DNA of 64,000 nt from NCBI RefSeq assembly GCF_009758015.1, contig NZ_WSEL01000003.1, positions 930,001-994,000 of the forward strand. The letters are read 5' to 3'. Under the pieces are notes generated by a model. The model saw only the letters and a program-made list of their open reading frames with translations, was not told the origin of the DNA and searched no databases. Position numbers and translations under genes: made by a program. Shown one piece after another: positions 1-64,000 of the stretch. The stretch comes from Ramlibacter pinisoli. Lineage in GTDB: Bacteria; Pseudomonadota; Gammaproteobacteria; Burkholderiales; Burkholderiaceae_C. The stretch's first letter is position 1. Each line of letters starts with the position of its first letter.

Positions 1-471
1 CAGCGGGTTCTTGATCTCGTGCGCCAGGTTCCGGATGAGCTCCTTGTTCGCCTGCGCCTGGTCCATCAGGCGCTCCTCGCGCTCCTGGCGGGCCTGCTGC
101 TCGAGCGGAAGCAACTCGATGACGATCTCGCCGGGGCGGTCGGTCTGGGCCACCACCACGTGCACCGGCAGCGGCTCGGCGCCGTGCCGCAGCAGCCAGG
201 CGTCGTAGCGCAGCGCCGCGAACTCGTTGCTGCCGGCGCCTTCCAGCGCGGTGCGCAGCAGCTGCGGTTCGGTGAAGCAGGCGGGGAAGCTCGACCCCTC
301 GATGGTGCGGCGCGAGGTGCCGAGGGCGTCCTCGAGGGCGGCGTTGGCGAACAGCACCGCGCCGTCGTGGGCGACCACCGCCACCAGCGTGGCGAGCAGG
401 TCGAAGGCCAGGAACCGCGCCTGGACGGAAGGGGGCGGCGTGGAGGCGGGTGCCCGGCGGCCCGGCGTCAC
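1..471 (-). CDS. glnL: Nitrogen regulation histidine kinase NtrB (partial, N-terminal part)
   Basis: The first 157 residues of the two-component sensor kinase that controls NtrC by phosphorylation according to nitrogen status; the rest lies beyond the left edge. An N-terminal PAS-like sensor region (about residues 18-115) is followed by a coiled linker and the H-box, readable as LAHEIKNPL at the very edge, with the phospho-accepting His. The start is a GTG at 471 overlapping the stop of the upstream gene (GTGA), which implies translational coupling. It follows glnA and a DUF4124 gene on the same strand, the usual place for glnL-glnG. NtrB identity rests on the H-box and context. The ATPase domain cannot be seen. 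Confidence 0.88.
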   Translation of the reverse strand, partial: MTPGRRAPASTPPPSVQARFLAFDLLATLVAVVAHDGAVLFANAALEDALGTSRRTIEGSSFPACFTEPQLLRTALEGAGSNEFAALRYDAWLLRHGAEPLPVHVVVAQTDRPGEIVIELLPLEQQARQEREERLMDQAQANKELIRNLAHEIKNPL

Positions 472-965
472 TTGGCCGCGGGCAGGCGGCCCAGCTCGCG
501 CTGGATGCCGGCGATGTCGCTCTCGTTGCGGGCCAGGCTGGCCTTGAGTTCGGCCACCCGATCGAGGTACTTCTGGTAGTTGCGCGCCTCGGGACCCTGC
601 TTCTCGGGCTCGCCGTTGTTGTATTCCTTCTGCAGCTCGGCCTGGCGGGACTGCGCCTTCTTCAGTTCGGCCTCCAGGATCTGGCGGGCGTCGGAATCGC
701 GCGCCTTCTGCTCGGCCGAATCGAGGCGGTTGCTGCCGGCCGCCGGCACCGCGGTTGCGACGCGGACGGCATTGGCGTTGCCGTTGACGCGGGTGCCCTC
801 CACGACGGTGACGTTGCCGCCCTCGACCAGCTTGCAGCCCTGCGCCTGCGCGTGATGGGCGTCGTTCGTGTACGTGTTGCCGCAACGCCAGATGCGGCTT
901 TGCGCGTGGGCCGGCAACGCGGCGGCAAACAGGGCGACGAGCGAGAGGGTGAGGGCCGGATTCAT
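468..965 (-). CDS. Exported DUF4124-type protein between glnA and glnL
   Basis: A 165-residue protein with a clear signal peptide (hydrophobic stretch to about residue 21, ending AHA-Q) and a short domain with two cysteines around IWRCGNTYTN and GCKLVE, as in DUF4124-type proteins. The C-terminal half is a charged, Gln/Glu/Lys-rich segment likely to form a coiled coil (about residues 80-155). ATG at 965 is preferred over an upstream in-frame ATG because the signal peptide starts there and GGAG lies just upstream. The stop overlaps the glnL start. Function unknown. Its place between glnA and glnL recurs in related bacteria as far as I recall, but no role in nitrogen control can be read from it. 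Confidence 0.75.
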   Translation of the reverse strand: MNPALTLSLVALFAAALPAHAQSRIWRCGNTYTNDAHHAQAQGCKLVEGGNVTVVEGTRVNGNANAVRVATAVPAAGSNRLDSAEQKARDSDARQILEAELKKAQSRQAELQKEYNNGEPEKQGPEARNYQKYLDRVAELKASLARNESDIAGIQRELGRLPAAK

Positions 966-1150
966 GGGAGGTGCTCCTTGCACGGGTGGGCGCAAGACGG
1001 TCTGCCAGTATGGCTGAACTGATCAGAATGTCCAAGCAACCCCATGATTCGCAACGGAAAATCGCCCGCGGGGGCGCGCCGGCGACAGCGGCGTCGCGCC
1101 GAGGGAACGGCGCCGTGCAGTGCCCGGGCAAGGGGCGGGCCCGGAAACGA

Positions 1151-1178
1151 AAAAGGGACGGCGCGGGCCGTCCCTTTT
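1151..1178 (-). terminator. Terminator downstream of glnA
   Basis: An 11-bp perfect stem (1151-1161 with 1168-1178) with a 6-base loop, followed on the minus strand by a T-rich stretch (TTTTTCGTTT). It lies 41 bp after the glnA stop codon, so glnA can be transcribed alone and the DUF4124-glnL pair would need readthrough or its own promoter. Confidence 0.85.
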
Positions 1179-1218
1179 CTGCGACAGACTGGCTGGATAT
1201 CCAGCCCGCCGGCAGCCG

Positions 1219-2637
1219 TCAGAGGCTGTAGTACATGTCGAACTCGATCGGGTGCGTCGTCATGCGGAAGCGGGTGACTTCCTGCATCTTCAGCTCGATG
1301 TAGGCATCGATCATGGAGTCGGTGAACACGCCGCCCTTGGTCAGGAACGAACGGCCCTTGTCCAGGTACTCGAGCGCCTGGTCGAGGCTGTGGCACACGG
1401 TCGGGATCTTCGCGTCTTCTTCCGGCGGCAGGTGGTACAGGTCCTTGGTGGCGGCCTCGCCCGGGTGGATCTTGTTCTCGACGCCGTCCAGGCCGGCCAT
1501 CAGCATGGCGGCGAAGCCCAGGTACGGGTTCATCAGGGGATCCGGGAAGCGCGCCTCGATGCGGCGGCCCTTCGGGTTGGCCACGTACGGGATGCGGATG
1601 GACGCCGAGCGGTTGCGCGAGCTGTAGGCCAGCTTGACCGGGGCCTCGAAGCCCGGGACCAGGCGCTTGTAGCTGTTCGTGCCGGGGTTGGTGATGGCGT
1701 TCAGCGCGCGGGCGTGCTTGATGATGCCGCCGATGTAGTACAGCGCGAAGTCGGACAGGCCCGCGTAGCCGTCGCCGGCGAACAGGTTCTTGCCGTCCTT
1801 CCAGACCGACTGGTGCACGTGCATGCCGGAGCCGTTGTCGCCCACCAGGGGCTTGGGCATGAAGGTCGCGGTCTTGCCGTAGGCGTTGGCGACGTTCTGG
1901 ATCACGTACTTCTGGAGCTGGCTCCAGTCGGCGCGCTGGACCAGCGTGCTGAACCGGGTACCGATCTCGTTCTGGCCGGCGCCGGCCACCTCGTGGTGGA
2001 ACACCTCGACCGGGATGCCCACGGATTCGAGGATGAGCGACATCTCGGCGCGCATGTCCTGCGTGCTGTCGACCGGGGGAACGGGGAAGTAGCCGCCCTT
2101 GACGGTCGGGCGGTGGCCCTTGTTGCCGCCTTCGATCTTCTTGCCCGTGTTCCAGGGCGCCTCGTACTCGTCGATCTCGACGAACGAGCCGGACATGCCG
2201 GAGCCCCAGCGCACGTCGTCGAAGATGAAGAACTCGGGTTCCGGGCCGAAGAAGGCGGTGTCGCCCAGGCCGGAGGCCTTCAGGTAGGCCTCGGCGCGCT
2301 TGGCGATCGAACGCGGGTCGCGGTCATAGGCCTTGCCATCGCCCGGCTCGAGCACGTCGCACGACAGCAGCAGCGTGGTCTCTTCGAAGAACGGGTCGAT
2401 GTTGGCGGTGTTGGCGTCCGGCATCAGCAGCATGTCGGAGGCCTCGATGCCCTTCCAGCCGGCGACCGAGGAGCCGTCGAATGCGTGGCCGCTGGTGAAC
2501 TTGTCTTCGTCGAAATGGGAGACGGGCACGGTCACGTGCTGCTCCTTGCCGCGGGTGTCGGTGAAGCGGAAGTCGACGAACTTGACTTCGTTGTCCTTCA
2601 CCATCTTCATCACGTCAGCGACGGTCTTGGCTGCCAT
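1219..2637 (-). CDS. glnA: Glutamine synthetase, type I
   Basis: ATP-dependent synthesis of glutamine from glutamate and ammonium in the cytosol, the central ammonium-assimilation step. The 472 residues match the GSI-beta length. Visible signatures are the ATP-binding region around [13 protein letters not shown], the substrate region around [15 protein letters not shown], and the adenylylation site in DLYHLPPEE, so activity is probably tuned by GlnE. The ATG at 2637 gives the normal N-terminus (MAAKTVADV) and is preceded by GGAGA; an in-frame extension to 2730 would run through the promoter and is rejected. A sigma-54 promoter and two NtrC-type sites lie upstream and a terminator downstream. 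Confidence 0.98.
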
Positions 2638-2694
2638 CAGGGTTTCTCCAATTGGATGGTTGTTGAGAGAGGGGTTTTCGAGCCGGATCCTTGG

Positions 2695-2712
2695 ATGCAG
2701 GTTCTGTGCCAA
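2695..2712 (-). promoter_or_regulatory. Sigma-54 promoter of glnA
   Basis: On the minus strand the segment reads TTGGCACAGAACCTGCAT. It carries the invariant GG (-25/-24) and GC (-13/-12) exactly 12 bases apart, as in the RpoN consensus TGGCAC-N5-TTGC. The predicted start point is near 2685, giving a leader of about 48 bases before the glnA ATG. Confidence 0.85.
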
Positions 2713-2806
2713 AGCTGGTGCATGGCACAACCGGCGGGGCCGGGCGATTGTCGGCGATGTTGGGCTCGGTTCCCTGCAGGGGCCTCAAGGTGCGCGGATG
2801 AGTCGA

Positions 2807-2823
2807 TGCACCGCGACAGTGCA
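2807..2823. promoter_or_regulatory. NtrC-binding site (strong match)
   Basis: TGCACCGCGACAGTGCA fits the 17-bp dyad TGCAC-N7-GTGCA recognised by NtrC. Its centre is about 130 bp upstream of the predicted glnA start point, the normal enhancer distance for a sigma-54 activator. Confidence 0.75.
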
Positions 2824-2832
2824 ATTTCACCG

Positions 2833-2849
2833 CGCACCAAGATCGTGCC
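2833..2849. promoter_or_regulatory. Second, weaker NtrC-type site
   Basis: GCAC-N7-GTGC at 2834-2848 has the dyad spacing of the NtrC site but lacks the outer T/A. It is centred 26 bp from the stronger site and ends directly at the stop codon of the neighbouring CinA-like gene (2850). Paired sites are typical of glnA enhancers. Confidence 0.5.
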
Positions 2850-3662
2850 TCAGCTTTCGCGCACCAATTCGGGGCCCAGTTCGACGCCCAGCTGGCGCAG
2901 CCCGGCCAGCAGGTCGGCATAGGCGGCCGCGGCGGCGGCCGGCGCACCCTTGACGCCCAGGTCGATGTGGCGGCCGTATTGCGGGTGGTCGACGCTGGGC
3001 AGGCTGAACACCTTGATGCCGGCGTGCGCCCGTTCCACCTGTTCCATCAGCGGCGTGAGGTTGGACTCCATGGCGCCGAACACGATGACCGAGCGCTCCA
3101 CGTAGTCGCCGCGCCGGAACAGGTGGGCGTAGCGGTCGTCCAGGACCGACTCGATCATCGGCCAGGCCATGACCGGGAAGCCGGGCACGAAGTGCACGTC
3201 GCCGACGCTGAAGCCGGGGATCTTGTTGTACGGATTGCGGATGATGGACGCGCCGGCCGGGAACACGCCCATGTTGAGGCGGTGCACGTTGTCGGGCCGG
3301 GCGGGCTCGTAGGGCACGCCCTGCTCGCGCGCCAGGTCCTGCATGCGTTCGCGGATCAGCACTTCGGCCTGCGGGTGCAAGGCGAGATCGACGCCCAGCG
3401 CGCGCGCCGCGCACTGGCGCGTGTGGTCGTCGGGCGTGGCGCCGATGCCGCCGCAGGAGAACACCACGTCGCCGCCGGCGAAGGCGCGCTGCAGCGTGGC
3501 CGTGATGCGCTCGGGGGAATCGCCCACGTACTCGGCCCAGGCCAGCTGCAGGCCGCGGGCGGCGAGCAGCTCGATCACCTTGGGCATGTGCTTGTCGGAC
3601 CGCTTGCCGGAGAGGATCTCGTCGCCGACGATGACGAGGCCGAAGTCAGGGCGCTTGGACAT
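2850..3662 (-). CDS. CinA-like competence/damage-inducible protein (molybdopterin-binding fold)
   Basis: A 270-residue protein of the MoCF_biosynth/CinA N-terminal family (COG1058). Family features are the N-terminal GLVIVGDEILSG, the glycine-rich nucleotide or pterin loop SCGGIGATPDDHT (about residues 88-101), and the later FVPGFPVMAWPM and GAMESNLTP segments. The C-terminal nicotinamide-nucleotide deamidase domain of full-length CinA is absent, as in many beta-proteobacterial homologues. The exact reaction is uncertain; pyrophosphatase activity is reported for some members. Its start overlaps the 3' end of the upstream EI24 gene by 17 bp, so the two are probably co-transcribed. Confidence 0.85.
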   Translation of the reverse strand: MSKRPDFGLVIVGDEILSGKRSDKHMPKVIELLAARGLQLAWAEYVGDSPERITATLQRAFAGGDVVFSCGGIGATPDDHTRQCAARALGVDLALHPQAEVLIRERMQDLAREQGVPYEPARPDNVHRLNMGVFPAGASIIRNPYNKIPGFSVGDVHFVPGFPVMAWPMIESVLDDRYAHLFRRGDYVERSVIVFGAMESNLTPLMEQVERAHAGIKVFSLPSVDHPQYGRHIDLGVKGAPAAAAAAYADLLAGLRQLGVELGPELVRES

Positions 3663-4503
3663 CCCGCAATGCTAGCGGGGGCGGTGCGACCGGGCCGGGC
3701 GGCGGCGGGACGGCCGCCCGCAGCTGCTCCAGCGCCGCCAGGCAGTAGTGCGCGAACCAGAGCGACGAGAAGGCGAACACCACGGTGTAGATCCAGATCG
3801 CGATCGGCACCAGGATGACGAAGGCGGCGGCGAACAGCGCGCCGGACGCCCACACGATGCCGGGCGCCGCGCCCAGGTAGCCGGTGAGGATGCCGATGCC
3901 CAGCAGCGGCATCCGGTGCCGGCGCAGCACCTCGCGGCGCTCGTCGGCACTGGCGTGGTCGGCCAGGGCATCGAAGGTCATGACGCGGTAGGTGAGCCAG
4001 CCCCAGATCAGCGGCGGCAGCAGCAGCACCAGCGGCGGAATGAGCCACAGCGGAATGGACGCCACCAGGGCCACCAGCGCCAGCAACGTCGATCCCAGCG
4101 ACCAGGCGATGCTGGCCAGCATGGACCCGCCGTGGCGCTGCTCCAGCTGCGGGAACCGGCGCGCCGCCACCAGCCGCACCATGGCCGGCGTCATGAGCGC
4201 CGCCACCACCAGCAGCACGCCGACGACGATGACCGGCGTGGCCAGGAAGATGACGACCAGCGGGGCGACCACCGTGCGCAGGTTGCCCAGGCCCATGCCC
4301 TGCAGCCAGCCGCCCACCTGGCTGATGAGGGACGAGGCCTCGAGCCAGCGGAACACGGCATCGACCGCCTGCGCCCAGAACAGCCAGCCCAGGCCCAGGG
4401 CCACGGCTCCCATCACCAGCAGCGGCAGCAGCGACAGCACGATCACGCGCGGATGCAGGCAGTAGGCGACCGCGCGCCAGAACGAATCGAGCAGCAGGCC
4501 CAT
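3646..4503 (-). CDS. EI24-domain (CysZ-like) membrane protein
   Basis: An integral membrane protein of 285 residues. Hydrophobic helices lie at about 19-45, 72-105, 125-165 and 205-250, and the pattern fits EI24/CysZ-type proteins (paired long helices, the RVMTFDALADHAS segment, a proline-rich C-terminus). CysZ members carry sulfate, but nothing here proves that substrate. The ATG at 4503 starts the normal N-terminus MGLLLDSFWRA. A much longer in-frame extension upstream has no homology pattern and is antisense to nothing useful, so it is rejected. It sits 5 bp after the desaturase gene and overlaps the CinA-like gene, so it probably belongs to a small operon. Confidence 0.75.
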   Translation of the reverse strand: MGLLLDSFWRAVAYCLHPRVIVLSLLPLLVMGAVALGLGWLFWAQAVDAVFRWLEASSLISQVGGWLQGMGLGNLRTVVAPLVVIFLATPVIVVGVLLVVAALMTPAMVRLVAARRFPQLEQRHGGSMLASIAWSLGSTLLALVALVASIPLWLIPPLVLLLPPLIWGWLTYRVMTFDALADHASADERREVLRRHRMPLLGIGILTGYLGAAPGIVWASGALFAAAFVILVPIAIWIYTVVFAFSSLWFAHYCLAALEQLRAAVPPPPGPVAPPPLALRDVQAP

Positions 4504-4508
4504 GCCGT

Positions 4509-5465
4509 TCAGGCCCTGCCGACCAGCCGCTTCAGGCCCAGCCACTGCTGGGCCCAGAAGCCGCGCCCGTAGTCGCGGTTCTTCTCGACCTGGTCGCGGA
4601 TGCCGGTGGCGTCGTAGCGGTTCTCGAAGTTGGCGGTGCCGAACAGCATGTCCCACCAGGGCAGCAGCACCCCGAAGTTGTGGCCGCCCAGCGAGCCGCG
4701 GCCGCGGCTCTCGTGGCCCAGGCCGATGGCGTGGTGCAGGCGGTGGAAGCGCGGGCTGACCCACAGGCGCTCGCCGATGCGGCCGAACGACAGCCGCAGG
4801 TTGGCGTGCTGCAGGCTCTCGGACAGCTGGGTGAGGGCGACGATGGCGACGAACTGTCCCGGCGCGATGCCGATCACCTGCGCCAGCACCACCATCAGGC
4901 CGTCGCGCAGCATGTCGTCCAGCAGGTGGTTGCGGTTGTCGCTCCACATCGTCATCTGCCGCTGCGAGTGGTGCAGGGCGTGCAGGCTCCACCACCAGTT
5001 CCAGGCGTGCTGGCCGCGGTGGATCCAGTAGTCGGCCAGGTCGAACACCAGCAGGTAGAGCAGGAAGCTCATCCAGGGCACGTCGGTGACGCCCGGCCAC
5101 AGGTTGTCGAGATGCCAGCCCGCGATGCCGGCCAGGTGCAGGCTGCCGGCCGCCTCGTCGAACAGCGGCTGCACCAGGAAGAACAGGCCGAGCCGGAACA
5201 GGCCCAGCCGGTGGATCAGGGTGTAGAGGATGTCGGTGCGGATGGCGGCCCGGTCGGTCACCGGCTCCACCGGCCGCCAGCGCTGCAGCGGCCCGAAGAC
5301 CAGCAGCAGGATGGCGATCTGCAACAGGCCGACCAGCAGCCAGCCGGTGGCCGCATAGGCGTCCTCCAGCAGCTGCCCGAGCCCGAGCGTGAAGAGCGCG
5401 GGTTGCACCACCGCCTCGTACAGCCATTGCTGCGCGCCGTCGAAGACGTCTGCCAGCCAGTTCAT
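4509..5465 (-). CDS. Sterol desaturase / fatty-acid hydroxylase family protein
   Basis: A 318-residue membrane di-iron enzyme of the fatty-acid hydroxylase superfamily. The three histidine clusters are visible: DYWIHRGQH (about 146-153), LHALHH (161-166) and RFHRLHH (239-245), with further His at 180, 220 and 251. Two or three hydrophobic segments precede them (about 41-60, 84-102, 132-146). Such enzymes hydroxylate or desaturate lipids using O2; the substrate here is unknown. The start overlaps the stop of the upstream polysaccharide deacetylase by ATGA, so the two are translationally coupled. Confidence 0.88.
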   Translation of the reverse strand: MNWLADVFDGAQQWLYEAVVQPALFTLGLGQLLEDAYAATGWLLVGLLQIAILLLVFGPLQRWRPVEPVTDRAAIRTDILYTLIHRLGLFRLGLFFLVQPLFDEAAGSLHLAGIAGWHLDNLWPGVTDVPWMSFLLYLLVFDLADYWIHRGQHAWNWWWSLHALHHSQRQMTMWSDNRNHLLDDMLRDGLMVVLAQVIGIAPGQFVAIVALTQLSESLQHANLRLSFGRIGERLWVSPRFHRLHHAIGLGHESRGRGSLGGHNFGVLLPWWDMLFGTANFENRYDATGIRDQVEKNRDYGRGFWAQQWLGLKRLVGRA

Positions 5466-6298
5466 CGTGTCGTCGACTCCCGTTGGGTGATCCAGCCGGC
5501 GTAGCTGGGGTGCTCGCGCAGCGTGCGGAAGCAGAATCCTCGCTCCTTCAGGCCCACGAGCAGCGGCTCGAGCACCGCCGGCGCCCAGGGGTCCCGGCGG
5601 GACCAGATGCCCAGGTGGGCCAGCAGGATGTCGCCGCTGCGCACGTCGCGCAGGGCCCGCGCCAGCAACTGTGCATTGGACACGGATTCGCTGGGAAGTT
5701 CATCGCCCAGGAACCCGGCGGTCGACCAGCCCACGTGCGCCCAGCCGCAGGCCCGCGCGGCCTCCAGCAGCCGGGCAGACGTCTTGCCGCCCGGCGCGCG
5801 GAACAGCGGCAGCGGCTTGCGGCCGGTGATCGCCTGCACCCGGTCGGCGGCCCGCCCGATCTCGGCGCAGTACTGCGCGGCGCTCCAGGATTGGTCGCGC
5901 CCCTCGTCCGGCCCGGCGGACGCCCGCACCCGGAAGCGGGGCGGCTCGCCGGCCAGGTCGGCACGCCAGTAGACGTGGTCGTAGGTGTGCGAGGCGAACT
6001 CGTGGCCCTCGGCGGCGCGCGCCTTCCACCACGGCGCCCAGTGCTCGCCCAGGCTGCCGTCGCCGGCCTTGGTGCGTTCGTTGGCGACGAAGAAGGTCAC
6101 GCGCACCTGCTGGCGCCGCAGCACCTCGGCGACCAGGGGCGCGACCTCCATGTGGCCGGTGTCCAGGGTCAGGTAGAGCGGCTTGGCGCAGTCCTGCGCG
6201 CCGGCTGGCAGCGCACCCGCGGCCAGCAGCAGCGCCAGCGCGCCGGCCGCCAGGCGCCGGCGGCTAGCGCGCAGCGTGGTCGAGGGTCCAGACACCAT
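5462..6298 (-). CDS. Exported polysaccharide deacetylase-family protein (NodB fold)
   Basis: A 278-residue exported protein: Arg-rich N-terminus, hydrophobic core and AGA-Q cleavage region near residue 35, then a NodB-homology domain. Motif 2 is intact as HEFASHTYDH (metal-binding His pair) and motif 3 as FRAPGGK. Motif 1 reads LTLDTGH instead of TFDDG, so the usual metal-binding second Asp is Thr. This variant is seen in some NodB relatives but activity may differ. It probably acts on a periplasmic or surface glycan. It overlaps the 3' end of the beta-propeller gene by 35 bp, which suggests a shared transcript with that gene and the desaturase. Confidence 0.8.
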   Translation of the reverse strand: MVSGPSTTLRASRRRLAAGALALLLAAGALPAGAQDCAKPLYLTLDTGHMEVAPLVAEVLRRQQVRVTFFVANERTKAGDGSLGEHWAPWWKARAAEGHEFASHTYDHVYWRADLAGEPPRFRVRASAGPDEGRDQSWSAAQYCAEIGRAADRVQAITGRKPLPLFRAPGGKTSARLLEAARACGWAHVGWSTAGFLGDELPSESVSNAQLLARALRDVRSGDILLAHLGIWSRRDPWAPAVLEPLLVGLKERGFCFRTLREHPSYAGWITQRESTTR

Positions 6299-7241
6299 GC
6301 GGCGACTTGCCCACGGACACCTGGCGAACCACCTTGCGCGCCTCGGTGTCGATCACCGTGAGCTTGCGGGACCAGCGCGAGGTGACCAGCAGCAGCTTGC
6401 CGCCGTCGATGACGTCCATGCAGTCGGGGCCGCCCGGGGCGGGATAGCTGGCCACCACCTCGAGCTTCTGGAGGTCGATCTTGCTGATGGTGTTGGCGAC
6501 CCGGTTGCTCAGGTAGACGTGGCGGCGGTCGCCGGCCCCGCGGAAGGCGTGCGCGCCCTCCCCTGTCTTGATGCGGCGCACCGACCGCGGCTCGGCGCCG
6601 CTGACGTCGAACACCTCGACGCCGTCGCTGCCGGTCAGCCCCACCAGCAGGGTGCGGCCGTCGGCGGTGCCGTAGATGTCGGCCGGCATCGGGCCGGTCT
6701 TGACGCGCCATTTCAGCTTCTGGGTGGCCAGGTCGATGGCCACCAGCTCGTCGCTGTCCTGCATGCTGACGTAGGCCGTCGTGCTGCGGGCGTCGATCCA
6801 GACGTGGCTGGGCGTCTTGCCGGTGGACACGCGCGCGGCCAACTGCAGGTCCTTGCCGTCCCAGCGGTAGATGTCGACGTGGTTGAGCCGGTTGCCGGCC
6901 GTCACGAACCACTTCATGTCGGGCGAGAACCGCAGGTGGTACGGATCGACGATGCCGCGCACCACGCGCTGGATCTCGGCGCTGCGCGGGTCGATGAAGG
7001 TGAGCGAGTCGCCCAGCGCATTGGCCACGATGACCGACTTCTCGTCGGGCGTCATGTACAGGTGGTGCGGCTCCTTGCCGGTGGGCAGGCGCCGCAGCTC
7101 CTTCCAGGACACGGGGTCGACGACGCTGACGCTCGCGTCCAGCGAATTGAGAACGAAGATGGGCGCGGCCTGGGCCGCGGCGCCGAGGGCGGCCCACGAC
7201 AGGGCCGCCAGCATGGCGAGGGTACGCAAGGGCGTGTTCAC
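6264..7241 (-). CDS. Exported YncE-type beta-propeller protein
   Basis: A 325-residue secreted protein built of repeated blades with YVTN-like motifs (for example ILVEGDQ-like turns, PTGKEPHHLYMTPDEKS, VSTGKTPSHVWID, VSVGKSPHGVW). The signal peptide is about residues 1-26 (LAALSWAALGAAAQA). The GTG at 7241 is chosen because it gives a complete signal peptide; ATG at 7215 is an alternative. The open frame continues upstream, but that part overlaps the divergent hydrolase gene. Proteins of this fold often bind partners or cofactors. No enzymatic motif is visible. Confidence 0.78.
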   Translation of the reverse strand: MNTPLRTLAMLAALSWAALGAAAQAAPIFVLNSLDASVSVVDPVSWKELRRLPTGKEPHHLYMTPDEKSVIVANALGDSLTFIDPRSAEIQRVVRGIVDPYHLRFSPDMKWFVTAGNRLNHVDIYRWDGKDLQLAARVSTGKTPSHVWIDARSTTAYVSMQDSDELVAIDLATQKLKWRVKTGPMPADIYGTADGRTLLVGLTGSDGVEVFDVSGAEPRSVRRIKTGEGAHAFRGAGDRRHVYLSNRVANTISKIDLQKLEVVASYPAPGGPDCMDVIDGGKLLLVTSRWSRKLTVIDTEARKVVRQVSVGKSPHGVWTLDHAAR

Positions 7242-7305
7242 GGAGAGGTCCTGGGCAGAGCTCAAGTGTAGTCGGCGGTCCAGCCCCTCCCGTAACATCC
7301 CTTCG

Positions 7306-8079
7306 ATGGATCTGATCCCGATCAATGGCGTGCGCCTGGAGGTCGAACGCATCCCGGGTCCGGCCGGTGCAGGCCGTGCGCCCATCGTGTTCCTGCACGA
7401 AGGCCTGGGCTCGGTGGCGATGTGGCGCGACTGGCCGGCCCGCCTGTGCGCCGCGACCGGGCGGGCCGGCATCGTCTACTCGCGCCGCGGGTACGGCCGC
7501 TCCGACCCGGTGCCGGACGTCCGCGGCGCCGGCCGCCTGCCCCCCGACTACATGCACACCGAGGCGTTCGAGGTGCTGCCCCGGCTGCTCGAGGCGCTGG
7601 GCGTCGCGGCCCCGGTGCTCCTGGGGCACTCGGACGGCGGCAGCATCGCCCTGCTCCACGCCAGCCGCTTCCCGCTGGCCGGCTGCGTCGTGCTGGCACC
7701 GCACGTGATCGTCGAGGACGTCTCGGTGGCGTCGATCGCGCAGGCCCGCGACGCCTTCGGGCAGGGCGACCTGCGCAACCGGCTGGCGCGCTACCACGCC
7801 GATGTCGACGGGGCCTTCTGGCAGTGGAACGACGTCTGGCTGGGCGAGGCCTTCCGGCCGTTCGACATCCGGCCCGACTGCCGCCGCATCGCCGTCCCGG
7901 TGCTGGCGCTGCAGGGCGAGGACGACCCCTACGGCACGCTGCGGCAGGTGCGCGAGATCGGCCCCACGCGGGGCCCCTTCACCTGGCAGGCAATCCCGGC
8001 CTGCGGCCATTCCCCGCACCGCGACCAGCCGGCCGCGGTGGAGGCGGCGGTCACGGCGTTCCTGGCCGATCGGCCCTAG
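7306..8079 (+). CDS. Alpha/beta hydrolase
   Basis: A cytosolic alpha/beta-fold hydrolase of 257 residues. The nucleophile elbow is GHSDGG (Ser109), the acid is likely in LQGEDDPYG, and the base is the His in CGHSPH near the C-terminus. The oxyanion region FLHEGLGS and the RGYGRSDP segment match small-ester or C-C hydrolases such as MhpC/PcaD relatives. The substrate cannot be told. It is divergent from the beta-propeller gene across 64 bp and converges on the pseudouridine synthase gene with a 29-bp 3' overlap. Confidence 0.88.
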   Translation: MDLIPINGVRLEVERIPGPAGAGRAPIVFLHEGLGSVAMWRDWPARLCAATGRAGIVYSRRGYGRSDPVPDVRGAGRLPPDYMHTEAFEVLPRLLEALGVAAPVLLGHSDGGSIALLHASRFPLAGCVVLAPHVIVEDVSVASIAQARDAFGQGDLRNRLARYHADVDGAFWQWNDVWLGEAFRPFDIRPDCRRIAVPVLALQGEDDPYGTLRQVREIGPTRGPFTWQAIPACGHSPHRDQPAAVEAAVTAFLADRP

Positions 8080-8800
8080 CGGCCGGCTGCAGCAGCGCCA
8101 GGTCGTCCGGCGCCAGCCAGCGCCACTGCCCGGGCGCCAGCCCGCCCAGGTCCAGCCCGCCGATGCGCGAGCGGTGCAGGCGCTCGACGCGATTGCCCAC
8201 CGCGGCGACCATGCGCTTGACCTGGTGGTACTTGCCCTCGGTGAGCGTCAGGCGCAGGCCCGTTCCCCCCGTGGCCTCGCAGGCTGCCGCGCGCACCGGC
8301 ACCGGATCGTCCTCGAGCACCACCCCGGCCAGCAGCCGCTCCACCATGGCCGGCGTCACGTCGTGCCTGGCCTCAACCTCGTACACCTTGGGCACGTGGC
8401 GCCTGGGCGAGCTCATCCGGTGGATGAAGGCGCCGTCATCGCTCAGCAGCAGCGCGCCGGTGGTGTCCTGGTCGAGACGGCCGACGGCCTGCACGCCGTC
8501 CATGGCCTGCCGCTGCGGGCGCTGGCGCAGAGGCGCCGGCAGCAGCGTGTACACGCTCGGCCAGGTCGACGGCCGTGCCGAGCACTCGTAGCCAGCCGGC
8601 TTGTGCAGCAGCAGGTAGGCCTTCTCGTGGTACTCCCAGGCGCGGCCCTGCACGGTGAAATGCAGGCCGACCGGTTCGAAACCGGCGCCGGGGTCGTCGC
8701 AGGGGAGCCCCTCGACCGTGACGTGGCCCTGTTCGACCAGCCCGGCGCAGACGCGCCGGGTGCCGAAGCCCTGGGTGAACAGAATCTGCTGGATCTGCAT
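8051..8800 (-). CDS. rsuA: 16S rRNA pseudouridine synthase, RsuA family
   Basis: A 249-residue RsuA/RluB/E/F-family enzyme. An N-terminal S4-like RNA-binding segment (about residues 1-50) is followed by the catalytic domain, with the signature GRLDQDTTGALLLSDDG carrying the nucleophilic Asp110 and the later EGKYHQVKRM and LHRSRIG motifs. RsuA converts U516 of 16S rRNA; the S4 domain and length favour RsuA over RluE, but the exact site is an inference. Its 3' end overlaps the convergent hydrolase gene by 29 bp, so the mRNAs share an antisense end. Confidence 0.88.
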   Translation of the reverse strand: MQIQQILFTQGFGTRRVCAGLVEQGHVTVEGLPCDDPGAGFEPVGLHFTVQGRAWEYHEKAYLLLHKPAGYECSARPSTWPSVYTLLPAPLRQRPQRQAMDGVQAVGRLDQDTTGALLLSDDGAFIHRMSSPRRHVPKVYEVEARHDVTPAMVERLLAGVVLEDDPVPVRAAACEATGGTGLRLTLTEGKYHQVKRMVAAVGNRVERLHRSRIGGLDLGGLAPGQWRWLAPDDLALLQPAARADRPGTP

Positions 8801-8838
8801 CGGGCGCGAAGTCTACGCGCCCGCCGCCGGCGGCCGCG

Positions 8839-9033
8839 CTAGGCGCGCGCCTGGCGCCCGGCGCCGCGCACCTCGTCGCGTGCGCCGTCGTCGCGCCACT
8901 GGGACTTGCGTGCCTTGCCCTGGCTGGTTCGGTGCTGGCGCCGCTCCGGGCCGGCGTCGTCATCCTCGGTGGCCAGTGCCGCAACGTACTTCTCGCGGCG
9001 GCCGCCGAGCTGCTTCTGGGGGGATTGATGCAT
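8839..9033 (-). CDS. Small very hydrophilic protein, function unknown
   Basis: A 64-residue protein rich in Arg, Gln, Asp and Gly with no hydrophobic core, probably disordered and possibly nucleic-acid-binding. Support for it being a real gene is the AAGGA ribosome-binding site five bases before the ATG, and an upstream twin operator-like element (9104-9147) with a plausible -10 hexamer (TAGATT, 9085-9090) that can serve only this gene. I do not recognise a family. Confidence 0.5.
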   Translation of the reverse strand: MHQSPQKQLGGRREKYVAALATEDDDAGPERRQHRTSQGKARKSQWRDDGARDEVRGAGRQARA

Positions 9034-9103
9034 GACAGTCCTTGACTGGGTCTCGACACGGACGCTCGCACGCCCGTGAGGACCAATCTAGGAAGGACCG
9101 TTG

Positions 9104-9147
9104 CTGTCGGGTGTAGGAGCCCGCCGCATCCATGTAGGACGCGACAG
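9104..9147. promoter_or_regulatory. Twin direct repeat inside an inverted repeat, upstream of the small gene
   Basis: Two copies of TGTAGGA (9112-9118 and 9133-9139) lie 21 bp apart, two helical turns, and are bracketed by CTGTCG (9104-9109) and its inverse CGACAG (9142-9147). Read on the minus strand, the boxes fall near -37 and -58 relative to a start point inferred from TAGATT at 9085-9090, the geometry of an activator replacing the -35 element. The cognate regulator is unknown. The rest of the 9034-9225 gap shows nothing else. Confidence 0.5.
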
Positions 9148-9225
9148 ACTCTTGCCTGCAGTTACAGACTGACAATCGGTTGCAATCGCCGGCGCGAACG
9201 CGTGAAGTAGTTCCTTTCCATCCCC

Positions 9226-10350
9226 CTACTTCGTCACGGCGATCGACTTGCGGAACAGCGCAAGGCTGTACACGAAGAAGGCGAGCCCGACGGCCGCCAC
9301 CATCGCGAACTCCTGCCACACGGCCCAGAAACCGCCGCCGCGGTAGATGATGACCTGCGAGAAGCTGACGAAATGGCGCGCCGGCAGGAAGTAGGTCGCC
9401 GTCTGCAGCCAGCCCGGCATGCTCTCCACCGGCGTCGAGCCGCCGGACAGCAGCATCAGCACCACGATCACCAGGATGATGAGCAGCGCGAACTGCGCCA
9501 TCGAGCGCGAGATCGTCCCCAGGTAGATGCCCAGCGCGGTGGCGAAGAACAGGTAGAGCAGCACGCCCAGGAACCAGAGCACCACGGACCCCGCGAACGG
9601 CACCTGCAGCACCATCTGCACCACCAGGAACAGCGAGGCGGCGGTGGCCACCAGGATCACCAGGCTGTTCGCCCACACCTTGGCCATCGCGATCTCGAAC
9701 GAAGTGAGCGGCATCACCAGCAGGTGCTCGAGCGTGCCGTGCTCGCGCTCGCGGATCACCGCCGCCCCGGTCAGGATGACGGTCAGCAGGCTGATCTGGT
9801 TGATGATGGCCACCACGCTCTTGAACCAGGACGACACGGCGTTCGGGTTGAACAGCTTGCGCACGACCAGCTGCACCGGCATGTCGGTGTTGACGTCGGT
9901 ACGCCGGAGGATGGACGAGACGCGGTCGTTGATGATGTTCTTGATGTAGCCGGCGCCGATGCCCGCCTGCTGCATCGCCGTGGCGTCGATGTTGACCTGC
10001 ACCGACGGGTTGCGTCCGGACCGCAGGTCGCGCTCGAACCGCGGCGGGATCACCACCGTGAACATGTACAGGCCCCTGTCCATGTCGTCCTGCATCTCGT
10101 CGGCCCGGATCAGCACCGGGTGGCGGAACCGCGGCGGGTAGAAGGCGTTGATGATCTCCTTGGACAGCTGCGACTGGTCCTCGTCGATGAAGGCGATCGA
10201 GGCGTTGTTCACCTCGCTGGAGGTGCCGGTCGCCTGCACGTGGATCGCCAGCGTGAACGCGTAGATCACGAAGATGACCATCACCTTGTCGCTCAGCAGG
10301 CTGCGCAGCTCCTTGAGGCCCAGCCACAGGATGTTCAGCAAGGTGGTCAT
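9226..10350 (-). CDS. ABC-2 type transporter permease, YhhJ-like
   Basis: A 374-residue inner-membrane permease. There is one transmembrane helix near residues 21-38, a large periplasmic domain (about 40-175), then five helices at about 180-370. It matches the YhhJ/ABC-2 family, whose partners are RbbA-like double ATPases and HlyD adaptors. The segment SGGSTPVESMPGW and the INDRVSS region are typical of the family. It starts 2 bp after the rbbA stop and ends the four-gene export operon. The exported substrate is unknown; drug or polypeptide export is usual for relatives. Confidence 0.9.
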   Translation of the reverse strand: MTTLLNILWLGLKELRSLLSDKVMVIFVIYAFTLAIHVQATGTSSEVNNASIAFIDEDQSQLSKEIINAFYPPRFRHPVLIRADEMQDDMDRGLYMFTVVIPPRFERDLRSGRNPSVQVNIDATAMQQAGIGAGYIKNIINDRVSSILRRTDVNTDMPVQLVVRKLFNPNAVSSWFKSVVAIINQISLLTVILTGAAVIREREHGTLEHLLVMPLTSFEIAMAKVWANSLVILVATAASLFLVVQMVLQVPFAGSVVLWFLGVLLYLFFATALGIYLGTISRSMAQFALLIILVIVVLMLLSGGSTPVESMPGWLQTATYFLPARHFVSFSQVIIYRGGGFWAVWQEFAMVAAVGLAFFVYSLALFRKSIAVTK

Positions 10351-10352
10351 GG

Positions 10353-13169
10353 CTACTTCTCCTGCTTCCTCAGGCCGATGAAGCTCACCAGCAGGAACAC
10401 CGGGATGCAGGCGGCCAGGAACAGGATGTCGCCCACCATCAGGCTGGCCCCCAGCCCCTTGGTGTAGGCCCCCAGGCTGGAGTGCATGTAATAGGTGGCT
10501 GGCCAGAGCTCACCGACGCGCCGCGCATTGCCTTCGAGGGTGGACACCGGCTGCAGCAGGCCCGAGAACTGGATCGTCGGCACGATGGTGAGGATGGCCG
10601 TCACGAACACCGCCGCCACCTGGCTGCTGGTGAACGTCGACGTCATCATCCCGATGCCGGTGGTCGCCGTCACGTACAGCAGCGTGCACAACAGCAGCAT
10701 CAGGAAGTTGCCCTTGACCGGTACGCCGAACACGAACACCGTCATCGCCGCCAGGATCAGGAAGTTGATCATCCCGATCACGATGTACGGGATCTGCTTG
10801 CCGATCAGGTACTCGAGCTTGCCGGTGGGGGTGACGTAGAAGTTGATCATCGAGCCGAGTTCCTTCTCGCGCACGATGCTCACGGTCATCAGGATCGCGG
10901 GGATCAGCAGCAGCAGCAGCGCCGGCACGCTGGGCACGATCGAATAGACGCTCTCGAACGTCGGGTTGTACATGAAGCGGTTCTCGATCTTGGCGGTGAA
11001 CTTCTGCGGCCGCGACGGTGGCAGGTTGGCGCCCGGATCGGTCTGCAGCGTGGCATTGACCCCCTGCACGTACTGGCCGATGGTCTCGCCGCGGAAGGTC
11101 ATCGCCCCGTCGACGTGGGCCAGCACCTCCGGCATGGCACCGCGCCGCACCTCGCGGCCGAAGTTCGGCGGCACCTCCAGGATCATGGAGGCATCGTCCG
11201 CCTGCAGGCGCCGCAGCGCTTCGGCATCGGAGTCGACCGCCGCGGTCGGCTTGAAGTAGCGGCGCGAGGCCTCGAACTGCTCGATGTACGCCCGGCTCTC
11301 GGGCGAGCGGTCCTGGTCGAAGGTCGCGTAGCGGATGTTCTCGACGTCGGTGGTGATGCCGAAGCCGCACACCAGCATCAGCACCGCCGAGCCGAAGAAC
11401 GCGAACCACAGCCGCACCGGGTCGCGCATGATCTGCACCGTCTCATTGCGGGTGTAGGCCAGCATCCGGGTCAGGGGCAGCGTCCACCGGGAGCCGCCGC
11501 CGCCGTGGCCGGCCGGCGCCAGTGCCACCGGCGCCGCCGATACCGGCTCCGCCGTCGCGCCCGCTCCCGCACCACCGCTCTTGCCCTTGGCCGCCGCAGC
11601 CGCCGCGTCCGCCGCGATCCCGTCCTCCATGTAGCCGATGAAGGCCTCCTCCAGGCTGGGCGCACCCTTGTCCTGGATCAGTTTGTCCGGCGCGTCGCAG
11701 GCCAGCACCCGGCCTGCATGCATGAGCGAGATGCGGTCGCAGCGCATGCCCTCGTTCATGAAGTGGGTCGTCACGAAGATGGTCACGCCCTGGTTGCGCG
11801 AGAGGTCGATCAGCAGTTCCCAGAAGCTGTCGCGCGCCACCGGGTCGACGCCGGAGGTGGGCTCGTCCAGGATCAGGATCTGCGGCTCGTGCAGCACGGC
11901 GACCGCCAGCGACAGCCGCTGGCGCAGCCCCATGGGCAACGATTCGGCCAGCGCGTCGAGGTGGTCCTCGAGGCCGAAGCGTTCCACCAGGTTGGCGATG
12001 CGCGCCTTGGCCTTGTCGGGCGGCAGGTGGTACAGCCGGGCATGCAGCACCAGGTTCTGGCGGATGGTCATCTCGCCGTACAGCGAGAAGGCCTGGGTCA
12101 TGTAGCCGAGCTTGCGGCGCACGTCCATGCTGCCCGCCTCGACCGAGCTGCCGAACAGCGTGGCGCTGCCCTCGGTGGGCGGCAACAGGCCCGTGAGCAT
12201 CTTCATGGTGGTGGACTTGCCGCAGCCGTTGGAGCCGAGGAAGCCGAAGATCTCGCCGCGTTCGATGGACAGGGTGACGTTGTTCACGGCGACGAAGTCG
12301 CCGAACCGCCGCGTGAGGCCCTTGGCGTCGATCGCGATCTCGGTGCCTTCCTGGCGCGGCGGGATCGTCAGCTCGGTGTGCCCCCTGCGCTTTTCCTCGG
12401 GGAGCAGCGCGATGAAGCATTTCTCCAGGTCGCTCGTTCCGGTGCGGAACATGAGTTCCGCCGGCGTGCCGGTCGCCAGCACCTTGCCGTCGTCCATCGC
12501 GACGATCCAGTCCCACTGCTGCGCCTCGTCCATGTAGGCGGTCGCGATGACCACGCTCATCATCGGGCGGTCCTTGCGGATGTCGTCGATCAGGCTCCAG
12601 AACTGGCGCCGCGACAGCGGATCGACGCCGGTGGTCGGTTCGTCCAGGATCAGCAGGTCGGGGTCGTGCACCAGGGCACCGCACAGGCCGACCTTCTGCT
12701 TCATGCCACCCGACAACTTGCCGGCGGGACGCTCGTTGAATGGCCCGAGACCGGTCGCATGGAGCAGTTGCTTGATGCGCCCCGGACGCTCCGCGCGGGT
12801 CAGCCCGAACAGCTGCGCCATGAAGTCGACGTTGTCCGCGACACTGAGCTCGAAGTACAGGTTCTTGCCCAGGCCCTGCGGCATGTAGGCAATGCGCGGA
12901 CAGGCGGCACGGCGGTGGCGGACGTCCCCGATGTCGCCGTCCAGGACCGTCATGGTCCCCTGCTGCAGCTTCTTGGAGCCGGCCATCAGCGCCAGCAGCG
13001 TCGACTTGCCGACGCCGTCGGGGCCGATGATGCCCACCATCAGCCCGGGCGGGATGTCGATGGAGATGGCATCCAGCCCCTTGACCTTGCCGTAGTGGTG
13101 CGTCACCTCATGGACGCTGACCACCGGTTTGCCGGCCGGACCGGCGGGCGCGTGCTGCGTGGATGACAT
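10353..13169 (-). CDS. rbbA: RbbA-type ABC transporter: two ATPase domains fused to a permease
   Basis: A 938-residue protein with two ABC ATPase domains (about 17-250, Walker A GPDGVGKST; about 275-510, Walker A GSNGCGKST, each with an LSGG-like or LPMGLRQRLSL signature and LILDEPT Walker B), an Ala/Gly-rich linker (about 515-560) and an ABC-2 permease half (about 565-938). E. coli RbbA (YhiH) is near 911 residues with the same order. RbbA was first described as a ribosome-associated ATPase, but the operon with an HlyD adaptor, a second permease and an outer-membrane factor argues for export. Start supported by GGAGGAG upstream. Confidence 0.93.
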   Translation of the reverse strand: MSSTQHAPAGPAGKPVVSVHEVTHHYGKVKGLDAISIDIPPGLMVGIIGPDGVGKSTLLALMAGSKKLQQGTMTVLDGDIGDVRHRRAACPRIAYMPQGLGKNLYFELSVADNVDFMAQLFGLTRAERPGRIKQLLHATGLGPFNERPAGKLSGGMKQKVGLCGALVHDPDLLILDEPTTGVDPLSRRQFWSLIDDIRKDRPMMSVVIATAYMDEAQQWDWIVAMDDGKVLATGTPAELMFRTGTSDLEKCFIALLPEEKRRGHTELTIPPRQEGTEIAIDAKGLTRRFGDFVAVNNVTLSIERGEIFGFLGSNGCGKSTTMKMLTGLLPPTEGSATLFGSSVEAGSMDVRRKLGYMTQAFSLYGEMTIRQNLVLHARLYHLPPDKAKARIANLVERFGLEDHLDALAESLPMGLRQRLSLAVAVLHEPQILILDEPTSGVDPVARDSFWELLIDLSRNQGVTIFVTTHFMNEGMRCDRISLMHAGRVLACDAPDKLIQDKGAPSLEEAFIGYMEDGIAADAAAAAAKGKSGGAGAGATAEPVSAAPVALAPAGHGGGGSRWTLPLTRMLAYTRNETVQIMRDPVRLWFAFFGSAVLMLVCGFGITTDVENIRYATFDQDRSPESRAYIEQFEASRRYFKPTAAVDSDAEALRRLQADDASMILEVPPNFGREVRRGAMPEVLAHVDGAMTFRGETIGQYVQGVNATLQTDPGANLPPSRPQKFTAKIENRFMYNPTFESVYSIVPSVPALLLLLIPAILMTVSIVREKELGSMINFYVTPTGKLEYLIGKQIPYIVIGMINFLILAAMTVFVFGVPVKGNFLMLLLCTLLYVTATTGIGMMTSTFTSSQVAAVFVTAILTIVPTIQFSGLLQPVSTLEGNARRVGELWPATYYMHSSLGAYTKGLGASLMVGDILFLAACIPVFLLVSFIGLRKQEK

Positions 13170-13236
13170 GCGAACTCCTCCTCGAGCGCGCCAGGCCGGC
13201 CTCGGCCCGCTCGCGCCACATTGCGGGCGGGATCAC

Positions 13237-14280
13237 TTACTTCGTGGGCGAGGCTCCGAGGACCGACGTGGGGTTCGATTCGAGCGGCCCCTTGGCCGTC
13301 AGCACGTTGGTGTCCAGGTTGGTGGGCCACGCGACCGTGTCGGTGTACTTGACGTACCCGACGCCGCGCACTCCGGTCTTGATGCTCTGGATGTACTGGC
13401 CGACCAGTTCCTTGGGCACCTGCAGCTTGACGCGGAACATCAGCTTGTCGCGTTCGCTCTTGGTCTCCACTTCCTTCGGCGTGAACTGCGCCTCGGGCGA
13501 GACGAAGCTGACCACGCCCACGGCCGAGCGGTCCGGCTGGGTGTCGAGGACGATGCGGCCCTCGCTGCCGATCTTCACCGCGGCCGCCTGCGCCGCCGGC
13601 AGGAAGATCTCCATGTACACGTCCTCCAGGTTCACCAGCGTCAGCGCCTTGCCGCCGGCGCCGAGCACCTCACCCGGCTCCGCCAGGCGATAGAGCACGC
13701 GACCGAGCACCGGCGAGACCAGCGTGGCGTCCTTGATGCGGGTCTCGATCGTCTGCACGTTGGCCAGCGCGACCTCGACCTGCTGCTTGGCGGTCTCGAG
13801 CTTGGCCATTTCCTCTCCCAGTGCCGCCCTGGTGGTGACGACCGTCGTCCGGCGCACGTCGTACTCACGCTGCGAGGAGGCGTTTTCGGCCAGCATCCGG
13901 CGCACCCGCTCGACCTCGATGTTGGCCAGCTCGATCTCGCCCTTGCGACGCGCGATGGAGGAGTTGACGACGGCCATCTGCTCACGCGCGGCGGCCACGC
14001 GGGCCTTGGACTCGGCCATCTGCGACTCCAGCGTCACCGTGTCCAGCAGCACCACGACCTGTCCCGGCTTGACCAGGTCGCCTTCCTGCACCTTGATCTC
14101 CTTGACCCGCAGCGGCTCCTTGGCCGAGACGTCGGCGAGCCGGGCCTCGATGCGGCCGTTGCCGGATGCGATGCCGGGCGGCAGCTTCCCGGCCTGCTGG
14201 TCCTGCCAGTACTTCCAGCCGAAGAACCCGGCGGCCACGAGGACGACCAGGGCAATGATCCAGTTGCGGTACTTAGTCAT
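13237..14280 (-). CDS. HlyD-family membrane fusion protein, YhiI-like
   Basis: The periplasmic adaptor of the export system, 347 residues. One N-terminal membrane anchor (about 7-25), then a split lipoyl domain (ASGNGRIEA and the later EPGEVLGAGGKAL region) separated by a long coiled-coil hairpin (about 85-175, heptads such as AESKARVAAAREQMAVV), then a beta-barrel domain. The ATG at 14280 gives the anchor directly and has GGAG upstream; an earlier in-frame ATG is rejected. It joins the inner-membrane RbbA/permease to the TolC-like protein encoded just upstream. Confidence 0.92.
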   Translation of the reverse strand: MTKYRNWIIALVVLVAAGFFGWKYWQDQQAGKLPPGIASGNGRIEARLADVSAKEPLRVKEIKVQEGDLVKPGQVVVLLDTVTLESQMAESKARVAAAREQMAVVNSSIARRKGEIELANIEVERVRRMLAENASSQREYDVRRTTVVTTRAALGEEMAKLETAKQQVEVALANVQTIETRIKDATLVSPVLGRVLYRLAEPGEVLGAGGKALTLVNLEDVYMEIFLPAAQAAAVKIGSEGRIVLDTQPDRSAVGVVSFVSPEAQFTPKEVETKSERDKLMFRVKLQVPKELVGQYIQSIKTGVRGVGYVKYTDTVAWPTNLDTNVLTAKGPLESNPTSVLGASPTK

Positions 14281-14291
14281 GGCGTTGCTCC

Positions 14292-15854
14292 TCAACGACT
14301 CTGCGTGGTCACGGGTGCGGGGGCGGGGGACGTGGACAGCAAGTCACCCCAGTTGGTGCGCTTTTCCATTTCGATCCGGGTCTTCTCCGGGATCGACGGC
14401 TGGTTCTGGTGCGGCTCCCAGCCGCCCCCCAGGGCCTTGTAGAGGGAGATCAGGTTGGTCGCGATGTCCGACTGGGCCTGCGCCAGCGTGGTCTCCTCCT
14501 GCAGCAGCGCCCGCATCGAGTCGAGCACGCGCTGGAAGTCGACCGCGCCCTCGCGGTACTGGATGAAGGCCAGCTCGGACGAGCGCAGGGCCGAGGCCGC
14601 CGAGTTCTGCGCGAAGGCCGCGATCTGGTGCGACCGCACGTAGCCCGTCACGCCGTCCTCGGCCTCCTGCTGGGCGCGCAGCACCACGGCCTCGTAGTTG
14701 ACCAGGCTCTGCTGCAGCCGGGCGTCCTCGACCCGGATGCTGTTCTTCGTCCGGTCGTAGTTCAGGATCGGCAGGTAGATGCGCGGGCCGATCGAGTAGA
14801 AGCCGCTGTTGATGTCCAGCCCGCCCCCCGTGGACAGGTAGCCGATCGTCCCGGAGATGGAGATGCGGGGATAGAGGTCGGCGGTGGCAAGGCCCACGCG
14901 CGCCGACTGCGCGAGCGCCGCGTACTCGGCGCCGCGGATGTCGGGACGGCGGCGCAGCAGTTCGGCCGGCATGCTGATGCCCACCGAGGCCGGTGCGACA
15001 GGGATGCGGGCCGACGTGCCGAGCAGTGCCTGCACCTGTCCCACCGGCTGCCCGATCAGCGTGCTGAGCGCGTTCTGCGTCAGGCTCAGGCTCAGCTGGT
15101 AGCGCGGGATCGACACCCGGGTGCTTTCCAGCAGCGTGCGGGCCTGCTGCACGTCCAGGTTGGACGTGGCGCCATTGCGGTAGCGCACGTCGGCGATGCG
15201 GAAGCCCTCCTCCTGCAGCCTGACGTTCCGCTGCGCCAGCGCGATCAGGGCCTCGTAGGTGCGGATCAGGGCGTACGAGCGGGCGACCTCCGCGCTGAGG
15301 GTGACCAGCGCCGTGTCGTAGTCGGCCATGCTGGTGACCAGCCGCGCCTCCTCGGAGCGCGCCAGGTTCTTGTAGCGGCCCCAGAAGTCGATCTCCCAGG
15401 CCATGTCGAAGCCGGCCTGGAACTCGGTGAAGTGGCGGTCGAAGTTGGCGGTGTTCGGTGCCTCCCGGCTCAGCCCGACCGCGGTCGCCTGGCCGAAGAG
15501 GGCCTGCACCTGCGGGTATTGCTGTCCGACGGCCAGGGCCAGCTGGGCTCTCGACTCCGCGATGCGCAAGCCTGCGGCGCGCAGCGAGAGGTTCTGCTGC
15601 CAGGCCATTTCGATCAGCTGGTTGAGGATGGGGTCGTTGAAGCTGCGCCACCACGCACCGTCGACGGCCTTGGCCTTGTCGAGCAGGGCTTCGTCCGCCG
15701 CCGACCACTGGGCACTGGCCTGCGTTTCCGGCTTGGCGAATTCCGGACCGACCGTGGTGCACGCGGCCAGCGCCGTCGCCAGCACGAGCGGAGCGAACGC
15801 ACGATGCCGGGAGCCGCGCGGGCGCGCAGGCGGTCGGTGGTCTTGGGGACGCAT
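14292..15854 (-). CDS. TolC/OprM-like outer-membrane factor (NodT family lipoprotein)
   Basis: The outer-membrane channel of the export system, 520 residues. The lipobox ALAAC gives Cys32 as the lipidated residue. Two repeated outer-membrane-efflux domains follow, with NodT signatures such as WWRSFNDP near residue 75, LRAAGLRIAESRAQL, and the second-repeat RRPDIRGAEYAALAQSA. The start has GAGGAG seven bases upstream. It is the first gene of the export set and begins only 47 bp after fabI on the same strand, so readthrough from the acetate operon is possible. Confidence 0.92.
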   Translation of the reverse strand: MRPQDHRPPARPRGSRHRAFAPLVLATALAACTTVGPEFAKPETQASAQWSAADEALLDKAKAVDGAWWRSFNDPILNQLIEMAWQQNLSLRAAGLRIAESRAQLALAVGQQYPQVQALFGQATAVGLSREAPNTANFDRHFTEFQAGFDMAWEIDFWGRYKNLARSEEARLVTSMADYDTALVTLSAEVARSYALIRTYEALIALAQRNVRLQEEGFRIADVRYRNGATSNLDVQQARTLLESTRVSIPRYQLSLSLTQNALSTLIGQPVGQVQALLGTSARIPVAPASVGISMPAELLRRRPDIRGAEYAALAQSARVGLATADLYPRISISGTIGYLSTGGGLDINSGFYSIGPRIYLPILNYDRTKNSIRVEDARLQQSLVNYEAVVLRAQQEAEDGVTGYVRSHQIAAFAQNSAASALRSSELAFIQYREGAVDFQRVLDSMRALLQEETTLAQAQSDIATNLISLYKALGGGWEPHQNQPSIPEKTRIEMEKRTNWGDLLSTSPAPAPVTTQSR

Positions 15855-15901
15855 GGGAATCTCCTCGTCTGAAGGGTGGATTGCCGTCCGTGCTGCTCGC
15901 C

Positions 15902-16684
15902 TCAGCCCATGATGTGCATGCCGCCGTCGACGTAGACGGTGCCGCCCGTGATCCGCCGTGCGTACGGCGTCGCCAGATAGGCGCAGGCGAAGCCCACGTC
16001 CATGATGTCCACCAGCTCGCCCACCGGCGCCCGCTCCGAGGCTTCGTTCAGGAGCAGCTCGAAATCCTTCAGCCCCGAGGCGGCGCGCGTCTTCAGCGGC
16101 CCGGGCGAGATGGCGTGCACGCGGATGGCCTGCGGCCCCAGCTCGTAGGCCAGGTAGCGGCAGCTGGCCTCGAGGGCGGCCTTCACCGGTCCCATCACGT
16201 TGTAGTTGGCCACCACCTTCTGCGCCCCGTGGTAGCTCATGGCCATCATGGTCCCGCCCTCCTTCATCAGCGGCGCGGCCAGCCGGGCCATGCGGATGAA
16301 CGAGTGGCAGGAGATGTCGATGGCCTTGGCGAAGCCGTCGGCACTGCACGCGTGCAGCGGCCCCTGCAGGTCCTCCTTGGGCGCCCAGGCGATGGAATGC
16401 ACCAGGATGTCCAGGCGGCCCCAGTCCTTCGCGACGCGCTCGAACACCGCCTCCAACTCGCCGGCGTGGGACACGTCGCAGGGCATGAGGATCGGCGCCT
16501 GCAGTTCGCGCGCCAGCGGCTCCACGTAGCTGCGCGACTTCTCGTTGGCGTAGGTGATCGCCAGCTCCGCCCCGAGTTGGCGGAAGGCCGAGGCGCAGCC
16601 ATAGGCGATCGAATGCTCGTTGGCGATGCCGACGACGAGGGCCTTCTTGCCTGCCAGCGCCGGGTGGTGGGTTGCTGCGGTCAT
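15902..16684 (-). CDS. fabI: Enoyl-[ACP] reductase (NADH), FabI type
   Basis: Reduces the trans-2 double bond of enoyl-ACP, the last step of the fatty-acid elongation cycle. At 260 residues it matches FabI. Features are the N-terminal VVGIANEHSIAYG (FabI version of the Rossmann motif), SIAWAPKEDLQGP, and the catalytic Tyr-x6-Lys in YNVMGPVK preceded by MSYHGAQ. It is the last gene of the DUF3141-pta-ackA operon, 13 bp after the kinase gene. This is probably not the housekeeping copy, because it is tied to acetate genes; a function on 4-carbon acyl groups linked to PHA-like metabolism is an inference. Confidence 0.93.
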   Translation of the reverse strand: MTAATHHPALAGKKALVVGIANEHSIAYGCASAFRQLGAELAITYANEKSRSYVEPLARELQAPILMPCDVSHAGELEAVFERVAKDWGRLDILVHSIAWAPKEDLQGPLHACSADGFAKAIDISCHSFIRMARLAAPLMKEGGTMMAMSYHGAQKVVANYNVMGPVKAALEASCRYLAYELGPQAIRVHAISPGPLKTRAASGLKDFELLLNEASERAPVGELVDIMDVGFACAYLATPYARRITGGTVYVDGGMHIMG

Positions 16685-16697
16685 GGTGCGTGGGTTC

Positions 16698-18401
16698 TCA
16701 TTGCAGGGACATGGTCACGTGGACCACGCCGCCTTCATGGCGGGTCTCGGACGGCAGGCCGCTGGCACGGAACACCGCCAGCATCGGCACGTTCTCGTGC
16801 AGCACCTCGGCCACCAGCTTGCGCACGCCGTGCTGGCGCGCGATGGCGACCAGGTGCTGCAGCAGCAACCCGCCCATGCCGCGTCCCTGCCACTGGTCGG
16901 AGACGCCGAAGGCCACCTCGGCCTCGCCGGGCTCGGTGACGATGTAGCGGCCGGCGCCGACGATCGCGTCGTCGGCCACCGCCACCAGCGCCACGTGGTG
17001 CACGAAGTCGATGTCCAGGAAGCGCTGGACCTCCTCCTCGCTGAAGGACCGCCGGGGCGCGAAGAAGCGGCGCCGGATCGACTCCGGGCTCATGTCGACC
17101 AGCACGTTGCGCATGCCCTGGCGGTCGGTCGGACGCTGGGCCCGGATCGTGATGGTGCTGCCGTCGCGCAGGGTCGCGCGCGCCGCGTGCCGGCTGGCGT
17201 CGGCCCCCGCTTCGGCGCCGGCCGCCCCGAGCAGCGTGCGGGTATGCCGGGCGATCATTAGCTCCTCGTTGGTCGGCACCACGTAGGCCGCCACCCGACT
17301 GCTCTCCTTGCTGATGCGCGGGCCGCCTCGGGTGTTGGCGGTGGCGTCCAGTGCCACGCCCAGCCAGGCGGCGTCCTCGCAGACGCGGCGCCGGATCAGC
17401 GGCGCGTGCTCGCCGATGCCGGCCGTGAAGACCAGCGCGTCCACGCCGCCCAGCGCGGCGACGAGGGAGCCCAGTTCGCGCCGGATGCGGTACAGGTAGA
17501 GGTCGACCGCGGTGCGGGCGCGGACGTCGTCGCTGTCGAGCAGGGCCCGCATGTCACTAGAGATGCCCGACACGCCCAGCAGGCCGGACTGCTTGTAGAC
17601 CAGGTTCTCGATGGCGCGCACGTCCATGCCGCGCTGGTCCATCAGGTACAGGATCACGCCCGGGTCGAGCGAGCCGCAGCGCGTTCCCATGGGCAGGCCG
17701 TCGACGGCGGTGAAGCCCATGGTGCTGGCCACGCTGCGGCCGTCGGCCATTGCGCACATGCTGGAGCCGTTGCCCAGGTGCAGCACGACGGCGCGCCCGC
17801 GGGACACGCGCGCGTCCACCTGCGGCAGCACCGAGGCGATGTACTCGTAGGACAGGCCGTGGAAGCCGTAGCGCCGCACGCCCTGGGCGTGCATCTCGGC
17901 GGGCAGCGCGAACATCTGCGCGAGCTCGGGGTTGCCGCGGTGGAACCCGGTGTCGAAACAGGCCACCTGGGGCATGGCCGGCAGGCGCTGCATCAGCAGC
18001 TCGATGGCCGCGAGGTTGTGCGGCTGGTGCAGCGGTGCCAGCGGCACGAAGGCCCGCAGCGCCTCCAGGGTGCGCTCGTCCATGCGCACCGGCCGGGCGA
18101 AATGCATGCCGCCGTGGACGACCCGGTGGCCGATGGCGGCCAGGTTGTCGGCGCCCAGGTGCTCGCGCACCCGGGGAATGAGGTGGTCCAGCGCACCCTC
18201 GTGCCCCAGTTGCACGCCATCGCCCCAGGACTTGGCGTCCACCTGCCGGCCGGCCGCATCCAGGGCGACGAAGCGCGGGCTGGTGTACAGCCCCTCGACC
18301 TGGCCGCGCAGAACGAGGTCCAGCTCCTTGCCGCGCAGCAGGAACAGCGAGTACTTGATGCTGGACGAGCCGGCGTTCAGGACCGCAATGGCGTCGGGCA
18401 T
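16698..18401 (-). CDS. ackA: Acetate kinase fused to a Pat-like GNAT acetyltransferase
   Basis: One uninterrupted 567-residue frame. Residues 1-395 are a complete acetate kinase (acetyl-phosphate + ADP to acetate + ATP): VLNAGSSSIK, GHRVVHGG, CFDTGFH, VLHLGNGSS, MGTRCGSLDPG, GIGEHAPLIRRR and TNEELMIARHT are all present. After an Ala-rich linker (391-407), residues about 408-567 form a GNAT domain with MSPESIRRRFF, the acetyl-CoA loop QGRGMGG (505-511) and LHENVPMLAVFRASG, closest in pattern to the C-terminal domain of Pat/PatZ protein lysine acetyltransferases. Normal acetate kinases are about 400 residues. The gene lies 18 bp after pta. Kinase identity is sure; acetylation of proteins is an inference. 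Confidence 0.92.
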   Translation of the reverse strand: MPDAIAVLNAGSSSIKYSLFLLRGKELDLVLRGQVEGLYTSPRFVALDAAGRQVDAKSWGDGVQLGHEGALDHLIPRVREHLGADNLAAIGHRVVHGGMHFARPVRMDERTLEALRAFVPLAPLHQPHNLAAIELLMQRLPAMPQVACFDTGFHRGNPELAQMFALPAEMHAQGVRRYGFHGLSYEYIASVLPQVDARVSRGRAVVLHLGNGSSMCAMADGRSVASTMGFTAVDGLPMGTRCGSLDPGVILYLMDQRGMDVRAIENLVYKQSGLLGVSGISSDMRALLDSDDVRARTAVDLYLYRIRRELGSLVAALGGVDALVFTAGIGEHAPLIRRRVCEDAAWLGVALDATANTRGGPRISKESSRVAAYVVPTNEELMIARHTRTLLGAAGAEAGADASRHAARATLRDGSTITIRAQRPTDRQGMRNVLVDMSPESIRRRFFAPRRSFSEEEVQRFLDIDFVHHVALVAVADDAIVGAGRYIVTEPGEAEVAFGVSDQWQGRGMGGLLLQHLVAIARQHGVRKLVAEVLHENVPMLAVFRASGLPSETRHEGGVVHVTMSLQ

Positions 18402-18419
18402 GGCTGGCCTTCCCGCCCG

Positions 18420-19358
18420 CTACTGGACGGCCTTGGACAGCGCTTCGCGGCGTGCGTGCGCCACCAGCGATGCCACCGCGCACGAGGCCAGCCGGGTCGT
18501 CACCGAGTCGGCGCGGCTGGTCAGGATGATGGGCACCTTCGCGCCCAGCACGATGCCGGCGGCATCGGCCTGTGCCAGGAAGCTCAGGCTCTTGGCGAGC
18601 ATGTTGCCCGCCTCCAGGTCCGGCACGATCAGCACGTTGGCGCGGCCGGCGACCGGCGAGTCGATCTTCTTGATCGCCGCCGCCTGCAGGTTGATCGCGT
18701 TGTCCAGCGCCAGCGGCCCGTCGAGCACGGCTCCGGTGATCTGGCCGCGGTCGGCCATCTTGCACAGGGCGGCCGCCTCGACGGTCGAGGGGATCTTGGG
18801 GTTGACCGTCTCCATCGCCGACAGGATGGCGACCCGCACCTCCTGCTGCCCCAGCGCATGGGCGAGGTCGATGGCGTTCTGGACGATGTCGATCTTCTCT
18901 TCCAGCGTGGGCGCGATGTTCACCGCCGCGTCGGAGATGATCAGCGGGTGCTCGTAGCTGGGGACGTTCATCACGAACGAGTGGCTGATGCGGCGCGCGG
19001 TGCGCAGGCCGCCCTCGCGCGAGACCACCGCGGCCATCAGCTCGTCGGTGTGCAGGCTGCCCTTCATCAGGCACTCGACGCGGCCCTCGCGCACCAGCCG
19101 CACCGCCTCGACGGCCGCGGCATGGCTGTGCGGTGCATCGACGATCTCGATCCCGGCGATGTCCAGCTCCGCCTTGCGCGCCGCCGCCGCAATGCGGGCC
19201 GACGGGCCCACCAGCACGGGCTTGATCAGTCCCATGCTGGCCGCGTTGACCGCCCCGGTCAGCGACGACTCGTCGCACGGATGCACCACCGCGGTCGGGA
19301 TCGGCGGCAGCGTCCGGGCGCGCGCCAGCAGGCGCTCGTAGGCTTGGTGTTGGCTCAT
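18420..19358 (-). CDS. pta: Phosphate acetyl/butyryltransferase
   Basis: Interconverts acyl-CoA and acyl-phosphate (acetyl-CoA + Pi to acetyl-phosphate + CoA), supplying acetate kinase. The 312-residue PTA/PTB-family protein shows the family segments LMKGSLHTDELMAAV, ISDAAVNIAPTLEEK and the C-terminal ADAAGIVLGAKVPIILTSRAD. The length fits the short PTB-like class rather than the 700-residue Pta. Whether it prefers acetyl, propionyl or butyryl groups cannot be told. The start overlaps the stop of the DUF3141 gene by ATGA, so it is translationally coupled to it. Confidence 0.93.
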   Translation of the reverse strand: MSQHQAYERLLARARTLPPIPTAVVHPCDESSLTGAVNAASMGLIKPVLVGPSARIAAAARKAELDIAGIEIVDAPHSHAAAVEAVRLVREGRVECLMKGSLHTDELMAAVVSREGGLRTARRISHSFVMNVPSYEHPLIISDAAVNIAPTLEEKIDIVQNAIDLAHALGQQEVRVAILSAMETVNPKIPSTVEAAALCKMADRGQITGAVLDGPLALDNAINLQAAAIKKIDSPVAGRANVLIVPDLEAGNMLAKSLSFLAQADAAGIVLGAKVPIILTSRADSVTTRLASCAVASLVAHARREALSKAVQ

Positions 19359-21697
19359 CGGGAAGCTCCGTGCTGCGCCCGGCTCGGGCGGCGCCGGGTC
19401 CTGGCCGCGCCGTTGCCGGCACCTACGCTGTCACGGATGCGCTGCAGGAGTTGCAACTGCTCCGGCTGGGGCTTGATCTTCTGCACCCGCTGGTCGGCCA
19501 GCAGGGTTTCCAGCAGCCGCACCAGCCGGTCCCGGTCGGCCTGCTCGTGCAGCAGGTGCGGCAGGGTCGCCAGCGCCTGCTCGGGCTCGAAGCGCACGAT
19601 CAGCTCCTGCTCGCCGCGCACGCGCCGCGCCTGGTCCAGGGTCATCGGCGGCAGCAGGTCCTTGTAGTCGCTGATCAGCTCCTTCTTGAGGTCCAGCCGC
19701 GACAGCGGCAAGGGCTCGCCCTTGCGCGCGAGCAGGATGGCCGCGCGGGCGGCGGCCTCGGCGTAGCCGCCGTGGTCGATGGACGCCAGCGCCTCCTTGA
19801 CGATGGGAAGCTGCCGCGGATCCTGGGGCCCCGGCTCGGCATCGCTCCGTACCCCGTCGTCCATGTACAGGCCGAACATGTTGCCGTACAGCTCGAAGAA
19901 GCGGGCCTCGCTGCTCGCATCGCGCACCGCCCGGTAGAAGTCCAGCGCGGCGCTCGTCAGCTCGGCCATCGCCTTCTCGCTGCGGCGCATCGGGTGGTCG
20001 GCCGGCAGCGCCGCGCGCTGCTTCTTCACCATCTCGGCCGCCGGCTTGAGCCACCACAGCGCGGGGTTGAGGTCGGAGAAGGCCCAGCGCTGGACGCGCA
20101 GCGGATGGAACGCACGTTGCACCTCGCCGCCGATCTCGCTCGACCAGGCCTGCACCAGCGGGCGCGCGAACCGCTCGTAGGCGCGCTGGTTGAAGTCGGA
20201 CACGGCCGCCACCGCCTCGAAGGGCTTCTCGTCGGCCCGCTTCATCCGGTTCAGATGCTTGACGACATCCTCCAGCCGTCGCTCCTCGAAGCTCACCTCG
20301 TAGGCCGGCTGCCCGTCCGCGCCCTTGCGATCGGTGATGTGCATGGCGTACAGGCCGGGCGGCATCACCTCGATCGACTCCATCACGTTGACGATCTGGG
20401 TGTGCTCCTTCTTCGCCACCCGCCCGGACACGAAGATGCCCAGATGGCCCACGTCCTTGTGCACCAGGCCGACGATGACCTGGCCGCGGGCCTTGATCTC
20501 CTCGGTGCTGCCGTACACGTCGGCCACCCAGTTGAAGGCCTGCTCGGGCGGCGTGATGTTGTCGCCGATGGAGGCGAACAGGATGATCGGCACCTTCATT
20601 GCCCGCAGGTCGAACACTCCGCCCCGCCCGGTCTCGACTTCGCCCGACCAGAGCTTGTTGCCGACGAACAGGTTGCGGGTGATCCACTCGATCTCCTCGC
20701 GGTTCATCAGGTAGTAGCCGCCCCACCAGCGCTCGAAGTCCAGGAAGCGCGGCGGCTCGGTGTCCACGTTCTCGAACACGTGGTAGTACTTGTCCCAGTA
20801 GGTATTGGCCGGGTTGAGGCCCTCGAAGTTCTGCACCAGCCAGGCACCGTCGAAGGTACCGCCGGCCAGGTCGGAGGTGAGCGACGCGAGCCAGGTGCCG
20901 CCCAGCAGGCCCCCCGAGTAGCGCATCGGGTTGTCGCCCTCGCCCTGCTCCCAGGCGCCGCTCCAGTACGACATCGGGGCGCCGTTGATGACGACCGGGC
21001 CGGTGTCGTCCGGGTTGGACGAGGCCAGCATCATCGCGGCCCAGCCGCCCTGGCAGTTGCCGATGATGGCGGGCTTTTCCGAGTCGGGGTGCAGCTCGCG
21101 CACCCGGTGGACGAACAGCGCCTCCGTGTTGCACACGTCGAGCAGGGTCTGCTCCGGCTCCGGCTTGGGATAGAAGATGACGAAATAGACCGGGTGGCCC
21201 GCGCGCAGGGCGGCGCCCACCTCCGAGTCGTCCTTCATGCCGCCGATGCCGGGCCCGTGGCCCGCGCGCGGGTCGATGATCACGTACGGTCGCTTGCGCG
21301 CGTCGACCTTCACGCCCTCCGGCGGGACGATGCGCACCAGGGCGTAGTTGACCGGCTTGCCCAGCGTCCGCCCGTCCATCACCATCTCGTAGTCGAAGTG
21401 CAGCACCGGCGGTAGGCCGGCGCGGGACCGCTCGACGTAGATGTTGCCGCGCTCGCGCAAGGTGTCCCAGAACAGCACCGTGCGCTGGGCAACGTCGGTG
21501 GCGTAGGCGGTGGCGCTGCTCCACCACTCCCACGGTGTCTGCGCCGACGGCGCGACCGGCGCCCCATCCGTTGCGTAAGCCTTGCGGGCGCGCTCGACGA
21601 ACTGCTGCTGTGCGATCCTGAGCCGTTTCTGCATCAGCTCCGCCACTTTGGCGGACAGCTCGATGCGGCGGGTGAGACGGCGGGCTGGATCATTCAT
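19355..21697 (-). CDS. DUF3141 protein with a PhaC-like catalytic triad
   Basis: First gene of the acetate operon, 780 residues. The N-terminal two thirds resemble PHA synthase/alpha-beta hydrolases: the lipase-like box is GNCQGGW with Cys215 as nucleophile, and a candidate acid (Asp379 in ASIGDNITPPEQ) and base (His418 in HKDVGHLG) follow in the right order. Family length and the long C-terminal helical part (about 480-780) match DUF3141. Acyl transfer to a hydroxyacid or a thioester hydrolase role is plausible but unproven. The ATG at 21697 has GGGAAC upstream; the in-frame extension beyond it would run through the operator region. Confidence 0.88.
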   Translation of the reverse strand: MNDPARRLTRRIELSAKVAELMQKRLRIAQQQFVERARKAYATDGAPVAPSAQTPWEWWSSATAYATDVAQRTVLFWDTLRERGNIYVERSRAGLPPVLHFDYEMVMDGRTLGKPVNYALVRIVPPEGVKVDARKRPYVIIDPRAGHGPGIGGMKDDSEVGAALRAGHPVYFVIFYPKPEPEQTLLDVCNTEALFVHRVRELHPDSEKPAIIGNCQGGWAAMMLASSNPDDTGPVVINGAPMSYWSGAWEQGEGDNPMRYSGGLLGGTWLASLTSDLAGGTFDGAWLVQNFEGLNPANTYWDKYYHVFENVDTEPPRFLDFERWWGGYYLMNREEIEWITRNLFVGNKLWSGEVETGRGGVFDLRAMKVPIILFASIGDNITPPEQAFNWVADVYGSTEEIKARGQVIVGLVHKDVGHLGIFVSGRVAKKEHTQIVNVMESIEVMPPGLYAMHITDRKGADGQPAYEVSFEERRLEDVVKHLNRMKRADEKPFEAVAAVSDFNQRAYERFARPLVQAWSSEIGGEVQRAFHPLRVQRWAFSDLNPALWWLKPAAEMVKKQRAALPADHPMRRSEKAMAELTSAALDFYRAVRDASSEARFFELYGNMFGLYMDDGVRSDAEPGPQDPRQLPIVKEALASIDHGGYAEAAARAAILLARKGEPLPLSRLDLKKELISDYKDLLPPMTLDQARRVRGEQELIVRFEPEQALATLPHLLHEQADRDRLVRLLETLLADQRVQKIKPQPEQLQLLQRIRDSVGAGNGAARTRRRPSRAQHGASR

Positions 21698-21815
21698 GGG
21701 GTTCCCATCTGCATGGTTGGCGGCCCGGCGGGACAGGTGGCGGTCGAGGGGCGCCCGGGTCGTCCCGCTGGAGAGGGCTGCGGCCCATCCTCGTGACTTC
21801 AATCCATCTCACCAA

Positions 21816-21831
21816 TTGGACGAAGGTCCAA
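21816..21831. promoter_or_regulatory. Operator-like palindrome, copy 1
   Basis: TTGGAC-GAAG-GTCCAA is a perfect 6+6 bp dyad with a 4-bp spacer, 119 bp upstream of the DUF3141 start. It nearly repeats at 21884-21899. The shape recalls dimeric regulators of the FNR or DosR kind, but the sequence is not the FNR consensus TTGAT-N4-ATCAA. Confidence 0.6.
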
Positions 21832-21883
21832 CGACAGAGTGGGAACCTCGGTATTCGAGGCCGTCCGGGCGCGCGCCCACCGA

Positions 21884-21899
21884 TGGGACCTTTGTCCAA
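21884..21899. promoter_or_regulatory. Operator-like palindrome, copy 2
   Basis: On the minus strand it reads TTGGAC-AAAG-GTCCCA, differing from copy 1 at two positions out of sixteen. Its centre is 68 bp from copy 1 and it is 66 bp upstream of the plus-strand leader peptide frame, so one regulator could serve both directions. Confidence 0.55.
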
Positions 21900-21964
21900 T
21901 GTGCAAAGCCGGGGTGGCTTCCATACTCGACTCAGCCTCCCGGAGACGAGGCCACGGAGACACC

Positions 21965-22033
21965 ATGCGCAAGCAGTTCCTGGTCGCTGCCAGCGCGGCA
22001 GCTCTGTGCAGCGTGCGGAGGGCCAGCCCATGA
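21965..22033 (+). CDS. 22-residue leader peptide or gene remnant
   Basis: A tiny frame starting MRKQFLVAASAAALC, which looks like the first part of a signal peptide, then stopping after 22 codons. It has a good GGAG ribosome-binding site six bases before the ATG, and its TGA overlaps the ATG of the following lipoprotein gene (ATGA). It may be a coupling leader peptide or the stump of an exported protein gene. Nothing more can be said from sequence alone. Confidence 0.4.
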   Translation: MRKQFLVAASAAALCSVRRASP

Positions 22034-22380
22034 CAGTCCCCGGCCGGTTCACCCCGCTGCTCGCCGCCGGCATCGCCCTGCTGGCGGGGTGCGCCTATGC
22101 CCCGGTGCAGAGTTCCTTCCAGTTCGACCGCCACCCCGGCGTGTTCATGGAGACGCGGTGGCAGTACGGCTACGGCTACGACTACCTGGCCACCTACGTC
22201 GTCAACCGCAGCACCGTCGACAAGTGCGTCTGGACGCAGCGCCTGGACAGCCGTGTGCTGCGGCCGAACGAATCGTGGCTGGTCAGCGAAGTGCAGTCGC
22301 CCGGCAGCATCGGCGTGGCGAACGTCGTCCCCAGCGACCCGAACTGCCTGAAGGCGAAGAGCTCCTTCGGCGGCCCGTGA
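22030..22380 (+). CDS. Small outer-membrane-type lipoprotein
   Basis: A 116-residue exported lipoprotein: hydrophobic signal (about 8-19) ending in the lipobox LLAGC, so Cys20 is the probable lipidation site. The mature part has many aromatic residues (RWQYGYGYDYLATYVV) and two further cysteines that could form a disulfide (around residues 66 and 108). No family recognised. It is coupled by ATGA to the 22-residue frame upstream and followed 48 bp later by the DUF4010 gene. Confidence 0.72.
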   Translation: MTVPGRFTPLLAAGIALLAGCAYAPVQSSFQFDRHPGVFMETRWQYGYGYDYLATYVVNRSTVDKCVWTQRLDSRVLRPNESWLVSEVQSPGSIGVANVVPSDPNCLKAKSSFGGP

Positions 22381-22428
22381 GCCGCCCGTCCGGGGACAAG
22401 GCACCGGCGCCGGTACGGGCAGGCAACC

Positions 22429-23715
22429 ATGGCGTTCGACAACAGCGACTTCATCCCCACCGCCCAGGCCCTGGCCCCGTCGCTGGCGGTGGGACTGCTG
22501 CTGGGGCTCGAGCGTGGCTGGCGCGAGCGCGAGCTGGCCGAAGGCGGCCGCGTGGCGGGTCTGCGGACCTTCGGCCTGATCGGCCTGCTGGGGGGACTGC
22601 TGGGGCTCGATCTCGACCCGCTGCCGTTCGCCGCCGGCCTGCTGGCCATTGCCCTGCTGTTCGTGGTGTCCTATGGCAGGGCCTCGCGGGCCGGCGGGAC
22701 CCTGAGCATCACCAGTGCCGTCGCCGCCTTCGTCACGTATGCACTGGGCGCACTGGCGGCCAGCGGCTCGCCGATGGTGGCCATCGCCGCGGCGGTGGTG
22801 GTGGCGCTGCTGCTCGACCTCAAGGCCGTCCTGCACCGCTGGCTGCGCCTGATCGAACCGGCCGAACTGAACGCCCTGCTGCAGCTGGGCGTGCTGTCGG
22901 CAGCGGTGCTGCCGGCGCTGCCCGACGTCGGCATGGGCCCCTACGCCGCCATCAACCCGTACAAGACCTGGCTGGCCGTGATCCTGATCGCGAGCCTCTC
23001 GCTGGCCGGCCACGCGGCCACGCGCATGGTCGGCGCCCGGCAGGGGTTGCTGTGGGTCGGCCTGCTCGGCGGGTTGGCCTCCTCCACCGCCGCCACGCTG
23101 TCGCTCTCGCGCACCGTGCACAGCCGTCCCGAACTCGCCGCGGCCGGTGCGGCGGCCATCCTGGCCGCCTGCGGCGTGATGTTCGTGCGCATGGCGATCG
23201 TGGTCACCGTGCTGCAGCCGCAGGCCGCGCTGCGGCTGGGACTGCTGCTGGTGCTGCTCGCGGCCGTCTGCCTGCTGCTGGCCTGGCTCTGGTGGCGCCG
23301 GGCCGCCCACGACCAGGCCGCTCCCGACGGCAGCGAGAAGGAAGAGGACTCGCGGGTGTTCGACCTCGGCGCAGCCATGATGTTCGGCGCCTCTCTGGCC
23401 GCCATCGCGGTCATCGCCCGTGCGGCCCGCGATGCATTCGGCATCGCCGGACTCTATGGCGTGGCCTTCGTGTCGGGCCTGGTCGACGTCGACGCGCCGA
23501 TGATCTCCAGCCTGCAGATGGCCGCGCAGGGCCAGCTGGCGCCGACCGGCCTGTCCATCACGGTGCTGCTGGCCGCGGTGGCGAACCTGGTCAGCAAGGC
23601 CACCATGTCGTGGGCCGTCGGGGGTGCGCGGCTGGGTGCGGCCGTGGCGCGCGGCTACCTATTCGTGGGCGCGGCGGGCGCGGCCATGCTGGCCGGAATG
23701 GCCGCGCTGGGCTGA
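22429..23715 (+). CDS. MgtC/DUF4010-family integral membrane protein
   Basis: A 428-residue, very hydrophobic protein with about eleven to twelve predicted helices. The N-terminal part (about 1-140) resembles MgtC/SapB, including LAVGLLLGLERGWRER and the RVAGLRTFGLIGLLGG motif; the remainder is the DUF4010 domain with INPYKTWLAVILIA and GLASSTAATLSLSR. A charged cytoplasmic loop (SEKEEDSRV, about 300-310) splits it. Family function is unknown, although MgtC relatives are linked to magnesium stress. It ends shortly before the convergent tmRNA gene. Confidence 0.85.
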   Translation: MAFDNSDFIPTAQALAPSLAVGLLLGLERGWRERELAEGGRVAGLRTFGLIGLLGGLLGLDLDPLPFAAGLLAIALLFVVSYGRASRAGGTLSITSAVAAFVTYALGALAASGSPMVAIAAAVVVALLLDLKAVLHRWLRLIEPAELNALLQLGVLSAAVLPALPDVGMGPYAAINPYKTWLAVILIASLSLAGHAATRMVGARQGLLWVGLLGGLASSTAATLSLSRTVHSRPELAAAGAAAILAACGVMFVRMAIVVTVLQPQAALRLGLLLVLLAAVCLLLAWLWWRRAAHDQAAPDGSEKEEDSRVFDLGAAMMFGASLAAIAVIARAARDAFGIAGLYGVAFVSGLVDVDAPMISSLQMAAQGQLAPTGLSITVLLAAVANLVSKATMSWAVGGARLGAAVARGYLFVGAAGAAMLAGMAALG

Positions 23716-23728
23716 GGGAGGAAGGCGC

Positions 23729-23745
23729 GCCAGGGCGTGCCTGGC
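23729..23745. terminator. Possible shared terminator hairpin
   Basis: GCCAGG-GCGTG-CCTGGC forms a 6-bp stem between the DUF4010 stop and the 3' end of ssrA. There is no strong T-run on either side, so it is only a weak candidate for ending either convergent transcript. Confidence 0.35.
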
Positions 23746-23756
23746 GGCCGGGAGTG

Positions 23757-24129
23757 TGGTGGAGCTGGCGGGAATTGAACCCGCGTCCGCAAGCCTTCTC
23801 CGCGCAGTTCTACATGTTTAGCGATCTGATTTGGATCTCGCCACCTGTGTCGCGCAGTCGCACGCTACACCGGCCGCCAGTGCCCTATTGTCTCGTCCCG
23901 ATCCAAGGCACCCGGATCAGGACCAGCCTATGAAGATTCCCTCACAGCCTGGAGCTTGCGCCCCTTGCCCAGCCCATAGGCCAACTGTTGTGAGGCTCAC
24001 CGGTGTTTAAGCGGCGAGTGCGAAACGTTCGTCGTTTGCAGTTACTTGGTTTCAGCGGATTAACGAGGTGACTGAACCTCGACATGCCCTGCTGCGTGTC
24101 CGAACCCACGTCGAAACCAGTGCAGCCCC
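23757..24129 (-). ncRNA. ssrA: Transfer-messenger RNA (tmRNA)
   Basis: The 373-base RNA rescues stalled ribosomes with SmpB. The 3' end reads GGTTCAATTCCCGCCAGCTCCACCA-like tRNA T-arm and acceptor, with CCA encoded at 23757-23759. The 5' end GGGGCTGCACTGGTTTCGAC pairs with it as a 7-bp acceptor stem. The tag frame (24007-24039) reads ANDERFALAA followed by TAA, with the resume GCA codon at 24039. It is a one-piece tmRNA, not the permuted form. The gene converges on the DUF4010 gene. Confidence 0.97.
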
Positions 24130-24139
24130 AGGAGCCTCT

Positions 24140-24166
24140 ATTTTAGGCCGCGCGGGCCGGCTTCAA
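24140..24166 (-). promoter_or_regulatory. Promoter of ssrA
   Basis: On the minus strand TTGAAG (24161-24166) and TAAAAT (24140-24145) are separated by 15 bp, followed 10 bp later by the mature 5' end of tmRNA. The -10 hexamer contains the TAA stop codon of gph, so gene end and promoter are superimposed. The spacer is short, so the -35 call is weaker than the -10. Confidence 0.55.
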
Positions 24167-24817
24167 GAGGTCCAGCAATGCCAGCGGCGTGGAAATACTG
24201 GCGTCGGCCCGCCAGGCACCCACGTCGGGCCTGCCGCCGAGGTAGCCATAGGTGGCGGCGACGGTCGCCATGCCGGCCGCACGGCCGGCGACGATGTCGC
24301 GCTCGTCGTCGCCCACGTACACGCACTGCCCGGGCGCAAGGCCCAGGCGGCGTGCCGCCTCGAGCAACGGCTCGGGATGCGGTTTCGAATGCGGCGTGCT
24401 GTCGCCGCCGACGACGGCGCCGGCCGTCGAGAACAGCGGCATGGCCGCCGTCAGCGGACCGGTGAAGCGCATCGATTTGTTGGTGACCACGCCCCACGCG
24501 AGTCCGCGCTCGACGAGCCGTGCCAGCAGGTCGGGCACGCCCTGGAAGGCGAAGGTCGACTGGGTCATCCGCTGTTCGTAGCTGCGGAAGAACTCCTCGC
24601 GCAGGGCCGGGAAGTCGGCGTGATCGGGCGTGATGCCGAACGCGATGCCCAGCATGCCCCGGGCACCGGCACCGGCCATGGGCCGGTACACATCCAGCGG
24701 CAGCGAGGGCAGACCGCGCGCCACGCGCATCTGGTCGGCCGCGGCGCCGAGGTCGGGAGCACTGTCGATCAACGTGCCGTCCAGATCGAACAGCACGGCA
24801 CGGAGGCCTTCGAACAT
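24143..24817 (-). CDS. gph: Phosphoglycolate phosphatase (HAD family)
   Basis: A 224-residue HAD-superfamily phosphatase that removes phosphate from 2-phosphoglycolate, a product of DNA repair or RubisCO oxygenation. The nucleophile motif is FDLDGTLIDSAPDL (Asp11 and Asp13), motif II is VVTNKS, motif III lies in HSKPHPEPLLEA, and motif IV is YVGDDERDI. The ATG at 24817 lies 2 bp after the ubiG stop, which is the gene pair arrangement seen in many beta-proteobacteria. A longer in-frame extension overlaps ubiG and is rejected. Other small phosphate esters are possible substrates. Confidence 0.9.
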   Translation of the reverse strand: MFEGLRAVLFDLDGTLIDSAPDLGAAADQMRVARGLPSLPLDVYRPMAGAGARGMLGIAFGITPDHADFPALREEFFRSYEQRMTQSTFAFQGVPDLLARLVERGLAWGVVTNKSMRFTGPLTAAMPLFSTAGAVVGGDSTPHSKPHPEPLLEAARRLGLAPGQCVYVGDDERDIVAGRAAGMATVAATYGYLGGRPDVGAWRADASISTPLALLDLLKPARAA

Positions 24818-24819
24818 GG

Positions 24820-25530
24820 TCAGGTCCTGCGGGTCGCGACGAGGTAATTGACCAACGTGTCGTCGGTCATCCGGTAGCGCCGCGTCAGCGGGTTGTACGC
24901 CAGGCCGCGCGTGCCGTCCCATTGCAGGCCGGCGTCGCGGCAGTAGGCCGCCAGTTCGGACGGCCGGATGAACTTCAGGTACTCGTGCGTCCCGCGCGGC
25001 AGGAGGTTCAGCACGTACTCCGCGCCCACGATGGCGAACAGGAACGACTTGGGATTGCGGTGGATGGTCGAGAAGAACACCGAGCCTCCCGGCTTGCACA
25101 GCGTGGCACAGGCGCGCACGACCGACGATGGGTCGGGCACGTGTTCCAGCATCTCCATGCAGGTCACCACGTCGTAGTGGCCCGGCTGTTCGGCCGCGAG
25201 CGTCTCCGCGCTGACCTCGCGGTAAGCCACATTCGGCGTGTTGGCCTCCAATGCGTGCAGTTGCGCCACGCGCAGGGGCTTGGTGGCCAGGTCGATGCCC
25301 AGGACATGGGCGCCGCGCCGGGCCATCGAATCGGCCAGGATGCCGCCGCCGCAGCCGACGTCGAGCACCTGGCGGCCGGCCAGCGGCGCCTGCGCCTCGA
25401 TCCATGCCAGCCGCAGCGGGTTGATCTGGTGCAGCGGCCGGAACTCGCTCTCGGTGTCCCACCAGCGATGGGCCAGCTCGGAAAACTTGGCCAGCTCGGC
25501 CGGGTCGGCGTTGAGGGTGCCTTCGGTCAT
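24820..25530 (-). CDS. ubiG: Ubiquinone biosynthesis O-methyltransferase
   Basis: SAM-dependent O-methyltransferase acting at two steps of ubiquinone synthesis. The 236 residues carry the SAM-binding motif [15 protein letters not shown] (about 53-67), the UbiG N-terminus [18 protein letters not shown] and the conserved [16 protein letters not shown]. The ATG at 25530 is preferred to a GTG at 25557 because the homologous N-terminus begins near [13 protein letters not shown]; neither has a strong ribosome-binding site. Followed by gph at a distance of 2 bp. Confidence 0.94.
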
Positions 25531-25580
25531 GGGCGTCGATTGTGGCTTGCGCGCCACCCGTTACGGACGGCGAAAAAGGA

Positions 25581-25604
25581 AAAGGGCCCCGGCAGGGGCC
25601 CTTT
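25581..25604 (-). terminator. Terminator of the OmpA-family gene
   Basis: A 10-bp perfect stem AAAGGGCCCC/GGGGCCCTTT with a 4-base loop, followed on the minus strand by TTCCTTTTTC. It lies 19 bp past the OmpA-family stop and before ubiG, separating the two genes. Confidence 0.88.
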
Positions 25605-25623
25605 GTCGTGATCCCGGCGGGGA

Positions 25624-26304
25624 TTACTTGTTGGCGCGGGTGCCGACCACTTCGATTTCCACGCGGCGGTTCTTGGCGCGGCCTTCGGAGGTCTTGTTGT
25701 CGGCGACAGGCTGCTTCTCGCCCTTGCCTTCGGTGTACACGCGGTTCTTCTCGATGCCCTTGGACACGAGGTAGGCCTTCACGGCTTCGGCGCGCTTCAC
25801 AGACAGCTTCTGGTTGTAGGCATCGGCGCCGACCGAGTCGGTGTGGCCGACGGCGATGATCACTTCCAGGTTGATGTCCTTCACCTTGCCGACCAGGTCG
25901 TCGAGCTTGGCGCGGCCTTCCGGCTTCAGCACGGCCTTGTCGAAGTCGAAGAAGGCATCGGCGGCGTACGTCACCTTGGTCGCGGCGGGCGGCTGCGGAG
26001 CCGGGGCCGGCGGCGGCACGACGGCCGGCGGCGGGGGCGGGCTGGCAACCGGGGCCGGGGGCGGCGGCGGGGGCGGGGGAACCAAGGCACCATCGCAGCC
26101 CTTGGCGGCGGAGGCGGGGGTCCAGGTGGAATCGCGCCAGCAGAGTTCCTGCGTGCTGTTCTTGAACACCAGTTCGCGGGTGCTGTTCTGGACGTTGTCG
26201 ATCCGGCTCCCGCCATCGGCAGCGACGGGAGCGGTTTGCGCGCCGGCGACCGACGAGAGCGCCGCAGCTGCAAACAGCATCGCCACTTGGTTCAGTTTCT
26301 TCAT
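25624..26304 (-). CDS. OmpA-family outer-membrane protein, proline-rich
   Basis: A 226-residue exported protein that tethers the outer membrane to peptidoglycan. The signal peptide ends AGA-Q near residue 22. A short domain with two cysteines (LCWRDSTWTPASAAKGCDG, residues about 53-71) comes next, then a long Pro-rich linker (about 74-105), then the OmpA C-terminal domain with FFDFDKAVLKPEG, GHTDSVGADAYNQKLS and GRAKNRRVEI. No eight-strand N-terminal barrel is present. The ATG at 26304 is preceded by GAGGAG. It is transcribed away from gyrA and has its own terminator. Confidence 0.93.
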   Translation of the reverse strand: MKKLNQVAMLFAAAALSSVAGAQTAPVAADGGSRIDNVQNSTRELVFKNSTQELCWRDSTWTPASAAKGCDGALVPPPPPPPPAPVASPPPPPAVVPPPAPAPQPPAATKVTYAADAFFDFDKAVLKPEGRAKLDDLVGKVKDINLEVIIAVGHTDSVGADAYNQKLSVKRAEAVKAYLVSKGIEKNRVYTEGKGEKQPVADNKTSEGRAKNRRVEIEVVGTRANK

Positions 26305-26386
26305 GGTTCTCCTCTTGAGGGGAAAAAGCCGCAGTTGCGCTGCGTGAAAGCTACGATTCAAGTGACCATTCACCGAATACGTCCGA

Positions 26387-26417
26387 TTGATTGTGCCACA
26401 CGTCCTTACACAATCAA
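26387..26417. promoter_or_regulatory. Symmetric divergent promoter of gyrA and the OmpA-family gene
   Basis: TTGATTGTG (26387-26395) and CACAATCAA (26409-26417) form a perfect 9-bp inverted repeat with a 13-bp spacer. On each strand the element reads TTGATT-N16-CACAAT, a sigma-70-like -35/-10 pair, so the -35 of one strand overlaps the -10 of the other. Start points would be near 26424 (gyrA, leader about 115 bases) and 26380 (OmpA-family gene, leader about 76 bases). It could instead be an operator for a dimeric regulator. Confidence 0.5.
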
Positions 26418-26538
26418 CCGTGGGCCCTGGGAACGCGGCGTAGGACAACACCGCGTTACCCCCGTTTGTTGCTGGCTCGCGACATGGGTCGCCGACCGGT
26501 AAAATCTCGCGTTTCAGCGCGCCGCCAGCCCTTCCTGC

Positions 26539-29175
26539 ATGACCCAATTCGCCAAAGAAACCCTGCCCGTCAGCCTCGAGGAGGAGATGCGGCGGAGCTA
26601 CCTCGACTACGCCATGAGCGTGATCGTGGGCCGTGCGCTGCCGGACGCGCGTGACGGATTGAAACCCGTGCATCGGCGTGTTCTGTACGCCATGCACGAG
26701 CTGAACAACGACTGGAACCGGCCGTACAAGAAGTCGGCCCGTATCGTCGGCGACGTCATCGGCAAGTACCACCCCCACGGCGACCAGTCGGTCTACGACA
26801 CCATCGTCCGGCTGGCGCAGGACTTCTCGATGCGCCACATGCTGGTCGACGGCCAGGGCAACTTCGGCTCGGTCGACGGCGACAACGCCGCGGCCATGCG
26901 CTACACCGAGATCCGGCTGGCCAAGATCGCGCACGAGATGATCGCCGACATCGACAAGGAAACGGTCGATTTCGGTCCCAACTACGACGGCAGCGAGAAG
27001 GAACCGCTGGTCCTGCCGAGCAAGCTGCCCAACCTGCTGGTCAACGGCTCGGGCGGCATCGCGGTGGGCATGGCCACCAACATCCCGCCCCACAACCTCA
27101 ACGAGGTGGTGGACGCCTGCCTGCACCTGCTGAAGAACCCCGACGCCTCCATCGACGAGCTGATGGAAATCGTGCCGGCGCCCGACTTCCCCACCGCCGG
27201 CATCATCTACGGCATCAACGGGGTCAAGGAAGGCTACCGCACCGGCCGCGGCAAGGTGGTGATGCGCGCCAAGTGCCACTTCGAGGACATCGACCGCGGC
27301 CAGCGCCAGGCCATCATCGTCGACGAGCTCCCCTACCAGGTCAACAAGAAGACCTTGCAGGAGCGCATGGCCGAGCTGGTCCACGAGAAGAAGATCGAGG
27401 GCATCAGCCACATCCAGGACGAGAGCGACAAGTCCGGCATGCGGCTGGTCATCGAGCTCAAGCGCGGCGAGGTGCCCGAGGTCGTCCTGAACAACCTCTA
27501 CAAGCAGACCCAGCTGCAGGACACCTTCGGCATCAACATGGTGGCGCTGATCGACGGCCAGCCCCGCCTGTGCAACCTGAAGGACCTGGTCGAAGTCTTC
27601 CTGCAGCACCGCCGCGAGGTGGTCACGCGCAGGACGGTGTTCAACCTGCGCAAGGCGCGCGAACGCGGCCACGTGCTGGAAGGCCTGGCGGTCGCGCTGG
27701 CCAACATCGACGAGTTCATCCGCATCATCCGTGAGTCGCCCACGCCCCCGGTGGCCAAGGCCGAGCTGATGTCGCGCAGCTGGGACAGCCAGCTGGTGCG
27801 CGAGATGCTCACCCGCGCCAGGGCCGACGGCGGCACCATCAACGCCGACGACTACCGTCCCGAGGGCCTCGACCGCGCCTACGGCATGGGCGGCGACGGC
27901 CTGTACCGGCTGTCGGACACGCAGGCGCAGGAAATCCTGCAGATGCGGCTGCAGCGCCTGACCGGCCTGGAGCAGGACAAGATCGTGGCCGAGTACAAGG
28001 AGGTCATGGCCGAGATCGACGACCTGCTCGACATCCTGGCCCGCCCCGAGCGCGTGTCCACCATCATCAGCGAGGAACTCACCGCCCTGAAGCAGGAGTT
28101 CGGCCAGACCAAGCTGGGCGCCCGCCGCAGCATCGTCGAGCACAACGCGCAGGACCTCGCCACCGAGGACCTGATCACGCCCACCGACATGGTGGTCACG
28201 CTGTCGCACCTCGGCTACGTCAAGAGCCAGCCGCTCTCGGAGTACCGGGCCCAGAAGCGCGGCGGCCGCGGCAAGCAGGCCACGGCGACCAAGGAAGACG
28301 ACTGGATCGACCAGCTCTTCATCGCCAACACGCACGACTGGATGCTGTGCTTCTCCAACCGCGGCCGGCTCTACTGGCTCAAGGTCTGGGAGGCGCCCTC
28401 GGGCTCGCGCGGCTCGCGCGGCCGGCCCATCGTCAACATGTTCCCGCTGGCCGAGGGCGAGAAGATCAACGTGGTGCTGCCGCTGACCGGCGAGTTCCGC
28501 AGCTTCCCGGCCGACCACTATGTGTTCATGGCCACGTCCATGGGCACGGTGAAGAAGACGGCGCTCGACGAGTTCAGCAACCCGCGCAAGGCCGGCATCA
28601 TCGCCGTCGACCTCGATGAGGGCGACTACCTGATCGGCGCGGCACTCACCGACGGCAAGCATGACGTCATGCTGTTCTCCGACGGCGGCAAGGCGGTGCG
28701 GTTCGACGAGAACGACGTGCGGCCGATGGGCCGGGCGGCGCGCGGCGTGCGCGGCATGCTGCTGGACGAAACGCAGAGCGTCATCGCCATGCTGGTGGCA
28801 GAGGACGAGCAGCAGAGCGTGCTCACCGCCACCGAGAACGGCTACGGCAAGCGCACGCCGATCGGCGAGTACACCCGCCACGGCCGCGGCACCAAGGGGA
28901 TGATCGCCATCCAGCAGAGCGAGCGCAACGGCAAGGTGGTCGCCGCCACGCTGGTGCACGCCGACGACGAGATCATGCTCATCACCGACAAGGGCGTGCT
29001 GGTGCGCACCCGCGTCAGCGAGATCCGCGAACTCGGCCGGGCCACCCAGGGCGTCACGCTCATCGGCCTCGACGAGGGTTCCAAGCTCAGCGGCCTGCAG
29101 CGCATCGTCGAGAACGACGCCGCGGCCGGCGAAGCCGACCCGCTGGATGCCACCACGCCCGGCGGGGAGGGCTGA
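26539..29175 (+). CDS. gyrA: DNA gyrase subunit A
   Basis: Breaks and rejoins DNA strands to introduce negative supercoils, as A2B2 with GyrB. The 878 residues match the family. Visible are the N-terminal [16 protein letters not shown], the catalytic Tyr122 in AMRYTEIRL, the quinolone-resistance region [10 protein letters not shown] (residues 78-87) and the gyrase box QKRGGRGK that begins the DNA-wrapping C-terminal domain. Residue 83 is Gln where E. coli has Ser; Asp87 is kept. No strong ribosome-binding site is seen; the ATG is fixed by homology. It heads the gyrA-pheA-tyrA-aroA/cmk-rpsA run. Confidence 0.98.
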
Positions 29176-29179
29176 TCGC

Positions 29180-30262
29180 ATGCCCCGCGACCTGGCGCAG
29201 CTGCGCACCGAAATCGACGCGGTCGACCGCGAACTGCTGGCGGCACTGAACCGCCGAGCGGCCCTGGCCAACGAGGTGGGTGAACTCAAGCGGGCCGAGG
29301 GCTCGCCCGTGTTCCGCCCCGAACGCGAGGCCCAGGTCATCAACGGCCTGCAGTCCCTCAACCCCGGCCCGCTGAAGGCCGACAACGTCGCCACCATCTG
29401 GCGCGAGATCATGTCGGCCTGCCGCGCACTGGAGGCCCCGCAGCGCGTGGCCTACCTGGGCCCGGCCGGCACCTTCAGCGAGCAGGCCGCGGTCCAGTTC
29501 TTCGGCTCCAGCATCGAGCACGTGCCCTGCGTGAGCTTCGACGAGGTGTTCCAGGCTGCGACGGCCGGCACCGCCGACTTCGGCGTGGTGCCGGTGGAGA
29601 ACAGCACCGAGGGTGTGGTCACCCGCTCGCTCGACCTGCTGCTCGGCTCGCCGCTGCACATCGTCGGCGAGCTCAGCCTGCTGGTGCGCCACCACCTCCT
29701 GCGCAAGGAAGCCTCGCTCGACGGCATCCAGGCCGTGCTGGCGCATCCGCAGGCCCTGGCCCAGTGCCAGGGCTGGCTGTCCAAGCACCTGCCGCAGGCC
29801 GAGCGCCGCGCCGTCGCCAGCAACGCCGAGGGCGCCCGGCTGGCCGCCACCAACCCGGCCTGGGCCGGCATCGCGGGCGAGAGGGCCGGCAGCGAGTTCG
29901 GCCTGCACATCGCCGCCCACGCCATGCAGGACGAGGCGTTCAACCGCACCCGCTTCGCCATCGTCTGCCTGCCGCAGACGCTGGCCGCGCCCCAGGCCTC
30001 GGGACGCGACTGCGTGAGCCTGGTGGTCTCGGTGCCCAACCGGCCCGGCGCCGTGCACGACATCCTGGTGCCGCTGAAGCAGCACGGCGTGTCGATGACA
30101 CGCTTCGAGTCGCGGCCCGCCAAGTCGGGCCAGTGGGAGTATTTCTTCTTCATCGACGTCCAGGGCCACCCCTCTCAACCCCACGTGGCGGCCGCCCTGG
30201 CCGACCTGCGCGGGCTGTGCGCGTTCTACAAGGTCCTGGGCACGTACCCGGTGGCCGATTGA
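29180..30262 (+). CDS. pheA: Chorismate mutase / prephenate dehydratase (P-protein)
   Basis: Makes phenylpyruvate from chorismate in phenylalanine synthesis. The 360 residues hold a chorismate-mutase domain (about 1-88, LRTEIDAVDRELLAALNRR), a prephenate dehydratase domain (about 94-275, GPAGTFSEQAA, GVVPVENSTEG and the TRF motif NRTRFAI) and a C-terminal ACT domain (about 285-355, PGAVHDIL and FESRP) for feedback by phenylalanine. ATG at 29180 has GGGGAGGG upstream; an in-frame ATG at 29147 lies inside gyrA and is rejected. serC, commonly between gyrA and pheA in Burkholderiales, is absent here. Confidence 0.96.
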   Translation: MPRDLAQLRTEIDAVDRELLAALNRRAALANEVGELKRAEGSPVFRPEREAQVINGLQSLNPGPLKADNVATIWREIMSACRALEAPQRVAYLGPAGTFSEQAAVQFFGSSIEHVPCVSFDEVFQAATAGTADFGVVPVENSTEGVVTRSLDLLLGSPLHIVGELSLLVRHHLLRKEASLDGIQAVLAHPQALAQCQGWLSKHLPQAERRAVASNAEGARLAATNPAWAGIAGERAGSEFGLHIAAHAMQDEAFNRTRFAIVCLPQTLAAPQASGRDCVSLVVSVPNRPGAVHDILVPLKQHGVSMTRFESRPAKSGQWEYFFFIDVQGHPSQPHVAAALADLRGLCAFYKVLGTYPVAD

Positions 30263-30301
30263 GCATGGCGCCAACGACAACGACCAGGACGGAGTGACAG
30301 C

Positions 30302-31174
30302 ATGTTCGAGCAGTTGGGCCTGATCGGCTGCGGCCTCATGGGAGGCTCGTTCGCGCTGGCGCTCAAGCGCGCTGGCCTGGTCAAGCGCGTGGTGGGCTAC
30401 AGCAAGTCGCCCTCGACGACCCAGCGCGCCCTCTCCATGGGCGTGATCGACGTCGAGGCCCCCTCGGCCCTGCTGGCCGTCTCGGGCGCCGACATCGTGC
30501 TGCTGGCCGTGCCGGTCTCGGCCACCGAGGCCACGCTCAAGGCCATCCGCCACCTGGTCAGCAAGGACATGCTGATCATGGACGTCGGCTCGACCAAGCG
30601 CGACGTCATCGACGCGGCCCGTCGCGTCCTGCGCGACAACATCGGCGCGTTCGTTCCCTGCCACCCGATCGCCGGCAAGGAAGCCTCGGGCGTCGACCAC
30701 GCCGACGCCGACCTCTACGTGGGCAAGCAGGTCGTCGTCACGCCGATCGAGCGCACCCTGCCCGGCCACCTGCAGCGCGCCATCCAGGTCTGGGAGGCGC
30801 TGCAGTGCAACGTCACGCGCATGACCCCCGAGTCGCACGACGCGGCCTTCGCGGCGGTCAGCCACCTGCCGCACCTGATCGCGTTCGCGCTGGTCAACGG
30901 CATCGCCTCGCAGCCGCAGGGCCAGGAGTTCCTGCAGCTGGCCGGCCCGGGATTCCGCGACTTCACCCGCATCGCCGCCGGCGAGCCCAAGCTCTGGCGC
31001 GACGTGCTGCTGGCCAACCGCCAGGAACTGCTGGCCCAGTCGCAGGTGTTCCAGCGCACGCTGCAGGCCATGGAAGCGATGGTCGAGGCCGGCAACGCCG
31101 ACGCGCTGGAGGGCTTCATCGCCCAGGCCAGCAACCTGCGCGCCAACTGGCGCATGGGTGCGAAGAAGCCCTGA
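30302..31174 (+). CDS. tyrA: Prephenate dehydrogenase
   Basis: Oxidative decarboxylation of prephenate (or arogenate) to the tyrosine precursor. The 290 residues start with the Rossmann dinucleotide motif [35 protein letters not shown] and [11 protein letters not shown] follow, all TyrA signatures. There is no fused chorismate mutase or ACT domain. Preference for NAD or NADP cannot be read reliably. It lies 39 bp after pheA and 10 bp before the aroA-cmk gene, in one transcript. Confidence 0.95.
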
Positions 31175-31184
31175 CAATCGACGG

Positions 31185-33182
31185 ATGTTCAGCACCGACT
31201 TCCTCGACATCCCGGCGCTCGAGGCGGCCGGCGGCGAGGTGGCCCTCCCGGGCTCCAAGAGCATTTCCAACCGCGTGCTGCTGCTCGCGGCGCTGTGCGA
31301 CGGCACCACCACCGTCCACGACCTGCTCGACTCCGACGACACCCGCGTCATGCTCGACGCCCTGCGCGCGCTCGGCTGCGGGGTGGTGCACCGCGGCGCG
31401 GCGGTCGAGATCACCGGCTTCGGCGCCCGCGGGCCGGTGCGGCAGGCGCGCCTGTTCCTCGGCAATGCCGGCACCGCCATGCGGCCGCTGGCCGCGGCGC
31501 TGGCCGTCCTGGGAGGCGACTTCGAGCTGAGCGGCGTGCCGCGCATGCACGAGCGCCCGATCGGCGACCTGGTCGATGCCCTGCGGCAGCTCGGCTGCCG
31601 GATCGACTACCTCGGCCAGCCAGGCTTCCCGCCGCTGCGGCTGGGAACACCAGACCTTCGGCTCGACCAGCCGATCCCGGTGCGCGGCGACGTCTCCAGC
31701 CAGTTCCTCACCGCGCTGCTGATGGCCCTGCCGCTGGCGGCACAGCGAAATATCGTCATCGAGGTGGTCGGCGAGCTCATCTCCAAGCCCTACATCGAGA
31801 TCACGCTCAACCTGCTGGCGCGCTTCAGCATCGCCGTGCAGCGCGAGGGCTGGCGCCGCTTCACCATCCCGGCCGGCAGCAGCTACCGCTCGCCGGGCGA
31901 GGTCCACGTCGAGGCCGACGCCTCGTCGGCCAGCTACTTCGCCGCCCTGGGCGCCATCGCCCGCCCCTCGGTCCCGGGCCGGGGCATCCGCATCCTGGGC
32001 GTCGGCTCGCAGTCGATCCAGGGCGACATCCGCTTCCTGGAGGCCGCCGAGGCGATGGGCGCCCGGGTCACCAGCGGGCCGAACTGGGTCGAGGTGGCGC
32101 GCGGCGCCTGGCCGCTGAAGGCGGTCGACCTGGACTGCAACCACATCCCCGACGCCGCCATGACGCTGGCCGTGATGGCCCTGTACGCCGACGGCCCCAC
32201 CACCCTGCGCAACATCGCCAGCTGGCGCGTCAAGGAGACCGACCGGCTGGCGGCCATGGCGGCCGAACTGCGCAAGCTGGGTGCCACGGTCGAGGAAGGC
32301 ACCGACTTCCTGCGCGTGACCCCGCCGGCCCGCTGGGGCGCCGCCGCCATCCGCACCTACGACGACCACCGGGTCGCCATGTGCTTCTCGCTCGCCGCCT
32401 TCAACCCGGACGGCGTGCCGGTGCGCATCCTCGATCCCCAGTGCGTCGCCAAGACCTTCCCCGACTACTTCGAGACCCTGTTCGGCGTCGCCAGCACCGC
32501 CACCGCGCGCGTGCCGGTGATCTGCGTCGACGGTCCCACGGCCTCGGGCAAGGGCACGCTGGCTGCCGAGACGGCCAACCGGCTCGGCTACCACTACCTC
32601 GACTCGGGCGCCCTGTACCGCATCACCGCGCTGGCGGCACTGCGCGCCGGGCTGGCGCTGGACACCGCGCACGAGCCTGCCATCGCCACCCTGGCCGCCA
32701 CCCTGCCGGTGCGGTTCCACGCCGGCCGCGTGCTGCTGGCCGGCCAGGACGTCACCGAGGCGATCCGCACCGAGGAAGCCGGCATGAACGCCTCGCGCGT
32801 CTCGGCCCTGCCGGCCGTGCGCGCGGCCCTGGTCGACCTGCAGCAGTCGTTCCGGCGCCTCCCCGGCCTGGTGGCCGACGGCCGCGACATGGGCACGGTG
32901 ATCTTCCCGGACGCCCCCATGAAGGTCTTCCTCACCGCCAGTGCCGCGCGGCGTGCCGAGAGGCGTCATAAGCAATTGATTTCAAAGGGCAATCCTGTTA
33001 CACTTGATGCCCTTCGCGCCGACCTCGAGGCGCGCGACGCACGCGACTCCCAGCGTGCCGTGGCGCCCCTGAAGCCGGCGCAGGATGCCCTCCTGCTGGA
33101 CAACTCGGAGCAATCGGTCGAAGACTCGGTTGCCCAGGTGCTGGCCTGGTGGCAAGCCAGGCAGCCGTTCGCGGCGGCCTGA
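31185..33182 (+). CDS. aroA-cmk: Bifunctional EPSP synthase / cytidylate kinase
   Basis: A 665-residue fusion. Residues 1-437 are 3-phosphoshikimate 1-carboxyvinyltransferase (shikimate pathway): [21 protein letters not shown] (93-103), [11 protein letters not shown] and the RVKETDRL and YDDHRVAM motifs. Residues about 443-665 are cytidylate kinase (CMP/dCMP phosphorylation): P-loop GPTASGKGT (450-458), [22 protein letters not shown] and ERR-K lid. The genes are separate in most bacteria but fused in Comamonadaceae, as I recall. The frame is continuous, so it is not an assembly join. It precedes rpsA as cmk does in E. coli. Confidence 0.96.
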
Positions 33183-33410
33183 GAAACTGAAAGCGACCCT
33201 CGCGGGTCGCGATGAAGCGGCCGTCACTGGCCGCGAACAGGCGGTCCGCAAGGGCCGCGCAAGGTCCGCAACGCCCCTCTCGCGCAGCAGCGCACTGGCG
33301 GTGCGGTTCGTCAACCAACCGCGGCGCAAGCCGCACCTGACCGCCGTCCCAGTCTTAGAAACAGAGGCAATGGTGCCGCTGGAAACCTGGCGAACGTGCA
33401 AGGAACCTGA
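33183..33410 (+). promoter_or_regulatory. rpsA leader with three consecutive hairpins
   Basis: The 228-bp gap before rpsA starts with three perfect stem-loops on the plus strand: 33193-33210 (7-bp stem, TCGC loop), 33217-33234 (6-bp stem) and 33241-33258 (7-bp stem with one GT pair and a GCAA tetraloop). None is followed by a T-run. E. coli rpsA has a structured leader through which S1 represses its own synthesis, so this is a candidate for the same control. No protein is supported in the gap. Confidence 0.5.
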
Positions 33411-35087
33411 ATGTCTGAATCTTTTGCCGCCCTGTTCGAGGAATCGCTGACCCGCTCCGAAATGCGCGCCGGCGAGGTCATCACCGCCGAGGTGGTCCGC
33501 ATCGAGCACAGCTTCGTCGTCGTCAACGCCGGCCTCAAGTCCGAGGCGTACGTGCCGATCGACGAGTTCAAGAACGACAAGGGCGAGGTCGAGGTCGAAG
33601 TCGGTGACTTCGTCTCGGTCGCCATCGACGCCATCGAGAACGGCTACGGCGACACCATCCTGTCGCGCGACAAGGCCAAGCGCCTGGCTTCCTGGATGGC
33701 CCTGGAAAAGGCCCTCGAGTCCGGCGAGTTCGTCACCGGCACCACCAGCGGCAAGGTCAAGGGCGGCCTGACGGTCCTCGTCAACGGCATCCGCGCGTTC
33801 CTGCCCGGCTCGCTGATCGACACCCGTCCCATCAAGGACCTCACGCCGTACGAGAACAAGACCCTGGAATTCAAGGTCATCAAGCTCGACCGCAAGCGCA
33901 ACAACGTCGTGCTCAGCCGCCGCGCGGTGGTCGAGGCGTCGATGGGCGAGGAGCGCGCCAAGCTGATGGAGACCCTCAAGGAAGGCTCCATCGTCCGCGG
34001 CGTCGTCAAGAACATCACCGAGTACGGCGCATTCGTCGACCTCGGCGGCATCGACGGCCTGCTGCACATCACCGACATGGCTTGGCGCCGCGTGCGCCAC
34101 CCGTCCGAGGTGGTGCAGGCCGGCCAGGAAATCACGGCCAAGATCCTCAAGTTCGACACCGAGAAGAACCGCGTCTCGCTGGGCCTCAAGCAGATGGGCG
34201 ACGACCCCTGGATGGGCGTCTCGCGCCGCTATCCGCAGGGCACCCGCATGTTCGGCAAGGTCACGAACATCGCCGACTACGGCGCGTTCGTCGAGCTCGA
34301 GCCCGGCATCGAGGGCCTGGTGCACGTGTCCGAGATGGACTGGACCAACAAGAACGTCGCCCCCAGCAAGATCGTCTCGCTGGGCGACGAAGTCGAGGTC
34401 ATGGTCCTGGAAATCGACGAGGACAAGCGCCGCATCAGCCTGGGCATGAAGCAGTGCAAGGCCAACCCGTGGCAGGAATTCGCGCAGAACACCAAGCGCG
34501 GCGACCGCGTCAAGGGCCCGATCAAGTCGATCACCGACTTCGGCGTGTTCGTCGGCCTGGCCGCCGGCATCGACGGCCTGGTGCACCTGTCCGACCTGTC
34601 CTGGAACGAGCCCGGCGAGACCGCCGTGCGCAACTACAAGAAGGGCCAGGAAGTCGACGCCATCGTGCTGGCCGTCGACGTCGACCGCGAGCGCATCAGC
34701 CTGGGCATCAAACAGCTCGACTCCGACCCGTTCACCACCTTCGTGTCGGTGCACGACAAGGGCTCGGTCGTCAGCGGCAAGGTCAAGACCGTGGACCCCA
34801 AGGGTGCCGAGGTCGACCTGGGCCACGAGATCGTGGGCTACCTGCGTGCCTCCGAGATCAGCCGCGACCGCGTGGAAGACGCGCGCAACGTGCTCAAGGA
34901 AGGTGACGAGGTCACGGCCGTGGTGGTCAACATCGACCGCAAGACGCGCAACATCCAGCTGTCGGTCAAGGCCAAGGACATGGCCGACGAGCAGGGCGCG
35001 ATGGCCAACCTGAGCCAGCAATCGACGCGCGAGAACGCCGGCACCACCAACCTGGGCGCCCTGCTCAAGGCCAAGCTGGAGAAGTGA
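33411..35087 (+). CDS. rpsA: 30S ribosomal protein S1
   Basis: Binds mRNA at the small subunit and unwinds it for initiation. The 558-residue protein has six S1 (OB-fold) domains, for example [41 protein letters not shown] and [21 protein letters not shown] in domains 3-5. Length equals E. coli S1 (557). The start [12 protein letters not shown] is standard, with AAGGAA upstream. It follows cmk and precedes ihfB, the classic order. A 7-bp GC hairpin (35119-35135) sits after the stop codon. Confidence 0.98.
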
Positions 35088-35180
35088 TCCGTGGCGCATC
35101 GGGCGCGCGGCAGGGAATGGGCGGGTCCCCCGCCCTCCCCCAGCCGACGCCCGGCGCCCGGCGCTGCAACCTGACGCGAC

Positions 35181-35486
35181 ATGACCCGATCTGACCTCGT
35201 CGAAGAACTGGCCGGCCGCTTCGGCCAGCTCACGCACCGCGACGCCGAGTACGCCGTCAAGGCCATCCTCGACGCCATGGGCGACGCGCTGGTCCGTGGC
35301 CACCGCATCGAGATCCGCGGCTTCGGCAGCTTCTCGATCAACCGGCGGCCGCCGCGGCTGGGGCGCAACCCGCGATCGGGCGAAAGCGTGCAGATTCCGG
35401 AAAAGCGCGTCCCCCACTTCAAGCCGGGCAAGGCCCTGCGCGAGGCGGTGGACCAGCGCACCCAGGAGCTCGAGGGACGCGGCTGA
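35181..35486 (+). CDS. ihfB: Integration host factor subunit beta
   Basis: The DNA-bending nucleoid protein IHF (alpha-beta heterodimer). The 101 residues show the HU/IHF fold with [10 protein letters not shown] and the DNA-intercalating arm [23 protein letters not shown], including the invariant Pro. IHF often assists sigma-54 promoters such as that of glnA. It lies 93 bp after rpsA, as in E. coli. Confidence 0.96.
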
Positions 35487-35523
35487 CCCGCGTCCTTACA
35501 ATCCCCGCCAGCAGGGGAGCACG

Positions 35524-35802
35524 ATGAAATACCTCATGTGGCTGCTCAAGGCAGCCATTTTTTTTACCCTCTTCGCCTTCGCGCTGAACAACCAGCAGGC
35601 GACCACCGTGCACTTCTTCTTCGGCACGGCCTGGAGCGCCCCGCTGGTGCTGGTGGTGCTCACCGCCTTCGCCGCCGGCGTGCTGGTCGGCGCGCTGGGC
35701 ATGGTGCCGCGCTGGCTGCGCCACCGCGCCGCGCTGCGCCGCCAGGCCGCCGCCACCGGCCACCCCAGCTCGATGCTCGACACGCGCACGCATGGACTTT
35801 GA
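35524..35802 (+). CDS. lapA: LapA-family inner-membrane protein
   Basis: A 92-residue membrane protein with two helices (about 5-22 and 40-62) separated by the short loop NNQQATTVHFFFGTAW; this pattern is DUF1049/LapA. In E. coli LapA works with LapB in lipopolysaccharide assembly and LpxC turnover. The start has GGGGAG upstream, and the last codons overlap the lapB start by 11 bp. Confidence 0.85.
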   Translation: MKYLMWLLKAAIFFTLFAFALNNQQATTVHFFFGTAWSAPLVLVVLTAFAAGVLVGALGMVPRWLRHRAALRRQAAATGHPSSMLDTRTHGL

Positions 35803-36928
35803 CCTGAGCTGGCTGCTGTGGGGCCTTCCCATCGCCTTCGGCCTGGGCTGGCTGGCCTCTCGCCTCGACCTGCGCCAGCTGCGCATCGAGAACCGGCAGG
35901 CGCCCAAGGCCTACTTCCAGGGCCTGAACCACCTGCTCAACGAGCAGCAGGACCAGGCCATTGACGCCTTCATCGAGGCGGTGCGCAGCGACCCCGACAC
36001 GTCCGAGCTGCACTTCGCGCTGGGCAACCTGTTCCGCCGCCGCGGCGAGTACGAGCGGGCCGTGCGCGTGCACGAGCACCTGCTCTCGCGCGGCGACCTC
36101 AGCCGCGCCGAACGCCACCGCGCCCAGCATGCACTGGCGCTCGACTTCCTCAAGGCCGGCCTGCTCGACCGCGCCGAGGAGGCCCTGCGCAAGCTCGAGG
36201 GCAGCGCCTTCGAGGGCCAGGCCCTGCTGGCGCTGCTGGCCATCTACGAGCGCTCGCGCGACTGGAAGAACGCCGCCGAGATCGCCGCCCGCCTCGAGGC
36301 CTCGGGCCAGGGCAGCTTCGCCAACCGGCGCGCGCACTACCTGTGCGAACTCGCGTCGCAGGCCGGCGACGGCCAGGGCGAGGCCATGGTGCGCGAGGCC
36401 ATGGGCATCGCGCCGGCCGCCGCCCGCCCGTCGATGGAACTGGCCGGGCTGCAGCGCCGCTCCGGCGATGCCGGCCAGGCCTTCGGCACGCTGGCCCAGC
36501 TGGCCGAGGCCTCGCCGTCCACCGTGCCGCTGATGGCCCGGCAGCTCGCCCAGTGCGCGGTCGCCAGTGGCGCCCGCGCACTGGGCGAGCGCGCACTCGC
36601 CATCCTGCGGGCCAGCTACGAGCAGGTGCCCTCGCTCGACGTGCTGGAGGCGCTGGTCGCACTCGAGCCGGAGCAGGCGCGCGCCTGGTACGCGCGGCAC
36701 CTCGAACGTGAACCGTCGCTGGTCGCGGCCACCAAGTGGCTGGCCGGCGAGAAGCTCGGCGACGAGCAGGTGCATCCGCGCCTGCAACGCGCGCTGGAAC
36801 ACGCGTCCAAGCCCCTGGTGCGCTACCGCTGCGCGGCCTGCGGCTTCGAGGCCAACCAGCATTTCTGGCAATGCCCGGGCTGCCAGGCCTGGGACAGCTA
36901 CCCGCCGCGGCGGGTGGAAGAGCTATGA
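35792..36928 (+). CDS. lapB: Lipopolysaccharide assembly protein LapB
   Basis: A membrane-anchored tetratricopeptide protein that adjusts LPS synthesis by bringing LpxC to FtsH. The 378 residues comprise an N-terminal helix (about 5-20), a run of TPR units (about 40-330, for example GNLFRRRGEYERAVRVHEHLL) and a C-terminal rubredoxin-like zinc site with CAAC and CPGC (about 348-368). This architecture equals E. coli LapB (389 residues). The overlap with lapA and the following heptose genes fit a lipopolysaccharide cluster. Confidence 0.93.
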   Translation: MDFDLSWLLWGLPIAFGLGWLASRLDLRQLRIENRQAPKAYFQGLNHLLNEQQDQAIDAFIEAVRSDPDTSELHFALGNLFRRRGEYERAVRVHEHLLSRGDLSRAERHRAQHALALDFLKAGLLDRAEEALRKLEGSAFEGQALLALLAIYERSRDWKNAAEIAARLEASGQGSFANRRAHYLCELASQAGDGQGEAMVREAMGIAPAAARPSMELAGLQRRSGDAGQAFGTLAQLAEASPSTVPLMARQLAQCAVASGARALGERALAILRASYEQVPSLDVLEALVALEPEQARAWYARHLEREPSLVAATKWLAGEKLGDEQVHPRLQRALEHASKPLVRYRCAACGFEANQHFWQCPGCQAWDSYPPRRVEEL

Positions 36929-37012
36929 CTCCCCCCCGAAGCGGCCTGCGGCCGCCTCCCCCTCGAGGGGGCGCCACCAGTGGCCCGGCAAAGCCGGTTC
37001 CACGGTGGCCGC
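36929..37012. repeat. GC-rich intergenic repeat with nested palindromes
   Basis: Contains GCGGCC-TGC-GGCCGC (36941-36955), the 14-bp palindrome CCCCCTCGAGGGGG (36958-36971) and CCGGC-AAA-GCCGG (36985-36997). From memory this phrase recurs between genes in many Comamonadaceae genomes. No second copy is seen in this window. It lies between lapB and the heptose kinase gene and may form a structured RNA. Confidence 0.6.
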
Positions 37013-37055
37013 TTGCCTGCGCCGCCGTGGCATGGGCGATATCAGGACAATTCAA

Positions 37056-37985
37056 ATGAACCCGTCGAAGGAACAACTGTCCAAGGCCCACGTCCTGGTG
37101 GTCGGCGACGCCATGCTCGACCGCTACTGGCACGGCGCGGTCGAGCGCATCTCGCCCGAAGCGCCGGTGCCGGTGGTCAAGGTGTCGCGCGAGGAAGAGC
37201 GCATCGGCGCCGCCGCCAACGTGGCCTACAACGTCAGCACGCTGGGCGCACAGGCCAGCTTCCTGGGCGTGGTCGGCGACGACGAGCCCGGCCATCGCCT
37301 CGAAAAGCTGCTGAAGGACACCGGCATCCGCACCCACCTCAAGCGCGACCCCGGGCTGCGCACGACCGTGAAGCTGCGCGTCATCGGCCGCCAGCAGCAG
37401 CTGCTGCGCATGGACTTCGAGAACGAGCCCGACCACGAGGTGCTGGCGCTGCAGACCGAGGCCTTCAGCGGCCTGGTGGCCCAGCAGCAGGCCGTGCTGT
37501 TCTCCGACTACGGCAAGGGCGGCCTGGCCCACATCCCGGCCATGATCGCGGCCGCCCGCGCCGCCGGGAAGGTGGTGCTGGTCGATCCCAAGGGGTCCGA
37601 CTACGAGCGCTACCGCGGAGCCAGCGTCATCACCCCCAACCGCGCCGAGCTGCAGGACGTGGTGGGCCGCTGGCGCAACGAGGACGAGCTGCGCGCCAAG
37701 GCCCAGGCCCTGCGTACCTCGCTCGACCTGGGCGCGCTGCTGGTCACGCGCAGCGAGGAAGGCATGACCCTCTTCGACGCCCAGGGCGAGCTGCACGTGC
37801 CGGCCCAGGCACGCGAGGTGTTCGACGTCACCGGCGCCGGCGACACCGTCATCGCCACCCTGGCCGCGATGGCCGCCGCCGGCCTGCCGCTGCGCGAGGC
37901 CGTGCCCATCGCCAACCGCGCCGGGGGTATCGTGGTGGGCAAGTTCGGCACCGCCACCGTCTCGTACGAGGAGTTGTTCGCATGA
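37056..37985 (+). CDS. rfaE1: D-glycero-beta-D-manno-heptose-7-phosphate kinase
   Basis: Phosphorylates heptose 7-phosphate at C1 in the ADP-heptose pathway for the lipopolysaccharide core. The 309 residues match the ribokinase-type N-terminal half of E. coli Hld[41 protein letters not shown] and the anion-hole/catalytic motif DVTGAGDTV. The adenylyltransferase half is absent and must be a separate gene elsewhere (rfaE2), as in other beta-proteobacteria. ATG at 37056 has AGGA eight bases upstream. The stop overlaps hldD by ATGA. Confidence 0.94.
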
Positions 37986-38977
37986 CGAGATACGTTGTCA
38001 CCGGAGCTGCCGGGTTCATCGGCAGCAACATCGTCAAGGGCCTGAACGACCGCGGCATCGACGACATCATCGCGGTCGACGACCTCACCCAGGGCGACAA
38101 GTTCAGGAACCTGGCCGACCTCAGGATTGCCGACTACGTCGATGCCGACCTGTTCTACGACGCCTTCGCCGACGGGCACTTCGGCACCGTCGAGGCGGTG
38201 TTCCATGAAGGCGCCTGCAGCGACACGATGGAGACCGACGGCAAGTACATGATGGACAACAACTACACGTTGTCCTGCGGCCTGTTCAGGGCCTGCCAGG
38301 AGCGCGGCGCGCGCCTGCTGTACGCCTCGTCGGCCGCCACCTACGGCGGCTCGTCGAGCTTCACCGAAACGCCGGAGTTCGAGCGGCCGCTCAACGTCTA
38401 CGGCTGGTCCAAGCTGCTGTTCGACCAGCGCCTGCGCCGTGAACTGGGCCCCGGCCTGGCCGGTGCCACGCGCCAGGTGGTGGGCTTTCGCTACTTCAAC
38501 GTCTACGGCCCGCGCGAGCAGCACAAGGGCCGCATGGCCAGCGTCGCCTTCCACCAGTTCAACCAGTTCCGCGAGCAGGGCAAGGTCCGGCTGTTCGGCG
38601 AGTACGGCGGCTACGGCCCGGGCCAGCAGCAGCGCGACTTCGTCTTCATCGACGACGTGGTGGCGGTCAACCTGTGGTTCCTCGACCACCCCGAGCAGCG
38701 CGGCATCTTCAACCTCGGCACCGGCCGGGCCCAGCCGTTCAACGACGTCGCCACGGCCGTCATCTCGGCACTGGCCGGCCGGCCCCACACGGCCGAGTCG
38801 GCCGCCGCCGCCGGGCTGCTGGAATACATCCCGTTTCCGGATGCGTTGCGCGGCAAGTACCAGTGCCACACCCAGGCCGACCTGGCCGCGCTGCGCGCCA
38901 CCGGTTGCGACCATGTGTTCGCCGACGTGCAGACCGGCGTGGCCCGCTACATGGACCGGCTGCAGGCCAATGCCTGA
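37982..38977 (+). CDS. hldD: ADP-glyceromanno-heptose 6-epimerase
   Basis: Converts ADP-D-glycero- to ADP-L-glycero-D-manno-heptose, the last step of heptose precursor synthesis. The 331-residue SDR enzyme has the NADP-binding motif [14 protein letters not shown] at the N-terminus, the [10 protein letters not shown] segment, the catalytic Tyr-x3-Lys in YGWSK and the [13 protein letters not shown] family motif. Overlaps the kinase gene by 4 bp. A hairpin without T-run (38985-39012) follows. Confidence 0.96.
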
Positions 38978-38984
38978 GCCAGGG

Positions 38985-39012
38985 TCAACGCGCCCGCCGA
39001 GCGGCGCGTTGA
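38985..39012 (+). terminator. GC hairpin after hldD
   Basis: TCAACGCGCC / GGCGCGTTGA forms a perfect 10-bp stem with an 8-base loop, 8 bp after the hldD stop. There is no T-run, so termination is uncertain; it may stabilise the 3' end or attenuate readthrough into the HHH gene. Confidence 0.45.
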
Positions 39013-39040
39013 AGATGTTCCATCCCTAAAGGAGCATTGC

Positions 39041-39601
39041 ATGTTCAAGAAATTCCTGGCTGTCCTCGCCATGTTGTTCGCGTTCGCCGCGATGGCCGCG
39101 GTCGACGTCAACAAGGCCACGGAAGCCGAACTCGACAGCGTCAAGGGCATCGGTCCCGACACCAGCAAGCTCATCGTCACCGAGCGCAAGAAGGGCGACT
39201 TCAAGAGCTGGGACGACTTCATCAACCGCGTGAAGGGCGTGGGTGACAAGCGCGCCGAAAACCTGTCCTCGGCCGGCCTGACGGTCGGCGGCGCCGCCTA
39301 CAAGCCGGCCGCCACCGCCGCGAAGGACGAGAAGGCTGCCGCCAAGGACGAAAAGAAGGACGCCAAGGCCACCGCCAAGGAAGAGAAGAAGGATGCGAAG
39401 GCCGAAGCCAAGGCCGAGAAGAAGGAAGCCAAGGCCGATGCCAAGGCGATGGAAACCAAGGCCGACGCGAAGGCCGACGCCAAGGTGAAGGAATCGAAGG
39501 CCGACGCCAAGGCCAAGGAAGCCAAGGCCGAAGCCAAGGCCGACGAGAAGTCCGCCAAGGCCGACGCCGCCAAGCCGGCCGCCAGCGCTACCAAGAAGTA
39601 A
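39041..39601 (+). CDS. Exported helix-hairpin-helix protein with a long Lys/Ala-rich tail
   Basis: A 186-residue protein in three parts: a signal peptide (1-19, AFAAMAA-V), a ComEA-type helix-hairpin-helix domain (about 20-80, VDVNKATEAELDSVKGIG and GVGDKRAENL) that should bind DNA non-specifically, and a tail of about 95 residues made of AKADAKA/KEEKKDAK-type repeats resembling histone H1-like proteins. ComEA itself is about 110 residues in many bacteria and is needed for DNA uptake; here the tail is unusual. AGGAG lies before the ATG and a strong terminator follows, so it is probably monocistronic. Confidence 0.85.
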   Translation: MFKKFLAVLAMLFAFAAMAAVDVNKATEAELDSVKGIGPDTSKLIVTERKKGDFKSWDDFINRVKGVGDKRAENLSSAGLTVGGAAYKPAATAAKDEKAAAKDEKKDAKATAKEEKKDAKAEAKAEKKEAKADAKAMETKADAKADAKVKESKADAKAKEAKAEAKADEKSAKADAAKPAASATKK

Positions 39602-39638
39602 GGCACTCTCCCCGCAGGGCGCCGTCGCGCGCCCGCAG

Positions 39639-39668
39639 CAAGACCCGCTTCGGCGGGTCTTGTGCTTT
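39639..39668 (+). terminator. Terminator after the HHH gene
   Basis: A 10-bp stem CAAGACCCGC / GCGGGTCTTG with a TTCG tetraloop (39639-39662), then TGCTTT. It separates this gene from the convergent dinB gene. Confidence 0.85.
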
Positions 39669-39688
39669 CAGGGTCCGGCGACGCCCCC

Positions 39689-40237
39689 TCAGGCCTCGGA
39701 CATCGCGACCAGGTCGGTCACGCCGGGATCGACGCCTGCCTGCAGCAGCAGCGTCGTCACCTGGCCGCGGTGGTGAGTCTGGTGGTTGAAGAAGTGGGTG
39801 AGCGGCTGCCAGGCCGGCTGCTCGCGCACCACGCCCTTGGTGTTGGCGTAGCGCAGGGTGCGCAGCAGGAACTCCGGCGGCATCTCGTCGACCCAGCGAA
39901 CGATGGCGGCGTCCAGGGCGCGCCGCGCCTGGCGCAGGCCCTGCCACTCGGCCTGCAGCACCGTGCCGTAGCTCGCCCCCTCGGGCAGCGCCAGCAGGTC
40001 GTCCGCGAGCGCCGGGAACGCGACGCCCTGGCTCGCGAACCGGCGCAGCCACAACCGGTCGGCCCACAGCAGGTGGTTCAAAGTGCCGTCGATGGAGCCG
40101 AAGAACGCGCCGCGGTCGCGCCGGCGCTCGGCCTCGGGCAGGCCCTCAGCCGCGTCGTACAGCCGCTCGTTCATCCAGGCGTTGTAGCGCGCGAGGCGGC
40201 GGTAGTTCGCGTGCAGGGCGGCGAGCGCATCGGTCAT
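39689..40237 (-). CDS. DinB-family putative metal-dependent protein
   Basis: A 182-residue four-helix protein of the DinB/YfiT family. Metal-binding histidines are expected at His in LNHLLWADRLW and in FFNHQTHHRGQV, which match the family triad. Members include thiol-dependent S-transferases and DNA-damage-inducible proteins; the reaction here is unknown. The ATG at 40237 starts at MTDALAALHANY; the longer frame upstream overlaps the racemase gene and is rejected. The start lies 4 bp before the racemase-gene stop, so the two are probably co-transcribed. Confidence 0.85.
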   Translation of the reverse strand: MTDALAALHANYRRLARYNAWMNERLYDAAEGLPEAERRRDRGAFFGSIDGTLNHLLWADRLWLRRFASQGVAFPALADDLLALPEGASYGTVLQAEWQGLRQARRALDAAIVRWVDEMPPEFLLRTLRYANTKGVVREQPAWQPLTHFFNHQTHHRGQVTTLLLQAGVDPGVTDLVAMSEA

Positions 40238-40241
40238 GCGG

Positions 40242-41003
40242 TCATTGTCTCCCCGCGGCACCGGCCAGCGCGCGCAGCACCGGGTGGTCCAGCAGGCACA
40301 GCGTGCGCAGCCCGGTGGCCGCCTCGACCGCCTGCCGGTACGGCGGCATGTTGGTGCACTCCAGCACGACGGTCCGCAGGCCCGCATCGCGTTGCCGCAA
40401 CGCGAGGGCAGCGGCCACGACGTCGCCGGCGGCCCGCGCGAGGTCGAGCGTGGCGCGGTCGCCCAGGATGGACGAGGCGAAGTGCCCCGCGGGCGCGACG
40501 CCCTGCACCACCACGTCGGCCAGCCGGTCGCGCGGCACGCCGGCCGCGAGCAGGTGCGCCTCTCCCAGCGAGCGATCGTCGATGGTCAGCACGCCCACCC
40601 GCCGCTCGTGCTGCAGGCACTGCGGCAGCAGCAGCAGGCTGGAGGTGACGACCGGCACCGGCAGCGCCTCCTGCAGGCGCTGCTGGGCGAGCACGAGGAA
40701 GCCGCAGCTGGTGGTGATGGCCTGCACGCCGGCCTGCGCCAGTTCCCGGGCCGCCTGCACGAAGGGCGGTAGCACCGTGTCGAGGTCGGCGCCGGCGGCC
40801 GGCCGCACGATGGCCGACGGCGCGGCGCGCGCCACCACCCGCCGCAGCACCGGGACGCCCCAGGCGTCCCCGCGCCCCAGGTCGCCGGGAGGCCGCGGGA
40901 AGCGCGTGTCGAGGGCCAGGAGGCCCAGCACCGGCGGGGGAAAGTCCGGTGGCGCTGGCCCGAGACTTGCACGTATGCTCGCGTCCTCGTTCATTCGGCG
41001 CAT
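40242..41003 (-). CDS. Aspartate/glutamate racemase-like protein
   Basis: A 253-residue protein with the two catalytic-type cysteines of the Asp/Glu/hydantoin racemase fold, in TTSCGFLV (about residue 100) and LECTNMPPY (about residue 218). Length and the DTRFPRPPGDLG N-terminus match uncharacterised members in Burkholderiales rather than MurI. ATG at 41003 (MRRMNED) is chosen; ATG at 40994 is equally possible, and neither has a clear ribosome-binding site. It is divergent from the TRAP transporter across 15 bp, so promoters must overlap the coding ends. Confidence 0.75.
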   Translation of the reverse strand: MRRMNEDASIRASLGPAPPDFPPPVLGLLALDTRFPRPPGDLGRGDAWGVPVLRRVVARAAPSAIVRPAAGADLDTVLPPFVQAARELAQAGVQAITTSCGFLVLAQQRLQEALPVPVVTSSLLLLPQCLQHERRVGVLTIDDRSLGEAHLLAAGVPRDRLADVVVQGVAPAGHFASSILGDRATLDLARAAGDVVAAALALRQRDAGLRTVVLECTNMPPYRQAVEAATGLRTLCLLDHPVLRALAGAAGRQ

Positions 41004-41018
41004 TGTCCCGGAGCACCC

Positions 41019-41990
41019 ATGAAACTCAAGTTCGCCCTCGCCACCGCCGCGGCCACGCTGTCCTGCGGCGCCTTCGCCCAGACCAAGTGGGACCTGCCCG
41101 CCGCCTACCCGGCCTCGAACTTCCACACCGAGAACCTGGTGCAGTTCGCCAACGACGTCGAGAAGGCCAGCGGCGGCAAGCTCAAGATCACGGTGCACGC
41201 CAACGCGTCGCTGTTCAAGGCCAACGAGATCAAGCGCGCGGTGCAGAGCGGCCAGGCCGCTGCCGGCGAGGTGCTGCTGGTCAACTTCGAGAACGAGAAC
41301 CCGATCTACGGCGCCGACGGCATCCCCTTCCTGGCCACCAGCTACGCCGAGTCGCGCAAGCTCGCCACCGTCCAGAAGCCCTTCCTCGACAAGTTGCTCG
41401 GCGCGCAGGGCATGAAGCTGCTGTACACCGTGGCCTGGCCGCCCCAGGGCATCTACACCAACAAGGAGCTCGCCTCGGTGGCCGACATGCGCGGCCTGAA
41501 GTGGCGCGCCTACAGCCCGGCCACCGCCAAGATCGCCGAGCTGATCGGCGCCCAGCCGGTCACCATCCAGGCCGCCGAACTGTCGCAGGCGCTGGCCACC
41601 GGCGTCATCAACAGCTACATGAGCTCGGGCTCCACCGGCTACGACTCCAAGACCTACGAGAGCATCAAGTACTGGTACGACACCCAGGCCTGGCTGCCCA
41701 AGAACGCGGTCATCGTCAACCAGAAGGCGTTCGACGCCCTCGACAAGCCCACCCAGGAGGCCGTGCTCAAGGCGGCCGCCGAGGCCGAGAAGCGCGGCTG
41801 GAAGTCGAGCGAGGAGAAGAACGACTGGTACAAGAAGGCGCTGTCCGAGAAGGGCATGAAGATCGTGGCCTCGCCGGCCAAGCTGACGTCCGACCTCAAG
41901 CAGGTGGGCTCCATCATGCTGGCCGACTGGGAGAAGAAGGCCGGCCCCGACGGCAAGGCGCTGGTCGAAGCCTTCCGCAAGGCCAAGTGA
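41019..41990 (+). CDS. dctP: TRAP transporter solute-binding protein (DctP type)
   Basis: The periplasmic binding protein of a tripartite ATP-independent periplasmic transporter. The signal peptide ends AFA-Q near residue 21. The family features include the Arg in MRGLKWRAYSP that salt-bridges the substrate carboxylate, and the GVINSYMSSGSTG segment. The substrate is most likely a carboxylic acid but cannot be named. First of three contiguous TRAP genes. Confidence 0.92.
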   Translation: MKLKFALATAAATLSCGAFAQTKWDLPAAYPASNFHTENLVQFANDVEKASGGKLKITVHANASLFKANEIKRAVQSGQAAAGEVLLVNFENENPIYGADGIPFLATSYAESRKLATVQKPFLDKLLGAQGMKLLYTVAWPPQGIYTNKELASVADMRGLKWRAYSPATAKIAELIGAQPVTIQAAELSQALATGVINSYMSSGSTGYDSKTYESIKYWYDTQAWLPKNAVIVNQKAFDALDKPTQEAVLKAAAEAEKRGWKSSEEKNDWYKKALSEKGMKIVASPAKLTSDLKQVGSIMLADWEKKAGPDGKALVEAFRKAK

Positions 41991-41994
41991 GCCG

Positions 41995-42528
41995 ATGCGG
42001 CGCTTCCTCGACCGCCTCTACTACGCATGCGGCGCCGTGGGCGCCGTTTTCGTGGGCCTCATCGGCGTGCTGATGATCGGGCAGAGCGTGCTGCGCGAGT
42101 TCGGCGTGCGCACCGGTGCGGTCAACGACGTGGTGGCGTGGTTCTGCGCCGCGGCCTCGTTCTTCGCCATGGCGCACGCCTTCAAGCACGGTGACTTCGT
42201 GCGCGTGACGCTGCTGCTCGACTCGGTGCCGGCGCGGGCCCGGCGCGCACTCGAGATCGCCTGCCTGGCCGTCGGCTCCGTCGCCGTCGGCTACCTGGCC
42301 TGGTGGGCCAACCGCTTCACCTACGACAGCTGGCAGTTCCACGAGGTCGCTCAGGGCCTGCTGCCCATCCCGATCTGGATCCCGCAGGCCAGCTTCGCCT
42401 TCGGCTCGGTGCTGCTGTTCATCGCCGTCGTCGACGAGCTCGTCATCGTGCTGCGCGGCGGCAAGCCCACCTTCGTCGTCGCCGTGGAGCAGCGCCACGC
42501 GCAGGGCGACTTCTCCTCCGACGTCTGA
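41995..42528 (+). CDS. dctQ: TRAP transporter small permease (DctQ type)
   Basis: The four-helix membrane subunit, 177 residues, with helices at about 10-35, 45-65, 88-108 and 128-150; NDVVAWFCAAASFFAMAHA is typical of the family. It sits 4 bp after dctP and 22 bp before dctM, and should form the membrane complex with the large subunit. Confidence 0.9.
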   Translation: MRRFLDRLYYACGAVGAVFVGLIGVLMIGQSVLREFGVRTGAVNDVVAWFCAAASFFAMAHAFKHGDFVRVTLLLDSVPARARRALEIACLAVGSVAVGYLAWWANRFTYDSWQFHEVAQGLLPIPIWIPQASFAFGSVLLFIAVVDELVIVLRGGKPTFVVAVEQRHAQGDFSSDV

Positions 42529-42550
42529 GCGGCCCGGCCGCCCCCTCCCC

Positions 42551-43861
42551 ATGGACACCCTCCTCGTCGGCGGCCTGCTGCTGCTGGTCATGATGCTGCT
42601 GCTGTCGGGCGGCGTGTGGATCGCCATGACCCTGGCCATCTGCGGCTGGGTCGGCCAGGCCTTCTTCACCAACACCTCGCCGGGCAACAACCTGTTCTCC
42701 GCCTTCTGGGAGAGCAACGCCAGCTGGGAACTCGCCGCCCTGCCCCTGTTCATCTGGATGGGCGAGATCCTGTTCCGCACCCGGCTCTCGGAAGAGATGT
42801 TCGAGGGCCTGCGCCCGTGGCTGAACAAGGTGCCGGGTCGCTTGATGCACACCACCATTCTGGGCTGCGGCATCTTCGGCTCGGTGTCGGGCTCGTCGGC
42901 CGCCACCTGCGCCACCATCAGCAAGGTGGCGCTGCCCGAGCTGGTCAAGCGCGGCTACAGCGAAAAGATCGCGCTCGGCTCGCTGGCCACCGCCGGCACG
43001 CTGGGCATCCTGATCCCGCCGTCGATCACCATGGTGGTCTACGCCGTCGCCGCCGACGCCTCCATCATCCGCATCTTCCTGGCCGGCTTCCTGCCCGGCT
43101 TCCTGCTGATGGCGCTGTTCTCCGGCTACATCATCTGGTGGAGCCTGCGCCATCCCGAGCAGGTGCCGCCGGCCGACGCGCCCACCAGCTGGGCCCAGAA
43201 GATCCGCCAGTCCGGCAGCCTCATCCCCTGCGCCGCGCTCATCGTGTTCATCGTCTGGGTGCTGGTGGCGGGCTGGGCTACCGCCACCGAATGCGCCGCC
43301 TACGGCGTGGCCGGCTCGCTGGCCATCGCCTGGTGGGGCGGCTCGCTCACCTGGAGCAACTTCTGGGAAGGCCTGATGGGCACCACCCGCACCAGCTGCA
43401 TGATCATGTTCATCCTGGCGGGCGCGGCGTTCCTCACCAAGACCATGGCCTTCACCGGCATCCCGCGCGAGCTGGCCGAGTGGGTCAATGGCATGCACCT
43501 GTCGCCCTATGCCCTCATCGGCGTGCTGACGCTGGTCTACCTGGTGCTGGGCACCGCGCTGGATGGCATCAGCATGATCGTGCTGACGTCGGCGGTGGTG
43601 CTGCCCATGATCCAGAAGGCCGGCTTCGACCTGGTCTGGTTCGGCATCTTCATCGTGCTGCTGGTCGAGATCGCCGAGGTCACGCCGCCGGTGGGCTTCA
43701 ACCTGTTCGTGCTGCAGAACATGACCGGCAAGGACAGCAACACCATCGCCCGCGCCGCCCTGCCCTTCTTCGGCTGCCTGGTGGTGTGCATCGTGCTGAT
43801 CACAGTCTTCCCCGACATCGTCACGGTGCTGCCCAACCTGGTGATGGGCAAGGAGAAGTGA
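42551..43861 (+). CDS. dctM: TRAP transporter large permease (DctM type)
   Basis: The twelve-helix, sodium-coupled transport subunit, 436 residues. Family motifs are GCGIFGSVSGSSAATCATI, GTLGILIPPSI and the C-terminal EIAEVTPPVGFNLFVLQ. It completes the dctPQM unit. The convergent LysR gene ends 210 bp downstream, with a palindromic repeat region in between. Confidence 0.93.
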   Translation: MDTLLVGGLLLLVMMLLLSGGVWIAMTLAICGWVGQAFFTNTSPGNNLFSAFWESNASWELAALPLFIWMGEILFRTRLSEEMFEGLRPWLNKVPGRLMHTTILGCGIFGSVSGSSAATCATISKVALPELVKRGYSEKIALGSLATAGTLGILIPPSITMVVYAVAADASIIRIFLAGFLPGFLLMALFSGYIIWWSLRHPEQVPPADAPTSWAQKIRQSGSLIPCAALIVFIVWVLVAGWATATECAAYGVAGSLAIAWWGGSLTWSNFWEGLMGTTRTSCMIMFILAGAAFLTKTMAFTGIPRELAEWVNGMHLSPYALIGVLTLVYLVLGTALDGISMIVLTSAVVLPMIQKAGFDLVWFGIFIVLLVEIAEVTPPVGFNLFVLQNMTGKDSNTIARAALPFFGCLVVCIVLITVFPDIVTVLPNLVMGKEK

Positions 43862-43880
43862 TGGCGCCGGTTCCGGAGCT

Positions 43881-44032
43881 GGATGCCGGGGCTGGCCCGG
43901 CATGACGACGGTCTGGGCGAGGCCGGCATGCCCTTCCCCGTCATTGCGGGCTTGACCCGCAATCCATCTCCCCAACGTGGTTCCGGCGCGGCCTCGTTCC
44001 GGGGGGATGCCGGGGCTGGCCCGGCACGACGC
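43881..44032. repeat. REP-like palindromic repeats after dctM
   Basis: Two copies of a 28-bp unit beginning GGATGCCGGGGCTGGCCCGG (43881-43908 and 44005-44032, one difference) flank ATTGCGGG-CTTGA-CCCGCAAT (43943-43963), a perfect 8-bp dyad. Each outer copy is itself a GCCGGG/CCCGGC dyad. Such units are known as dispersed intergenic repeats in proteobacteria and may end or stabilise the dctM and LysR transcripts. Confidence 0.65.
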
Positions 44033-44070
44033 CCCTCAGGACCTAGCCCGGCACATGACGGCAGCCTGGC

Positions 44071-44958
44071 CTATCCCTTGAGCGTCAGCAGCGCGTCGAT
44101 CACCACCCGCACCCGCTGCGGCACCAGCCGTGCCCCCGGGTACACGATGGAGATCGGGATCGGCGCCGGCCGCAGTGCCGGCAGCACCTCCACCAGCTCG
44201 CCGCGGCCGATCTCGTCGCGCACGAAGTAGTCGGGCAGCTGCGCCAGGCCCATGCCGAGCAGCGCCGCCTGCACCAGGCCCTCGCCGTCGCTGATGCGCA
44301 CCCCGCTGGCCGGGTGGACGTCCAGCGCGCGGCCGCGCTGGCGGAACTGCCAGGGCCGGTCCTTGCCGCTGGTGGGCATGCGGAACACCAGGGCGTCGTG
44401 CTGCGCCAGCTGCTCCAGCCGGCGCGGCGTGCCCCGCTCCTGCAGGTAGGCCGGGCTGGCCACCAGCACCATGGCCTGGGCCATGAAGCGGCGCGAGACC
44501 AGCGTCGAATCCTTCAGGTCGCCGGCGCGCACCGCCAGGTCGATGCCCTCCTTCACCAGGTCGGCGTAGCCGTCCTGCAGCCGCACGTCCAGCTCCAGGC
44601 CGGGGTGCTGGCGCCGCAGCCGCGCGAGCACCGGCAGGATGACGCGCCGCCCGAGCACGATGGGCAGGTCGACCCGCAGCGTGCCGGTGGGCGATTCGCG
44701 CACGCCGGCCGCCTCGGCCTGCAGTTCGTCGACCTCGGCCAGCAGGCGCTGGCAGCGCCGGAACAGCCGCCCGCCATCGGGCGTCAGGCTCACCTGGCGG
44801 GTGGTGCGGTGGAACAGCTTGACGCCCAGCCGGCCCTCCAGCCGCCCCACCGCCTTGGCCAGCGTCGACGGTGCACTGCCGGTGCCGCGTGCCGCGGCGG
44901 CAAAGCTGCCGTGCTTGGCGGTGTCGGCGAAGGCGGCGATCTGCTGCAGGCTGTTCAT
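44071..44958 (-). CDS. LysR-family transcriptional regulator
   Basis: A 295-residue LysR regulator. The N-terminal winged HTH (about 1-60) reads LQQIAAFADTAKHGSFAAAARG...PSTLAKAVGRLEGRLG, and the rest is a periplasmic-binding-like effector domain. ATG at 44958 is the homologous start; the longer frame is rejected. It is divergent from the cupin gene across 142 bp that hold a near-perfect 22-bp palindrome (45037-45058), so control of the cupin gene is likely. The ligand is unknown. Confidence 0.9.
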   Translation of the reverse strand: MNSLQQIAAFADTAKHGSFAAAARGTGSAPSTLAKAVGRLEGRLGVKLFHRTTRQVSLTPDGGRLFRRCQRLLAEVDELQAEAAGVRESPTGTLRVDLPIVLGRRVILPVLARLRRQHPGLELDVRLQDGYADLVKEGIDLAVRAGDLKDSTLVSRRFMAQAMVLVASPAYLQERGTPRRLEQLAQHDALVFRMPTSGKDRPWQFRQRGRALDVHPASGVRISDGEGLVQAALLGMGLAQLPDYFVRDEIGRGELVEVLPALRPAPIPISIVYPGARLVPQRVRVVIDALLTLKG

Positions 44959-45036
44959 GGATTGCCGACATTCTGCCCTCAATGTTCCGGCACTGCCGCA
45001 TCTTGTTCGCCGTCTACCGGCACCCCACACTGCGTC

Positions 45037-45058
45037 CCACGCGTTGCGCAATGCGTGG
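45037..45058. promoter_or_regulatory. Palindromic operator between the LysR and cupin genes
   Basis: CCACGC-GTTGCGCAAT-GCGTGG is a 22-bp dyad with one mismatched pair, containing TTGCGCAA. It includes a T-N11-A arrangement as expected for LysR regulators and ends 42 bp before the cupin ATG. Confidence 0.55.
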
Positions 45059-45100
45059 TTCCAGACCCAGCCACCCACCTCTCACCCGGAAGGATTCGCC

Positions 45101-45478
45101 ATGTACGTCATCGAACAGCCCGCTCCCGTCGACACCCCCATCCCGGGCGTGCGCCACGCCACCTGGGGCGGCCGCGCCGAGGGCCTGACGGCCCTGAGCC
45201 TGTGGCGGCAATCGCTCGTGCCCGGCGGTGCGACACCGCCGCATTCGCACCCCTGCGACGAGGCGGTGCTGTGCCTGGCCGGGCAAGGCGAGGTCGAGAT
45301 CGAGGGGCAGCGCCACGCCTTCGGCCCCGGGCAGACGGTGGTGCTGCCGGCCGGCGTGTTGCACCAGATCTTCAACACCGGCGACGCGACGCTGGAATGC
45401 ACGGCCGTGTTTTCCGCCACCCCGGTGCCGGTCACGTTGCCGGACGGCAGCCCGCTGGAGCTGCCCTGGCGCACCTGA
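45101..45478 (+). CDS. Cupin-domain protein
   Basis: A single cupin domain of 125 residues. Motif 1 is PHSHPCDEAVLCLAGQGEVEIEG, with the metal-ligand His pair and Glu; motif 2 is LPAGVLHQIFNTG with the last His. Small cupins of this type act as mono-metal dioxygenases, isomerases or sugar-binding proteins; function here is unknown. GGAAGG lies nine bases before the ATG. Probably controlled by the divergent LysR regulator. Confidence 0.85.
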   Translation: MYVIEQPAPVDTPIPGVRHATWGGRAEGLTALSLWRQSLVPGGATPPHSHPCDEAVLCLAGQGEVEIEGQRHAFGPGQTVVLPAGVLHQIFNTGDATLECTAVFSATPVPVTLPDGSPLELPWRT

Positions 45479-45541
45479 GGCAGGCGCCGGCGCACGCAGA
45501 GGCCGCCGGCGGGCGGCCGTTGCCTGCGGCGCCGGCGGCGC

Positions 45542-45784
45542 TCAGATGCCCAGCAGCTTCTTCGCCTCGCCCAGCGAGGTCATCGACTCCGTGTGCTTGC
45601 CCGCCTTGTGCTGGGCTTCGCCGTCGGCGCGCAGCTTGGCCACCTTGTCGGCATCTTCCTTGGACAGGGCCGGCTTGGTCGCGAGCTTGGCGTCGATCGC
45701 CTTCATCTCGTTGGGGCAGTTGTGGGCCCAGGCCGAACCGGCACCGGCCAGCGCGAGGCACAGAATCAAGGCTGAGTTGCGCAT
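45542..45784 (-). CDS. Small exported protein, function unknown
   Basis: An 80-residue protein with a signal peptide (1-20, ending AWA-H) and a mature part rich in Lys, Ala and Glu, predicted helical, with one cysteine (HNCPNEM). ATG at 45784 has the perfect ribosome-binding site GGAGGT. It lies 68 bp after xdhC on the same strand and could be the last gene of the cox operon, but no functional link is visible. Confidence 0.7.
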   Translation of the reverse strand: MRNSALILCLALAGAGSAWAHNCPNEMKAIDAKLATKPALSKEDADKVAKLRADGEAQHKAGKHTESMTSLGEAKKLLGI

Positions 45785-45852
45785 GGAGACCTCCTGGTGG
45801 AAGCAACCATCCAAGCTAGTCCACGGCCGGGCAAACTGCGCCCGCAATAACC

Positions 45853-46917
45853 CTAGCCTGGCCGGGTCGCGCAGACGAGTTCGCCGGGGTCGTTGGCGCG
45901 CACCGCCAGCTGGTCCTTGGCGGCGCCCACGTCCATGTCGCGCGGCAGGGTCACGCCGTTCTTGACCGCCAGGATCTCGGCCATGACGCTCACCGCGATC
46001 TCGGGCGGCGTCTTGCTGCCGATGTAGATGCCGATGGGTCCGCGCAGGCGCGCCAGCGACGCCTCGGTCTGGCCGAAGTGCTCGATCATCCGCTCGCGCC
46101 GCGCCTCGTTGTTGCGCCGGCTGCCGATGGCGCCGACATAGAACGCTTCCGTGTCCAGCGCCTCCAGCAGCGCCAGGTCATCCAGCTTGGGGTCGTGCGT
46201 GAGCGCCACCACGCAGCTGCGCCGGTCGGGCTTGAACGCGGTGACCACGTCGTCGGGCATGTCGTTGACGAGCTTGGCGCCGGGCACGTGGAAGGCGCCG
46301 CGGTATTCCTCGCGCGGGTCGCACACCGTGACCGCGAAGCCGCTGAACAGCGCCATGGTGGCGAGGTACTCGGTCAGCTGGCCGGCGCCGATGAGCAGCA
46401 TGCGGTACTCGGGCCCGAAGGTGTTGACCATGCGCTGGTCGTCGACCACCAGCTCCGACGGCGTGTCGGCCGGCTCCAGCGTGACGGCGCCGTCGGCCAG
46501 GCGGACCGTGCGGCGCGTCAGCCGGCCGGTCTCGAGCAGCGCCACCAGCTGTTCCAGCGGCTGCGGATCGGGGTCGTACTCGAGCAGCAGCTCCAGCGTG
46601 CCGCCGCAGGGCAGCCCGAAGCGGTGCGCCTCGTCGGCGGTGATGCCGTACTTCACCAGCGTCGGCGGGCCCGATGGGATCCGGTGCGGGCCGTCCTTGC
46701 CGGCATAGGCCTGGGTGTGGCGGTAGATCAGGTCGTCCTCGATGCAGCCGCCCGACACCGAGCCGACCACCGAGCCGTCCTCGGCCAGCGCCATGATGGA
46801 GCCCACCGGCCGGGGCGACGAGCCCCAGGTGCGCACCACGGTCGCCAGCAGGGCACGCTGGCCGGCCACGCGCCAGTCGCGCAGGGTCCGCAGGACCAGG
46901 ACATCGAGGTTTTCCAT
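45853..46917 (-). CDS. xdhC: XdhC/CoxF-type maturation factor for molybdenum hydroxylases
   Basis: Binds the molybdenum cofactor and helps to sulfurate and insert it into xanthine-dehydrogenase-family enzymes. The 354 residues contain the XdhC N-terminal domain (SPRPVGSIMALAEDG, GSVSGGCIEDDL) and a C-terminal Rossmann-like domain (LLIGAGQLTEYLA, GPIGIYIGSKTPPEIAVS). Its place after the coxSLM structural genes matches a role in their maturation. It starts 12 bp after the TonB receptor stop. Confidence 0.92.
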   Translation of the reverse strand: MENLDVLVLRTLRDWRVAGQRALLATVVRTWGSSPRPVGSIMALAEDGSVVGSVSGGCIEDDLIYRHTQAYAGKDGPHRIPSGPPTLVKYGITADEAHRFGLPCGGTLELLLEYDPDPQPLEQLVALLETGRLTRRTVRLADGAVTLEPADTPSELVVDDQRMVNTFGPEYRMLLIGAGQLTEYLATMALFSGFAVTVCDPREEYRGAFHVPGAKLVNDMPDDVVTAFKPDRRSCVVALTHDPKLDDLALLEALDTEAFYVGAIGSRRNNEARRERMIEHFGQTEASLARLRGPIGIYIGSKTPPEIAVSVMAEILAVKNGVTLPRDMDVGAAKDQLAVRANDPGELVCATRPG

Positions 46918-46929
46918 AGCGCTCCGGGG

Positions 46930-49077
46930 TCAGAAGGTGTAGGCGGCGTTCACGCCGAGCAGCCAGGTGCGGCCCGGCGCCGGTTCGAAGTAGCGGCCAT
47001 TGCCCTCGTTCACGATCACCGAACCGGCGTAGCGCCGGTCGGCCACATTGTCCACACGCAGGAATTCCCGCATCGTCCAGCGGCCCACCGGCTGTGTCAA
47101 CGCGGCGCGCAGCGACACGATGGTGCTGGCGGCGGCGAAGTCGGTGTTGAGGTCGTCGACCGCGATGCGGCCGGTGTGGCGCACCTCGGCGGCGGTCTCC
47201 AGGCCCCAGGGCCGGTGCTGCCAGGCCAGCTCGGCAAACAGCGTCCGGTCCGGGATGCCCGGGATGCGGTTGCCGGCCGGCACCAGCACGGTGGGCGTGG
47301 TGCACGGCGGCGGCCCGCAGGTCAGGAAGCTGTTGTCGTAGCGCGCCTGCAGCCAGGTGGCCGCGAGGGCCGTGGACCAGCCGCCGCCCAGAGGGCCGGC
47401 GGCCAGCAGCTCGAGGCCATGGCGCCGCGTGCGGCCGGCGTTCTGGAAGGTGCTGCGGCCGCCGCTGTTGCTCAGCACCACGATCTCGTCGGCGGTGCGG
47501 GCCTCGAACACGGCGGCATTCAGCTGCCAGCGCCCGGCCAGCCGTGCCTTCGCACCCAGTTCCCACTGGCGGCTGACGGCCGGCTGCAGCGCGGTGTTCA
47601 GGCCGCCGCCGCCCGGGCGGTTGGCCAGCTCGTTCAGGGTCGGCGTCTCGAAGCCGCGGCCGGCCGAGGCATACAGGTTCAGCGTCTCGCTGGCATGCCA
47701 GACCACGCCCAGCACCGGCGTGGTGGCACCGTAGGCCACCTCGCCGCTGTCGTCGCCGTTGGCGCCGGTGATGAAGTGGTCGCTGGAGCGGAACACGATG
47801 CTCGAGTGGCGCAGGCCCGCCGTGAGGCTGAAGCGCTCGCCGCTCCACACGCCCTCGACGTACTGGTCGACCGTGCGGGCCCGGTTGTCCTCGTCCCGGC
47901 GCAGGGCGCCGCGCACGCCCAGTTCGGTCGGCGCCGCGGCCGGGCCGGTGAAGTTCTGGAAGCCCAGGCGGTGCTCGCGCAGCTCGTCGGCATAGACGCC
48001 GGCCGTCAGGGTGAACGGTGCGCCGGCCAGCCGCGTGGCGTGGACCCACTGCGCATCCAGGCCCTGGTCCTCGCGCTGCAGGTCGATGACGCCGCCCGGC
48101 TGCGTGATCGGGACCTGGGTGGCGGGCGGGATGGCCTGGTACTGCTCGGTGCCGCGCTGGCCGCGCCAGGTGGTGAGCTTCAGGGCGTTGGCCGCGTCCA
48201 GCCGGTGGTCCAGGATCGCCCCCAGCTGCAGCTGGTCGACCGCCTTGCGGGTGCGGAAGGGGCGCGCCCCCGGGCTGGCCTGGGTCGGGTCGGCCTCGAA
48301 CTCGGCGCGCGTCAGGCCCAGCGGATCCAGCGCCTCGGGCATGTCGAGCTGGTTGACCACCAGCGTCAGCGTGGTGTCGGGCCCCGCGTTGTACTTGAAC
48401 TTGCCGTTGAAGCCGCGCCGCTGGGCCGAACTCCAGTCGCGCGCGCCCTCGGTCTCGAAATGGGTGGCGCTGAGCGAGTACTGCCACGCGCCCTGCTGGC
48501 CGGACAGCCGGGCGTTGACGCGGCGGATGCTGTCGCTGCCGATCGCGCCGCTGATCTCGGCCACGGTCTGCGGGCCGCCGTCCGCCGTGAACAGGCTGAT
48601 GACGCCCCCCGACGAGTTGCCATGCAGGGCCGAGAACGGCCCCCGCAGCACCTCCATCCGGTCGGCCGAGAACAGGTCGAAGTGCGAGGTCTGGCTCTGG
48701 CCGTCGGGCGCCGTGGCCGGGATGCCGTCGGTGTACAGGCGCAGGCCGCGCACGCCGAAGGTCGAGCGGGCGCCGTAGCCGCGCGAGGAGATCTGGATGT
48801 CCTGCGCGTAGTTCTGCCGGTTGAGGGCCGTGATGCCCGGCACCCGCGCCAGCGACTCCGACAGGTTGATGCCCAGGGTGTCATTGCGCAGCACCGGGCC
48901 CGGCAGCACGTCGACCGAGGCCGGGATGTCGAACGCCGGCCGCGCCATGCCCAGGCCGGGCGTCACCACCACTTGCCGCAATTCCCCTTCGGCCGGGGCA
49001 GTCGCCGGTGCGCCCTGCTGCGCCGCCGCTGGCACCCCGAGCAGCGCCACCGCCGCTGCCACCAGCGTCCGTCGCAT
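46930..49077 (-). CDS. TonB-dependent outer-membrane receptor
   Basis: A 715-residue outer-membrane receptor importing a metal complex or other nutrient with energy from TonB. Signal peptide 1-20, a TonB-box-like QVVVTPG near residue 33, a plug domain (about 45-160, with DRMEVLRGPFSALHGNSSGGVI) and a 22-strand barrel ending in YTF with the terminal Phe. The start at 49077 (MRRTLVAAAV) is chosen over an upstream in-frame ATG. It is followed by xdhC and preceded by the beta-propeller gene. E. coli yncD and yncE are a similar receptor/propeller pair. The ligand is unknown. Confidence 0.9.
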   Translation of the reverse strand: MRRTLVAAAVALLGVPAAAQQGAPATAPAEGELRQVVVTPGLGMARPAFDIPASVDVLPGPVLRNDTLGINLSESLARVPGITALNRQNYAQDIQISSRGYGARSTFGVRGLRLYTDGIPATAPDGQSQTSHFDLFSADRMEVLRGPFSALHGNSSGGVISLFTADGGPQTVAEISGAIGSDSIRRVNARLSGQQGAWQYSLSATHFETEGARDWSSAQRRGFNGKFKYNAGPDTTLTLVVNQLDMPEALDPLGLTRAEFEADPTQASPGARPFRTRKAVDQLQLGAILDHRLDAANALKLTTWRGQRGTEQYQAIPPATQVPITQPGGVIDLQREDQGLDAQWVHATRLAGAPFTLTAGVYADELREHRLGFQNFTGPAAAPTELGVRGALRRDEDNRARTVDQYVEGVWSGERFSLTAGLRHSSIVFRSSDHFITGANGDDSGEVAYGATTPVLGVVWHASETLNLYASAGRGFETPTLNELANRPGGGGLNTALQPAVSRQWELGAKARLAGRWQLNAAVFEARTADEIVVLSNSGGRSTFQNAGRTRRHGLELLAAGPLGGGWSTALAATWLQARYDNSFLTCGPPPCTTPTVLVPAGNRIPGIPDRTLFAELAWQHRPWGLETAAEVRHTGRIAVDDLNTDFAAASTIVSLRAALTQPVGRWTMREFLRVDNVADRRYAGSVIVNEGNGRYFEPAPGRTWLLGVNAAYTF

Positions 49078-49126
49078 CGCGACTCCTGGGCGCCGCCGGT
49101 GGTCGCGGTGCATCGTCGGCGCGCCG

Positions 49127-50098
49127 TCAGTCGTCGACGACGACGCTGTGCGGCTCGCGCCCGACCCGTACCGTGCGCAGCGCCTTCATCGCCCTGGCGT
49201 CGACGATGCTCAGGTCGTCGGACAGGCCGTTCGGCACGTACAGGCGGGTGCCGTCGCGCGACACGGCCACGTCCCAGGGCCGCCGCCCCACCGGCACGTA
49301 GCCGCGCACCCGGCGCCTGGCCACATCGACGACGGCGACGTGGTCGGCGCGGCCGAGTGCCACGTAGACGGTCTTGCCGTTGGGCGACAGCGCCATGCCC
49401 ACGGGAGTCACGTCCTCCCGCCCCATCCCCGGTGGCCGGAATGCGACCGTGGAGACGACCGTGTGGCGGGCCGTGTCGATGACGCTGGCGGAGGCGTCCT
49501 GCGCGTTGCTCACCCACAGCTGGCGGCCGGCCAGCAGGAGCCGGCGCGGCCGCTGGCCGACCGGGATGGTGCGGACCACCTGGCGCGCGGCCACGTCGAC
49601 CACATGGACGACGCCCGCGACCTCCGAGGTCACGTACACCAGCGTGCCGTCGGCGGACACCTTCACGCCCTCGGGCTCGCCGCCCACCTTCACCGCGAAC
49701 AGCTTCTTGCCGGCCACCAGGTCGAACGCAGTGAGCGTCGCGCCGCCCTGGTTGCTGGCGTAGAGCGTGCGGCCGTCGGGCGAGAGGTCGAAGATCACGG
49801 GGGCCTCGCCCACCTCCAGCCGCTCCACGATCCGGCCGGCCGCCGGGTCCCAGGCGACGATGCGGCCGTCGTCGCCGCAGGCCACGTACAGCCGCTGGCG
49901 GGCCGGCCCGAGCTGCGCGTGGCGAGGGCGGCGGCACAGCGCCGGGGTGGCGACGGTCTCCCCGCGCGCCAGGTCGACCACCGCCAGGGCGTTGTCCTTC
50001 TCCGACGTCACGAACAGCCGGCCCTGCGCCACCGCGGCCGCCCCCGCCAGCGCCAGCAGCGCGGCCAGCGCCGCCCGTCCCAATCCGCGACTGTCCAT
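49127..50098 (-). CDS. Exported YVTN/YncE-type beta-propeller in the cox operon
   Basis: A 323-residue secreted protein with a signal peptide (about 1-25, ALLALAGAAAVAQ) and repeated propeller blades (for example SPDGRTLYASNQGG, VPVGRRPWDVAVSRDGTRLYVPN, VRVGREPHSVVVDD). It resembles the propeller proteins linked to PQQ- or molybdenum-dependent catabolic clusters. It starts 5 bp after coxG and precedes the TonB receptor gene. Role unknown; it may interact with the receptor or a periplasmic enzyme. Confidence 0.82.
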   Translation of the reverse strand: MDSRGLGRAALAALLALAGAAAVAQGRLFVTSEKDNALAVVDLARGETVATPALCRRPRHAQLGPARQRLYVACGDDGRIVAWDPAAGRIVERLEVGEAPVIFDLSPDGRTLYASNQGGATLTAFDLVAGKKLFAVKVGGEPEGVKVSADGTLVYVTSEVAGVVHVVDVAARQVVRTIPVGQRPRRLLLAGRQLWVSNAQDASASVIDTARHTVVSTVAFRPPGMGREDVTPVGMALSPNGKTVYVALGRADHVAVVDVARRRVRGYVPVGRRPWDVAVSRDGTRLYVPNGLSDDLSIVDARAMKALRTVRVGREPHSVVVDD

Positions 50099-50103
50099 GC
50101 CGG

Positions 50104-50739
50104 TCAGCGCAGCAGCAGGTAGCCCAGGGCCACCACGACCACGGCGCCGACCACCCAGGCCCAGGCCGGCACGCCGCCGGACGGCGCTCCCGCGGCGGTC
50201 GCTGTCGCCGTCGCCGTTGCATTCGCGGTCGCGCCCGCGGCCGCCGCAGCGCCTGCGGCCGGCGCGCTGGCCTCGGGCGCCGCCGCCGCCGGCGGATGCC
50301 GGCGCAGCAGCTCCTGCTCGAAGCGGCGGAAGAAATCCTCGGCCATGGAGCGCGCGACACCGTCGATCAGGCGCTGCCCGACCTGGGCGATCCGGCCGCC
50401 GACCTGCGCGTTCACGGTGTACGACAGGTCGCAGCCGCTGCCGCGCTCGGCCAGGGCGACCTGCGCCGAGCCCTTGCCGAACCCGGCCGCACCGCCCTGC
50501 CCCTCGAACCGCAGCGTGTAGCTGGCGGGCGGGTTCACGTCCTCGAGGCGGATCTTGCCGGTGAACTTGGCCGACACCGGGCCGACCTTGACCGACATGC
50601 CGATCAGGTACTGGTTCTCGCCGTTGGGCTCGACCTTGTCGCAGCCGGGGATGCAGGCCTTCAGCACCTCGGGGTCGTTCAGCGCCTCCCAGGCCTGCTG
50701 GCGACTGACGGGCAACTCGCGGCTTCCCTGCATGTCCAT
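50104..50739 (-). CDS. coxG: CoxG-like membrane-anchoring protein
   Basis: A 211-residue START/SRPBCC-fold protein with a C-terminal membrane anchor. Residues 1-150 match CoxG (MDMQGSRELPVSRQQAWEAL, CIPGCDKVE); an Ala/Thr-rich linker follows, then a hydrophobic helix (about 192-210). CoxG is proposed to recruit CO dehydrogenase to the membrane. It follows coxE by 21 bp in the operon. Confidence 0.9.
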   Translation of the reverse strand: MDMQGSRELPVSRQQAWEALNDPEVLKACIPGCDKVEPNGENQYLIGMSVKVGPVSAKFTGKIRLEDVNPPASYTLRFEGQGGAAGFGKGSAQVALAERGSGCDLSYTVNAQVGGRIAQVGQRLIDGVARSMAEDFFRRFEQELLRRHPPAAAAPEASAPAAGAAAAAGATANATATATATAAGAPSGGVPAWAWVVGAVVVVALGYLLLR

Positions 50740-50760
50740 GGTGTTCTCCCTTGCTTGTGT

Positions 50761-51948
50761 CTATCGGTCCATCACGGCCGCGATGCTGGCGGCGAGCTGT
50801 TCCAGGGTCTCGACGTTGTGCACCGCCAGCATCCCGTGTGCCTGCCGGTGCAGCACCGAGGCGCCGCGCGCCAGCGGCTCGTAGCCGGCGAAGCGCAGCA
50901 GGGGATTGAGCCACAACAAGCGCCGGCAGTGCAGCCGCAGCCAGGCCAGCTCGCGCTCCAGCGCGTCGGGCTCGCCCGTGTCCAGCCCGTCGGTGATCAG
51001 CAGCACCAGCGTGCGGCGGCCGACCAGGCGGCGCGCGTGCTGCAAGCGGAGGTCCGCCAGCGAGGCGCCCAGCCGGGTGCCGCCGGCGAAGTCGTCGATG
51101 GCGCTGCCGGCGGCGGCCAGCATCTCGTCGGTGTCGGCGATGCGGAACGCGGCCGTGAGGTCGGTGAGGTGGGTGCCGAACGCGAACACGTCGCAGCGGC
51201 CCGACCGCACGTCGCGCGTGGCCGCATGCAGGAAGGCCAGCAGCAGCCGCGCGTAGCGCTCCATCGAGCCCGACACGTCCACCAGCACCAGCAGCGGCAG
51301 CGGCTGGCGCCGGCGCGTGCGCCGCGGCAGGCGGAACACCTCGCCGCCGGTGCGGGACGCCTCGTGCATGGCGCCCGGCCAGTGCGGCAGCGCGCCGCGC
51401 ACGCCGGGCCGGGTGCGGCGGGCCGGCACCGTGGGCACGGGCAAGGCCACGTCGCGCGCGATGCGCTCGACCAGCCGGTATTCCTCGCCCGACAGCGCGT
51501 TGAAGTCGGCGTGCCGCAGCCGCCGCATCTCGCTGGCCGTCATGGCGGCGTCGAGACGCACCTCCTTGTCGGGACGCGCCAGTTCGGGCGGCTGCTGCGC
51601 CTTCGGCGGCGCCAGCGCCTCGCGCACCCGGGGCCGGCGCTTGGCCGGCTCGGCCCGGCCCTCGCCGCGCGGCAGCATCTGGGCCAGCAGCTTCTGCGCC
51701 ATGCCCGGGTCGCGGAAGAAAGCGTCGAACAGCTCGCGGAACACGCCCCGGTCCTGCTCGCGGCCGACCATCACGGCCTCGAGGGCGGCGCCCAGGTCGT
51801 CGCGCCGCTCGACCCCGACCAGCTGCGCGGCGTCGATGGCCAGCACGATGCGGGCGGCGTCGACGCGCACGCCGGCGCGGCGCAGCGCGCGGCCGAAGCC
51901 GGCGATGTTGGCGGCCAGCTTGCCGCTGCGGGCATCGCCCAGCCGCAT
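50761..51948 (-). CDS. coxE: CoxE-like VWA-domain protein
   Basis: A 395-residue protein with a von Willebrand A domain in the C-terminal half; its MIDAS motif is DVSGSM (about residues 221-226). The N-terminal half is the CoxE-specific region. It works with the MoxR ATPase to mature or insert the metal center of the CO-dehydrogenase-like enzyme. It starts 45 bp after the MoxR-type gene. Function of this exact protein is inferred from family and operon. Confidence 0.88.
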   Translation of the reverse strand: MRLGDARSGKLAANIAGFGRALRRAGVRVDAARIVLAIDAAQLVGVERRDDLGAALEAVMVGREQDRGVFRELFDAFFRDPGMAQKLLAQMLPRGEGRAEPAKRRPRVREALAPPKAQQPPELARPDKEVRLDAAMTASEMRRLRHADFNALSGEEYRLVERIARDVALPVPTVPARRTRPGVRGALPHWPGAMHEASRTGGEVFRLPRRTRRRQPLPLLVLVDVSGSMERYARLLLAFLHAATRDVRSGRCDVFAFGTHLTDLTAAFRIADTDEMLAAAGSAIDDFAGGTRLGASLADLRLQHARRLVGRRTLVLLITDGLDTGEPDALERELAWLRLHCRRLLWLNPLLRFAGYEPLARGASVLHRQAHGMLAVHNVETLEQLAASIAAVMDR

Positions 51949-51993
51949 GTCAGCCCGGCCTCCCGCCCGGCCGCCGCCACGACGCCGGCCGGG

Positions 51994-52908
<915 letters not shown>

Positions 52909-52931
52909 GGGCGTGCGGGTGGCGAGGGCCG

Positions 52932-52959
52932 CCCGGCGGGCGCCTGCACGCCCGCCGGG
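52932..52959 (-). promoter_or_regulatory. Strong intercistronic hairpin between coxM and coxD
   Basis: CCCGGCGGGCG / CGCCCGCCGGG forms a perfect 11-bp stem with a 6-base loop in the 81-bp gap. There is no T-run, so it is more likely a processing or stabilising structure, or a partial attenuator, than a complete terminator. Confidence 0.55.
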
Positions 52960-52989
52960 GACACCCCGCGCAATGGTGGGAGAACGACT

Positions 52990-53781
52990 CTACCCGAGCG
53001 CCTTGGCGACGGCGCGCTGTGTCATCACGCCGATGAGGTTGGCGCGGTAGGCGGCGCTGGCGTGCAGGTCGCCCGACAGCCCATCGGCCGACACCTTCAC
53101 GCCCTGCGCGGCCTCGGGCGTGAAGCTGCGCGACAGCGCCTCCTCCAGCCCCTGGTGGCGGAACACCCCGTTGCCGCCGCCGGTGACGGCGACCCGCACG
53201 CCGCTGGCGGTCTGCGCGACGAAGACGCCGATGAGCGCGAAGCGCGAGGCCGGCTGCTTGAACTTGACGTAGGCGGCCTTCTTCGGGATCGGGAACGCGA
53301 TCGAGGTGATGAGCTCACCCTCGTCGAGCGCGGTGCCGAACAGGCCGGTGAAGAAGTCGTCGGCCGCGATCGCGCGCTTGCTGGTCTGCACCGTCGCGCC
53401 CAGCGCCAGCACCGCTGCCGGGTAGCAGGCCGCGGGGTCGTTGTTGGCGACCGAGCCGCCCAGGGTGCCCAGGGCACGGACCTGCCGGTCGCCGATGTGG
53501 CCGGCCAGGTCGGCCAGGCCCGGGATGGCGGATCGCACCTCGGCGCTGGCGGCCACCTCGGCATGGCGCGCCATGGCGCCGATGACCAGCTTGTCGCCGT
53601 CGCGGCGGATGCCGGCCAGTTCCTTGACGGCGCCCAGGTCGACCAGCGTCTCCGGGCTGGCCAGGCGCAGCTTCATCGAGGCCAGCAGAGTCTGGCCACC
53701 GGCCAGGACCTTGGCGCCGGCGGCGGCCCGCTGGCCGGCCTCGGCCAGCGTGGCGGGACGTTCGAAGGTGAATGCGTACAT
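52990..53781 (-). CDS. coxM: FAD-binding subunit of a xanthine-dehydrogenase-family enzyme
   Basis: The medium subunit of the molybdenum hydroxylase, 263 residues; passes electrons from the iron-sulfur subunit to quinone or another acceptor. FAD motifs are [13 protein letters not shown] (about 29-41) and [16 protein letters not shown]. It lies directly after the large subunit and completes the S-L-M order typical of form II. Confidence 0.92.
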
Positions 53782-53805
53782 GGTGGAGGTCTCCTTCGGA
53801 TCGGT

Positions 53806-56178
<2,373 letters not shown>

Positions 56179-56281
56179 GGTGGACTCCAGTCGCGTTGAG
56201 TGTCGGGCGTGGATCGGGACGAGGAAGCCGCCGGGCCGTTGCCACCGGACGCTGGACGCCCGGCCGGTCCGGCGAGGGCGG

Positions 56282-56752
56282 TCAGGACGAGGCCATGGCG
56301 GCCGCGCCCTGCTTCACGGCCTTGACGATGTTCTGGTAGCCGGTGCAGCGGCAGATGTTGCCTTCCAGCAGTTCGCGGATCTCGGCGTCGCCGGCATTCG
56401 GATGGTTCTTGCAGAGATCGACGGCGCTCATCACCATGCCCGGGGTGCAGAAGCCGCACTGCAGGCCGTGGCAGTCCTTGAAGGCGGCCTGCATCGGGTG
56501 CATGGTGCCGTCGGCGGCGGCCAGGCCCTCGATGGTGGTGATCTCGGCGCCCGGGTGCTGCGCCGCCAGCGTGTTGCACGACTTGACGGCCCGGCCGTTG
56601 ACCAGCACGGTGCAGGCGCCGCACTGCGCGGTGTCGCAGCCCACGTGGGTCCCGGTCAGGCGCAGGTGTTCGCGGATGGCCTGCACCAGCAGCGTGTTGG
56701 GTGCCACGTCGAGGCTGGCGGGCTTGCCATTGACGGTGAATTGGACCTGCAT
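56282..56752 (-). CDS. coxS: 2Fe-2S subunit of the molybdenum hydroxylase
   Basis: The 156-residue small subunit with two 2Fe-2S clusters: the plant-ferredoxin type ([14 protein letters not shown] plus later Cys) and the C-terminal type (QCGFCTPGM and ICRCTGY). ATG at 56752 (MQVQFTVNG) is chosen over one further upstream because of the AGGAGA ribosome-binding site and family N-terminus. It is the first gene of the operon; the promoter should lie in the divergent region with the GAF-Fis regulator. Confidence 0.94.
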
Positions 56753-56917
56753 GCTTCGTCTCCTGGTTTCAGTGCGAGGCAATTGTTGAAGCGTGCCCCC
56801 CCACCCTACCTAGGCGAAACCCTAGGACCGAACCGGGGGCGCCGGATATTCTCAAAATGGAACAATGGCCGCGACATGCTGCGGGCAGGCCCGCCACGAC
56901 ACTCCCGGAGACACGCC
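56753..56917. promoter_or_regulatory. Divergent control region between coxS and the GAF-Fis regulator
   Basis: Holds CCTAGG-CGAAAC-CCTAGG (56809-56826): two self-complementary hexamers 12 bp apart, 57-74 bp upstream of the coxS ATG, a candidate operator. Further up, TTCTCAAAATGGAA near 56849-56862 is a weak imperfect dyad. No convincing sigma-54 -24/-12 element was found. Confidence 0.45.
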
Positions 56918-58021
56918 ATGCCGGCTACCAGCGATCCGCGACTGAAGGAGATCGAGCAAGCGCGCCGCGCCGTGCTGCACGAAGGCCGCTCGGCGACCGA
57001 TGTGCTGGTCGACCGCTGGTTCGAGCGCGCCTGGATCGAACGCTCGTGGCGGCGCTGCCTGTCCAACGGCCAGCAGCCGCAGCAGCGGCTCGGCTTCGAC
57101 GTCCTGCCGGCGCAGGCGATGCGGCGCGCCGAAGAGTCCAGCCGCGACCTGTTGAGCGCGGCAAGGCCCGTCATGTCGCGGCTGGCACGCGCCATCGCGG
57201 GCAGCCGCTACTTCGCCGTGCTCACCGATGCCCAGGGCACCGTGGTCGGCGTCGACGGCGCCATCGACCGCAGCGACCGGCGCGCCCAGCTCATCACGCG
57301 CATCGGGGTCGACCTGTCCGAGCGCGCCGTCGGCACCACCGCCATCGGCGCCGCGCTCACCGAGCTGCAGCCGGTGTGGCTGCACCGCGGCGAGCATTTC
57401 TTCGACGACACCGCCTGCTACAGCTGCGCCGGCGCGCCACTCATCGGCCCGGACGGCCGCACGGCCGGCATGCTCGACCTCACCGGCATCGACGCGGCCG
57501 AGCGCCCCGAGCTCAAGCACCTGGTCGCCCAGGCGGCCCGCAGCATCGAGAACGCGCTGGCGCTGGCGCAGCCGCACGCGCTGCTGCTGCGCCTGAACTG
57601 GCCGGGCCGCGGGTTCGGCGACGACCAGGACGGCCTGCTGTGCCTGGACGGCGACGGCTGGGCCGTGGCGATCAATCCCGGCGCCCGGCAGATGCTGGGC
57701 CGGCTGGCCGAGGGGGCGCGGGTGCATTGCTGCGACCTGTTCGCCATGCCCTGGGAGTCGCTGTTCGATGCCCTGCGCCAGGACACCCCGCAGGAAGTGC
57801 CGCTGTGGTCCGGCCTCACCCTGCAGGTGCTGGCCCAGGCGCCGGGCGAGCGCGCACCGGCCCGTGCGCCATCCGGTCCTGCGCGCCTGCCGCTGCGCGA
57901 CCTCGAGGCTGAACTCATCCGCAAGGCGGTGCAGGAGCACCGCGGCAACGTGATGGCGGCGGCCCGCATGCTGGGCATCAGCCGCGCGACGGTCTACCGC
58001 AAGCTGGGCCGCCAGCGCTGA
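56918..58021 (+). CDS. GAF-Fis transcriptional regulator without an AAA+ domain
   Basis: A 367-residue regulator resembling the N- and C-terminal parts of AcoR-type activators: a GAF domain (about 80-190, FAVLTDAQGTVVGVDG and RAVGTTAIGAAL), a short PAS-like stretch (about 205-255), and a C-terminal Fis HTH (about 326-367, NVMAAARMLGISRATVYRKLG). The central sigma-54 AAA+ domain (GAFTGA) is missing, so it probably does not act through sigma-54. It is divergent from the cox operon and is its likely regulator. ATG at 56918 has GGAG upstream. Confidence 0.85.
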   Translation: MPATSDPRLKEIEQARRAVLHEGRSATDVLVDRWFERAWIERSWRRCLSNGQQPQQRLGFDVLPAQAMRRAEESSRDLLSAARPVMSRLARAIAGSRYFAVLTDAQGTVVGVDGAIDRSDRRAQLITRIGVDLSERAVGTTAIGAALTELQPVWLHRGEHFFDDTACYSCAGAPLIGPDGRTAGMLDLTGIDAAERPELKHLVAQAARSIENALALAQPHALLLRLNWPGRGFGDDQDGLLCLDGDGWAVAINPGARQMLGRLAEGARVHCCDLFAMPWESLFDALRQDTPQEVPLWSGLTLQVLAQAPGERAPARAPSGPARLPLRDLEAELIRKAVQEHRGNVMAAARMLGISRATVYRKLGRQR

Positions 58022-58777
58022 TCAGCTCGCCAGCGCGAGCACCACCGCCGCCTCGTCCATGTGCAGCGCGACCGGGCTGCCGGCACGCAGTCCGCTGCGG
58101 CCCTGGGCGAATCCCACCAGTGCGGCGCCGCCCGCCAGCTGCGCCGCCACCTCGTCGCCCACGTCGCCGCGTGCCACGCGCGTGGCCCGGCCGCGCAGCA
58201 CGTTGACGGCGGGCCCGGTTGGTCCGGCGCCGGCGCGCTCCACCTGGACGGCGGTGGCCTTGCACAGCGCCAGCACCGGCAGGCCGGGCTCCAGGCCCAG
58301 CAGCTGCGCGCTCTCGGCGGTGATGCGCGAGGCCAGCGTGCCGTCGTGCAGTTGCAGCACCACCCGCACCAGCGGCCCGTGCACCTGCACCTGCGCCACC
58401 GTGCACGGCAGCTGGTTGCGCATGCTGGTGCGCAGGCCCAACGCGGCCAGCGCCGGCCCGGCGCTGCGCGCGGACAGCCGGGCCAGCACCTGGCTGCGCG
58501 AGCGCGCCATCTCGCTGCCGGCGTGGAGCAGCCGCTCACCGGCCGGGGTGAGGCGGGCGCCGCCGCCGCCGGCGCCGCCGACCACCTTCTCCAGCAGCGG
58601 CACGCCGGCCAGGTTGGCCAGCATGTCCAGCGCCTGCCAGGCAGCCTTGTAGCTGACGCCGACCTCGCGCGCGGCCTGCGAGATCGAGCCGCTGGCGCCG
58701 ACCCGGCGCAGGATTTCCAGCCGCTTGTCGGTGGCGGCATGGCCCAGGGCTTCATCCAGATCGAGGCGGCGCGGCAT
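58022..58777 (-). CDS. modE: Molybdate-responsive regulator ModE
   Basis: A 251-residue ModE: N-terminal winged HTH (about 1-110, SISQAAREVGVSYKAAWQALD) and two molybdate-binding TOBE/Mop domains (about 115-250, SMRNQLPCTVAQVQ and GPAVNVLRGRATRV). It normally represses modABC when molybdate is plentiful. ATG at 58777 is the homologous start; the longer frame overlaps modA. It ends back-to-back with the GAF-Fis gene and is divergent from modA across 67 bp. Confidence 0.93.
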   Translation of the reverse strand: MPRRLDLDEALGHAATDKRLEILRRVGASGSISQAAREVGVSYKAAWQALDMLANLAGVPLLEKVVGGAGGGGARLTPAGERLLHAGSEMARSRSQVLARLSARSAGPALAALGLRTSMRNQLPCTVAQVQVHGPLVRVVLQLHDGTLASRITAESAQLLGLEPGLPVLALCKATAVQVERAGAGPTGPAVNVLRGRATRVARGDVGDEVAAQLAGGAALVGFAQGRSGLRAGSPVALHMDEAAVVLALAS

Positions 58778-58784
58778 GTGCGCA

Positions 58785-58813
58785 TTGTCCGGGGGAACGG
58801 GCGCGGCTACACT
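58785..58813 (+). promoter_or_regulatory. Sigma-70-type promoter of modA
   Basis: TTGTCC (58785-58790), a 17-bp spacer and TACACT (58808-58813) form a good -35/-10 pair. The start point would be near 58820, inside the ModE box. Confidence 0.6.
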
Positions 58814-58814
58814 G

Positions 58815-58839
58815 GCGTTATTCCCAACTTGAATAGCGC
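58815..58839. promoter_or_regulatory. ModE-binding box at modA
   Basis: GCGTTAT-N11-ATAGCGC, 25 bp with symmetric arms, resembles the E. coli ModE operator (CGTTAT-N12-ATAACG). It covers the predicted start point and ends 5 bp before the modA ATG; no Shine-Dalgarno sequence is visible there. The geometry fits direct repression. Confidence 0.7.
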
Positions 58840-58844
58840 TAGCC

Positions 58845-59585
58845 ATGCGTCGCCTGCTCGCCCTGCTCCTGCTCGCCGCCGCGCCGCTCGTGCACGCGGG
58901 CGAGGTCAGCGTCGCCGTCGCCGCCAACTTCACCAGCGCGCTGCAGGAGATCGCAGTGGCGTTCGAGCGCGACACGGGGCACAAGGTGGTGGCCGCGTTC
59001 GGCTCCACCGGCCGCTTCTACGCGCAGATCCGCAACGGCGCGCCCTACCAGGTGCTGCTCGCGGCCGACGACGAGACCCCGGCCCGCCTGGAGCAGGACG
59101 GCGCCACGGTCGCGGGCACGCGCTTCACCTACGCGGTGGGGCGGCTGGTGCTCTGGAGCACCCACCCGAACATGATCGATGCGCGAGGCGAGGTGCTCAA
59201 GCTGCCCGGTGGCGACAAGGTCGCCATCGCCGACCCCAAGCTGGCGCCCTACGGCGCGGCCGCGATCCAGGTCATGCAGCGGCTGGGCGTGCTGGACTCG
59301 CTGCGGCCGCGACTGGTGCAGGGCGACAGCATCGCGCAGACCTACCAGTTCGTCAGCACCGGCAATGCGCCGATCGGCTTCGTCGCCCTGTCGCAGGTGA
59401 TGTCCGGCGGCCGCGTCACCAGCGGCTCCTGGTGGGTGGTGCCCGAGGCACTACACGAGCCGTTGAAGCAGGACGCCGTGCTGCTGGCGCGCGGCCAGGG
59501 CAACCCGGCGGCGATCGCGCTGCTGGCCTACCTGCGCGGCAGCGAAGCCCGGGCGATCATCCGCGCCCACGGCTACGGGCTCTGA
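58845..59585 (+). CDS. modA: Molybdate ABC transporter substrate-binding protein
   Basis: The periplasmic molybdate-binding protein, 246 residues. Signal peptide 1-18 ([11 protein letters not shown]), then [15 protein letters not shown] and [13 protein letters not shown], which supply the oxyanion-binding Ser/Thr residues, and [13 protein letters not shown]. It lies directly after the ModE box and begins modABC. Confidence 0.94.
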
Positions 59586-59589
59586 GGCC

Positions 59590-60273
59590 ATGCCCCTGGG
59601 CAGCGCCGACCTGCAGGCCATCGCGCTGACGCTGCGGCTGGCCACCGCCACCACGGCCATCCTGCTGCTGCTGGCGACGCCGCTGGCCTGGTGGCTGGCG
59701 CATGCCCGCGGCCGCTGGGCCGCAGTGGTCGGCGCCGTCGTCGCCCTGCCGCTAGTGCTGCCACCCACGGTGCTGGGGTTCTACCTGCTGGTGGTGTTCG
59801 GCCCGCAGGGCTGGGGTGGCCAGCTCACCCAGGCGCTCGGCCTGGGCCTGCTGCCCTTCACCTTCGGCGGCCTGCTGGTGGCCTCGGTGCTGTACTCGCT
59901 GCCGTTCGCGGTGCAGCCGCTGCAGCACGCGTTCGAAGCCGTCGGCCGGCGGCCGCTGGAACTGGCCGCGACGCTGCGGGCCCGGCCGCTCGACGCCTTC
60001 CTCACCGTGGCGGTGCCGCTGGCGCGGCCGGGATTCCTCACCGCCGCCATCCTCAGCTTCGCGCACACCGTCGGCGAGTTCGGCGTGGTGCTGATGATCG
60101 GCGGCAACATCCCGCAGCAGACGCGCGTGGTGTCGACGCAGATCTACGGCCACGTCGAGGCGCTGGAGTACGCGCAGGCGCACTGGCTGGCCGGCGGCAT
60201 GCTGGCCTTCTCGTTCGCCGTGCTGCTGGGCGTGTCGCTGCTGGCGCGCCGGCCGGCACGCATCGGCGCATGA
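59590..60273 (+). CDS. modB: Molybdate ABC transporter permease
   Basis: The membrane subunit, 227 residues, with five to six helices and the EAA loop [25 protein letters not shown] that docks on Mod[21 protein letters not shown] is a ModB signature. It starts 4 bp after modA and its stop overlaps the modC start (ATGA). Confidence 0.95.
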
Positions 60274-61352
60274 GCGACACCCGCCTGCAGTTCGCGCTCG
60301 ACCGCGGAGCGTTCCACCTCGGCGTCGACCTCGCGCTGCCGGGCAGCGGCATCACCGTGCTGTACGGCCCGTCCGGTTCGGGCAAGACCACGGTGCTGCG
60401 CTGCGTCGCCGGCCTGGAGCGCGCCGCCGGCCTGGTGCGAATCGCCGGCCACGACTGGCAGGACGATGGGCGCCGGCTGTTCCTGCCCGCCTGGCGGCGC
60501 CCGGTGGGCTACGTCGTCCAGGAGGCCAGCCTGTTCCCGCACCTGGACGTGCGCGGGAACCTGCGCTACGCGCAGCGCCGCGCCAGCCCGCGCGAGCAGC
60601 CGATCGCGTTCGACACCGTGCTGGGCCTGCTGGGCATCGGCCACCTCCTGGACCGCCGGCCCGACAACCTGTCCGGCGGCGAACGCCAGCGGGTGGCCAT
60701 CGCCCGTGCGCTGGCCACCCAGCCCGAGGTGCTGCTGCTGGACGAGCCGCTGGCCGCGGTCGACCCGGCGCGCCGGCGCGAGGTGCTGCCCTGGCTCGAG
60801 GCGCTGCGCGACGAGCTGCGCATCCCGATGCTGTACGTCACCCACTCGGCCGACGAGATGGCGCGGCTGGCCGACACGCTGGTGCTGATGGACCACGGCC
60901 GGGTGGTCGCCAGCGGTCCGCTGGCCGACACCCTGGTGCGGCTGGACGCGCCGCTGGCCCGCGACGAGGACGCCGGCGCCCTGTTGCACGGGCAGGTCGC
61001 CGGGCGCGACACGCGCTGGCACCTGGCGCGGGTCGACATCGCCAGCGGCGTGCTCTGGCTGCGCGACGACGGCACGCCTGTCGGCGCGCCGGTGCGGGTG
61101 CGCGTGCTGGCGCGCGACGTGAGCGTGCTGCTGGCCCCGCCCGCGCCGGGCAGCACCAGCGTCCAGAACGTGCTGGCGTGCACGGTGCGCGCCATCGCCG
61201 GCGCGCCCCATCCCTCGCTGGTGCTGGTGCAGCTGGCCTGCGGGCCCGACACCCTGCTGGCGCGCATCACCGCCCGCGCGGCCGACATCCTGGCCCTTCG
61301 CCCCGGCCTGCCGGTGTGGGCCCAGATCAAGTCGGCCGGGCTGGTGCGCTGA
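60270..61352 (+). CDS. modC: Molybdate ABC transporter ATP-binding protein
   Basis: The ATPase subunit, 360 residues. Walker [10 protein letters not shown] (about 33-41), signature [15 protein letters not shown], Walker [13 protein letters not shown]-loop THS, and a C-terminal Mop/TOBE domain (about 290-355) that senses molybdate. Earlier in-frame starts overlap modB and are rejected. Ends 21 bp before the convergent tungstate-type binding protein gene. Confidence 0.95.
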
Positions 61353-61373
61353 GCCGTTCCGGATCGCCGGCGG

Positions 61374-62192
61374 TCAATTGCTCCCGGCGTTGGGGAAGAA
61401 CAGCTGCTCGCCGCCGATCTTGTAGGCGGCGATCGTGGACTGGCCGGCCGGCGAGATCACCCAGTCGGCGAATTTCTGCGCCTCGGCGGCCTTCAGGTGC
61501 GGGAACTTCGCGGGGTTCACGACCATCACGCCGTACTGGTTGAACAGGCGCTGGTCGCCCTCGACCAGGATCGCCAGGTCGCCGCGGTTCTTGAAGCTCA
61601 GCCAGGTGCCGCGGTCGGCCAGCACGTAGGCGCCGGTGGTCGAGGCGATGTTCAGCGCCGGGCCCATGCCGCAGCCGCATTCCTTGTAGCCGCTGCCCTT
61701 GGACGCCACGCCGGCCAGCTGCCAGTAGCGCAGCTCGGCGGCGTGGGTGCCGCTCTTGTCGCCGCGCGAGACGAAGGCGACATTGCCGCCGGCCAGCTTC
61801 TTGAGCGCCGCCACGATGTCGCGGCCTTTCGCGCCGGCCGGATCGGCCTTGGGACCGACGAGGATGAAGTCGTTGTACATGACCGGGTAGCGGCGGGTGG
61901 AGTAGCCCTCGGCGACGAACTTCTCCTCGGCCGGCTGGTCGTGCACGAACAACACGTCGGCGTCGCCGCGGCGCGCCATGTCGATGGCCTGGCCAGTGCC
62001 GACGGCCACCACCTTGGTGTCGATGCCGGTGGCCTGCTTGAACGCGGGCAGCAGGTGGGCGAAGAGGCCGGACTGCTCGGTCGAGGTGGTCGACGCGATG
62101 GTGATGGCGGACTGCGCGGCGGCCGCACCGGACAACAGGCACAGCAGGGCGGTGACCGCGACGCGGCGGCTCAGGAAGGGGAGCATGGGCAA
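61374..62192 (-). CDS. tupA: Tungstate-type substrate-binding protein (TupA-like)
   Basis: A 272-residue periplasmic protein. Signal peptide to about residue 26, then the TupA hallmark IASTTSTEQSGLF and KECGCGMGPALNIAS, which bind the oxyanion. Permease and ATPase genes (tupBC) are not next to it, which is unusual; it may use another system. ATG at 62192 is used; the ATG two codons later is possible. A ModE-like box lies between this gene and the divergent regulator. Confidence 0.85.
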   Translation of the reverse strand: MPMLPFLSRRVAVTALLCLLSGAAAAQSAITIASTTSTEQSGLFAHLLPAFKQATGIDTKVVAVGTGQAIDMARRGDADVLFVHDQPAEEKFVAEGYSTRRYPVMYNDFILVGPKADPAGAKGRDIVAALKKLAGGNVAFVSRGDKSGTHAAELRYWQLAGVASKGSGYKECGCGMGPALNIASTTGAYVLADRGTWLSFKNRGDLAILVEGDQRLFNQYGVMVVNPAKFPHLKAAEAQKFADWVISPAGQSTIAAYKIGGEQLFFPNAGSN

Positions 62193-62258
62193 GGATTGCG
62201 GACGTTGAAGCAGGAGCGGATCGTAGGCACGCGTGCGCGCACCGCCATCCGAACTTCA

Positions 62259-62282
62259 ACCTATGAATTGCGCGACATAGCG
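62259..62282. promoter_or_regulatory. ModE-like box upstream of tupA
   Basis: ACCTAT-N12-ATAGCG, 24 bp with the spacing of the E. coli ModE operator; one arm is perfect, the other has two mismatches. It lies 67 bp from the tupA start and 15 bp before the regulator gene start, so it could control both. Confidence 0.5.
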
Positions 62283-62296
62283 CACACTTCGCGACC

Positions 62297-63397
62297 ATGC
62301 GCCACGTCGAGCTGTCCTACGCCCTGGCCCCGCAACGCGGGGCCGAGGGCCTGCACAACCCGCTGATCGCCCTGCTCCAGGCGGTGCGGGTGCACGGCTC
62401 GATCACCGGCGCGGCGCGCGCACTCGGCCAGTCGTACCGCCACGTGTGGGGCGAGCTCAAACGCTGGGAGGACACGCTCGGGCGCGGCCTCATCGTCTGG
62501 GACAAGGGCCAGCCGGCGCGCCTGACGGTCTTCGGCGACAAGCTGCTGTGGGCCGAGCGGCAGGCACAGGCCCGGCTGGCGCCGCAGATCGCCAGCCTGC
62601 ACGCCGACCTGGAGCGTGCCTTCGCGGTCGCCTTCGACGACCAGGCGCACGTGCTCACCCTGTACGCCAGCCACGACGATGCGCTGGTGCGGCTGCGTGG
62701 GCTGGCGGCGCAGGCGGCGCGCCTGCACCTGGACATCCGTTTCACCGGCAGCGTGGACGCGATCGCCGCGCTGAACGAGGGCCGCTGTACGCTGGCCGGC
62801 TTCCACACCCCGCCGCAGCCGGCGCCCGGCTCGCTGGCCCAGCGCACCTACCAGCCGCTGCTGCAGCCGGGCCTGCACAAGATCATCGGCTTCGCGCGCC
62901 GGCAGCAGGGCCTGGCCGTCGCGCGCGGCAACCCGCTCGGCCTGCGCACCTTCGGCGATCTGCGGCGCGCGCGCTTCGTCAACCGGGCACTGGGCACCGG
63001 CACCCGGCTGCTGGCCGAGGACCTGCTGGCGCAAGCCGCCTTGCGGCCGGCGGAGGTCGACGGCTGGGAGCGCGTGGAACCGTCGCACGGCGCGGTGGCC
63101 GAAGCCGTGGCCTCCGGCAGCGCCGACGCCGGCCTGGTGATCGAGGCGGCAGCCCGGGCGCGCGGGCTCGACTTCGTGCCGCTGCTCGAGGAGGACTACT
63201 ACCTCGTGTGCCTGAAGTCAGTGCTGGAGACGCCGCCGGCCCGTGCGCTGCGCGAGTGGCTGGCGTCGCCGGCCTGGCAGGCACAGCTGCGCGAGTTGCC
63301 CGGGTATGCGCCGCTGCACAGCGGCGAGGTCCTGAGCCTGCGCACGCAGCTGCCGTGGTGGCGCTTCGCGCGCGCCAAGGCGCCGCACAACCGCTGA
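62297..63397 (+). CDS. ModE-type HTH regulator fused to a periplasmic-binding-like domain
   Basis: A 366-residue regulator. The N-terminal HTH (about 20-100: ITGAARALGQSYRHVWGELKRWED) is of ModE type; the rest (about 130-340) is a PBP-like substrate-sensing domain (PF12727-like), with NRALGTGTRLLAEDLL and YYLVCLKSVLETPPARALREWL. Such proteins are often near molybdo- or tungsto-enzyme genes. The ligand, perhaps molybdate, tungstate or a cofactor precursor, is unknown. Divergent from tupA. Confidence 0.85.
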   Translation: MRHVELSYALAPQRGAEGLHNPLIALLQAVRVHGSITGAARALGQSYRHVWGELKRWEDTLGRGLIVWDKGQPARLTVFGDKLLWAERQAQARLAPQIASLHADLERAFAVAFDDQAHVLTLYASHDDALVRLRGLAAQAARLHLDIRFTGSVDAIAALNEGRCTLAGFHTPPQPAPGSLAQRTYQPLLQPGLHKIIGFARRQQGLAVARGNPLGLRTFGDLRRARFVNRALGTGTRLLAEDLLAQAALRPAEVDGWERVEPSHGAVAEAVASGSADAGLVIEAAARARGLDFVPLLEEDYYLVCLKSVLETPPARALREWLASPAWQAQLRELPGYAPLHSGEVLSLRTQLPWWRFARAKAPHNR

Positions 63398-63407
63398 AGG
63401 ACCGGCG

Positions 63408-64000
63408 CTAGCGCTTGGACTTGGCCGCGACGGGCTTGGCGGTCGCCCGAGCCGCCTTCGGCGCCGGCTTGACCGCGGTGCGCGACTTGGCGGCCTTGCT
63501 CGCCGCCGCCTTCTTCAGCGGCACCGGTTCGTCGTTGGCAGCCTCGCGCGTCTCGGTGGCAGCCTCGCGCGTCTCGGGCGTCTTCGCCGCTGCACCGGTC
63601 TTGGCCTGCAGGCTGCGCCGCAGCAGGTCGGTGAGATCCAGGATCTCGGCGCTGCCGCCGGCGGCCGGTGCTTCCTCGCCCGGCAGCGGCTGCAGCGTGG
63701 CGACGTCGCCGGCCTGCGCCTTGGCCTGCACCAGCAGCTGCAGCTTCTCGCGGAACTCGTCGTGGAACAGGTCGGGGCTCCAGGCCGCGGCCATGTCGGT
63801 GACCAGCTGCTCGGCCATCTTCAGCTCGCGCTCGTTGGGCGCGGCGGCGGCGCCGGTGTCGCCGGTGGAGGTCGGCGCATCGCGCACCTCGTCGGACCAG
63901 CGCAGCAGCTCCAGCACCAGGCCGTCGCCGACCGGCATCAGCGCCGCCAGGTGCTGCTTGGTCGACATCACGATCTTGGCCACGCCGACCTTGTGGGTGC
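63408..64000 (-). CDS. ku: Ku protein, C-terminal part (partial)
   Basis: Bacterial Ku binds DNA ends and recruits LigD for non-homologous end joining. The 5' part lies beyond the right edge. The visible 197 residues hold the end of the Ku core (GVAKIVMSTKQHLAALMPVG, LELLRWSDEVRDA, MAEQLVTDMAAAWSPDLFHDEFREKL), followed by a Lys/Ala/Pro-rich tail (about the last 60 residues). The tail resembles those that aid DNA binding in some bacterial Ku proteins. ligD should be sought outside the window. Confidence 0.9.
   Translation of the reverse strand, partial: THKVGVAKIVMSTKQHLAALMPVGDGLVLELLRWSDEVRDAPTSTGDTGAAAAPNERELKMAEQLVTDMAAAWSPDLFHDEFREKLQLLVQAKAQAGDVATLQPLPGEEAPAAGGSAEILDLTDLLRRSLQAKTGAAAKTPETREAATETREAANDEPVPLKKAAASKAAKSRTAVKPAPKAARATAKPVAAKSKR

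Follow-up and report, generated by a model that had tools for sequence, protein, structure and literature searches.

Gene content of the acetate locus

The window analyzed here, a 64,000-nucleotide stretch of the Ramlibacter pinisoli genome, carries on its reverse strand a tight operon in which the acetate kinase gene (ackA) runs in frame into the coding sequence of a GNAT-family acetyltransferase. The gene order is DUF3141-Ptb-AckA-GNAT-FabI. The DUF3141 gene overlaps the start of ptb by 4 bp, ptb lies 18 bp upstream of the fused gene and fabI 13 bp downstream of it. The features are as follows:

19355..21697 (-), DUF3141 protein, weakly similar to PHA synthases (start at 21697 chosen from relatives that align from there)
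18420..19358 (-), Ptb/Pta-type phosphotransacylase (NF008852, PRK11890, above cut-off)
16698..18401 (-), whole AckA-GNAT gene, 567 amino acids plus stop, ATG start, no interruption
17217..18401 (-), AckA half (residues 1-395), acetate/propionate family kinase by Pfam, TIGR00016 and alignments
17199..17219 (-), junction (codons 395-401), compared codon by codon with the same-genus genome G007
16701..17201 (-), Pat-type GNAT half (residues 401-567), with Glu 495 presumed catalytic and the acetyl-CoA loop at 505-510
15902..16684 (-), FabI-type enoyl-ACP reductase (NF005717, above cut-off)

The first-pass annotation had proposed one uninterrupted frame of 567 residues that encodes a complete acetate kinase, a linker and a GNAT domain resembling that of the Pat acetyltransferases. 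The frame is confirmed, and the assignment of both domains agrees with Pfam, TIGR00016, sequence matches in the PDB and Foldseek. Pfam places Acetate_kinase at residues 5-385 (363 bits) and Acetyltransf_1 at residues 451-548 (45 bits), both above cut-off; by Pfam and NCBIfam together, AckA is complete and spans residues 4-393, and the GNAT domain covers the last third of the protein. The motifs MSPESIRRRFF and QGRGMGG begin at residues 437 and 505, respectively. The two-domain anatomy stands, with one correction on the linker: it is very short, and residues 401-567 correspond to a free-standing GNAT including its N-terminus. The two halves are alike in composition (GC and GC3 of 72 and 95% in one, 72 and 96% in the other). 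The full-length structure model is good for AckA and assigns a pLDDT below 50 to a large share of the GNAT part. Judged by its sequence, the gene looks like a real fusion of an intact ackA to an intact Pat-type GNAT gene, and it is the sole PF00871 match in its genome.

Both halves retain catalytic signatures

The N-terminal half is predicted to be an acetate kinase by Pfam (PF00871, 363 bits against a cut-off of 22), by TIGR00016 (ackA, 351 bits against 293) and by its catalytic residues. The best equivalog model, NF005462, scores 443 bits, under its cut-off of 486. Alignments with acetate kinases of known structure extend along the entire half, and none of the catalytic residues is lost in the alignment to 1tuu. 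Residues N9, S12, R93, H125, D150, H181, H208, R241 and E379 are invariant in a 36-row AckA alignment; we take their catalytic roles from the residue list of Methanosarcina thermophila AckA. This part of the structure model is confident, and it resembles acetate kinases with a TM-score, normalized to the target, of about 0.9.

The C-terminal half resembles Pat in every sequence and fold comparison made except the NCBIfam cut-off, the model for which also spans a part outside the GNAT domain. Its nearest sequences in the PDB are the GNAT domain of Streptomyces lividans Pat (2.9e-24), Rv0998 and Escherichia coli PatZ. A structure model of moderate quality (pLDDT 66, pTM 0.65, from a 3-row alignment) retrieves Pat enzymes first in Foldseek (4nxy/4u5y of S. 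lividans Pat, Rv0998 and E. coli PatZ), headed by 4u5y, in which S. lividans Pat is complexed with the C-terminal domain of acetyl-CoA synthetase. The NCBIfam Pat model (NF058543) gives 92 bits against a cut-off of 460; the match is confined to positions 132-287 of the 317 in the profile, leaving the region that precedes the GNAT domain without a counterpart. Glu 495 has its aligned counterpart in S. lividans Pat and Rv0998, is invariant across the 11 aligned clade members and is presumably the general-base glutamate in strand 4. The acetyl-CoA loop, the loss of which in a structural model had been named as a point against the fusion, is kept: QGRGMG at 505-510 fits the (Q/R)xxGx(G/A) motif given in the accessible part of PMC11254643.

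The GNAT half of the window gene is not a degenerate domain. All 33 positions invariant in the ten other clade members, its closest relatives found, are conserved (33/33), and its branch (0.33) is no longer than those of its free sisters (0.41 and 0.46). The suspicion of a degenerate appendage applies instead to one relative (G021), where a broken remnant lies at the same place. A second, stand-alone Pat-like GNAT is encoded elsewhere in the same genome (G000:C3:1345650-1346174, locus L204); it is only remotely related to the fused GNAT, as a 35% match that sits on a very long tree branch.

The junction and the origin of the fusion within the genus

The genome G007 keeps the two genes apart: its ackA ends with TAG, and its GNAT gene begins with GTG 12 bases later in the same frame. 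At the corresponding positions and with equal spacing, the window has GGC (codon 395) in place of the ackA stop and GCC (codon 400) in place of the GNAT start. No indel is needed to explain this spacing, and the change involves two separate codons. The codon-by-codon comparison speaks against a frameshift or join at the linker, a concern raised with the original annotation, and the similar GC and GC3 of the halves likewise make an assembly join unlikely. G046 is a second free-standing case, in which ackA ends with TGA and the GNAT gene begins with ATG in another frame. Separate translation of the GNAT half from within the window gene was also considered. There is no in-frame ATG, GTG or TTG between residues 383 and 429, and the remaining possible internal start is the ATG at 382, within the conserved tail of AckA.

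A separate GNAT gene directly follows ackA in two of the 60 same-genus genomes (G007 and G046), and both free GNATs look intact. In G021 (L158 = G021:C26, ~7818-7982), some 38 N-terminal GNAT codons are left between ackA and fabI and the remainder is gone. The genus relatives with the nearest AckA, G023 and G011, have no GNAT, and their fabI follows ackA at 64 and 30 bp, respectively. AckA matches at 1e-22 were counted, from the rows listed, in 18 of the 60 genomes, with the fusion in the window's genome only. A tree of Ptb plus AckA (20 rows; L124 and L012 were left out because no Ptb match was found) recovers a supported clade (96/95) that contains the fused form, adjacent forms, the remnant and forms that lack a GNAT; it has eight rows, two of them identical, and its inner order is unresolved. 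The simplest history would be an ancestral ackA-gnat pair, a single fusion and more than one loss.

No other AckA-GNAT fusion appeared among the matches listed in 99 relatives and 60 genus genomes, in 399 genomes of the family, in 310 genomes of the order (E ≤ 1e-120) or in 397 genomes of an alphaproteobacterial order (E ≤ 1e-100). These genome sets overlap, and scoring in the three large sets extended to three to four candidates per genome; the searches of the relatives, the family and the alphaproteobacterial order cover the best matches, and fusions involving a distant AckA would escape these scans. In a redundant set of 166 AckA loci, the window's gene alone carries a GNAT. Two loci flagged as extended (L083 and L156) hold no GNAT fusion; what looked like an extension was a match continuing beyond the stop codon of G007. 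No AckA-GNAT protein was found in literature titles and abstract openings, a scope that leaves subscription journals mostly outside and does not prove absence.

A different AckA fusion was seen at locus L115 (G031:C9), where a frame at 1507-3129 encodes Acetate_kinase (332 bits, profile from position 123) followed by a PTAC phosphate propanoyltransferase domain (211 bits). This frame combines the kinase and the transacylase of one pathway in a single chain.

Related GNATs neighbor the acetate cluster in alphaproteobacteria

The DUF3141-Ptb-AckA-FabI cluster occurs in other proteobacteria with the same four genes in the same order; the window differs in that a GNAT is appended to the C-terminus of its AckA. 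Used by itself as the query, the GNAT found eight genomes (E ≤ 1e-24) among 297 of one alphaproteobacterial order, and seven of the eight have genes of the cluster within about 10 kb (G859, G1031, G1076, G1003, G895, G950 and G1149). The exception, G861, has no AckA match at 1e-100. In G859 the stretch examined reached DUF3141 only, and ackA is located at 27465 of the same contig. The GNAT also lies near the acetate cluster on a Bradyrhizobium tropiciagri contig (L059) and on a Microvirga contig (L021), the latter with Ptb and AckA only. The alphaproteobacterial GNAT stands divergent, convergent, upstream or downstream of the cluster. Because its orientation and position vary, inheritance of a single operon does not by itself account for the link to the cluster.

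A tree of 30 GNATs joins those of the window, G007 and G046 with eight alphaproteobacterial rows (97/94). Ten of these 11 GNATs neighbor all or part of the cluster, and coverage around the remaining one (G858b) was limited to 9 kb of contig. The GNATs of G950 and G1149 are also at the cluster, yet fall outside the window clade and within a wider clade of 21 rows that also holds unlinked GNATs. Two further cluster-borne Pat-like GNATs belong to another lineage: one in G034 (L160, 10867-11274, after fabI) and one in G290 (L159, 7409-7888, directly after ackA). Their more distant placement in the tree (91/96, below the tool's star mark) suggests a separate recruitment to the cluster.

The association is weak in the reverse direction: this GNAT was present in two of 80 AckA-centered loci, many of them from Microvirga, within the DNA examined, and a third (L069) had a weak match at 6e-5. 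Among 369 sampled genomes of the window's class, seven others had a GNAT match at 1e-22. No cluster was seen in the flanks of five (3 kb only for G792, and cut by the contig end for G610), and coverage of the other two (G856 and G832) was 1.5 kb on each side. From their gene positions, GNATs of this kind appear to be a recurrent neighbor of the DUF3141-Ptb-AckA-FabI cluster, and the predicted free relatives of the window GNAT near the same cluster in alphaproteobacteria are the new element here. Beyond the single fusion, gene neighborhood lends support to a functional tie between this GNAT and the acetate genes. In Bradyrhizobium diazoefficiens, pta and two ackA genes are induced in a phaR mutant (PMC10888616, accessible part); kinship of these genes to the cluster studied here is not implied.

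Comparison with known lysine acetyltransferases

The accessible part of PMC6456759 sorts lysine acetyltransferases (KATs) into types I to V, and the fused regulatory domains named there are ACT, cAMP-binding and NADP-binding domains, acetate kinase not being among them. The window protein shares with Pat/PatZ/YfiQ (types I and II) a GNAT of the same family, with the presumed catalytic Glu and the acetyl-CoA loop aligned. In those enzymes, however, the partner is an NDP-forming acyl-CoA synthetase-like domain, whereas here it is an acetate kinase with a complete catalytic signature. Acetate_kinase and GNAT were the only domains found in the window protein, which places it outside the PatZ class.

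Its layout is that of type III KATs (cAMP-, ACT- or NADP-binding domain plus GNAT, as in Rv0998, AAPatA and MxKat) according to the class definition in the same part of PMC6456759, with an N-terminal domain of about 400 residues and a C-terminal Pat-type GNAT. Unlike the partner domains of type III KATs, AckA is itself an enzyme, and a sensing role for it is putative. Acetate kinases bind their own substrates. Two type IV enzymes, compared with the window GNAT by description only, offer functional parallels. Bacillus subtilis AcuA is a single-GNAT KAT that ties acetyl-phosphate and acetyl-CoA to the control of acetyl-CoA synthetase (Acs) (PMC11255334, accessible part), but it is encoded in the acu operon, beside acsA, and is not fused to AckA. 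Rhodopseudomonas palustris KatA works as a stand-alone KAT, with Acs and further CoA ligases as its substrates (accessible parts of PMC6640162 and PMC6456759).

A possible link between the Ptb-AckA route and acetylation of CoA ligases

Few free-standing GNATs have been assigned to the part of central metabolism that they control. A natural fusion together with a recurrent neighborhood names the partner pathway (Ptb-AckA) and the GNAT clade. What can be read from the DNA are two apparently complete halves with catalytic signatures, a stop and a start replaced by sense codons, and the linkage of GNAT and cluster. To explain them, we tentatively favor, at a little under an even chance, a bifunctional acetate kinase and lysine acetyltransferase, formed by fusion of ackA to the next gene of the operon, that ties the Ptb-AckA route to the acetylation of CoA ligases such as Acs. 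Lysine acetylation, its target and any control by AckA are the steps that we infer.

The AckA half and Ptb would interconvert acyl-phosphate and acyl-acid (acetate, perhaps propionate or longer), and the GNAT half would transfer the acetyl group of acetyl-CoA to the catalytic lysine of Acs and other AMP-forming CoA ligases. This modification would switch off the high-affinity acetate route while acetyl units run through Ptb-AckA, and the sirtuin of the genome would reverse it. AckA may serve as an anchor that keeps GNAT output proportional to AckA, probably with two GNATs per AckA dimer, and it possibly also acts as a sensor of acetate, ATP or acetyl-phosphate.

The genome encodes both an Acs (958 bits against a cut-off of 725) and a sirtuin (SIR2 match, 150 bits). 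The Acs carries NLPKTRSGKIMRR, which contains the PKTRSGK motif that we take to be the acetylated one. Acs is a substrate of KATs that carry fused regulatory domains (PMC6456759, accessible part), and AMP-forming CoA ligases are silenced by KATs whose GNAT is of the Pat type (accessible parts of PMC6456759 and PMC6640162). Furthermore, acetyl-phosphate plus CoA drives the AcuA-dependent acetylation of B. subtilis Acs in vitro, which connects the AckA/Pta route with Acs (PMC11255334, accessible part). It is from the silencing of CoA ligases by KATs, the presence of Acs and a sirtuin in the genome and the link between acetyl-phosphate and AcuA that we propose Acs-type ligases as candidate substrates of the fused GNAT. 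We consider Acs, a CoA ligase encoded outside the operon, a more probable target than the enzymes of the operon itself.

We also considered whether the GNAT replaces PatZ. No full-length PatZ was found in the R. pinisoli genome, where the best match (31%) stops before the GNAT domain. PatZ is full in 39 of the 60 genus genomes and partial in three more; none was seen in G007 or G034, and G046 has one in addition to its adjacent GNAT. Three of the four genomes with an ack-linked GNAT (G000, G007 and G034) thus have no PatZ, versus 15 of the 56 others, a difference that is not significant (one-sided Fisher test, p = 0.077) in a count read by eye from the listing, with the three partials taken as present and at most 15 candidates scored per genome. 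The trend is suggestive only.

Several observations count against the bifunctional reading: the fusion is a singleton among the matches listed, the GNAT is patchy and the relatives with the nearest AckA have none. The other Pat-like GNAT (C3:1345650) could do the same job. The co-occurrence of GNAT and PatZ in G046, the lack of significance of the PatZ trend and the low score with the NCBIfam Pat model also weigh against this reading. An alternative is a chance fusion with no new function, in which the GNAT would behave no differently from its free counterparts and the loss of the stop would merely couple its amount to that of AckA. The two genes adjoin in the operons of G007 and G046, where the free GNATs look intact, the GNAT is absent or broken in near relatives, and neither the matches listed nor the 166 AckA loci yielded a second fusion. 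On the other side, stop and start are now sense codons and the halves are intact, which indicates that the fusion is at least tolerated. We regard a chance fusion as possible though rather unlikely.

A more specific proposal is that of a new kind of KAT coupled to a sensor, in which acetate kinase would itself sense the metabolite and supply the donor. Either the GNAT would be gated by the state of AckA (with acetate, ATP or acetyl-phosphate bound), or it would receive acetyl units on the spot from Ptb and AckA; Acs would thereby be shut down at the very time that acetate passes through the Ptb-AckA route. On this view, the fusion would make permanent a partnership that occurs in trans in several alpha- and betaproteobacteria. 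We consider this proposal unlikely.

The first-pass annotation had suggested that the operon's own enzymes are perhaps acetylated; in such a reading the GNAT would modify lysines of AckA, Ptb, FabI or DUF3141 in a feedback loop within the operon. The recurrent neighborhood involves exactly these genes, and tethering to AckA raises the local dose; yet the nearest solved relatives of the GNAT are associated with CoA ligases and not kinases, and the GNAT is on the other strand in several alphaproteobacterial genomes, which means that shared expression is not fixed. Such self-regulation is decidedly improbable. More doubtful still is a GNAT that acts on a small molecule or on protein N-termini instead of lysines: GNATs are versatile and the ArsN1, RimI and AAC(6') models match weakly, but at 23-30 bits they are far below the Pat match (92 bits), and fold and sequence both rank Pat first. 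An assembly or sequencing artefact joining two genes is barely credible even for a fusion found in a single genome, as it needs changes at two separate codons with the G007 spacing in a genome of 11 contigs that is 99.98% complete.

If the bifunctional reading is correct, both acetate-activating routes and both acetyl donors (acetyl-CoA and acetyl-phosphate) would be joined in one polypeptide, which would provide a simple tool protein for asking whether an acetate kinase gates a KAT. The recurrent link in trans raises the interest of the fusion, and the single fused example, known from its sequence alone, limits it.

Other features of the window

A scan with an FNR-type consensus gave one match in the whole window, with one mismatch, at 7312; the chance mean is 1.18, and the candidate box near the operon was rejected. 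Downstream of the operon, at 9226-15830 on the reverse strand, is an exporter set that includes a two-ATPase ABC transporter fused to its own permease, a second permease, an HlyD-type fusion protein and an OEP outer-membrane channel. A gene for an MgtC plus DUF4010 protein of unknown role (22429-23715, forward strand) is divergent from the acetate operon.
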